Shown here: piece after piece, positions 1 to 24,692 of the stretch
How positions within the stretch are numbered: the first letter of the stretch is position 1
How the letters are laid out: each line of letters starts with the position of its first letter
Virus record (IMG/VR): IMGVR_UViG_3300007346_005714
Coordinates: 1-24,692 of that record
Strand: one strand, 5' to 3'
From: a virus
DNA length: 24,692 nt
Translations under genes and position numbers: made by a program
The notes under the pieces: generated by a model
The model's input: only the letters and a program-made list of their open reading frames with translations
Database searches by the model: none
What the model was told of the DNA's origin: nothing

Positions 1-1671
1 CCAACACGTTTGGCTGCGTTCTATGATTATGAGAGTATGGAATATACTCCTGAGATATCTGCGGCGTTGGATATCTATTCTGAGGAATCTACAACGGCAA
101 ACGAAGATGGTTACATCCTACAAATTTATTCTGAGAGTAATCGTATTAAGTCGGTATTGGCTGACCTATTCAACAACAGATTGGATATTGACACCAACTT
201 ACCGATGTGGACAAGAAACACCTGTAAGTATGGTGATAACTTCGTATACCTGAAGTTAGACCCTGATAAGGGTGTAATGGGTGGTGTTCAAATGCCGAAC
301 ATTGAAATCGAAAGATTGGAGAGAGGTATGAAGAGTGGTTCTCACAATCAATACAGTTTATCTCACGATGGTGAACAAACTGAGGCGATGAAGTTCACGT
401 GGAAAAACAAAGACATGGAGTTCAATACTTGGGAGATTGCTCACTTTAGATTATTGGGTGATGACAGAAAACTTCCTTACGGAACGTCTATGTTGGAGAA
501 AGCCAGAAGAATTTGGAAACAACTTATTCTTTCTGAAGATGCGATGTTAATCTATAGAACATCGAGAGCACCTGAGAGAAGGGTGTTTAAAGTATTCGTC
601 GGTAACATGGACGACAAAGATGTTGAACCGTATGTACAGCGAGTCGCCAATAAGTTCAAACGTGACCAGGTCGCAGACCCAGCAACGGGTAATGTCGACC
701 TACGTATGAACCAAATGGCCGTTGACCAAGATTACTTTATTCCTGTTCGTGACCCTAACGCTCCGAACCCTATTGATACTTTACCAGGTGCACAGAACCT
801 GTCAGAGATTGCGGATATTGAATACATCCAAAAGAAACTATTGACAGCACTTCGTGTTCCTAAGGCATTCTTAGGTTTTGAGGAGGTTACTGGTGAAGGT
901 AAGAACTTGGCATTACAGGATATTCGTTTTGCAAGAACTATCAACAGAATTCAAAGGTCGATGATTCAGGAATTGAATAAGATTGCAATCATCCACTTAT
1001 ATATCTTAGGTTTTGAGGACGAATTGAATAACTTTACATTAGGATTGACTAACCCATCAACTCAAGCTGACCTTCTTAAGGTAGAACAATGGCAACAGAA
1101 AATTCAGTTGTATAGAGATGCGGTATCTGACCCAGGTAATGGTATTCAACCAGTATCGTCATCATGGGCTAAGAAACACATTCTTGGATTCTCTGATGAA
1201 GAGATTAAATTGGATATCCAACAACAACGTATTGAGAAAGCTGTTGGTGCTGAACTTGAGAAAACTGCTGAGGTTATCATTCACACAGGTCTGTTTGACA
1301 ATATTGACAAACTATACGGTGAGAAAGGTAAGGCTGCAGAAGGTGAAGCAGGAAGTGAAGAAGGTGGAGACGACTTTGGAGGTGGCTCTGACTTTGGAAG
1401 TGACTTCGGTGGAGGTTCTGACTTTGGTGGTGGTGCAGACTTAGGTGGTGACCTTGGAGGTGACTTAGGTGCTGAGACGGCAGGTGAAACTGAGGTCGGT
1501 GCAGGTGCCGGTGGAGAGATTACTCCTGAATCGTTGGTTAAGAACAAAGACTTAGATTTAATCTTAGAAGATAGTTCATTATTTGGTAACGACACGACAA
1601 TAGATTTGTCAAAAGGTCGTCAGTCTTTAGGTGAGATTGAGAAAAAACTGAATGACTTACTAGATTCGTAA
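1..1671 (+). CDS. 20: Portal vertex protein, T4 gp20-like (5' partial)
   Basis: This forms the dodecameric ring at the head vertex through which DNA is packaged and to which the neck attaches. The reading frame is open to base 1, so the gene starts upstream; the TTG at 10 is only the first possible codon in the window. Family-like stretches are YTPEISAALDIYSEES near the start, NTCKYGDNFVYLKLD, the RIWKQLILSEDAMLIYRTSRAPERRVF stem region (shown here as RIWKQLILSEDAM and IYRTSRAPERRVF), VPKAFLGFEE and NLALQDIRFARTI. About 60 N-terminal residues appear to be missing compared with T4 gp20. The C-terminus carries an unusual Gly/Asp/Phe-rich low-complexity stretch encoded at about 1360-1520, followed by a short helical tail. 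It heads the head-gene order portal, protease, scaffold, capsid. Identity rests on sequence resemblance and gene order; both agree. Confidence 0.93.
   Translation, partial: PTRLAAFYDYESMEYTPEISAALDIYSEESTTANEDGYILQIYSESNRIKSVLADLFNNRLDIDTNLPMWTRNTCKYGDNFVYLKLDPDKGVMGGVQMPNIEIERLERGMKSGSHNQYSLSHDGEQTEAMKFTWKNKDMEFNTWEIAHFRLLGDDRKLPYGTSMLEKARRIWKQLILSEDAMLIYRTSRAPERRVFKVFVGNMDDKDVEPYVQRVANKFKRDQVADPATGNVDLRMNQMAVDQDYFIPVRDPNAPNPIDTLPGAQNLSEIADIEYIQKKLLTALRVPKAFLGFEEVTGEGKNLALQDIRFARTINRIQRSMIQELNKIAIIHLYILGFEDELNNFTLGLTNPSTQADLLKVEQWQQKIQLYRDAVSDPGNGIQPVSSSWAKKHILGFSDEEIKLDIQQQRIEKAVGAELEKTAEVIIHTGLFDNIDKLYGEKGKAAEGEAGSEEGGDDFGGGSDFGSDFGGGSDFGGGADLGGDLGGDLGAETAGETEVGAGAGGEITPESLVKNKDLDLILEDSSLFGNDTTIDLSKGRQSLGEIEKKLNDLLDS
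1360..1520 (+). repeat. Low-complexity Gly/Asp/Phe repeat in the portal C-terminus
   Basis: Imperfect tandem units encode GGGSDFG, GSDFGGG, GGADLGG and GGDLGGDLG. The DNA shows degenerate ggtgga/gacttt repeats. The stretch is acidic and glycine-rich, so it is probably a flexible linker on the portal rather than a folded domain. Confidence 0.75.
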
Positions 1672-1679
1672 TATTTATT
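1671..1679 (+). promoter_or_regulatory. R-TATTTAT-W element before the 1693 gene
   Basis: Sequence ATATTTATT, overlapping the portal stop codon and ending 13 bases before the ATG at 1693. It is one of eight sense-oriented copies in the window. A late promoter -10 element is inferred, not shown. Confidence 0.45.
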
Positions 1680-1692
1680 AAAAAAAAGAAAA

Positions 1693-2421
1693 ATGAATAA
1701 GATTGGTATTTTAAAGTCAAAAATTGAAAATAGTCTTACTAAAGCATACGGTAAGGATACGTTCAAACCAATGATGAAAAACTTCAAAGAAAAGGTTTTG
1801 AATAAAAAATCTTTGGCCGAAGCGTTCTACATTTACGACCAATTGTCAACACCAAAAGGTATGGATATGGACATCGCTCCTGATTACATCATGGAGTCAT
1901 TCAACGAGTTACAAATCATTATTAAGAAAAATCAAAAAGATATCCAAGAGTTATCTGATTGGGTAGATACGTTATTAGGCGAATCTACAGACGAATATTC
2001 AAATATTGATAAGGTATTATATAACAAAGGAATGAAAAATTTGGAGACCGTTTTGGAGTCAAAAAAAGAGATTAAAAAATTAATCACTTCTCCAAAAATT
2101 GAGAAACAAATTTCTGAATCTACAAACATTCCATTATCGTCAATGTTGAAGATTGCAACCAATACATTTAACAAAGAATACGGTAGTATTTCGGAATCAG
2201 AAAAAATGGAGTTACAGTCATTACTTTCTTTAAGTAAAAAAGATATTGAAAGTGAAATGACTTCTTTAAGAGAATCAGTAATTGAAAAGTTAAAAAATAC
2301 TACAAACTCTGAGGATATGGAACTTAGTGATAAAGTTCAACAAACCATTCAAAAGATTAAAGAGAGTCCAAACGACTTAGTAAACTTATATAAGTTAAAA
2401 CAACTTAACGAGGGATTATAA
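1693..2421 (+). CDS. Unknown helical protein between portal and bS21 genes
   Basis: A 242-residue, highly charged (Lys/Glu-rich), almost entirely helical protein without Cys, membrane segment or signal peptide. I do not recognise a family. In T4 the genes between portal and protease (67 and 68) encode small prohead core components, so a role in the prohead core is a reasonable inference from position and composition. The C-terminus KLKQLNEGL contains an L-N-E/G sequence that fits the gp21 protease site pattern. The start is the ATG after an A-rich leader with no Shine-Dalgarno sequence, 21 bases after the portal stop. A strong bidirectional hairpin follows the stop codon. Confidence 0.85.
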   Translation: MNKIGILKSKIENSLTKAYGKDTFKPMMKNFKEKVLNKKSLAEAFYIYDQLSTPKGMDMDIAPDYIMESFNELQIIIKKNQKDIQELSDWVDTLLGESTDEYSNIDKVLYNKGMKNLETVLESKKEIKKLITSPKIEKQISESTNIPLSSMLKIATNTFNKEYGSISESEKMELQSLLSLSKKDIESEMTSLRESVIEKLKNTTNSEDMELSDKVQQTIQKIKESPNDLVNLYKLKQLNEGL

Positions 2422-2424
2422 AAT

Positions 2425-2461
2425 TAAAAAAGGGTTTAGTCTTCTAAACCCTTTCTTTTTT
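2425..2461. terminator. Bidirectional terminator between convergent genes
   Basis: An 11-bp perfect stem, AAAGGGTTTAG with CTAAACCCTTT, closed by the tetraloop TCTT, has A-rich and T-rich flanks on both sides, so it can end transcription from either strand. The stem overlaps the last codons of the bS21 gene (about R58 to D63 and the stop). Confidence 0.88.
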
Positions 2462-2627
2462 CTACATATTTGGCTTTTGCCATCTTCTTTCTTTTTTTCT
2501 GTGACGGCTTTTCATATTCACGACCTTCCTTTAAGTCCACCAACTGTTTTGTTTGAATGACCTTATAACGATACCTCTTTAGGGCTCGGTCGATATTTTC
2601 ACCTTTGTTTACTTTTACTATTAACAT
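2436..2627 (-). CDS. rpsU: Ribosomal protein bS21 (phage-encoded)
   Basis: This is a small-subunit ribosomal protein, 63 residues, full length for the family. The N-terminus LIVKVNKGENIDRALKRY matches the bacterial S21 pattern (hydrophobic strand, GENID/E, ALKR/K-Y/F), followed by YEKPSQKKRKK and KAKYVEKRK, the basic helical tail. The spacing and wording are closest to Bacteroidetes bS21. In Flavobacterium ribosomes bS21 helps hide the anti-Shine-Dalgarno end of 16S rRNA; the Tyr I recall as important there (Tyr54) is also residue 54 here. The protein is expected to join host ribosomes during infection. No Shine-Dalgarno sequence precedes its ATG, unlike the host rpsU genes of this group as I know them. 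It stands alone, reversed within the head module, and is preceded by the R-TATTTAT-W element. Confidence 0.9.
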   Translation of the reverse strand: MLIVKVNKGENIDRALKRYRYKVIQTKQLVDLKEGREYEKPSQKKRKKMAKAKYVEKRKGLED

Positions 2628-2643
2628 ATATTACTTCAATATA

Positions 2644-2652
2644 AATAAATAT
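2644..2652 (-). promoter_or_regulatory. R-TATTTAT-W element before the bS21 gene
   Basis: On the minus strand it reads ATATTTATT, ending 16 bases before the bS21 ATG. A second overlapping TATTTAT lies directly after it. Same element as at 1671, and in sense orientation. Confidence 0.45.
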
Positions 2653-2668
2653 CTCTAAAAAATCAAAT

Positions 2669-2697
2669 TTGACACACAAGGAGTTATTTGCTATTAT
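2669..2697 (+). promoter_or_regulatory. Sigma70-like promoter for the 2733 gene
   Basis: TTGACA at 2669-2674, a 17-base spacer, and TATTAT at 2692-2697, a near-consensus housekeeping promoter. Its expected start is near 2704, about 30 bases before the ATG. It also has the TTG box of Bacteroidetes promoters but only a weak match to TAnnTTTG. It lies in the divergent gap between the bS21 gene and the 2733 gene, and suggests host-polymerase transcription early in infection. Confidence 0.5.
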
Positions 2698-2732
2698 TAA
2701 CAGTAAATAAACGAAGTATATGAAAACAATGT

Positions 2733-3170
2733 ATGAAAAAAGGGAAGACTTCAAAATTAGACATTTTTAAAAACGCAAAATGTAATTACGGGACAGTAGA
2801 TTCCCAAGAATTTAAATCACTTTATATCTCCATTCAATCGTGGGTCCAACCAAAAAAAGAAGCCACAAACTGGGACCGTGTAACGGGGAATATGTGTAGA
2901 GAAATAAAACACAATTTATTGGAGTCAGTAGACCCATTAACGTTCGAACAAAAAAATATTGTAGACTTAGATTTACGAAGTAGTGGAATTCAGTTGGGAA
3001 AGAGAAGTTTTATGAATTTAGAAATTACACTATTCATTAAAAATCCTGTAGATTTTAAATCACCAATATTAAGACAAAAAATTAAAGATATTTGTAAGTC
3101 AGTTTATAATGACGAACTGATGAATTCAGAGTATTTTACCTTCTACAAAACAAAATCGGTGAAAGTTTAA
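2733..3170 (+). CDS. Unknown 145-residue phage protein
   Basis: I do not recognise the family. The protein is compact and mixed alpha/beta with a basic N-terminus (MKKGKTSKLDIFKNAKCNYG), two Cys in the N-terminal half (the second in NMCREIKHNL), a DLRSSGIQLGKRSFMNLEI strand region and a C-terminal helical part with a third Cys (KDICKSVYND). It has no membrane segment. The start is the ATG at 2733; upstream ATGs at 2720 and 2729 are in another frame and give only a 16-codon ORF. It is the one gene in the head module with a sigma70-like promoter instead of the R-TATTTAT-W element, so it may be expressed earlier than its neighbours. The function is unknown. Confidence 0.8.
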   Translation: MKKGKTSKLDIFKNAKCNYGTVDSQEFKSLYISIQSWVQPKKEATNWDRVTGNMCREIKHNLLESVDPLTFEQKNIVDLDLRSSGIQLGKRSFMNLEITLFIKNPVDFKSPILRQKIKDICKSVYNDELMNSEYFTFYKTKSVKV

Positions 3171-3178
3171 TATTTATA
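3170..3178 (+). promoter_or_regulatory. R-TATTTAT-W element before the 3193 gene
   Basis: ATATTTATA starts on the last base of the preceding stop codon and ends 14 bases before the GTG at 3193. Its position supports the GTG start. Confidence 0.45.
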
Positions 3179-3192
3179 TTAAAACTTAATCG

Positions 3193-3588
3193 GTGAAAAT
3201 CACAATTACAGAATCACAATTAAAAAGATTAAAAAAGGTTATCAATGAGGCTAATACCGTCATTGATGACCTTAATAATCGTATTGACCCCGCCCAATTT
3301 ATATTTGAAAAGGAATTTACCACTGTGACTTTTAACAAAGTAATGTTGGAAGGAGATATTGAAGATGGGTTAAGTGTTTTGGTATCCATAGACAAGGTTT
3401 TATACGAATACTATGGTGAGAAAGACGTGACAGAATTTGCAAACATATGGGCAATAAAAGACATTTATACAGGTGATGATTTACCGTTAGGTACAGATAT
3501 ATCTATTCATGTTGCAAATATTATGAATAAAAAATATACAAAGTATCTCGGAGTTAATATTACTGAGTGGGATATCATTATAGAATAA
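3193..3588 (+). CDS. Unknown protein with ITESQL-type N-terminal tag
   Basis: 131 residues, GTG start. The first 20 residues read (V/M)KITITESQLKRLKKVINEA: a short strand, an amphipathic basic helix, then I17-N18-E19/A20, which fits the cleavage pattern of T4 gp21-type prohead proteases and is identical to the I-N-E/A site in the capsid protein of this window. A similar tag begins the 10365-10622 gene. The rest (about 110 residues) is an acidic alpha/beta domain with many Ile/Val strands and no Cys that I do not recognise. Inference: a head-internal protein targeted to the prohead by the tag and trimmed by the protease encoded next door. T4 internal proteins use a shorter tag of the same logic. 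There is no nearby ATG in frame, so GTG is preferred. Confidence 0.8.
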   Translation: MKITITESQLKRLKKVINEANTVIDDLNNRIDPAQFIFEKEFTTVTFNKVMLEGDIEDGLSVLVSIDKVLYEYYGEKDVTEFANIWAIKDIYTGDDLPLGTDISIHVANIMNKKYTKYLGVNITEWDIIIE

Positions 3589-3601
3589 TCTCCATTTAAG
3601 A

Positions 3602-3610
3602 GTATTTATA
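3602..3610 (+). promoter_or_regulatory. R-TATTTAT-W element before the prohead protease gene
   Basis: GTATTTATA ends 16 bases before the ATG at 3627, in the 38-base gap after the 3193 gene. Sense orientation. Confidence 0.45.
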
Positions 3611-3626
3611 ATAAAGAATTATTACT

Positions 3627-4346
3627 ATGAGAGTTTTAGGACCACAAGATACAGGTAAGGGCATTTTAATAGAATGGGACGCAGGATTTATCGACCCAAA
3701 AGAAAGAAGGAATGCTGAAGTGATTAAAGAGTCTTATGGACAGTTGGACCATTCAAAGCCGTTTGAGTTCTATGCCGTCCTACAAAAATACGACACCCCA
3801 AACAGAAACGGTCGTGTATATCCTGAAAAGATTTTACGTAGAGAAGCCGACAGATATCAAGGAGCAATCAAAAAAGGATTGTCCATATCTGAACTTAATC
3901 ACCCTGAATCATCATTGATTGATTTGGACCGTGTGTCTCACCTTATCACAGATATGTGGTGGGAAGGTAATACATTGATGGGTAAGATTAAACTTCTAAC
4001 CTCACCAGGTTTCCATAAGGAAGGTGTTGTTTCATGTCCAGGTGACCAAGCGGCAAACCTTATGAGACAAGGTGTGACTATGGGGGTATCTTCTCGTGGT
4101 GTGGGTTCTTTAGCTAAAAAGGGTGAAAGAAACGAAGTTCAAGAAGATTTTGAACTTATTTGTTTTGACTTGGTATCATCACCATCTACACCAGGTGCGT
4201 ATCTTTTCTTGAACAAAGACGACAAAATGAAGTATGACGAAAACTTGGAAGAGGAAAAAAGACCACAAAATGAACCACGTTTAGATGGTGGTATGGGTGC
4301 ATCTATTGACTTAATGAAAAGATTGTCCGATTATTTAGGGTATTAA
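3627..4346 (+). CDS. 21: Prohead core protease, T4 gp21-like
   Basis: This is the serine protease of the prohead core. It cuts scaffold, capsid and internal proteins after (I/L)-x-E during head maturation and then digests itself. Family hallmarks are YDTPNRNGRVYP (55-66), the catalytic His in ELNHPE (H92), the catalytic Ser in GVSSRG (S155 or S156), and FDLVSSPSTPGA (180-191). At 239 residues the length is close to T4 gp21 (212). The C-terminal 40 residues, after LNKDD, are charged and probably a removable tail. It lies upstream of the scaffold and capsid genes, as in T4. The ATG is preceded by the R-TATTTAT-W element and an A-rich leader. Confidence 0.95.
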   Translation: MRVLGPQDTGKGILIEWDAGFIDPKERRNAEVIKESYGQLDHSKPFEFYAVLQKYDTPNRNGRVYPEKILRREADRYQGAIKKGLSISELNHPESSLIDLDRVSHLITDMWWEGNTLMGKIKLLTSPGFHKEGVVSCPGDQAANLMRQGVTMGVSSRGVGSLAKKGERNEVQEDFELICFDLVSSPSTPGAYLFLNKDDKMKYDENLEEEKRPQNEPRLDGGMGASIDLMKRLSDYLGY

Positions 4347-4366
4347 AAACTAAATAAGTGTCAATT

Positions 4367-4576
4367 ATGGAAGAAAAGTATTTCGTTGCGAAAATCAGTT
4401 ATGACCTCCCTGATGAAAATTCAGGTAAAATCAAAAAAGTCAGAGAAGAGAAACTCGTTAAGGGTATCAACGTTACTGATGTTGAAGCCAAAGTAACCAA
4501 AAATTTCGAGGGCTTTCCACACGATTGGAGAATCACTGCGTGTGTTGAAAGTAAAATCGATGAGGTGTTTGAGTAA
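4367..4576 (+). CDS. DUF4494-like small protein
   Basis: 69 residues from the ATG at 4367; an in-frame GTG at 4358 would add three residues (MSI). The pattern YFVAKISYDLPDENSGKIKK, then KLVKGINVTDVEAKV, then a final ESKIDEVF matches what I recall of the DUF4494 family of small Bacteroidetes proteins (a Y-V-K strand, KKVTE..LVDA.SFTEAEA, and a C-terminal ...K..E.F). The function of that family is unknown. It is predicted to be a single small alpha/beta domain in the cytoplasm. It starts 20 bases after the protease gene, with no own promoter-like element, and a strong terminator follows, so it is probably the last gene of the protease transcript. The family call is moderate. Confidence 0.7.
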   Translation: MEEKYFVAKISYDLPDENSGKIKKVREEKLVKGINVTDVEAKVTKNFEGFPHDWRITACVESKIDEVFE

Positions 4577-4600
4577 AAAATCTTAATCTTATTAACTGTA

Positions 4601-4627
4601 AAAATCGGGCTAAAACCCGATTTTTTT
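4601..4627 (+). terminator. Rho-independent terminator after the DUF4494-like gene
   Basis: A nine-base perfect stem AAAATCGGG/CCCGATTTT with loop CTAAAA is followed by a T-tract to 4627. It separates the protease transcript from the scaffold-capsid transcript. Confidence 0.9.
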
Positions 4628-4669
4628 ATGCTCTTATATATAATAAAATAAATTTTTTATGTTTTCGCA

Positions 4670-4678
4670 ATATTTATA
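4670..4678 (+). promoter_or_regulatory. R-TATTTAT-W element before the scaffold gene
   Basis: ATATTTATA lies 31 bases before the ATG at 4710 and 43 bases after the terminator, the expected place for a promoter of the scaffold-capsid unit. This is the best single argument for the element being a promoter. Confidence 0.5.
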
Positions 4679-4709
4679 GAGAAAATAAACTCTTGCGCAA
4701 AAAATTATA

Positions 4710-6155
4710 ATGAGCGAAAACAAAAAATCATTAGTTGAAGAGGCACTATTACAAATGAAAAATTTGGAAGAAGCCGTTACTCAAAACGCAAAAGGAATAC
4801 TTGCTTCTACTATGAAGGAAGAAATCAGCGAATTAGTAAAGGAATCTCTGTCTGAGGAGGATGTTGAGATTGAAGACGTGGCAATGGAAGAAGGTTCAGA
4901 AGTAGAAGAAGGTTCATACAAAATGGACGAACAAGAAATGGGACTTGACATTGACGACGAAGAAGAGGATATGGACATGGATATGGACATGGACTCTGAT
5001 GAAGAATCAGAAGACGAAATGGAAGACGAAGGTGAAGAAGTTGACATGGCTGACATGTTAATGATGGACTTACCTGGTGATGACATGGAAGTCGATGATG
5101 AAGAAGAAGTTTTACTTCCTTTGGATTTAACTGATGCATCTGACGAGGAAATCTTAAAGGTTTTCAAGGCTATGGGTGAAGAGGACGGAATCATTGTTAA
5201 ACAAGACGGTGATGAAATTACACTTAAAGATGATGAGGCTGACGTTGAATACCAAATCCAAATGGAATCTGAAGAAGAGAAAGACCATGATATCGATGCT
5301 GTTCGTGACGACTTAGACCAAATTGCAAAATTGGCGAAAGACGCTGGTGAAGATGCTGAAGATATGAAAGAAGGTGAAGACTTGGAAATGGATATGGACG
5401 AGATTGTTTACGAAATTGAAATGGACGAAGAGGACATGGAAGAAGGTGAATACTCAGAAATGGATGAGGAAGTAGAAGAAGGTCAAGGTTACAATGACAA
5501 AGAGGACGAACATCTTGGTGATGAGGACGGTAAGGAATCATCTAAAGATATGTCAATGAAAGGAAGAAGAGATGTAGCTGCAGCTGACGAGAAAAGACAC
5601 GGCGACCGTAAATACTCAGCAGTTGGAACTATGGATAAAGAAGAATCTAAAGAAGGTATGGTAAGAAGTCACGCTGCTGGTCAGAAAGCTTCATCAGACA
5701 AATCTAAAGGTCTTCCGAAACCACACTCTATTCCAAACAGAGCACATTACAACGAATCTTTGGAAAAAGAAGTTCAACAACTTAGAGAAAAGAATGAAGA
5801 GTACCGTAAGGCACTTAACATCTTTAAAGATAAGTTGAATGAAGTTGCTGTGTTTAACTCAAACTTGGCTTACGCAACTCGTTTGTTCACGGAAAACACC
5901 ACGACCAAACAAGAAAAAATCAACATTCTTAGAAGATTCGACTCAGTTGAAACTTTGAAAGAATCTAAGGCTTTGTATAAGACTTTGAAAGAAGAATACG
6001 ATGGTATGGAAGCTAAGAAACTAACTGAATCAGTTTCAGATAAGGTTTCTAAGACTCCATCTAAAGGTTCATCTACAAACCTTATCGAGTCTAAGACATA
6101 TGAGAATCCACAATTCCTGAGAATGAAGGATTTAATGTCTAAAGTAATTAAATAA
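4710..6155 (+). CDS. 22: Prohead core scaffold protein, T4 gp22-like
   Basis: This is the internal scaffold on which the capsid assembles, later degraded by the prohead protease. It has 481 residues against 269 in T4. The N-terminal helix (1-50) leads into an extremely acidic, Met-rich region of about 200 residues, including DMDMDMDMD encoded by two perfect copies of a 12-base unit at 4968-4991. Residues near 140-180 (LDLTDASDEEILKVFKAMG, DGDEITLKD) may form a small folded domain. A lysine-rich linker follows, then a coiled-coil C-terminus with SLEKEVQQLREKNEEYRKAL and NLAYATRLFTEN, typical of gp22 relatives. Many L-x-E and I-x-E sites (for example NLEEA, NLIES) fit destruction by the protease. 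Position directly before the capsid gene supports the call. Confidence 0.9.
   Translation: MSENKKSLVEEALLQMKNLEEAVTQNAKGILASTMKEEISELVKESLSEEDVEIEDVAMEEGSEVEEGSYKMDEQEMGLDIDDEEEDMDMDMDMDSDEESEDEMEDEGEEVDMADMLMMDLPGDDMEVDDEEEVLLPLDLTDASDEEILKVFKAMGEEDGIIVKQDGDEITLKDDEADVEYQIQMESEEEKDHDIDAVRDDLDQIAKLAKDAGEDAEDMKEGEDLEMDMDEIVYEIEMDEEDMEEGEYSEMDEEVEEGQGYNDKEDEHLGDEDGKESSKDMSMKGRRDVAAADEKRHGDRKYSAVGTMDKEESKEGMVRSHAAGQKASSDKSKGLPKPHSIPNRAHYNESLEKEVQQLREKNEEYRKALNIFKDKLNEVAVFNSNLAYATRLFTENTTTKQEKINILRRFDSVETLKESKALYKTLKEEYDGMEAKKLTESVSDKVSKTPSKGSSTNLIESKTYENPQFLRMKDLMSKVIK
4968..4991 (+). repeat. 12-base tandem duplication in the scaffold gene
   Basis: GATATGGACATG occurs twice in perfect tandem, encoding DMDMDMDM. 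Strand slippage could expand or contract it without frameshift. Confidence 0.8.
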
Positions 6156-6180
6156 ATAAAATCCTTAAAAAAATATTAAA

Positions 6181-7941
6181 ATGGGAGCATTATTAGAAAG
6201 CGGTCTTGTAGGTAACATCGGTCTTAAGCACTTGAAAGTTATCAAAGAAGACACTATTAACAAATGGGACAAATTAGGTTTCTTAGATGGACTTAAAGGT
6301 CACTTGAAAGAAAACGTTGCACAGTTGTATGAGAACCAAGCTTCTCACCTAATCAACGAAGCATCATCAGCGGACGGTTCAGGTTCATTCGAAACTGTAG
6401 TTTTCCCAATCGTGAGAAGAGTATTCTCAAAATTATTAGCGAACGATATCGTATCTGTTCAAGCTATGAACTTACCAATCGGTAAATTGTTCTACTTCGT
6501 ACCAATGATTCAGAAGGGTCAAAATGGTCCAGGTTCACACGAAAAACCATTCGGAGCACCAGGTGCATCGACAGACATTAACCAAGGTTATGGTGCTGAC
6601 GGTTACGAAAAGAACTTGTATGACCAATTCTACGAAGGTGAAGTACCAGCTTCAAACCCAGAAGGTTTGTTCGATTACTCTAAAGGTCAGTATTCAGCAC
6701 TAACTCGTGACCTTGGAAACGTTAGATGGGACGGTTCTGAATTAGTTACTGCTACGGCTGGTTACTACACTGGTGAGCAAAGACAAGTTCTTGTTGCATT
6801 ATCAGGTTTCTCTTCTGCAGGTGCGGGTAAATTGATTGGTCCTGATGGTCAAGAAATGGATACTGAAGACTTCTTAGCTTCTTTGGAAGTTAAAACTTCA
6901 GGTAGTTCACCGGCAGCATACTGGAACTTTAACGTAGTAACTCAGAAATACGGTAAAGGTATGGTTCAGTATGGTTCTGAAACTCAAACTAACTTCTACT
7001 CAAGTCCAGCAGGTCCAGGTGGTTCTTACGATAACATCTGTGATGTTACCGGAATTATTTACTTGGCAGTTGACACTTCAGAAGTTGCAGGTATCGGTTC
7101 TAACTCATTAGACGGATACTCAGGTCATACATTCACTGCGACACCTGCATTCCAAGCAACTTACAGAGTTTACAAAACTTTGGAATTTGAAGATGCAATT
7201 GGTGAGGTTTCTTTCGACCTACAGTCTGTAACAGTATCTGTAACTGAAAGAAAATTAAGAGCACAATGGTCTCCAGAATTGGCACAAGACGTTTCTGCAT
7301 TCCACAACATCGACGCTGAAGCTGAATTGACAGCTTTATTGTCTGAGCAAGTTGCGGCAGAAATCGACCGTGAAATCTTAAGAGACTTGAGAAAAGGTGC
7401 AGCGTGGTCACTTAGATGGGACTACAACGGATGGAAGAGAATTTCTAACGGTTCTATTAACTACAACCAAAAAGATTGGAACCAAACGTTGATTACTGCG
7501 ATTAACCAAATCTCAGCTCAAATCCACAAGTCAACTCTTAGAGGTGGTGCTAACTGGATTGTTGTTTCTTCTGAAATTTCAGCAATCTTTGACGATTTAG
7601 AATACTTCCACGTATCTAACGCGGCACCTGACCAAGACCAATACAACATGGGTATTGAGAGAGTAGGTACATTATCAGGTAGATATCAAGTATATCGTGA
7701 CCCTTACTTCCCACCTAACCAAGTATTGTTAGGACACAAAGGTTCTTCTTTGTTGGATACAGGTTACGTTTACGCACCATATGTACCACTACAGTTGACT
7801 CCAACTATGTATAACCCATTCAACTTTACACCAATCAAGGGTATCATGACTAGATACGCTAAGAAAATGGTTAACAACCGTTTCTACGGTGTAATTAAAG
7901 TTGACGGTGTTAGAACATTCAACTTAAACCAATTAAGATAA
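6181..7941 (+). CDS. 23: Major capsid protein, T4 gp23-like
   Basis: HK97-fold protein forming the head shell, 586 residues (T4: 521). The N-terminal 60 residues form a charged helical propeptide ending HLINE/ASSADGSG; the I58-N59-E60/A61 bond fits the T4-type protease site (T4 cleaves after residue 65), so the mature chain should be about 526 residues. Further family-like segments are FETVVFPIVRRVFSKL, LRAQWSPELAQDVSAFHNID with ELTALLSEQVAAEIDREIL, and the C-terminal YDPYF-like YRDPYFPPNQVLLGHKG and FTPIKGIMTRYAKKMV. The start is the ATG at 6181, 25 bases after the scaffold stop, after an A-rich leader. No R-TATTTAT-W element lies in this gap, so it is probably cotranscribed with the scaffold gene. 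A strong terminator follows. Confidence 0.96.
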   Translation: MGALLESGLVGNIGLKHLKVIKEDTINKWDKLGFLDGLKGHLKENVAQLYENQASHLINEASSADGSGSFETVVFPIVRRVFSKLLANDIVSVQAMNLPIGKLFYFVPMIQKGQNGPGSHEKPFGAPGASTDINQGYGADGYEKNLYDQFYEGEVPASNPEGLFDYSKGQYSALTRDLGNVRWDGSELVTATAGYYTGEQRQVLVALSGFSSAGAGKLIGPDGQEMDTEDFLASLEVKTSGSSPAAYWNFNVVTQKYGKGMVQYGSETQTNFYSSPAGPGGSYDNICDVTGIIYLAVDTSEVAGIGSNSLDGYSGHTFTATPAFQATYRVYKTLEFEDAIGEVSFDLQSVTVSVTERKLRAQWSPELAQDVSAFHNIDAEAELTALLSEQVAAEIDREILRDLRKGAAWSLRWDYNGWKRISNGSINYNQKDWNQTLITAINQISAQIHKSTLRGGANWIVVSSEISAIFDDLEYFHVSNAAPDQDQYNMGIERVGTLSGRYQVYRDPYFPPNQVLLGHKGSSLLDTGYVYAPYVPLQLTPTMYNPFNFTPIKGIMTRYAKKMVNNRFYGVIKVDGVRTFNLNQLR

Positions 7942-7962
7942 TATATCTTAATATGATAATAG

Positions 7963-7989
7963 AAAGGGGACCATTGGTCCCCTTTTTTT
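7963..7989. terminator. Terminator after the capsid gene, probably bidirectional
   Basis: A ten-base perfect stem AAAGGGGACC/GGTCCCCTTT with loop ATT is followed by a T-tract on the + strand. On the - strand it lies right behind the 7988-8173 gene and the stem is followed by TTT, a weaker exit signal. Confidence 0.88.
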
Positions 7990-8173
7990 ATTTCCTATAT
8001 TTTCGTCTACAAAATGGTGATTCTTCACCAAAATACATACATCTTAATAATTCTATTTCAATACGTAAAGGTTGAAACTCATCACCTGTATGTGGACGAT
8101 GACCTTCATTAATTGCCTTCATAATGGTCAATTCATTTTTGACAATTATTGAACTCATTTCATTTTTTGTCAT
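7988..8173 (-). CDS. Unknown 61-residue protein
   Basis: A short protein without a family I can name: KNEMSSIIVKNELTIMKAINE (helical; quoted in part as SSIIVKNELTIMKAINE), then HRPHTGDEF and a basic C-terminus with two Cys (LLRCMYFGEESPFCRRKYRK). Evidence that it is real is mainly positional. It fills the space between two terminators, one ending the gene upstream of it and one at its own stop codon, and no alternative ORF explains the stretch. No promoter is visible in the short gap before its ATG, and the upstream hairpin should stop most read-through, so expression would need leaky termination or a promoter I do not see. Confidence 0.5.
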   Translation of the reverse strand: MTKNEMSSIIVKNELTIMKAINEGHRPHTGDEFQPLRIEIELLRCMYFGEESPFCRRKYRK

Positions 8174-8190
8174 AATAATATAGTTTGCAT

Positions 8191-8216
8191 AAAAAAGGGG
8201 GTTTTTACACCCCCAA
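8191..8216 (-). terminator. Terminator after the 8236-8652 gene
   Basis: On the minus strand a GGGGGT/ACCCCC stem with a six-base loop is followed by six T residues (8191-8196). It lies 20 bases after the stop of the lysine-rich protein gene. Confidence 0.85.
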
Positions 8217-8235
8217 TTTATCGAATAACAATAAA

Positions 8236-8652
8236 TTATTCTGTTACTTCTTCAACAGGTTGTTCTGTTGGAGTTTCGTCTGTCGGAGTATCCGCAGGTT
8301 TTGTAATTGTTCTGATTGCTTTTGAAAGTGTTTCACTTTCCTCCATTGTGTAAGCGTTTCTTGAGTGAGCTGCTCTTGCCGCCTGAACTAAGATGTAAAG
8401 ACCTTGGTCAGGAGTCATATTTGTGATGAAGTTATCCAAATCAGATGTTTGGTTGTAATTGATGCTACCGAACAAGTTACCGATTGGTTTTGGAGTTTCA
8501 GTCTCAGTTACTTTTTCTTGAGTTGTTTCATCCAAAACTTGGTTTACTTGTTCTTCAACAGGTGCCTCAACTTTTGTTTCTTCGGCTTTCTTACGAGTTG
8601 TCGTTTTTTTGGTTGCAGTTGTACCTTCTGCAGTTTTCTTTGGTCTAGCCAT
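8236..8652 (-). CDS. Unknown protein with lysine/threonine-rich tail
   Basis: 138 residues in three parts: a basic, disordered N-terminus (MARPKKTAEGTTATKK and onward, RPKK being AT-hook-like), a central folded segment of about 60 residues (NLFGSINYNQTSDLDNF, then DQGLYILVQAARAAHSRNAY and EESETLSKAIRTI), and a Thr/Pro/Glu-rich acidic tail. I recognise this only as a type of small phage protein and know no function. The tail composition resembles histone H1-like or DNA-binding proteins, but the central part has no recognised DNA-binding fold. It is divergent from the 8734 gene. No clear promoter is seen; the leader is AT-rich. Confidence 0.8.
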   Translation of the reverse strand: MARPKKTAEGTTATKKTTTRKKAEETKVEAPVEEQVNQVLDETTQEKVTETETPKPIGNLFGSINYNQTSDLDNFITNMTPDQGLYILVQAARAAHSRNAYTMEESETLSKAIRTITKPADTPTDETPTEQPVEEVTE

Positions 8653-8689
8653 AATTCTAAATTTAGTTTTTATTTAATGTTATTCTCGA

Positions 8690-8698
8690 ATATTTATT
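8690..8698 (+). promoter_or_regulatory. R-TATTTAT-W element before the 8734 gene
   Basis: ATATTTATT lies 2 bases before the ATG at 8701 and 35 before the in-frame ATG at 8734. If it is a promoter, transcripts begin too late for the 8701 start, which favours 8734. Confidence 0.45.
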
Positions 8699-8733
8699 AT
8701 ATGAATAGTAAAACAAACATTCAAGTCAATAAT

Positions 8734-9627
8734 ATGTCAAAATATCTATTAAGTGAAGATTTAGCCGTTTGGTTTGGTAAAAAAAAGAAGAAAAAAGGTT
8801 CTTCTCAACCAAAAGGACCGTGGGTTAATATCTGTAAGAAGAAAAAGGGTGGTGGTCATCCACCGTGTGGACGTAAGGATGCTGACAAGGGGGCTTACCC
8901 TGTTTGTCGTGCCGCTGGTGTGGCAGGTAAAATGAGCCAATCTGAAAAAGACTCTGCTTGTCGTAGAAAAAGAGAAAAGGAAAAGAAAGACCCTCAATCG
9001 GGTAAAGGACAAAAACCGACACGTATTAAAATCAAAAACCATAAAAAGAAATCTAAAAAAGAATCTGTGGATACAAAGTTAATTCAAAACATTCTTAGTG
9101 AGTTTATTGAAACTAAGACAACGATTTCTGAGGAGATGCAATATCATATAGATAATAAGATATCTATTTCTGAAGGATTGTTCCGTAGAGGAAGTGATAA
9201 GTATTTTGAGGTTATCAACGAAGCGAGAAAACTTAGAGATAAAGGTTTTTATGTTAATGAAGAGGATAACGAATTATTGAATAGTGATTTGGGTAAATTC
9301 TTCATTTATGAAGGTGAGAGATTACCGTTAGATTTCCCAATTGTTAACGAAGCCGAATATAAAGGTAAGGATGTTGAATTAAACAAACCTAAATCAGGTG
9401 GTCCTAAGAAATGGTATGTTTATGTCCGTAATCCTAAGACGGGTAAAGTTAAAAAGGTAAGTTACGGTTCCCCTGTTATGACTGCAAAATGGAATGACCC
9501 AGAAGCGAGAAAGAGTTTTGCTGCGAGACACCAATGTGATAAGAAAAAAGACAAAACTAAGGCTGGTTATTGGGCGTGTAGAGCACATAAAGATTTTGGT
9601 AAGAATGTACCTGGAAGATTTTGGTAA
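8734..9627 (+). CDS. Cys/Lys-rich multidomain phage protein
   Basis: 297 residues from the ATG at 8734; the ATG at 8701 would add 11 but sits only 2 bases after a promoter-like element. Residues 15-110 are extremely basic with Cys at 34, 45, 58 and 76 (WVNICKKKK, HPPCGRKDADKGAYPVCRAA, SACRRK), a possible metal-binding domain. A helical middle carries several protease-like sites: L121-S-E, I145-S-E/G148, I161-N-E/A164 and V204-N-E/A207. The C-terminal domain (about 207-297) reads GGPKKWYVYVRNPKTGKVKK, ARKSFAARHQCD and GYWACRAHKDFG, a module I have seen in many marine T4-like phage proteins but whose function is not known. Inference: a DNA-associated head-internal protein trimmed by the prohead protease. 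Its stop overlaps the next start (TAATG). Confidence 0.85.
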   Translation: MSKYLLSEDLAVWFGKKKKKKGSSQPKGPWVNICKKKKGGGHPPCGRKDADKGAYPVCRAAGVAGKMSQSEKDSACRRKREKEKKDPQSGKGQKPTRIKIKNHKKKSKKESVDTKLIQNILSEFIETKTTISEEMQYHIDNKISISEGLFRRGSDKYFEVINEARKLRDKGFYVNEEDNELLNSDLGKFFIYEGERLPLDFPIVNEAEYKGKDVELNKPKSGGPKKWYVYVRNPKTGKVKKVSYGSPVMTAKWNDPEARKSFAARHQCDKKKDKTKAGYWACRAHKDFGKNVPGRFW

Positions 9628-10157
9628 TGGTATACGAACAGGAAAATATCGGTAAGTATAAATTCAAAAGAGTATTCACTGAAAATGTGGAGACGGATGA
9701 ACTTATTTGGCACCGTGATAGAGAAGATAGAAAGGTTTATGTTGAATCGGGTAATGATTGGATGTTACAGATAGATAATGAACTACCTCAGGTCTTGCAA
9801 GAGGGACAAACTTATTTCATCCCTAAGATGACATATCACAGAGTAATTAAAGGTACTGGTGACCTTAAAATCATTATTGATGAATCTTCAAACTATGTGA
9901 GGGTTCCAAAAACAATCAAAGAAAACGCAAAGAAAGGTGTTTATTACTCAAAAAGAGAGGGTAAGGTAAACCGTATTGCACTTTCGTTAGTTGAGAATGA
10001 ATACGTATCTAAAGATTTATTAAAAGAAATCAAACACATTTTAGATGGTCAAAAGATTTTGTCGGAATCAATAAAAAAGTCCGACTTAAAAAAATCGGAC
10101 TTCTATTCTTTGGGAGGAGAAAATACCTATAAATGGGTATTAAGACACCTAGTGTAA
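9627..10157 (+). CDS. Cupin-like protein coupled to the 8734 gene
   Basis: 176 residues. The ATG at 9627 overlaps the previous stop as TAATG, so translation is probably coupled; a TTG at 9621 is a poorer start. Residues 18-90 look like a cupin beta-barrel: DELIWHRDREDRKVYV, then LPQVLQEGQTYFIPKMTYHRV (shown here as VLQEGQTYFIPK and MTYHRVIKGTG), with His29 and His71 as possible metal ligands in the usual two-motif arrangement. The C-terminal half is Lys-rich and helical and contains LSE/S, a possible protease site, and the repeat KKSDLKKSDF, whose DNA forms a hairpin read as a terminator on the other strand. The function is not known; the cupin call is from pattern only. It converges on and overlaps the 10149-10331 gene by nine bases. 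Confidence 0.82.
   Translation: MVYEQENIGKYKFKRVFTENVETDELIWHRDREDRKVYVESGNDWMLQIDNELPQVLQEGQTYFIPKMTYHRVIKGTGDLKIIIDESSNYVRVPKTIKENAKKGVYYSKREGKVNRIALSLVENEYVSKDLLKEIKHILDGQKILSESIKKSDLKKSDFYSLGGENTYKWVLRHLV
10073..10102 (-). terminator. Terminator for the - strand embedded in a + strand gene
   Basis: On the minus strand AAGTCCGA, a ten-base loop and TCGGACTT form an eight-base perfect stem whose end runs into TTTTTT (10073-10078). It lies 47 bases beyond the stop of the 10149-10331 gene, inside the coding region of the opposite cupin-like gene. On the + strand the stem is not followed by T residues. Confidence 0.75.
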
Positions 10158-10331
10158 GTTATTTACCACAGGAGTGGTCATTGGAGGTTTAATTCCCACA
10201 CGATATTTTTGGCTTGTGAAAACTTTTGGTTTGAATAAAGCGAAGTATTCTAATGCGTGTTCCGCAGAGATAGATTGTGTTTCCATAACAATCTTTTCAT
10301 CTTTAATTAATTGATAAGTTGTTTGTGACAT
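10149..10331 (-). CDS. Unknown 60-residue phage protein
   Basis: A small protein with the pattern TTYQLIKDEKIVMETQSIS, AEHALEYFALFKPK and a short basic C-terminus. Short strands followed by a helix are common in small accessory proteins of T4-like phages, but I cannot name a family. It is the last gene of the long - strand gene string, 33 bases after the 10365 gene, and overlaps the 3' end of the convergent cupin-like gene by nine bases. A hairpin inside that convergent gene is placed to terminate its transcript, which supports it being expressed. Confidence 0.7.
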   Translation of the reverse strand: MSQTTYQLIKDEKIVMETQSISAEHALEYFALFKPKVFTSQKYRVGIKPPMTTPVVNNLH

Positions 10332-10364
10332 ATTCGAAGAGTTATTTAAGTTGCAAATATAATA

Positions 10365-10622
10365 TTATTTTTTACCCGGACAATATTTTCCCGAACATTT
10401 TTTGTTTCCATTTACATCGGGCATCTTTCCTTTACATACCTGAACCGCATATCCGTTAGCATAAGCAGATGGGTAAACTTCATATTTAGCCTTTGCAGCC
10501 GTAATACCTCTTTTACACAGCGTTGTGTCTTTTTTCTTCTTTTTAGATTTTTTCTTCTCGTCAATAACTCTTCTGACGATTTGTTCTAACATGTCTTCAG
10601 TGATGGTGATTACCTTTTTCAT
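10365..10622 (-). CDS. Cys-rich basic protein with protease-type N-terminal tag
   Basis: 85 residues. The N-terminus MKKVITITEDMLEQIVRRVI ends in I20-D21-E22/K, matching the I-x-E cleavage pattern of the prohead protease and closely resembling the tag of the 3193 protein (short strand ITIT, acidic residue, then an amphipathic helix). A lysine run (KKKSKKKKKD) follows, then a compact domain with four Cys: TLCKRGITAAKAKYEV, YPSAYANGYAVQVCKGK and KKCSGKYCPGKK. The YPSAYANGYAVQVCKG stretch is one I know from many marine phage proteins of unknown function; the Cys arrangement could bind zinc. The ATG overlaps the stop of the upstream 499-residue structural protein (ATGA), so the two are probably made together. 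Probably a small internal or surface head/tail component. Confidence 0.82.
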   Translation of the reverse strand: MKKVITITEDMLEQIVRRVIDEKKKSKKKKKDTTLCKRGITAAKAKYEVYPSAYANGYAVQVCKGKMPDVNGNKKCSGKYCPGKK

Positions 10623-12118
10623 TTTCTGTTAACTATTTGGAATTGAACCTCTCTTTTATAAGTATTGACTTCACGGTCAGAAACCACCTTCATATCGATA
10701 TAATATTCGTTTGGTATCTTATCTCTCATATCAAACATAAAGAAGTAACCATCAGCTGCTCTGTTGATTTTTGTCCAATCCTGAACCTGAACTTCAGTTG
10801 ACCCTTCCTTAACGTAAACTCTGTAGTAAGCATCTACATTAGTAATCATCTCTTTTGCAGTATATGCCTTTTTGATGGTTACGTTTACTTTTCTAATATC
10901 AGAAGATAAAATCTTCTCACCCTGTTTGATTCCGTTAAAATCGAAACCATACATCTTAGGTTCTTGTGTTTCTGTTCCAATAGTGAAATAGTTTTCACCT
11001 TTCTGTAAAACAAACTCATTCTCCACAACAGGTAAGTCCTCACCGTTATACTTTAAGTTATCCCATCTGTCGTAATACATACATGGGACCGTGTCTGAAG
11101 TAATTGCCGGTACGGAAATCTCATACATACCTAATGTTCTTGAACATGCGGTATATTCACCAATCAACACATCATCAGCATCATAAATCTTAACTGTTGG
11201 GTCTTCATCCAATGATATTGGATTACCGGCAACATAAGTGTATAAGAATAATTTGTTTGTTTTATTTTCGTAAAATGTATATCTATCATCCTCAACTAAA
11301 TCATTATAGTTGGTTTCAAGATATGGCTCGTAGAACGTTTGAGTGTGGCGTGAGAAGAAACCCACTGCATAATTCTCAGTCATCCCAGTAATGTTTTCAA
11401 CATCAGGTACAAATGCAATTCCCCAACCTGAGTGGTTTGCAGTTCCACCTGTGATAAGAGAGTTAATCTCATCAGTCATATCAAATTCAATATCTTCATT
11501 ACCAAACTCAAAATGTTGAGTATCAACAATAGTTAATCCTGAATAATTTAATCCGGTAATTTGGTTTGAGTTGGTGTTGTCGTAGATACCTGGTAGTGAC
11601 CAATTTTTAACTGTCGTTCTTTGATACCAGTTTACAGGTCGGTCAGAAAAAGATTTATCGGTTGCCAGTTCCTGAGAAACTGACATCGCGTTTGAACTAT
11701 TAAGGGCTGTTGAAGAGTTGTAGTAATCATACCCAACACCTTCGTCCCATAACTGAGGGTTACCTGTTGAACCTGATACTTTAGGGATTCTAAATAATAC
11801 CAAATCAAATGATGTTGCTCTTCTTCTTCCGTTTGACCACGTGGTGTTCAATAACTCCTCATCAAATGAAGAGGTGTTAGTCATCTTAAGAGTGTGGGTC
11901 ATATCAAAGGTACAACCTGTTGAAATGGTCCCGTCGGCAATCTTTGCATTCAACTGAGATAAGTCCAAATCAAAGATAAAACGACTATAACCCATGGGGG
12001 ATATGACGTTATCTACTCTACCAAAGAATAATTCAACAACAGGGTTTCTACCTGTGTTGGTATAAGAGTTAAAAATTAACGTATCGTTTTTACTAAAATA
12101 TGACTTATGAACAGACAT
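10619..12118 (-). CDS. Large beta-rich virion protein, DNRLRE-like N-terminus
   Basis: 499 residues, probably a virion surface or tail/baseplate-associated protein. The N-terminal 270 residues resemble the DNRLRE/CBM96 type of beta-sandwich: GRNPVVELFFGRVDN, SRFIFDLDLSQL, FDMTDEINSLI, NHSGWGIAFVPD and the closing FYEPYLETNYND. Two or three further beta domains follow (TVKIYDADDVLIGEYTA; KVNVTIKKAYTAKEM; TYKREVQFQIVNRK), with Ig-like strand patterns. No signal peptide or transmembrane segment is present. Such proteins often act in attachment or decoration, but the exact role is unproven. It follows the baseplate genes after 22 bases and carries its own R-TATTTAT-W element, implying strong late expression. 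A short Cys-rich protein is coupled behind it. Confidence 0.8.
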   Translation of the reverse strand: MSVHKSYFSKNDTLIFNSYTNTGRNPVVELFFGRVDNVISPMGYSRFIFDLDLSQLNAKIADGTISTGCTFDMTHTLKMTNTSSFDEELLNTTWSNGRRRATSFDLVLFRIPKVSGSTGNPQLWDEGVGYDYYNSSTALNSSNAMSVSQELATDKSFSDRPVNWYQRTTVKNWSLPGIYDNTNSNQITGLNYSGLTIVDTQHFEFGNEDIEFDMTDEINSLITGGTANHSGWGIAFVPDVENITGMTENYAVGFFSRHTQTFYEPYLETNYNDLVEDDRYTFYENKTNKLFLYTYVAGNPISLDEDPTVKIYDADDVLIGEYTACSRTLGMYEISVPAITSDTVPCMYYDRWDNLKYNGEDLPVVENEFVLQKGENYFTIGTETQEPKMYGFDFNGIKQGEKILSSDIRKVNVTIKKAYTAKEMITNVDAYYRVYVKEGSTEVQVQDWTKINRAADGYFFMFDMRDKIPNEYYIDMKVVSDREVNTYKREVQFQIVNRK

Positions 12119-12131
12119 TGCAACTTTTTAC

Positions 12132-12140
12132 TATAAATAC
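12132..12140 (-). promoter_or_regulatory. R-TATTTAT-W element before the 499-residue virion gene
   Basis: On the minus strand GTATTTATA, 13 bases before the ATG, overlapping the gap behind the gp5-like gene. The opposite strand reads TATAAATAC, which contains the T4 late-promoter core, but pointing away from the gene. Confidence 0.45.
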
Positions 12141-13658
12141 TTAGTTAAGACGAATATTTTTGTTTAAGACCTTATTAGTTGCGTCAATAAGTTCTTTTAG
12201 TAAATCATTTAGTTGAGTTCCGTCTGTAGATACAGGTGCTGGTGGTAAACCTGGATAAGGGTGGACGTGAGTTGATAAGAATTGAACAATCAAACTTATC
12301 AGGTCCAAAAGTTCTTCACCTCTAACCATTGACGATGTCTTTGGTTGAATCTCATCCACCATCTTTGTTTGAGTGATACCATATAGAGTATCGTTAAAAT
12401 CTATAGCCGACTTAGCCGGATTCACAGTATCCTGAGATAAAAGATAAACCTGTTTAGCACCCATAAATGCCGCGGTATTCTCCTGATTTAATATTCTTTT
12501 TGGTCTGACATATTCCTTCTTCGTCTTTTTTGGAACAGAGGTTTTTAACTTCTTATCGTAAATCAAACCATTACCCAATAATGTGGTGATGTATTTTGAT
12601 GGGCTAACCAATTGAAACAAGGTGCTCAGATTTGAGAATATTGCAGGATTTGAACTCGCATCCACTGACCTCACTTTGTTAACATCACTAGCGTTTGGTC
12701 TGTAATAGAACGGGAATTGATTGTTAATTAATGTTCCATCGTCTAAACGACCTTCAACTATCTGTTCCATAAACTTATTGATGGTTGACGCCACTTCCTC
12801 TAATGGTATTGGACCAAATCTTTTAATATATTGAGGTTGAATAAAGTTAGTGATATCAGATAAAACTCCAACAGCATTTGCCATTGTTGACCCTGATGTA
12901 TCATCGGCGATAACATTGTATAGAATAATTTGACCTGTAAATGCACTCATGGAGTTGCTCGGATTGTCAATATGATATTCTATCAGTTTTCGGATATTGG
13001 TATCCTGAGATTGTAATACAAACCTTTTTTGTAATGGTGCATATTGTTCTGTTGTCTCATATTTTGAGAGTTGTATAAATGCCCTGTCATTATCCAATGT
13101 CGGAATCTCAGTATTTTGAAATGGTCTGTGTTTTCCTGCACGTAATAAAACCTCACCGTCTTTAAGGATAAGGTCACTATTGTTTCTCCCTAAGATTGCA
13201 ACGTCTTCAGGTTGTGGATAGATACCCACTGCTGTTGGCTTTAACTCCCCATTACCGTCTTTTAGTTTTGGGTATCTAACATTTCTAATACCCGCCTCTA
13301 AGAATGTCTTTGAAGAGTTGTGATTTTCTTCAGATATTCTCGTTGGTGACGAGAATGGTCCCTGAACGTAGAATTGGTTTTTTTGTGTTTTGTTGTTAGG
13401 ATTTGAATACATCACATGGACATACTCATCTACTTTTGGGACCTGATAAACAAAGTATGGTAATAGTGGTAAAAACACAAAAGGGTCTTTTACTCCCCAT
13501 TTGTCAGTCTTTTCATTCCAGTTAGGGATTGAGGCTAAACGGTCACTGATATTTTGGTTTTCAGGGAATACACGAATGCGTCCCATCATAAACGGGTCGT
13601 CATTGTCTACTACCTTACCACCATAAATAATTCTTCTGTAATCCCCTTTTGTTTCCAT
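12141..13658 (-). CDS. 5: Baseplate hub protein with gp5-type OB fold
   Basis: 505 residues. The N-terminal region YRRIIYGGKVVDNDDPFMMG-RIRVFPENQ (8-34) is the OB-fold pattern of T4 gp5 and VgrG-like hub proteins (G-x-V, D-P-x-x-x-G-R-I/V-x-V), followed by FVFLPLLPYFVYQVPKVDEY, the usual hydrophobic run before the hub interface. The protein contains no lysozyme domain, unlike T4 gp5, and no clear triple beta-helix repeats. Near the C-terminus THVHPYPGLPPAP (about 464-476) resembles the His/Pro segment seen in hub/spike proteins. It probably sits at the centre of the baseplate around the tail tip. Its ATG overlaps the stop of the next short gene? In fact its start overlaps the stop of the upstream 66-residue gene as TAATG, implying coupled synthesis. 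Confidence 0.85.
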   Translation of the reverse strand: METKGDYRRIIYGGKVVDNDDPFMMGRIRVFPENQNISDRLASIPNWNEKTDKWGVKDPFVFLPLLPYFVYQVPKVDEYVHVMYSNPNNKTQKNQFYVQGPFSSPTRISEENHNSSKTFLEAGIRNVRYPKLKDGNGELKPTAVGIYPQPEDVAILGRNNSDLILKDGEVLLRAGKHRPFQNTEIPTLDNDRAFIQLSKYETTEQYAPLQKRFVLQSQDTNIRKLIEYHIDNPSNSMSAFTGQIILYNVIADDTSGSTMANAVGVLSDITNFIQPQYIKRFGPIPLEEVASTINKFMEQIVEGRLDDGTLINNQFPFYYRPNASDVNKVRSVDASSNPAIFSNLSTLFQLVSPSKYITTLLGNGLIYDKKLKTSVPKKTKKEYVRPKRILNQENTAAFMGAKQVYLLSQDTVNPAKSAIDFNDTLYGITQTKMVDEIQPKTSSMVRGEELLDLISLIVQFLSTHVHPYPGLPPAPVSTDGTQLNDLLKELIDATNKVLNKNIRLN

Positions 13659-13858
13659 TACTTATTACCTCTGACTTTGTATTCGTTTAAGATATCGTTA
13701 TATATCTTTTCTGTTGCGTCCAAATGGTAAGTCAATTTCATCAACATCTCTTTTGTTTGTTCGAAGTCTTTATTGAGTTCTTCCATCGCAAGTTTCAAAT
13801 CTCCGTTTGAACGATTTTTATAATTCTTGATTATTTCTTGTAATTTACTCTGTTCCAT
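13658..13858 (-). CDS. Small coiled-coil protein in the baseplate cluster
   Basis: 66 residues, almost wholly helical and charged, with heptad-like leucines (KLQEIIKNY, LKLAMEELNKDFEQTKEMLM, YNDILNEYK). It has no family that I recognise. Both ends overlap neighbours as TAATG (with the 647-residue gene upstream and the gp5-like gene downstream), so all three are probably translated as a coupled set and may assemble together. A chaperone or small baseplate subunit is possible; nothing in the sequence decides between these. Confidence 0.8.
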   Translation of the reverse strand: MEQSKLQEIIKNYKNRSNGDLKLAMEELNKDFEQTKEMLMKLTYHLDATEKIYNDILNEYKVRGNK

Positions 13859-15801
13859 TATCTTGATTTTCCTACACCTCTAGAAGGTAATGTTACGCCT
13901 GCCGGTGTCATAGTCAACGGTGGAATATAAACCTCAGTAACACCATTTTCGTCTTGTTCTTTCTTCCCACCTTTAATTTGAGATAGAATAGATTGCAGCA
14001 TTAAGTTTGGTGACCCATCAGGTAAATCATCGGTTGGTAAACCTGATTTTTCCATTTCTTCAATAACGTTTGCAAACATCCTCGTCTCAGAAACACCAGG
14101 TAATGAACCTGCAAGTGCTAAAGCGAACAATGGTAAATTAAGATTTAATCTACCGACGGCTAATTGTAATAATGCCAATAACTCATCTATTACAGATTTA
14201 CACCTCCTCCAATCCTGTATCAAACCTGTGAGTATGATTGCGGTTGATAGAATGGATGAAATAATCCTAACAGTTGATTCCTGACTTTCTTTTCTGATAT
14301 CATTCAATAACGCCAATACAATACTGTCAATATTGTTCTTAATTGCGTTAAATAATTCTTCCACGAAGATGGCACCCACCTTACTCATCACCTCAACTAA
14401 GAACGATTTCATTTTATTAATGAACTCACTAATGTCTTGAATTTGGTCGACAAATACATTCCCCAGTGCTTTGAATATTACAAACATCCCCAATAGATTT
14501 TTAGGGGAAAGTAAAGTTGCCATAATTGCTTGAGGGATAACTTTTAACATATCCTGTTGAATAGCGAGTTGGAAGTTAATGTTTGGAAGGGTAAACTGCC
14601 AATCCTCATTATCACCAATCTCAGTACCAAACTTAGACAGTTGCTCCAACTTCTCACCATCTGTGTTAAAGTTGTCTCTAATATCTTGAAGGAATGCAAT
14701 GGTTTCTTGGTCCTTCATTGGTAATTTTACATTATCACAATCTGTAAACTCTACAACACCTTTAATGATATTTTCAACATCATTTTCAATGTTACGTAAA
14801 TCTATTGAGCTCATTTGAAAGAAACTGTCGTCCAATTGTTCGTTGACGGATAGTTTAGCAATTCCTGAAACATCAATCTCCTTTTGATTATCAAAACAAA
14901 GACCTAAGATTCTTTGAAGAATAACCTGAAGTTTTTTCATCTCACCCAATTGGGTTTGACCCACATTCAGATTAAATGAAATTGCACCCATCAAATATTC
15001 GATAATATTGCTAATTAACTCATCAATATTCAAAAGGTCTATACTCATGTAATAGTCGTATAGAAACTCGGTAACTCTATTAATTTGGTCAGGTCTATTC
15101 TTTAATGTGACTTTGTAGAAATTACCATTATTACCAAAATTATCTTGAGTAACATATGCAATGTCCATAATCGCATTACTTGATGCACCAATATAGTTGG
15201 CTAATGCAACACCAGCATTTTGGGTTCTTTCATACAATTCTCGGTTCATTGAGAACGGTATTGTCCCGTTTGCGGTGTTTAACTTTTCATATCTTAAATT
15301 ACTTGGAGACTCATTTGGTGAGTCTTTTAATGTTTGAAATAAATCTATAGACTCAACACGAATGTAGACATCATTATTCTGATAAGTTTGTTCCTCTGAA
15401 CAACCAACCGCTTTGATGGTTTCTTGAATCCAAAGTTCCGTAATCCTACTCTTAGTTTCTAAGATAGTATCATTGTAAATCTCTGTAAGTTTTTTTGTGG
15501 ATTCATATTTAGATTCTTTACCTTCACCCTCTTTTGATGATATCATAAAGATTTCAGTAAGTTGGTCCAATTGTGAGGTTATGGAGTCTTTGATTAACCT
15601 ACGTTTTTCATCGGTATACCCCTGAGCAGTTTCACCCCATTCGTTTAGATTACTAAAGTGTTTTTCTTGTGCTTTGGCAAAGTTATCACCAGCTTGGTCT
15701 TTTTTCTTTTGAGCAGCATCTTTTTTTGACTGAACAGTCTTCTTATAAGCACTTATTTTGTCTTTAATTTTTTTGTAATCGTCACTGTTGTCAATTGCCA
15801 T
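13858..15801 (-). CDS. Large predicted baseplate/tail protein, family unknown
   Basis: 647 residues. The N-terminal 90 residues are Lys/Ala/Gln-rich and coiled-coil-like (AYKKTVQSKKDAAQKKKDQ). A middle part of mixed fold includes NDVYIRVESIDLFQTL and NFYKVTLKNRPDQINRVTEF, the latter resembling an OB- or strand-rich element. Residues about 420-575 contain several hydrophobic helices (LLGMFVIFKALGNVFVDQI, AIFVEELFNAIKNNI, IISSILSTAIILTGLI, LPLFALALAGSL) that could be membrane-active or pack in a tail-tip assembly. The C-terminus is Pro/Gly-rich (TEVYIPPLTMTPAGVTLP). I recognise this as a type found beside gp5-like genes in T4-like phages but cannot name it. Inference: part of the hub or a tail protein inserted in the host envelope. 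Confidence 0.78.
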   Translation of the reverse strand: MAIDNSDDYKKIKDKISAYKKTVQSKKDAAQKKKDQAGDNFAKAQEKHFSNLNEWGETAQGYTDEKRRLIKDSITSQLDQLTEIFMISSKEGEGKESKYESTKKLTEIYNDTILETKSRITELWIQETIKAVGCSEEQTYQNNDVYIRVESIDLFQTLKDSPNESPSNLRYEKLNTANGTIPFSMNRELYERTQNAGVALANYIGASSNAIMDIAYVTQDNFGNNGNFYKVTLKNRPDQINRVTEFLYDYYMSIDLLNIDELISNIIEYLMGAISFNLNVGQTQLGEMKKLQVILQRILGLCFDNQKEIDVSGIAKLSVNEQLDDSFFQMSSIDLRNIENDVENIIKGVVEFTDCDNVKLPMKDQETIAFLQDIRDNFNTDGEKLEQLSKFGTEIGDNEDWQFTLPNINFQLAIQQDMLKVIPQAIMATLLSPKNLLGMFVIFKALGNVFVDQIQDISEFINKMKSFLVEVMSKVGAIFVEELFNAIKNNIDSIVLALLNDIRKESQESTVRIISSILSTAIILTGLIQDWRRCKSVIDELLALLQLAVGRLNLNLPLFALALAGSLPGVSETRMFANVIEEMEKSGLPTDDLPDGSPNLMLQSILSQIKGGKKEQDENGVTEVYIPPLTMTPAGVTLPSRGVGKSR

Positions 15802-15813
15802 TCTTAGAGAATA

Positions 15814-16188
15814 TTAGTCTAATTTATACCCTCCGTCTTTGTCATCTTTCTCAGTATCTTTTTGAATAAGTGCAGATAAAACATCTTCATCCATCTCAGC
15901 GAGATTGAAGGTCTCTTCACTGTTGTTTTGTGATTTTTCCCAAATAGTGGATTGAAGTTTAGATAAAGTTAACTTCTTTTCGATGGTGTCGTTAATAATC
16001 TTTTGTTGTTCTTTGATTACAGGACCAATAACCGTCATATCTTCGGGGTCCTTTAACATACTTAACATTTTGTTTTGAATTCTAACGGCAGTTGCTCTCT
16101 GCTCCACAAGCTCGTTGTAGATTTCCTGCATTAGACTGAGAACGGAGTCTTTACTTAAAACAATTTCTTTTTTCTTCGGTCTTCCCAT
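15814..16188 (-). CDS. Unknown helical protein with RPKKK N-terminus
   Basis: 124 residues. It starts MGRPKKKEIVLSKDS, a GRPKK sequence like an AT-hook core, then long helices (VLSLMQEIYNELVEQRATAV, IQNKMLSMLKDPEDM, KEQQKIINDTIEKKLTLSKL) and an acidic disordered tail (TEKDDKDGGYKLD). I do not recognise the family. It sits between the late sigma factor gene and the baseplate genes, 29 bases after the former and 12 before the latter. The R-TATTTAT-W element lies only six bases before its ATG. A regulator or small structural protein are both possible. Confidence 0.8.
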   Translation of the reverse strand: MGRPKKKEIVLSKDSVLSLMQEIYNELVEQRATAVRIQNKMLSMLKDPEDMTVIGPVIKEQQKIINDTIEKKLTLSKLQSTIWEKSQNNSEETFNLAEMDEDVLSALIQKDTEKDDKDGGYKLD

Positions 16189-16194
16189 AGTAAC

Positions 16195-16203
16195 AATAAA
16201 TAT
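16195..16203 (-). promoter_or_regulatory. R-TATTTAT-W element before the 15814-16188 gene
   Basis: On the minus strand ATATTTATT, six bases before the ATG in the gap after the sigma factor gene. If it is a promoter, its mRNA would be nearly leaderless. It could start the baseplate transcript. Confidence 0.45.
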
Positions 16204-16217
16204 CTTTCCATTCCTTT

Positions 16218-16970
16218 TTACAAGTTATGTATCTTCTTTAGAAGTTCGTAATAAAGGTTTTTGAATTTTTTCATCGAACTTCTAATTTCTTTAGTGGACA
16301 TATTGGTCATTTCTCTAAGTGAAAGTAAGATGATATTCTTATTAAATTTATTGTTGTCGGTACCTATGAATATCTCGTCATAGTTTTCGAAAAGTTGAAT
16401 CAATGCGAAACCTAACTTTTGTTCGTTATCATTCAATTTAGTAGTTTCCATATAATCATCCATTTCTTTTAAGAATGATTTAATAACTTGACTTGGTTCA
16501 ACAACGTCGTGTTCCAAGTGATAAATTAAGTCAGGTCGATATTCTAAAGATGAGGATATGTCCTCATAGGATATTTTTCTATTTTGGTCTTTTTGGTCTT
16601 TGATGATTTGTCCCATCAAATAGTTTTTACAAATGGTACCAAAATATGAATATGCCTTTTTACCTTTTGAGGGCTTAAACTTGTCAACTTTTGTAATTAA
16701 AAAAGAATGGGTGTCGTGATGTATTTCGATGAAGTCCATTCCTTTTCTATAAAGTTTGTACCTCCTTATGATTGATTCAATCATCTTATCTAACGGAGCC
16801 TTCAAATAGTCATTATAGATTTTATTTTTTTCGTCAAAAGTGGAGGCAGACAAAAACATTCTAACCGCATGTTCCTCGCGCTCAGCAAAGTAATTGTTGG
16901 TGGTCTTCGGCTTCCTCCCACGTTTTTTGGGAGGATTGGCCGAAGTTCCTGTCATACCTGATAAAAACAT
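16218..16970 (-). CDS. 55: Late-transcription sigma factor, T4 gp55-like
   Basis: A phage sigma factor that directs host RNA polymerase to late promoters. Of 250 residues, 31-120 match the family: EREEHAVRMFLSASTFDEKN, YNDYLKAPLDKMIESIIRRY, HSFLITKVDKFKPSKGKKAY and SYFGTICKNYLMGQIIKD, which is sigma region 2-like. The C-terminal part is helical and ends KKFKNLYYELLKKIHNL, where T4 gp55 has its clamp-binding tail. Unusually, the N-terminus contains KKRGRKPK (15-22), an AT-hook-type minor-groove binding motif. The ATG at 16970 overlaps the stop of the glycosyltransferase gene as TAATG, which supports this start over Met6. T4 gp55 is 185 residues. It is the natural partner of the R-TATTTAT-W elements in the window, but that link is inferred. 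Confidence 0.85.
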   Translation of the reverse strand: MFLSGMTGTSANPPKKRGRKPKTTNNYFAEREEHAVRMFLSASTFDEKNKIYNDYLKAPLDKMIESIIRRYKLYRKGMDFIEIHHDTHSFLITKVDKFKPSKGKKAYSYFGTICKNYLMGQIIKDQKDQNRKISYEDISSSLEYRPDLIYHLEHDVVEPSQVIKSFLKEMDDYMETTKLNDNEQKLGFALIQLFENYDEIFIGTDNNKFNKNIILLSLREMTNMSTKEIRSSMKKFKNLYYELLKKIHNL

Positions 16971-17773
16971 TAAACCTCACTTGGTTCATATTTTATGTTT
17001 CTGTCTTCAACGAAGAAGTGTTCTTTTTTAGCTGCGTCCAACCAAAACTTAACTTCATTATCAGAAACTCTTTGTTCACCATTTTTGTAGTTCCAGAATA
17101 TGGACCCCTCACGTAAGTTTACGTGTTTGTAACCAATACGAGGGATGGTCATGATTTTTGCTGAGTTGTATGTTAACCTCAATAAAAATTCGTAAACGAA
17201 TGTAAGTTTCATTGAGGGTTTGAATCCACCTAAGTCTTGGTAAGTTTCTTTTTTGATAACCATACCACTACTTTGGAAGTTCTGATAGTTAAGTAGGACC
17301 TCGTTAGTTAATACACCGATTTCGGTATTCATAGATGCCGCGAATGTTGCTTCGTTTGTGAAACCCGCAAAAGCTCCTTTGTTGTCAACATCCACAACCA
17401 AAGATAAGAATCCCTCATATTCAGGATAAGCTTCAACAAATCTTTTTACGTTTTTAAACCAAATAGATGCGTATTCATCATCAAACTCTAAGAATGATAC
17501 CCACTTTGATTTTGCATTCTCAACGCCTAAATTCATTTGTGTTGCGAAATCTGTTTTTCCTTTGTTTTCAACCAAATTTACAGTTAATCCACTGAAATCA
17601 AAATTAGTTAAATATGAAACCAACTTCTCTTCGTCAGAGTGAACCAATACCAACTCTGTTGGTGATACGGTTTGATTTTGAATTGATTGAATTGATGCAG
17701 TGAAAAGTTCTTCAAAGTTCTTGTGCATGTAACTTTCCACTGGTAATATTACTGATACGTCTAAATTCTCCAT
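16970..17773 (-). CDS. Glycosyltransferase, family 2-like
   Basis: 267 residues with a GT-A fold pattern: DVSVILPVESY (5-15), SIQSIQNQTVSPTELVLVHS (28-46), NKGKTDFATQMNLGVENAKS (70-89, nucleotide-sugar binding region) and WVSFLEFDDEYA (91-102), with FDDE in the place of the usual DxD metal-binding motif. GGFKPSMKLTFVYEFLLRL in the C-terminal half matches the acceptor-side region with the E-x-L/D pattern. No membrane segment is seen, so it is a cytoplasmic enzyme. The sugar donor and acceptor cannot be told from the sequence. One base separates it from the preceding glycosyltransferase gene, and its stop overlaps the sigma factor start, so it is coexpressed with both. Confidence 0.85.
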   Translation of the reverse strand: MENLDVSVILPVESYMHKNFEELFTASIQSIQNQTVSPTELVLVHSDEEKLVSYLTNFDFSGLTVNLVENKGKTDFATQMNLGVENAKSKWVSFLEFDDEYASIWFKNVKRFVEAYPEYEGFLSLVVDVDNKGAFAGFTNEATFAASMNTEIGVLTNEVLLNYQNFQSSGMVIKKETYQDLGGFKPSMKLTFVYEFLLRLTYNSAKIMTIPRIGYKHVNLREGSIFWNYKNGEQRVSDNEVKFWLDAAKKEHFFVEDRNIKYEPSEV

Positions 17774-17774
17774 T

Positions 17775-18839
17775 TTACTCTACTTCTTCTACTTTAAGTT
17801 TATTAAGTTGCTCCTCGAAGTTTTCCAATCTTACGTTGATGTAACTATTGAAAGTTTCAACAATCGTTCCTTGGAATTTTTCTTCGTCCATGAACTTCGC
17901 AGCGGTTTCTAACCCTGCGTCGTATAGTTGGTCTGAGATGTTGTCTTCCAACCAATTTTGTGTGAACTCTGCCAATACATCAACAATGTTATTGTATTCA
18001 TAAGTCCATACACCATTTTTCTCGTCCATCCAATCAGGTTTCATATTTGGAACCTTACCAATTACTGGTGTTCTACTTGCCATAGATTCAAGTGGGAATG
18101 TTCCGAAACCTGAAGTGTCGTCCACCCAAACAGATACATAAGCATCTCTCAAATACTCAGCAAACTCTTCTTGGTTAATACCTCTCATATCACGGAAGGT
18201 AACCCAACGGAATTGTGGGTATTTTAAGTAGAATGATTTGATAATCTTCATAGTGTCTCTTTGGTCACGAGTGTGAATAGAAACGATTGGTTTTGATGGT
18301 TTGTCTTTTGCAACAAACGTAGAAGGGATAAGTGGTTCAACAATATCAAAAGTTGTATTCTTCATCACCCCTTTAATGTAATCCGCTTGAAGTTGATTAG
18401 TGGTGATACACTTACGGAATCCGTATTGTGCCCAATTCATACCAGGTTGGATTGTTTCCAACATGTGGTCGTATGCTTGACATAGAACGATTTTACCTGA
18501 TGGAATCTGACTAACCTGTTCAAATACGTGACCGTAGATTTCAGGGATAATCAAAAAGTCCTCAGGGGAAACCTGAAGGTCTTGACCGTCGATAGACTGA
18601 TGAGGGAGTTCCATATATTCTTCACCCATCCAACTACCCACACCTGCGTAGTCTTTTGTTTCATGTAATATTACAGGGTTGAATCCATTATCTTTCAATG
18701 TTTTTGCCATTTGATAGATGTAACGAATACCACCTTTGGCGTTGCCTTTGGTGTCTTGCACCAAAAAGAAAAGCTTCGAGTTTTTCTCACGAAGATTTCC
18801 AATAGACTTTTCTAATTTGTTAATAGTGTCTTGCTCCAT
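17775..18839 (-). CDS. Glycosyltransferase, GT-B fold (family 1/4-like)
   Basis: 354 residues. The N-terminal domain has NAKGGIRYIYQMAKTLKDNG (33-52), the glycine-rich loop and helix of GT4 enzymes. The C-terminal domain has PIVSIHTRDQRDTMKIIKSF (184-203) and DDTSGFGTFPLESMASRTPV (240-259), in which the GFGTFPLESMA stretch with E251 is the donor-phosphate/ribose-binding motif of the family. The final 40 residues are a coiled coil, perhaps for dimerisation or pairing with the next enzyme. It has no membrane segment. Its start overlaps the stop of the upstream 96-residue gene (TAATG), and it is adjacent to a GT2-like gene, so the two may add successive sugars. Donor and acceptor are unknown. 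Confidence 0.88.
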   Translation of the reverse strand: MEQDTINKLEKSIGNLREKNSKLFFLVQDTKGNAKGGIRYIYQMAKTLKDNGFNPVILHETKDYAGVGSWMGEEYMELPHQSIDGQDLQVSPEDFLIIPEIYGHVFEQVSQIPSGKIVLCQAYDHMLETIQPGMNWAQYGFRKCITTNQLQADYIKGVMKNTTFDIVEPLIPSTFVAKDKPSKPIVSIHTRDQRDTMKIIKSFYLKYPQFRWVTFRDMRGINQEEFAEYLRDAYVSVWVDDTSGFGTFPLESMASRTPVIGKVPNMKPDWMDEKNGVWTYEYNNIVDVLAEFTQNWLEDNISDQLYDAGLETAAKFMDEEKFQGTIVETFNSYINVRLENFEEQLNKLKVEEVE

Positions 18840-19129
18840 TAGTATGCAGTTTTTATAATGTTATATTTTAATAAAGTATTAAATGCCAACTTAAAGGGAA
18901 GGCTCAACTCATTTGTTTTGATTACACCTAAGTTATTATCTATCTCTTCTCTTTCTGACATTACAACCTCAATCATAATTTTAAGAATGTCATATTTGAT
19001 TAATGAGAATTGTTGTCCTTCTTCTCCCTCTTCTTCTTTTTCGGAATTTGGCTCTTTTTTTATTTCAACCAAATCGTCCAAAGCTGTAAAATCCAAATAA
19101 TAGTTTTCACCGAATATTTCAATCATCAT
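18839..19129 (-). CDS. Unknown 96-residue acidic protein
   Basis: It starts MMIEIFGENYYLDFTALDDL, followed by a Glu-rich stretch (about 26-40) and helical segments YDILKIMIEVVMSEREEID and LPFKLAFNTLLKYNIIKTAY. No family is recognised. The ATG could be either of two adjacent codons. It overlaps the preceding HAD-like gene by 11 bases and the following glycosyltransferase gene as TAATG, so it belongs to the same cotranscribed series. Size and strand/helix content are like small accessory proteins of T4-like phages. Confidence 0.78.
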   Translation of the reverse strand: MMIEIFGENYYLDFTALDDLVEIKKEPNSEKEEEGEEGQQFSLIKYDILKIMIEVVMSEREEIDNNLGVIKTNELSLPFKLAFNTLLKYNIIKTAY

Positions 19130-19730
19130 TTTTCTTTAGTTTTAGTTCTTCATATAATCCGACTAAATCTTCCAACTTTTCGATGGTGTAATCAGCCTCT
19201 AAATCCTCATTGTAAGTGGTTTGATATTTTACAATGATTTTGTTTTTTCTTTTTGACTTAATAAGGTCAGGGTTTGCAGTTACCAATATGTCAAATTCTT
19301 TCCATATTGTTTTCTGTGTGACCTTTGAAAAGAATAGTATCTTCTCAATCAAAATACCATATTTTGATAAGAAAAATAATGTTGCAGGTTTTGACTTCTC
19401 AATCTCATCTGAGATAATAATCAAATCATTGTCATCTCTTAAGTCGTAATAGATATCGTTTAACACGTGAAATGTGCTGTTTTCAACAGAGCCGGCATGT
19501 CCAAAAATATTCATTGGGAAGTCCACATAAAAGAAGTTCATTATATCTTCTTCATTTGGGAATTTAAAATGGTCAATGAGGTTCATACTGGTAATTGGTA
19601 AATCCATACCATACTCAAACTCTTCTTTCTCTTCTTCTGAAATTTCGTCAATGTAAAACTTTTGGTAGACTTGTTCAGCCTTACCAAAAGTATTTCTTAA
19701 AACTCCATTGATGTCAAACGCTATTTTCAT
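19119..19730 (-). CDS. HAD-like protein with altered active site
   Basis: 203 residues. The N-terminus MKIAFDINGVLRNTF is the first motif of haloacid dehalogenase-fold phosphatases (D6 would be the nucleophile). The second Asp, the acid/base in active phosphatases, is Asn8 here. Motif II is likely LIIISDE, Lys in SKPATLFFLSKYGI serves as motif III, and FDILVTANPDLI as motif IV. The size and the layout fit phage 5'-nucleotidase-type HAD proteins, which recycle nucleotides, but the D-to-N change could reduce or remove catalysis. It overlaps PhoH as ATGA and the 96-residue gene. Fold call is good; activity is open. Confidence 0.75.
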   Translation of the reverse strand: MKIAFDINGVLRNTFGKAEQVYQKFYIDEISEEEKEEFEYGMDLPITSMNLIDHFKFPNEEDIMNFFYVDFPMNIFGHAGSVENSTFHVLNDIYYDLRDDNDLIIISDEIEKSKPATLFFLSKYGILIEKILFFSKVTQKTIWKEFDILVTANPDLIKSKRKNKIIVKYQTTYNEDLEADYTIEKLEDLVGLYEELKLKKNDD

Positions 19731-20443
19731 TTGTCGTATTTGTCTAATATCTTAGTGATTATCGGATTACGAATGATATCTTTAGATTCGAAGTTATAGA
19801 CACCAAAACCTTCGATGTCATTAAATCTAGTCATTGCATCCCACAACCCTGAATGTGTTTTGTCTTTATATCGGTCCGTTTGCTCCACATCACCTGAGAT
19901 GAAAAACTTGGAGTTAAATCCGATACGTGTTAATAACAACTTCATTTGATTTGGTGTTGAGTTTTGAGCCTCTTCAAAAATCAAAATCGAGTTGTCAATG
20001 TTCATACCCCTCATATAAGCTAAAGCGAATACTTCAATAACATCCGCCTGAACTAACTTCTCTTTAGCCTCCTTACCAACAATTTTTGTTAGAAGGTAAT
20101 ACGATGGAAAAATGTAAGGGTCCAATTTTTCTTCCAGATTACCTGGTAACGCTCCGAGTTTCTCTTCAGCTTCCACGGCGGGTCTTACGATGATAATCTT
20201 TTCATAATCATTATTTTCATCTAATAAGAGTTGAACCGCAGCACTCATAGCCACGTAACTTTTACCAACACCAGCGGGACCTGTACAAATTGTTATTTCA
20301 CTGTTTTCTAATGTTTGGTAATATTCTTTTTGACTTTCAGAAAGAAACTTCTTTCTTGGTGTCTTACCTATTATTTCTCTTATAATTTCTTTACGAGACA
20401 TTTTCTTTTGACTCGTTTCAGTTCTTCTACCTCTATTTGGCAT
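19727..20443 (-). CDS. phoH: PhoH-like ATPase
   Basis: 238 residues. A P-loop ATPase of the PhoH family, common in T4-like and marine phages. Features: basic N-terminus, Walker A GPAGVGKS (55-62), IIIVRPAVEAEEKLGALPGN (83-102), Walker B region ILIFEEAQN (153-161; most relatives have DEAQN, here EEAQN) and SGDVEQTD (183-190), the sensor-like motif. The role is uncertain in the family; RNA metabolism or a helicase-like activity has been proposed. The start is the ATG at 20443; the TTG just before it is a poorer start. It lies between the sugar epimerase gene and the HAD-like gene, with 18 bases before it. Confidence 0.93.
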   Translation of the reverse strand: MPNRGRRTETSQKKMSRKEIIREIIGKTPRKKFLSESQKEYYQTLENSEITICTGPAGVGKSYVAMSAAVQLLLDENNDYEKIIIVRPAVEAEEKLGALPGNLEEKLDPYIFPSYYLLTKIVGKEAKEKLVQADVIEVFALAYMRGMNIDNSILIFEEAQNSTPNQMKLLLTRIGFNSKFFISGDVEQTDRYKDKTHSGLWDAMTRFNDIEGFGVYNFESKDIIRNPIITKILDKYDK

Positions 20444-20461
20444 CAAATAAGTTTTTAAATA

Positions 20462-21556
20462 TTATTTTACTAACTCTCGAGTCTCGTGCGGTGCACCAAA
20501 CTCTCTACGGTAAACGGTTTCTCCACCGTCAGGACTTTCATAAATGTAAGTCTTCTTCTCATCTTGAACCTGTTCGTTCACCCAATCAAATGTTTTTTCC
20601 ATACCTATTCTTAAAGGTTGAGATACCGCCCAACCAATTTTTTCTTCATACAGTTTATTATCAGAGTTTCTACCTCTCACTCCCAACGGACATGTAAACC
20701 CGTATTTGGTGACAAATTCTTCACCCTGTATATTCTTAATTTTAAGGTCTTTTCCTGAGATATCAATAGCCATCTGTGCCAACTCGTTGATAGATACCAT
20801 CTCCTCTGAACCGATATTTACAGGACCCTTAAAATCAGACTCCATAAGTCTTAATACTGCCTCGACACATTCGTCCACATATAAGAATGAACGAGTCTGC
20901 TCTCCATCACCCCATACTTCGATTTCACCACCTTCAGGAGTCTCAGCCACTTTTCTACACATTGCGGCAGGTGCCTTCTCTTTTCCACCCGTCCATGTCC
21001 CCATAGGTCCAAAGATGTTATGGAAACGAGCAACCCTCACATCTAATCCGTAGTTACGATTGAACGCTAAGAATAATCTCTCAGAGAATAACTTTTCCCA
21101 TCCATACTCAGAGTCAGGATTTGCCGGATACGCAGATGATTCTTCACAGTTAGGGTTTGTTGGGTCTAACTGATTGTGTTCAGGATACATACATGCGGAT
21201 GATGAGTAAAATACTTTACCCACCTTCTTTTTGGTACATTCGTGAACAACGTTAAGGTTAATAAGGGCCGAGTTGTGCATTACGTTGGCATCGTTATCAC
21301 CAGTGAAGATATAACCTGCACCACCCATATCTGCGGCTAATTGGTATACCTCATCGATAGTATCATCTATCACTGTTGCAACCACTTCGGGGTTACGTAG
21401 GTCTCCTACAATGAACTCATGACAAATGTCTTCGTGATTCCAATATTCGTGTCTTTTGATGTCACAGATACGAACCCAGTGACCTTCTTCTTTTAATCTT
21501 TTTCCGAGGTGTCCTCCGATGAATCCACCTCCACCTAATATTACTATTTTTTTCAT
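20462..21556 (-). CDS. GDP-mannose 3,5-epimerase-like enzyme
   Basis: 364 residues of the extended short-chain dehydrogenase type. It has GGGGFIGGHL (G8, G11, G14) for NAD binding, SSSACMYPE (118-126), SEYGWEK (149-155; Y151, K155), RFHNIFGPMGTWTGGKEKAP (177-196; K194), TRSFLYVDECVEAVLRLMES (221-240) and GVRGRNSDN (292-300). The residues correspond to the catalytic set known from Arabidopsis GDP-mannose 3,5-epimerase (C145, Y174, K178, K217) with exactly the same spacing: C122, Y151, K155, K194. The product would be GDP-L-galactose (or GDP-L-gulose). The C-terminal 30 residues (YIYESPDGGETVYRREFGAP) are an extra tail. It overlaps the methyltransferase gene as ATGA. It links to the GT11-like enzymes upstream. 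Confidence 0.92.
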   Translation of the reverse strand: MKKIVILGGGGFIGGHLGKRLKEEGHWVRICDIKRHEYWNHEDICHEFIVGDLRNPEVVATVIDDTIDEVYQLAADMGGAGYIFTGDNDANVMHNSALINLNVVHECTKKKVGKVFYSSSACMYPEHNQLDPTNPNCEESSAYPANPDSEYGWEKLFSERLFLAFNRNYGLDVRVARFHNIFGPMGTWTGGKEKAPAAMCRKVAETPEGGEIEVWGDGEQTRSFLYVDECVEAVLRLMESDFKGPVNIGSEEMVSINELAQMAIDISGKDLKIKNIQGEEFVTKYGFTCPLGVRGRNSDNKLYEEKIGWAVSQPLRIGMEKTFDWVNEQVQDEKKTYIYESPDGGETVYRREFGAPHETRELVK

Positions 21557-22266
21557 AATCCTTCAAATATATAATTAATTTTATTTAACTCATCTTTAAG
21601 ATTTTGATTCACATATGTGGAATCAAAAGATGTATGACTTTTAACTGTAAAATTTAAAGACTTTAACAAGGAGTCAATTTCATTATTTTGATTAGTGGTC
21701 CCAATATATTGATTGGTTGTGTTATTTTCAAAAGTAATATATGCCACTTTACCTAAATAATCTTCAACACCTTTTATTATGTTAAAATCTTCCCCTTGAC
21801 AGTCTATTTTTATCTGTTCAATGTAGTCAATGTTATCCCACACAATAAGGTCTAAAAACTGTGATAATTTAAATTTATTAACTTTAATTTTTTCACTACT
21901 AAAAATATTAGATGGGTATAAACTTGATGTTCCACAATCCCCAACATTTGTTGAATAAAAATCAACATATCCTTCTTCATTACTCAATGCAATTGGTATT
22001 AAATGGAATGAGTCACCTATCTTTTCGATTGGTAATATATTTTTAAAATTACCTTCTCTTGGTATTAATCCTTTTAACATATTTTGAGCTTTTGGATTAG
22101 GTTCAAAACCAAAAACAATAACGTCTTGGTCTGTTTCTAACCATAACTTACTATTTGGTGCGTTATGTGACAGCCCAATATCAATTTTAATCCTTTTAAA
22201 TTTTTTTGGTATTATAATTTTATCATCCTGTAATAATTCTCGTGGTATAAATTCTGTTATTTTCAT
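21553..22266 (-). CDS. FkbM-type methyltransferase
   Basis: 237 residues. SAM-dependent methyltransferase fold of the FkbM type: KRIKIDIGLSHN (24-35) is motif I with the usual D-x-G, VFGFEPNPKA (51-60) carries the acidic residue that binds the SAM ribose followed by the E-P-N-P signature, and IEQIKIDCQGEDFNIIKGVE is the family's signature K-I-D-(V/C)-x-G-x-(E/D) region. FkbM-type enzymes O-methylate sugars or other hydroxyls. It follows GT11-like genes and overlaps both neighbours as ATGA, so it probably methylates the glycan made by this cluster. The gene is clearly more AT-rich than the epimerase gene that follows. Confidence 0.88.
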   Translation of the reverse strand: MKITEFIPRELLQDDKIIIPKKFKRIKIDIGLSHNAPNSKLWLETDQDVIVFGFEPNPKAQNMLKGLIPREGNFKNILPIEKIGDSFHLIPIALSNEEGYVDFYSTNVGDCGTSSLYPSNIFSSEKIKVNKFKLSQFLDLIVWDNIDYIEQIKIDCQGEDFNIIKGVEDYLGKVAYITFENNTTNQYIGTTNQNNEIDSLLKSLNFTVKSHTSFDSTYVNQNLKDELNKINYIFEGL

Positions 22267-23045
22267 ATTATTTGACCGTTTTCATTTAAAAATTTAGTTC
22301 CATCATACCATGAATGTGAAAATGTTTTTCGTGAATATACATATTTATTTTGACCATAAAGGTGTGATGAGTAACTTAAAGAGCTGTTAGCGGTCACTAA
22401 TATATCCGCATAAATCATATGGTAAATAGTCGACAATAAATCGTCGTTTATATGTAAATTAACTTTAAATTTCTCACTAATAAATAAAAAATCATTTTTA
22501 TTCCCTTGTGAGAAAATATGTATATCTAAATCATTCCCATGTATATTTTGTAGATTATCTATGATATTGGTATAGTAATTCTTTTTTTGCTCAGTAAAGT
22601 CGAAATATTCTCTAGAATTCGCGTTACAGGTATCTTGTGAATTTAAAACTCGAATGTGTATAACAACACTCAATTTATCTTTATTGAAATAAAATTCTCC
22701 ATTATATGTAATTCTATTTGATAACTCTTCTATATACTTCCTTTTAGATTTAATATTTTGCTCCCCCCACGTTTTCAATAAAAAACGACTATCTATTAAT
22801 TCTATATTTTGTGATTTACTTGAGGGTAAGTTATAAAATTTGTTAATATTTGAAACGAAAATTTCTTGTGTTTGGTCCGTATTTTGAAAATGTGATAAAT
22901 TAATAAATCCTGGAAAATAAAAATTACAATTTTTTATTCTCGAATACGCGTATCCGTGCAGTTGTAACTGAACCATAGCACCAACACCTTCAGTATTTTT
23001 CCCATCATAATTGACATACACCGTATTAATGTTAGTTTTCGTCAT
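22263..23045 (-). CDS. Fucosyltransferase-like glycosyltransferase (divergent)
   Basis: 260 residues. The C-terminal half carries the fold pattern of fucosyltransferase-type GT-B enzymes: LSVVIHIRVLNSQDTC, where H-I-R replaces the H-x-R-R-G-D of GT11, and IYADILVTANSSLSYSSHLYG (in parts, YADILVTANSS and LSYSSHLYGQ), corresponding to the D-x-x-(I/V)-x-S-N-S-S-F-S-W-W motif, with Tyr in place of Trp. The N-terminal half contains GVGAMVQLQLHGYAYSR, similar to the G-x-G-N-Q-(L/M)-F-Q region but without the Asn-Gln pair. It is therefore a diverged family member with unknown donor. It overlaps the methyltransferase gene as ATGA and lies 39 bases after the GT11 gene. It is AT-rich. Confidence 0.72.
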   Translation of the reverse strand: MTKTNINTVYVNYDGKNTEGVGAMVQLQLHGYAYSRIKNCNFYFPGFINLSHFQNTDQTQEIFVSNINKFYNLPSSKSQNIELIDSRFLLKTWGEQNIKSKRKYIEELSNRITYNGEFYFNKDKLSVVIHIRVLNSQDTCNANSREYFDFTEQKKNYYTNIIDNLQNIHGNDLDIHIFSQGNKNDFLFISEKFKVNLHINDDLLSTIYHMIYADILVTANSSLSYSSHLYGQNKYVYSRKTFSHSWYDGTKFLNENGQII

Positions 23046-23084
23046 GGTTGAAAGTGTTTGAACTTAATTTTCTTAAATCTATTA

Positions 23085-23924
23085 TTATAATATTTTCCAA
23101 TTTTCAGGGTATATATCCTCATCATTTACTGAATCATTTACCGCAAAATTATGAGGGCTAATAATATTTTCATTTTTATTCAAATATGATGCCCACCAAC
23201 TAAAGGTGGAGTTAAATGAGGTTATGCAATAATCAACTTTTTTTATAATCGAAAAAGTTTCAATATCGTCAACATCGTTAACGTATAATATTCGTTTGTC
23301 TTTAATATTTTCTTTACACCAATTTAAATCTGAGTCATAATTTGAGGTTTTACGAGAACCACCAGTAAATAATAATATTGTAGAGTCTTCAGGTATAATA
23401 GAAAGGGCTTGTGTGTGATATTTTTTTAAAATAGAATTATCACTATACTGATTACTCCAACCCGCATTGCGATTAGTCCCATCTGAAACATCTCCTCTTC
23501 TAACATGTAATGAAACCGTTGTATTGTTAAATTTTGATAAATATTCACCACCAAAATCTTCATACTTAGGTATCATTTGAAATTCGTTAAGTAACTCTTC
23601 TCTGATATTTTTATAATAATTAATATTTTGAAAAAATCCAAAATAGTCAGTGTCGTCTGGCATATCATAAACAGATTCAATAAAGTCACGGTTAGATGAA
23701 AATGGTTCATTAAATTTCTGTTTAACTTGAATATTTTTTTTTACGGATGACGGTAATAAAAACAAATCCAACTTATTTTTTTGACCGTGCCAAGACCTAT
23801 TATGTAGATTACTTGGTAATGCAATTTCGTAACCATTTTTTAATGATACAGATTTAAGTAGAGCATACTGAAAAAGTTGGTTTCCAAGTCTACCATAATT
23901 ACCTAACTGACTAAATGTTATCAT
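23085..23924 (-). CDS. Alpha-1,2-fucosyltransferase-like enzyme (GT11)
   Basis: 279 residues, the usual length for GT11. It has the three family motifs: GRLGNQLFQYA (11-21), VSLHVRRGDV (137-146, the H-x-R-R-G-D donor-binding motif) and DYCITSFNSTFSWWASYLN (231-249). These enzymes transfer L-fucose from GDP-L-fucose, alpha-1,2, to galactose or similar acceptors. In this cluster the only sugar-nucleotide enzyme visible that makes a GDP-L-sugar is the GDP-mannose 3,5-epimerase, whose product, GDP-L-galactose, differs from GDP-L-fucose only by the 6-hydroxyl. The enzyme may therefore use L-galactose; the GDP-fucose genes could also lie outside the window. It overlaps the dehydrogenase gene as ATGA. 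AT-rich, with no signal or membrane segment. Confidence 0.92.
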   Translation of the reverse strand: MITFSQLGNYGRLGNQLFQYALLKSVSLKNGYEIALPSNLHNRSWHGQKNKLDLFLLPSSVKKNIQVKQKFNEPFSSNRDFIESVYDMPDDTDYFGFFQNINYYKNIREELLNEFQMIPKYEDFGGEYLSKFNNTTVSLHVRRGDVSDGTNRNAGWSNQYSDNSILKKYHTQALSIIPEDSTILLFTGGSRKTSNYDSDLNWCKENIKDKRILYVNDVDDIETFSIIKKVDYCITSFNSTFSWWASYLNKNENIISPHNFAVNDSVNDEDIYPENWKIL

Positions 23925-24692
23925 AATATGATTTTTACACCTTCGGCAATTGTTCCGATTGGTTGAAACACAATTTTATCACCATAAGTGTTTTTTAAAG
24001 GACTTTCTAATTGTTCTTTTACCTCATCAATATCAATAACGATACATTTATAACCTTCAGATAGTAATGAAAGTAATAAATTTAATTGCTGTGATTCTGT
24101 TAATTGGTCCGTTCCCTTTTTATAGGTTACAGAGTTAAAAACAAAAGTGGTTTCATCTCTGTTAGGGTTTTCCTGAACAAATTTGTTAACCAAATATTTG
24201 TGATGTTCAATATTAAACTTGTCTACCTCTAATGGTAAATTAATCTCCAAACCTACCTTTTCGGCGTGAACTCCTAATGCACGGTTATCTCGTGGTAAAC
24301 ACGGACCACCAAAACCAAATCCATAGTTTAAGTATTTTTTACCGACTCTACTATCATCACCAATGGCGGATAAAACAGTAGATACTTCATCACCAATACC
24401 TGTGTTGTGACAAATCTCACCAATCATATTTGCAAATGAGATTTTAGTGGTTAGGTAACAGTTTACTGAGATTTTAGTAATTTCAGCTGCGGTATTTGTC
24501 ATTACATTAAACTTTGGATTTTCATCATCCATTAATACCTTATAGACATCTTTAACTCTTTCAACCTCTTCCATCGATGAGGTCCCAATAAGAACCATAT
24601 CTGCATATTTTAAACCATTTACGATATCTCCCTGAGCAATAAACTCAGGATTATAACATACGTCCATTCCGTATTCTGAAAGTCTCTCAGTA
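23921..24692 (-). CDS. UDP-sugar dehydrogenase (UDP-glucose 6-dehydrogenase-like), 5' partial
   Basis: The frame is open to the end of the window; the visible part begins TERLSEYGMDVCYNPEF, which continues into the V-P-G-T-T-E-R-L region of the family, so the ATG at 24667 is internal. The NAD-binding N-terminal domain is missing from the window. The catalytic Cys is in GFGFGGPCLPRDNRAL (family G-G-S-C-F-P-K-D), the central helix with TAAEITKISVNCYLTTKISFANM is typical, and the C-terminal domain has SVTYKKGTDQLTESQQLNLL (family F-K-x-x-T-D-D-x-R-x-S). These enzymes oxidise UDP-glucose to UDP-glucuronic acid, or related sugar nucleotides. It starts the glycan gene set and overlaps the GT11 gene as ATGA. 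Confidence 0.9.
   Translation of the reverse strand, partial: TERLSEYGMDVCYNPEFIAQGDIVNGLKYADMVLIGTSSMEEVERVKDVYKVLMDDENPKFNVMTNTAAEITKISVNCYLTTKISFANMIGEICHNTGIGDEVSTVLSAIGDDSRVGKKYLNYGFGFGGPCLPRDNRALGVHAEKVGLEINLPLEVDKFNIEHHKYLVNKFVQENPNRDETTFVFNSVTYKKGTDQLTESQQLNLLLSLLSEGYKCIVIDIDEVKEQLESPLKNTYGDKIVFQPIGTIAEGVKIIL

Follow-up and report, generated by a model that had tools for sequence, protein, structure and literature searches.

The gene at positions 8734-9627 (+) of the window, by which we mean the whole 24,692-base virus contig analysed here, from a marine T4-like phage, probably encodes, as judged from sequence, a cargo polyprotein that is packaged in the head and cut at its module borders by the phage's own gp21-type protease. 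A short CTS-like leader would take the polyprotein into the prohead, and the gp21-type protease (3627-4346) would then cut after [LIVM]-x-Glu at LSE8/D9, ISE133/E134 and VNE206/A207, setting free N and C as basic pieces and L as an acidic, helical one. Both basic pieces would probably remain associated with the DNA in the head and, by analogy with T4 internal proteins, may enter the host along with it. Packaging, cleavage, DNA association and ejection of this protein are what we infer from features that are directly observed, namely the motifs, their conservation, the exchange of modules, the register of autonomous homologues and the linkage to head genes; the possible DNA binding of the pieces is proposed from their charge.

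Gene and module organization

The open reading frame, which was checked, runs from an ATG at 8734 to a stop codon at 9625-9627 and encodes 297 aa (34 kDa); its assignment as an N-L-C polyprotein gene draws on relatives in IMG/VR and on linkage to the major capsid protein (MCP) gene. It starts with the T4 CTS-like leader MSKYLLSE (residues 1-8; 8734-8757, +), with LSE8/D9 at its end, followed by the N module (residues 9-110; 8758-9063, +; Lys/Arg 33%, pI 10.4) and by a spacer (residues 111-133; 9064-9132, +) that contains LSE123/F124 and ISE133/E134. The L module (residues 134-206; 9133-9351, +) is acidic, helical and, according to the AF2 model of L-C, folded, and the C module (residues 207-297; 9352-9624, +) is basic. 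The computed pI values of the predicted pieces are 10.2 for N (residues 9-133), 4.7 for L and 10.1 for C. The original prediction had described two Cys-rich modules joined by a helical linker. Indeed, the N module has four Cys (C34, C45, C58 and C76), but only C45 and C58 are kept in distant relatives, and the C module of this protein has just two.

A Pfam and NCBIfam search of the protein returned nothing above cut-off. In a profile search, residues 206-283 match phrog_7595 (E 5.1e-11), the family of the C module, and the N module aligns with autonomous N-module proteins (hhalign E 1e-14). Through these autonomous homologues alone the N module can be linked to DUF5872 (Pfam PF19197), which has no Pfam match in the window protein and is found in P-SCSP2 (5e-14) and, only below cut-off, in HTVC027P.

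Putative cleavage motifs and their conservation

Motifs of the gp21 type are more frequent in the protein than in shuffled sequences, with eight occurrences of [LIVM]xE against 3.2 (P 0.0065) and four of [LIV]xE[AGS] against 0.60 (P 0.0025). The motifs ISE147/G148 (9166-9177, +), INE163/A164 (9214-9225, +) and VNE206/A207 (9343-9354, +), which were listed in the original prediction as protease sites, are all present, and the capsid protein does carry the same INE/A tetrapeptide. Among the relatives in IMG/VR, 258 of which were confirmed by tblastn, conservation was counted in 51 distinct sequences, some of them truncated where the contig stops. All 51 have the canonical form of LSE8/D9 (LSE or LDE, then D), 49 that of ISE133 and 43 that of LSE123, while VNE206/A is canonical in 48 of 49 close relatives; the first list of sites had overlooked both LSE8/D9 and ISE133/E134. 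INE163/A is likewise conserved in 51/51, and in distant L modules its Glu is retained with Phe often at P3, whereas ISE147 has its Glu in only 35/51.

The full-length AF2 model is poor (pLDDT 45.5), and that of L-C, built with 55 sequences, reaches a mean pLDDT of 76.9, dropping under 50 at residues 202-204. In it L is a helical domain and C a domain of strands and helices, and the two fold side by side with a strand at the junction. Since INE163 lies in the middle of a confidently predicted helix (155-169) of the L domain and ISE147 in a loop of the same domain, the former is most likely a structural motif and the latter is probably no processing site either. The more likely cut map thus consists of LSE8/D9, ISE133/E134 (perhaps with LSE123/F124) and VNE206/A207. 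Separable N- and C-terminal pieces, as proposed for a head polyprotein, are supported on sequence grounds, with a map of cuts that was probably wrong in part. As to structural relatives, sequence searches of solved structures gave nothing meaningful for either L-C or N, a Foldseek search of the PDB gave none at E<=0.001, and the hits in BFVD were mostly uncharacterised phage proteins. Designed 'Pizza' propellers, which came up with the autonomous C profile, were discarded, their repeats having been summed with no stretch passing alone.

C-module junctions and autonomous modules

The junction in front of the C module was analysed in a non-redundant set of 63 fused C modules, each preceded by more than 60 residues. 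Glu occupies P1 in 56 of them, P3 is Leu, Ile, Val or Met in 57, and P1' is Ala, Ser or Gly in 59. Both upstream positions agree in 54/63, against 1.6 expected from a background of 0.0256 per position, a count that does not amount to 54 independent events as the sequences are related. P2 and P4-P9 are degenerate (entropy 3.4-3.9 bits), so that only P3 and P1 are constrained upstream, and the sequence logo is protease-like. Moreover, most autonomous C modules, which come from phages with no detectable gp21-type protease, begin at this same junction. The autonomous C proteins of Kolga, HTVC202P, 026P, 111P, 112P and CRP-902 (79-93 aa) start with MA(K/T)Y, and in a profile alignment (hhalign E 2.3e-26) the Ala after their Met pairs with A207 and the Met itself falls on the P1 Glu; another register is found at the start of those from HTVC106P, CRP-3 and CRP-738. 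The P1 Glu is therefore dispensable for the C module, as the autonomous copies have Met in its place. The N module behaves similarly, with a start in the D9 register in HTVC023P and P-SCSP2 (M-SLKKWF or M-SLRRWF, against DLAVWF in the fused form) and about three residues upstream in the others. On account of the junction logo and of the start-Met register of the autonomous modules, VNE206/A207, the best-supported putative site, and LSE8/D9 are well supported as predicted cleavage sites. ISE133 is a likely one. In CRP-6 gp55 (L309:4908-5597) a C module is joined to an XkdF-type head protease domain (PF14550 7e-18).

These data bear on the possibility that the protein is an uncleaved product of domain shuffling in which Glu-Ala is conserved for structural reasons or as part of a linker. 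INE163/A is itself an example of a conserved gp21-like motif that can be structural, and some contigs with fused modules have no detectable gp21; against this stand the restriction of constraint to P3 and P1 at the C junction and the dispensability of the Glu, which together make an uncleaved mosaic very improbable.

The occurrence of the protease itself was compared between architectures. The phrog_207 protease was found in 12/12 module-bearing records of T4-like background and in 0/10 records with autonomous modules, all of them chosen by hand rather than sampled. An additional survey of 18 contigs had a mixed outcome, with 11 carrying a gp21-type protease and seven without, the latter having C modules and no detectable gp21, gp23 or S78-type protease. 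The C junction is canonical in all 11 protease-positive contigs; among the seven others it is canonical in four, reads ELFD/A in two and has no anchor in one. Such contigs may be fragments or otherwise incomplete, may use another enzyme or may encode a protease beyond the reach of these profiles. The association between protease and architecture is suggestive but not clean. Where a gp21-type protease is lacking, the modules most likely come as individual small genes, with start codons at the predicted cut sites or only a few residues away. HTVC027P and HTVC023P have K next to N as two separate genes. The coincidence of start codon and cleavage motif offers a simple predictor of head-protease sites from sequence alone.

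Module exchange and leaders

Profile searches of the ORFs from 306 loci and the window recovered L-C in 66 ORFs, N-L-C in 65, K alone in 63, N alone in 23 and K-N-L-C in 6, the 66 distinct ORFs having the L module without N. Insertions in the relatives occur at two places, 206/207 and the spacer. At the former, a ParB-like segment (DGNHRA; phrog_17560 1.8e-9) lies between VNEQ and LSEAEY in loci L057-L059 and L072, large insertions of other segments are found in the spacer in L062-L064 and L069-L076, and N-L-C is preceded by a fused K module in L065-L068, L075 and L077-L079. In Melnitz a nucleotidyltransferase-like N-terminus (phrog_3041 2e-83; CTP_transf_like 4e-6) precedes L-C.

The near-equal abundance of L-C and N-L-C would also fit a protein from which only the leader MSKYLLSE, perhaps with the spacer, is trimmed, L-C staying joined as one multidomain internal protein. 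The adjacency of L and C in the model, with a strand at their junction, agrees with this, as does the loss of a propeptide by T4 internal proteins (PMC9026906). However, [LIVM]xE immediately precedes the Ala in C modules fused to a wide variety of partners, and it is there that most autonomous copies begin; trimming of the leader alone is hence unlikely, although it is the most probable of the alternatives considered here.

Leaders recur as well. Leaders of the type MKKxxxLTExDLxxIVxRVxxE precede 15 distinct downstream contexts, the K gene of the window included, according to a pattern built post hoc from examples picked by eye and without a shuffled control. Three internal copies of this pattern resemble gene fusions: in L214, L219 and L223 the leader, its own Met included, follows TNE/N within longer polyproteins. 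MKKFSEIIE/A of Melnitz and MKNFSSFLTE/A of S-CREM2 resemble the T4 CTS described in PMC9026906.

Head-gene neighbourhood and virion proteins

The genes of the window form a T4-like head cluster, in which a portal gene (10-1671; phrog_213), the gene for the gp21-type head maturation protease that is the presumed cutter (3627-4346, +; phrog_207, E 1.5e-43) and that for the gp23-type MCP (6181-7941, +; Pfam Gp23 1.4e-72) precede the polyprotein gene. The MCP has a putative cleavage site, INE60/A61 (6352-6363), that is kept in 44/44 aligned MCP sequences with the full site and lies at about the position at which T4 gp23 is cut. Of 57 loci with enough flank, 51 have a capsid gene upstream in the same orientation, mostly within 1.3 kb.

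Several other genes lie in this region. An autonomous K-module gene of 85 aa (10365-10622, -; phrog_27331 3e-9) has the long leader MKKVITITEDMLEQIVRRVIDE, which ends in IDE22/K, and a similar leader, KITITESQLKRLKKVINE/A, begins a 131-aa ORF with a GTG start between the portal and protease genes (3193-3588, +). A cupin-like ORF (9621-10157, +) overlaps the end of the polyprotein gene, and in Flavobacterium phage immuto, whose L-C has LDE/GEYRGK, a gene of similar look (L083:8524-8781) comes after L-C. Between the capsid and polyprotein genes, on the opposite strand, lies a Lys/Thr/Glu-rich ORF of 138 aa (8236-8652, -), for which no family match was found above cut-off.

Proximity to the capsid gene would also fit a scaffold or prohead-core component that, like T4 gp67, gp68 and gp22, is degraded in maturation and not retained as cargo. 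Core proteins are likewise cut at several sites (PMC9026906), and autonomous modules lie between the scaffold and capsid genes in P-SCSP2, where K and N are near both, and in OCT-S30-C28. On the other side, the exchange of modules involves enzyme-like segments among others, and mature virions of S-CREM2 contain a distant polyprotein of related modules, a detection that is not decisive since scaffold and protease peptides were found in those virions too. A scaffold role is on balance improbable, slightly more so than trimming of the leader alone.

The S-CREM2 protein in question, gp160, is represented by seven unique peptides in a published virion proteome (PMC10665884). Profile matches link it to phrog_727 (9e-49) and, through the K HMM (2e-4), to the K module. 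It has xxE motifs between its module-like parts, and LSE127/A and ISE252/G are candidate sites; the independent N HMM did not match it, so that its N-like part is linked only via phrog_727 and the K module. A second S-CREM2 protein, gp137, with four virion peptides, ends in a stretch common to phrog_727 and phrog_10346, and HTVC027P has a DUF6321 protein that matches phrog_10346. These data place related modules, not the window protein, in virions, and the link is distant. Nucleotidyltransferase-like proteins also recur in cyanophage virions (PMC3037559, PMC10665884, PMC9602691). Residues 17-70 of gp160 (L326:24843-25736) match the major head protein family phrog_696 (4.8e-10), i.e., the leading part of this module polyprotein resembles a capsid protein. 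Of other candidates, S-SZBM1_190 was checked as a virion-detected relative and found to be unrelated, S-SZBM1_139 has a CW...VPDC stretch recognized by eye only and no match to the module HMMs, and the ICP1 paper holds nothing on gp125.

Comparison with known systems

The closest functional parallel is given by the T4 internal proteins IPI, IPII and IPIII and by Alt (PMC9026906). T4 gp21 is reported to cut after L/I-X-E, and for targeting the ten N-terminal residues of IPIII are enough (PMC9026906). The window protein shares with this class a leader of about ten residues ending in [L/I]-x-E, a gene in the head neighbourhood, a gp21-family protease in the same phage and basic predicted products. 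It differs in that one chain comprises several swappable modules whose borders are each marked by a motif, and no Pfam or PHROG match names IPI-III or Alt; lacking sequence homology, it would at most work like these proteins and is no member of the class. Polyvalent proteins, in the parts of the account of Iyer et al. 2017 (PMC5512222) considered here, are similarly multidomain, with exchangeable parts, a proposed packaging in the capsid and an analogy to polyproteins. At least two distinct domains in exchangeable architectures are found here too. Pfam showed no conflict-related catalytic or embedded peptidase domain in the window protein, and ParB-like and nucleotidyltransferase segments appear only in its relatives. 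Release of the polyvalent proteins is discussed in those parts via embedded peptidase domains, while a separate head protease is the presumed cutter here, and small basic modules are not mentioned in them.

The cyanophage T4-GC119/phrog_727 proteins (S-BM3, S-B43) likewise carry N, K and further small modules on a single chain, separated by xxE motifs; one of the further modules matches DUF6321-type phrogs. They differ in that no L or C module was detected in them, and the portions of the literature consulted do not describe them as polyproteins. phrog_7595 (C), phrog_27331 (K) and phrog_23735/DUF5872 (N) are single-module families catalogued as of unknown function, with no cleavage or architecture described. 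A cargo polyprotein cut at its module borders would provide these marine phage families, and phrog_727, with a testable role, would extend head maturation by a polyprotein logic that works border by border and would predict further packaged proteins behind the recurring leaders. By extension, and with a chance that we place a little short of even, marine T4-like phages may share a general plug-in cargo system, in which swappable modules and enzymes are carried in polyproteins, behind leaders or between head-protease sites, and are split in the prohead for delivery to the host, with protease-less phages using separate genes instead.

Follow-up and report, generated by a model that had tools for sequence, protein, structure and literature searches.

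The stretch of viral DNA analysed here (the window, a complete IMG/VR record of 24,692 bases) encodes a protein that is a distant and divergent member of the T4 gp55 family, to judge from profile comparison and predicted fold, and thus a predicted late sigma factor. Near its N-terminus the protein carries a short basic arm, KKRGRK, which is a real and selected feature of this gp55 variant that had been given the wrong label. A sequence-only reading of the same DNA had recognised a gp55-like sigma factor with a basic N-terminal segment, and both the assignment and the conservation of the segment stood up to analysis; its description of the segment as a classical AT-hook, with a specific role at the promoter element R-TATTTAT-W, did not.

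The predicted late sigma factor and its assignment to the gp55 family

The gene and the domain on which its assignment is based are located as follows.

16218..16970, minus strand: gene of the gp55-family late sigma factor, 250 amino acids
16578..16883, minus strand: sigma region-2 homology domain, residues 30-131, predicted from structure superposition and sequence matches

The start codon of the sigma gene shares bases with the stop codon of the upstream glycosyltransferase gene (TAATG). The window also contains a head module of the T4 type, in which a portal protein, a head protease and a major capsid protein were recognised by PHROG. Among the best-covered relatives of the capsid protein, the named ones were those of Rhodothermus phage RM378, Microcystis phage Mel-JY01 and Flavobacterium phage immuto, together with one uncultured phage record.

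Membership in the gp55 family is indicated by profile-profile comparison, by the predicted region-2 fold and by the conservation of several of the residues with which gp55 makes its contacts. In the hhalign comparison, a profile of 31 diverse members was aligned with nine named gp55 proteins (from T4, Acj9, RB43, Vibrio, Aeromonas and four cyanophages) at P 2.4e-6, with a score of 46.1 and prob 89, as against a score of 13.8 for the reversed profile and of at most 29.4 for 60 column shuffles. When T4 gp55 alone served as the target, E-values of 0.0096 and 0.0074 were obtained. The 31-member profile was also searched against the PDB with hmmsearch, where T4 gp55 was the sole sequence retrieved at E up to 10 (E 0.59), in a colinear match (1-130/1-134). 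Moreover, PHROG 234 (“late sigma”) was matched by 40 of 50 close homologues (best E 7e-4) and Sigma70_r2 by 16 of the 31 diverse members (best E 0.0026), which together with the profile comparison and the fold bears out the earlier naming of a gp55-like late sigma factor.

Searches with the window protein alone were too weak to decide the matter, and the naming is thus settled by the diverse profile only. The single sequence matched PHROG 234 weakly (E 0.031) and Sigma70_r2 at E 0.012, under the cut-off and accompanied by other Pfam matches that were equally weak; its top phmmer match in the PDB was a biotin ligase (E 0.033), SigA chains reaching 0.38 at best. A PDB search with the profile of close homologues yielded no sigma factor, just pleckstrin (E 0.41-0.52).

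The predicted model (mean pLDDT 72; Foldseek E-values weak) was superposed on region 2 of sigmaE (4lup_A) with Z 8.1 and an rmsd of 2.6 over 91 residues, and on T4 gp55 (7d7c_F) with Z 7.5 and an rmsd of 6.1 over 124 residues. The T4 gp55 residues that contact the -10-like element and the clamp helices of RNA polymerase, as named in one structural account, include Y97, F86, D74, E70, H95, T99, E77 and N13 (PMC7892883). Y97 corresponds to Y109, kept in 31 of 31 diverse members; F86 to F98, conserved in at least 90%; D74 to D86, kept in 50 of 50 close homologues; and Glu70 to E82 of the window protein. Other pocket residues are changed, H95 to Tyr107 and T99 to Gly111, N13 has no clear match, and Glu77 is not kept in the window protein. 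The aromatic residue at T4 Tyr10, which has been described as absolutely conserved (PMC2988020), is represented by Y27.

In comparison with T4 gp55 (PHROG 234; PDB 7d7c and 7d7d), the window protein is alike in its region-2 fold, in its colinear sequence relation, in its counterparts of Tyr10, Asp74, Phe86 and Tyr97, and in being associated with a -10-like element for which no -35 element was detected. It differs in the KKRGRK arm at residues 15-20 (the T4 protein starts with MSETKPK), in some 90 extra conserved C-terminal residues, in the lack of a recognisable clamp-binding tail, and in the element itself, which is TATTTAT(A) here. The element of T4 gp55 is TATAAATA. The sigma relatives in Mel-JY01 and immuto are annotated as hypothetical proteins, so that naming the family should aid the annotation of T4-like phages.

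Conservation and selection of the basic arm

16911..16928, minus strand: KKRGRK, codons 15-20, AT-hook-like basic arm, defined by conservation and pN/pS 0.133

The basic string KKRGRKPK is present at residues 15-22 of the 250-residue protein, as the earlier reading had noted. That reading had proposed an alignment of the N-termini of homologues, and the set aligned here consisted of the best 80 of 597 and of 584 confirmed relatives from two overlapping scans (108 loci and 85 unique proteins including that of the window), a choice by which diverged forms are under-sampled. Within this clade RGRK was kept in 75 of the 85 unique proteins, GRK without the preceding arginine was found in 8 more, and 2 had neither; apart from the 8 sequences with GRK, the RGRK-less groups were those of loci L038-L040 and L046. 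Over 89 unique coding sequences, K20 was found in all 89, G18 and R19 in 87, K16 in 85 and R17 in 79, and the residue following RGRK was proline in 34, alanine in 33, threonine in 16 and another residue in 6.

Codons 15-20 gave a pN/pS of 0.133 with a pS of 0.77, synonymous change being frequent and replacement rare. The corresponding values were 0.82 before the arm, 0.80 after it and 0.095-0.42 in the folded parts of the protein. By these ratios, the arm codons are under strong purifying selection. The motif occurs 13 to 54 residues from the start of the protein and 4-6 residues ahead of an invariant NYF motif, in a region (residues 1-30) that is predicted to be disordered, with pLDDT values of 36-53 per ten-residue block. 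In one locus (L018:2887-3744) the variable stretch ahead of RGRK is enlarged by short repeats (SGNTxTTE-like).

Starts rich in lysine are frequent in the sister clade and in the neighbouring gene, and the arm might accordingly be read as a functionless product of A-rich codons near the start. This explanation is hardly credible in view of the distance of the motif from the start codon and of the constancy of its amino acids despite synonymous variation, with five codons in use for R17 and four for G18. Moreover, when 60 representative non-sigma ORF families were taken from the same loci, none contained RGRK, nor did any of 3000 composition shuffles, and [KR]GRK arose in only 16 of 16,800 shuffled sigma N-termini; by these base rates the arm is not due to chance.

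The sister clade was collected with the immuto protein as query (best 80 of 600); the Mel-JY01 protein, used as query in viral contigs, found no relative. Flavobacterium phage vB_FspM_immuto (QQO91832.1) and its relatives resemble the window in possessing an orthologue, the same gene order, with a partner of about 120 residues, and the same TATTTAT promoters. In contrast to the window protein, that of immuto has a short start, MAKPKNKDNYYF, and RGR was found within the first 40 residues of none of the 75 unique relatives. Most of these have the short basic start M[AGP]RKKSKANYF, under milder constraint (pN/pS 0.66), and it is thus not demonstrated that gp55 proteins of this kind generally require a basic arm. 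The RGRK-less members of the window clade retain other lysines before NYF (TKTKKKSTS, IKKKLKTKV), so that they do not demonstrate the dispensability of positive charge.

The basic segment had also been described as an addition to gp55. Its presence is clear, as stated above, yet in some gp55 proteins the conserved tyrosine is preceded by a few basic residues (MSETKPKYNY in T4, KKK in two cyanophages), and in others it is not. The arm is a lineage-specific version of a short basic N-terminal segment that some other gp55 proteins possess as well. In a tree of 60 rows built without the arm (in which one row scored as GRK only through its MGRKK start), RGRK was strongly clustered: it required 5 changes, where shuffling gave a mean of 19, and 3 of the 5 were forced by well-supported branches. 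This distribution is compatible with one gain followed by later losses, which is not thereby proven.

The TATTTAT promoter element

R-TATTTAT-W, proposed earlier as the late promoter element, is enriched in the window, with 9 sites against 3.2 expected, a number reached by 1 of 100 shuffles. TATTTAT was observed within 60 bases upstream of 7 of the 30 window ORFs taken as genes. In the RGRK clade, for which three sources were used, it occurred at -60 to -5 in 50 of 217 genes (about 8 in shuffles), as against 1 of 179 in coding windows, and in the sister clade, likewise from three sources, in 41 of 325 genes (about 7 expected from shuffles). No -35 partner element was detected for it. TATTTAT is a real phage promoter signal, and the following sites in the window precede genes.

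16195..16203, minus strand: ATATTTATT, late-type -10 element before the gene at 15814-16188
1671..1679, plus strand: R-TATTTAT-W before the gene at 1693-2421
3170..3178, plus strand: R-TATTTAT-W before the gene at 3193-3588
3602..3610, plus strand: R-TATTTAT-W before the head protease gene at 3627-4346
4670..4678, plus strand: R-TATTTAT-W before the gene at 4710-6155
12132..12140, minus strand: R-TATTTAT-W before the gene at 10619-12118

The major capsid gene is without TATTTAT, in the window and in immuto alike, and the sigma gene itself has none within 60 bases upstream.

Before the gene that adjoins the sigma gene (its partner gene), 78 of 81 unique sequences of the RGRK clade have the element, at a distance of 11-14 bases from the ATG. 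In the sister clade it stands before the same gene in all 67 unique sequences, mostly 17-24 bases away from the ATG. In 48 of the 78 sequences of the RGRK clade (the window site at 16195-16203 and homologous loci), the element starts at -11. The element thus ends just a few bases ahead of the ATG, and if it acts as a -10 element, the transcript would have little or no leader.

The presence of the element does not follow that of the arm. Besides the sister clade, the two arm-less members of the window clade that were examined retain it (L038/L039 and L046, at -11 and -12), which argues that the arm does not recognise TATTTAT; the specific role at R-TATTTAT-W once suggested for the arm is thus left without support. 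Two loci with GRK, L037 and L041, are without TATTTAT before the partner gene. The A+T content near the element was similar in both clades (0.75 versus 0.69 upstream and 0.81 versus 0.87 downstream, from 53 and 40 sites).

Resemblance of the arm to AT-hooks

The sequence of the arm is AT-hook-like, and the term classical AT-hook appears to be wrong for it. The core consensus of HMGA-type hooks is given as RGRP (PMC5028900, PMC11354804), with RGR as the inserted core (PMC5028900). RGRP was found in none of the 84 sigma ORFs that passed the stricter ATG and length rule of the base-rate test; their core is RGRK[P/A/T], which contradicts the “classical AT-hook core” of the earlier reading. The closest parallel is “AT-hook 2” of human MeCP2, for which the tested peptide includes PKKRGRKP, a string identical in the window protein. 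Its AT-hook character was reported as “barely detectable”, and the authors point to the proline that is missing straight after RGR (PMC5028900). The absence of RGRP and the reported weakness of the identical string both argue against a classical AT-hook. MeCP2 is a eukaryotic chromatin protein, unlike the protein studied here, and no common descent is claimed. Within the clade, the displaced proline that follows RGRK is itself often lost, being present in 34 of 89 sequences.

Among bacterial proteins, WhiB7 is named as containing an AT-hook (PMC11354804). This transcription factor is a promoter-specificity factor with a minor-groove hook, to which the putative hook-like arm of the window protein may be likened; the two belong to different protein families. 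The hook of WhiB7 is RGRP. Among the open-licence PMC papers listed, no report was found of a gp55 with an AT-hook, of an arm of this kind or of TATTTAT as a late promoter.

A true AT-hook, in which RGRK would enter the minor groove at AT-rich late promoters and add a preference for the R-TATTTAT-W region, would suit several features of the system: the window protein combines an RGR centre with lysines on its flanks and, one residue further along, a proline, RGR is the core inserted by HMGA-type hooks (PMC5028900), and the promoter sequence surrounding the element has an A+T content of about 69-87%. This explanation is nevertheless considered unlikely, since RGRP is missing and the proline so often lost, since the element is also present in the clade that lacks RGRK (67 of 67) and in L038/L039 and L046, and since the flanking A+T content is similar in both clades. 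A tempting label is thereby corrected: the KRGRK core is not an AT-hook sequence, and relatives without the arm share the promoter element.

Proposed role of the arm

The explanation preferred here, with moderate confidence, is that of a divergent late sigma factor that docks on the host RNA polymerase and reads TATTTAT(A), its arm being a putative DNA anchor. The protein would serve as the sigma factor of a group of T4-like phages related to immuto, Mel-JY01 and RM378. Its region-2 domain would dock on the host polymerase, as suggested by homology and by the conserved contact residues, and would read the opened, -10-like TATTTAT(A) of TATTTATA promoters in the manner of T4 gp55. The disordered N-terminus, with its K-K-R-G-R-K-[P/A/T] arm, would most likely act as a flexible anchor on AT-rich promoter DNA beside the -10 element, in contact with phosphates and perhaps also with the minor groove. 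In this way the arm could raise the affinity of a weakly binding sigma factor that has no detectable -35 partner element, and it would not be the determinant of TATTTAT recognition.

Before promoter opening, the DNA binding of the T4 gp55-polymerase complex is described as weak and non-specific (PMC2988020), a stage at which a basic anchor would presumably help. The N-terminal segment of T4 gp55 is reported to be disordered in the open complex and poorly conserved among homologues, and Asn13 to contact the base at -9 (PMC7892883). The arm leaves the protein near the position that Asn13 occupies in T4, and a basic anchor on promoter or fork DNA would therefore be its simplest role.

The main rival to DNA anchoring is a protein contact, in which the arm would bind RNA polymerase, the 124-residue partner or another phage factor. 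A pN/pS of 0.133, within the range of the folded core (0.095-0.42), would fit a precise contact of this kind, and the partner, whose gene adjoins the sigma gene, is acidic in its C-terminal part. The arm region is predicted to be disordered, however, and this contact is regarded as rather unlikely. Basic RGR-type peptides are able to bind RNA, as some extended AT-hooks are reported to be. Binding of the arm to RNA, either the nascent transcript or host RNA, seems very improbable: extended AT-hooks are mentioned in the literature (PMC11354804), but nothing in the locus points to RNA.

The C-terminal domain and the sliding clamp

16224..16496, minus strand: conserved helical C-terminal domain, residues 159-249, in place of the T4 linker and clamp-binding motif

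T4 gp55 lacks the last 90 residues or so, which both clades conserve and which include the motif NNKFNKNIILLSLREMTN.STKEIR, recognisable in the sister clade as FKKKALYIYIREMT. Folded alone, the domain was predicted with a pLDDT of 82.7. Its superposition on domain 4 of sigmaA (4g8x_A) gave Z 4.0 and an rmsd of 3.3 over 60 residues, with unrelated rows reaching Z 5.6, and a structure search with the isolated domain gave no clear fold, the best rows being RavZ and sigma-54 fragments. In a viral structure library no match was found under E 0.001, and several sigma-named entries appeared among the weak rows. No Pfam region 4 family was present among the 25 families listed, out of 31, for 65 members. 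The full-length superposition on sigmaE gave Z 8.3 but an rmsd of 18.4, and the C-terminus resembled region 4 by eye.

A clamp-binding tail was not visible by eye at the C-terminus of the window protein, which ends in ELLKKIHNL. Four of the nine reference proteins, those of the cyanophages, also end without a clamp-binding motif, and the motif is thus not family-defining. The T4 gp33 family (PF16805) was detected in none of 17 records, of which 14 are possibly incomplete contigs, and the gp45 family in none over the cut-off, with a single sub-threshold match (E 0.035) in 1 of the 17. Since the gp33 search also gave below-cut-off matches in 7 of 14 unrelated control genomes, and so many contigs may be incomplete, the absence of gp33 and gp45 is not demonstrated.

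The textbook minimal sigma factor is gp55, and that of T4 depends on a clamp that tracks along DNA. A more far-reaching and doubtful proposal is that this aquatic T4-like clade possesses a self-sufficient late sigma factor, in which a gp55 region 2 would be combined with a C-terminal domain that serves at the flap or the -35 region in place of gp33 or sigma region 4, and with an evolved AT-hook-like arm, from which the protein would draw the promoter affinity that clamp activation otherwise provides. If true, such a protein would represent a naturally occurring intermediate that links two-domain sigma factors to the split gp55 and gp33 of T4. A large environmental clade with a different N-terminal arm and a different C-terminal domain on the same kind of promoter offers in any case natural variants in which the parts that confer affinity can be told from those that confer specificity.

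The partner gene and other genes of the window

15814..16188, minus strand: 124-residue partner gene, start MxRPx[KR]KEI, adjoining the sigma gene in all loci read

The gene order of sigma factor, partner of about 120 residues and large gene of the tail or baseplate cluster (13858-16970 in the window) is common to the window, Mel-JY01, the uncultured record LR756508 and immuto (loci compared: L110, L111 and L113). The partner protein is highly conserved, and its C-terminal part is acidic. Its identification as a gp33 homologue was not supported, hhalign against T4 gp33 giving a probability of 0.1 and P 0.46, with T4-based gp33 models that may miss distant forms.

Motifs similar to the arm had been noted at the starts of two other proteins of the window, and the starts themselves, MGRPKKK (15814-16188) and MARPKK (8236-8652), are indeed present; they are xRP starts without a hook core. 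Among 74 members of the partner family, R3 was found in 71 and P4 in all 74, whereas residue 2 was proline in 22, glycine in 18, alanine in 16, serine in 15 and threonine in 3. With glycine in only 18 of 74, the family has no conserved GRP hook. The partner proteins of the sister clade have starts of the MSLDKEIF type.

A very acidic protein of 481 residues (4710-6155) is encoded between the head protease and capsid genes, the position of the scaffold core protein in T4; nothing in PHROG matched it at E up to 0.01. A cluster of genes related to sugars (glycosyltransferase, nucleotide-sugar epimerase and UDP-glucose dehydrogenase) occupies 16970-24667, immediately upstream of the sigma gene and around a gene for a PhoH-like protein (19727-20446). 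This PhoH-like protein also has a basic start, NRGRRTETSQKKMSRKEI, with which may be compared the start of one protein in a related genome, MATKGRKGDFNPKKSRKEI. One possible relative of the protein encoded at 8236 starts with MAKKKKTE.
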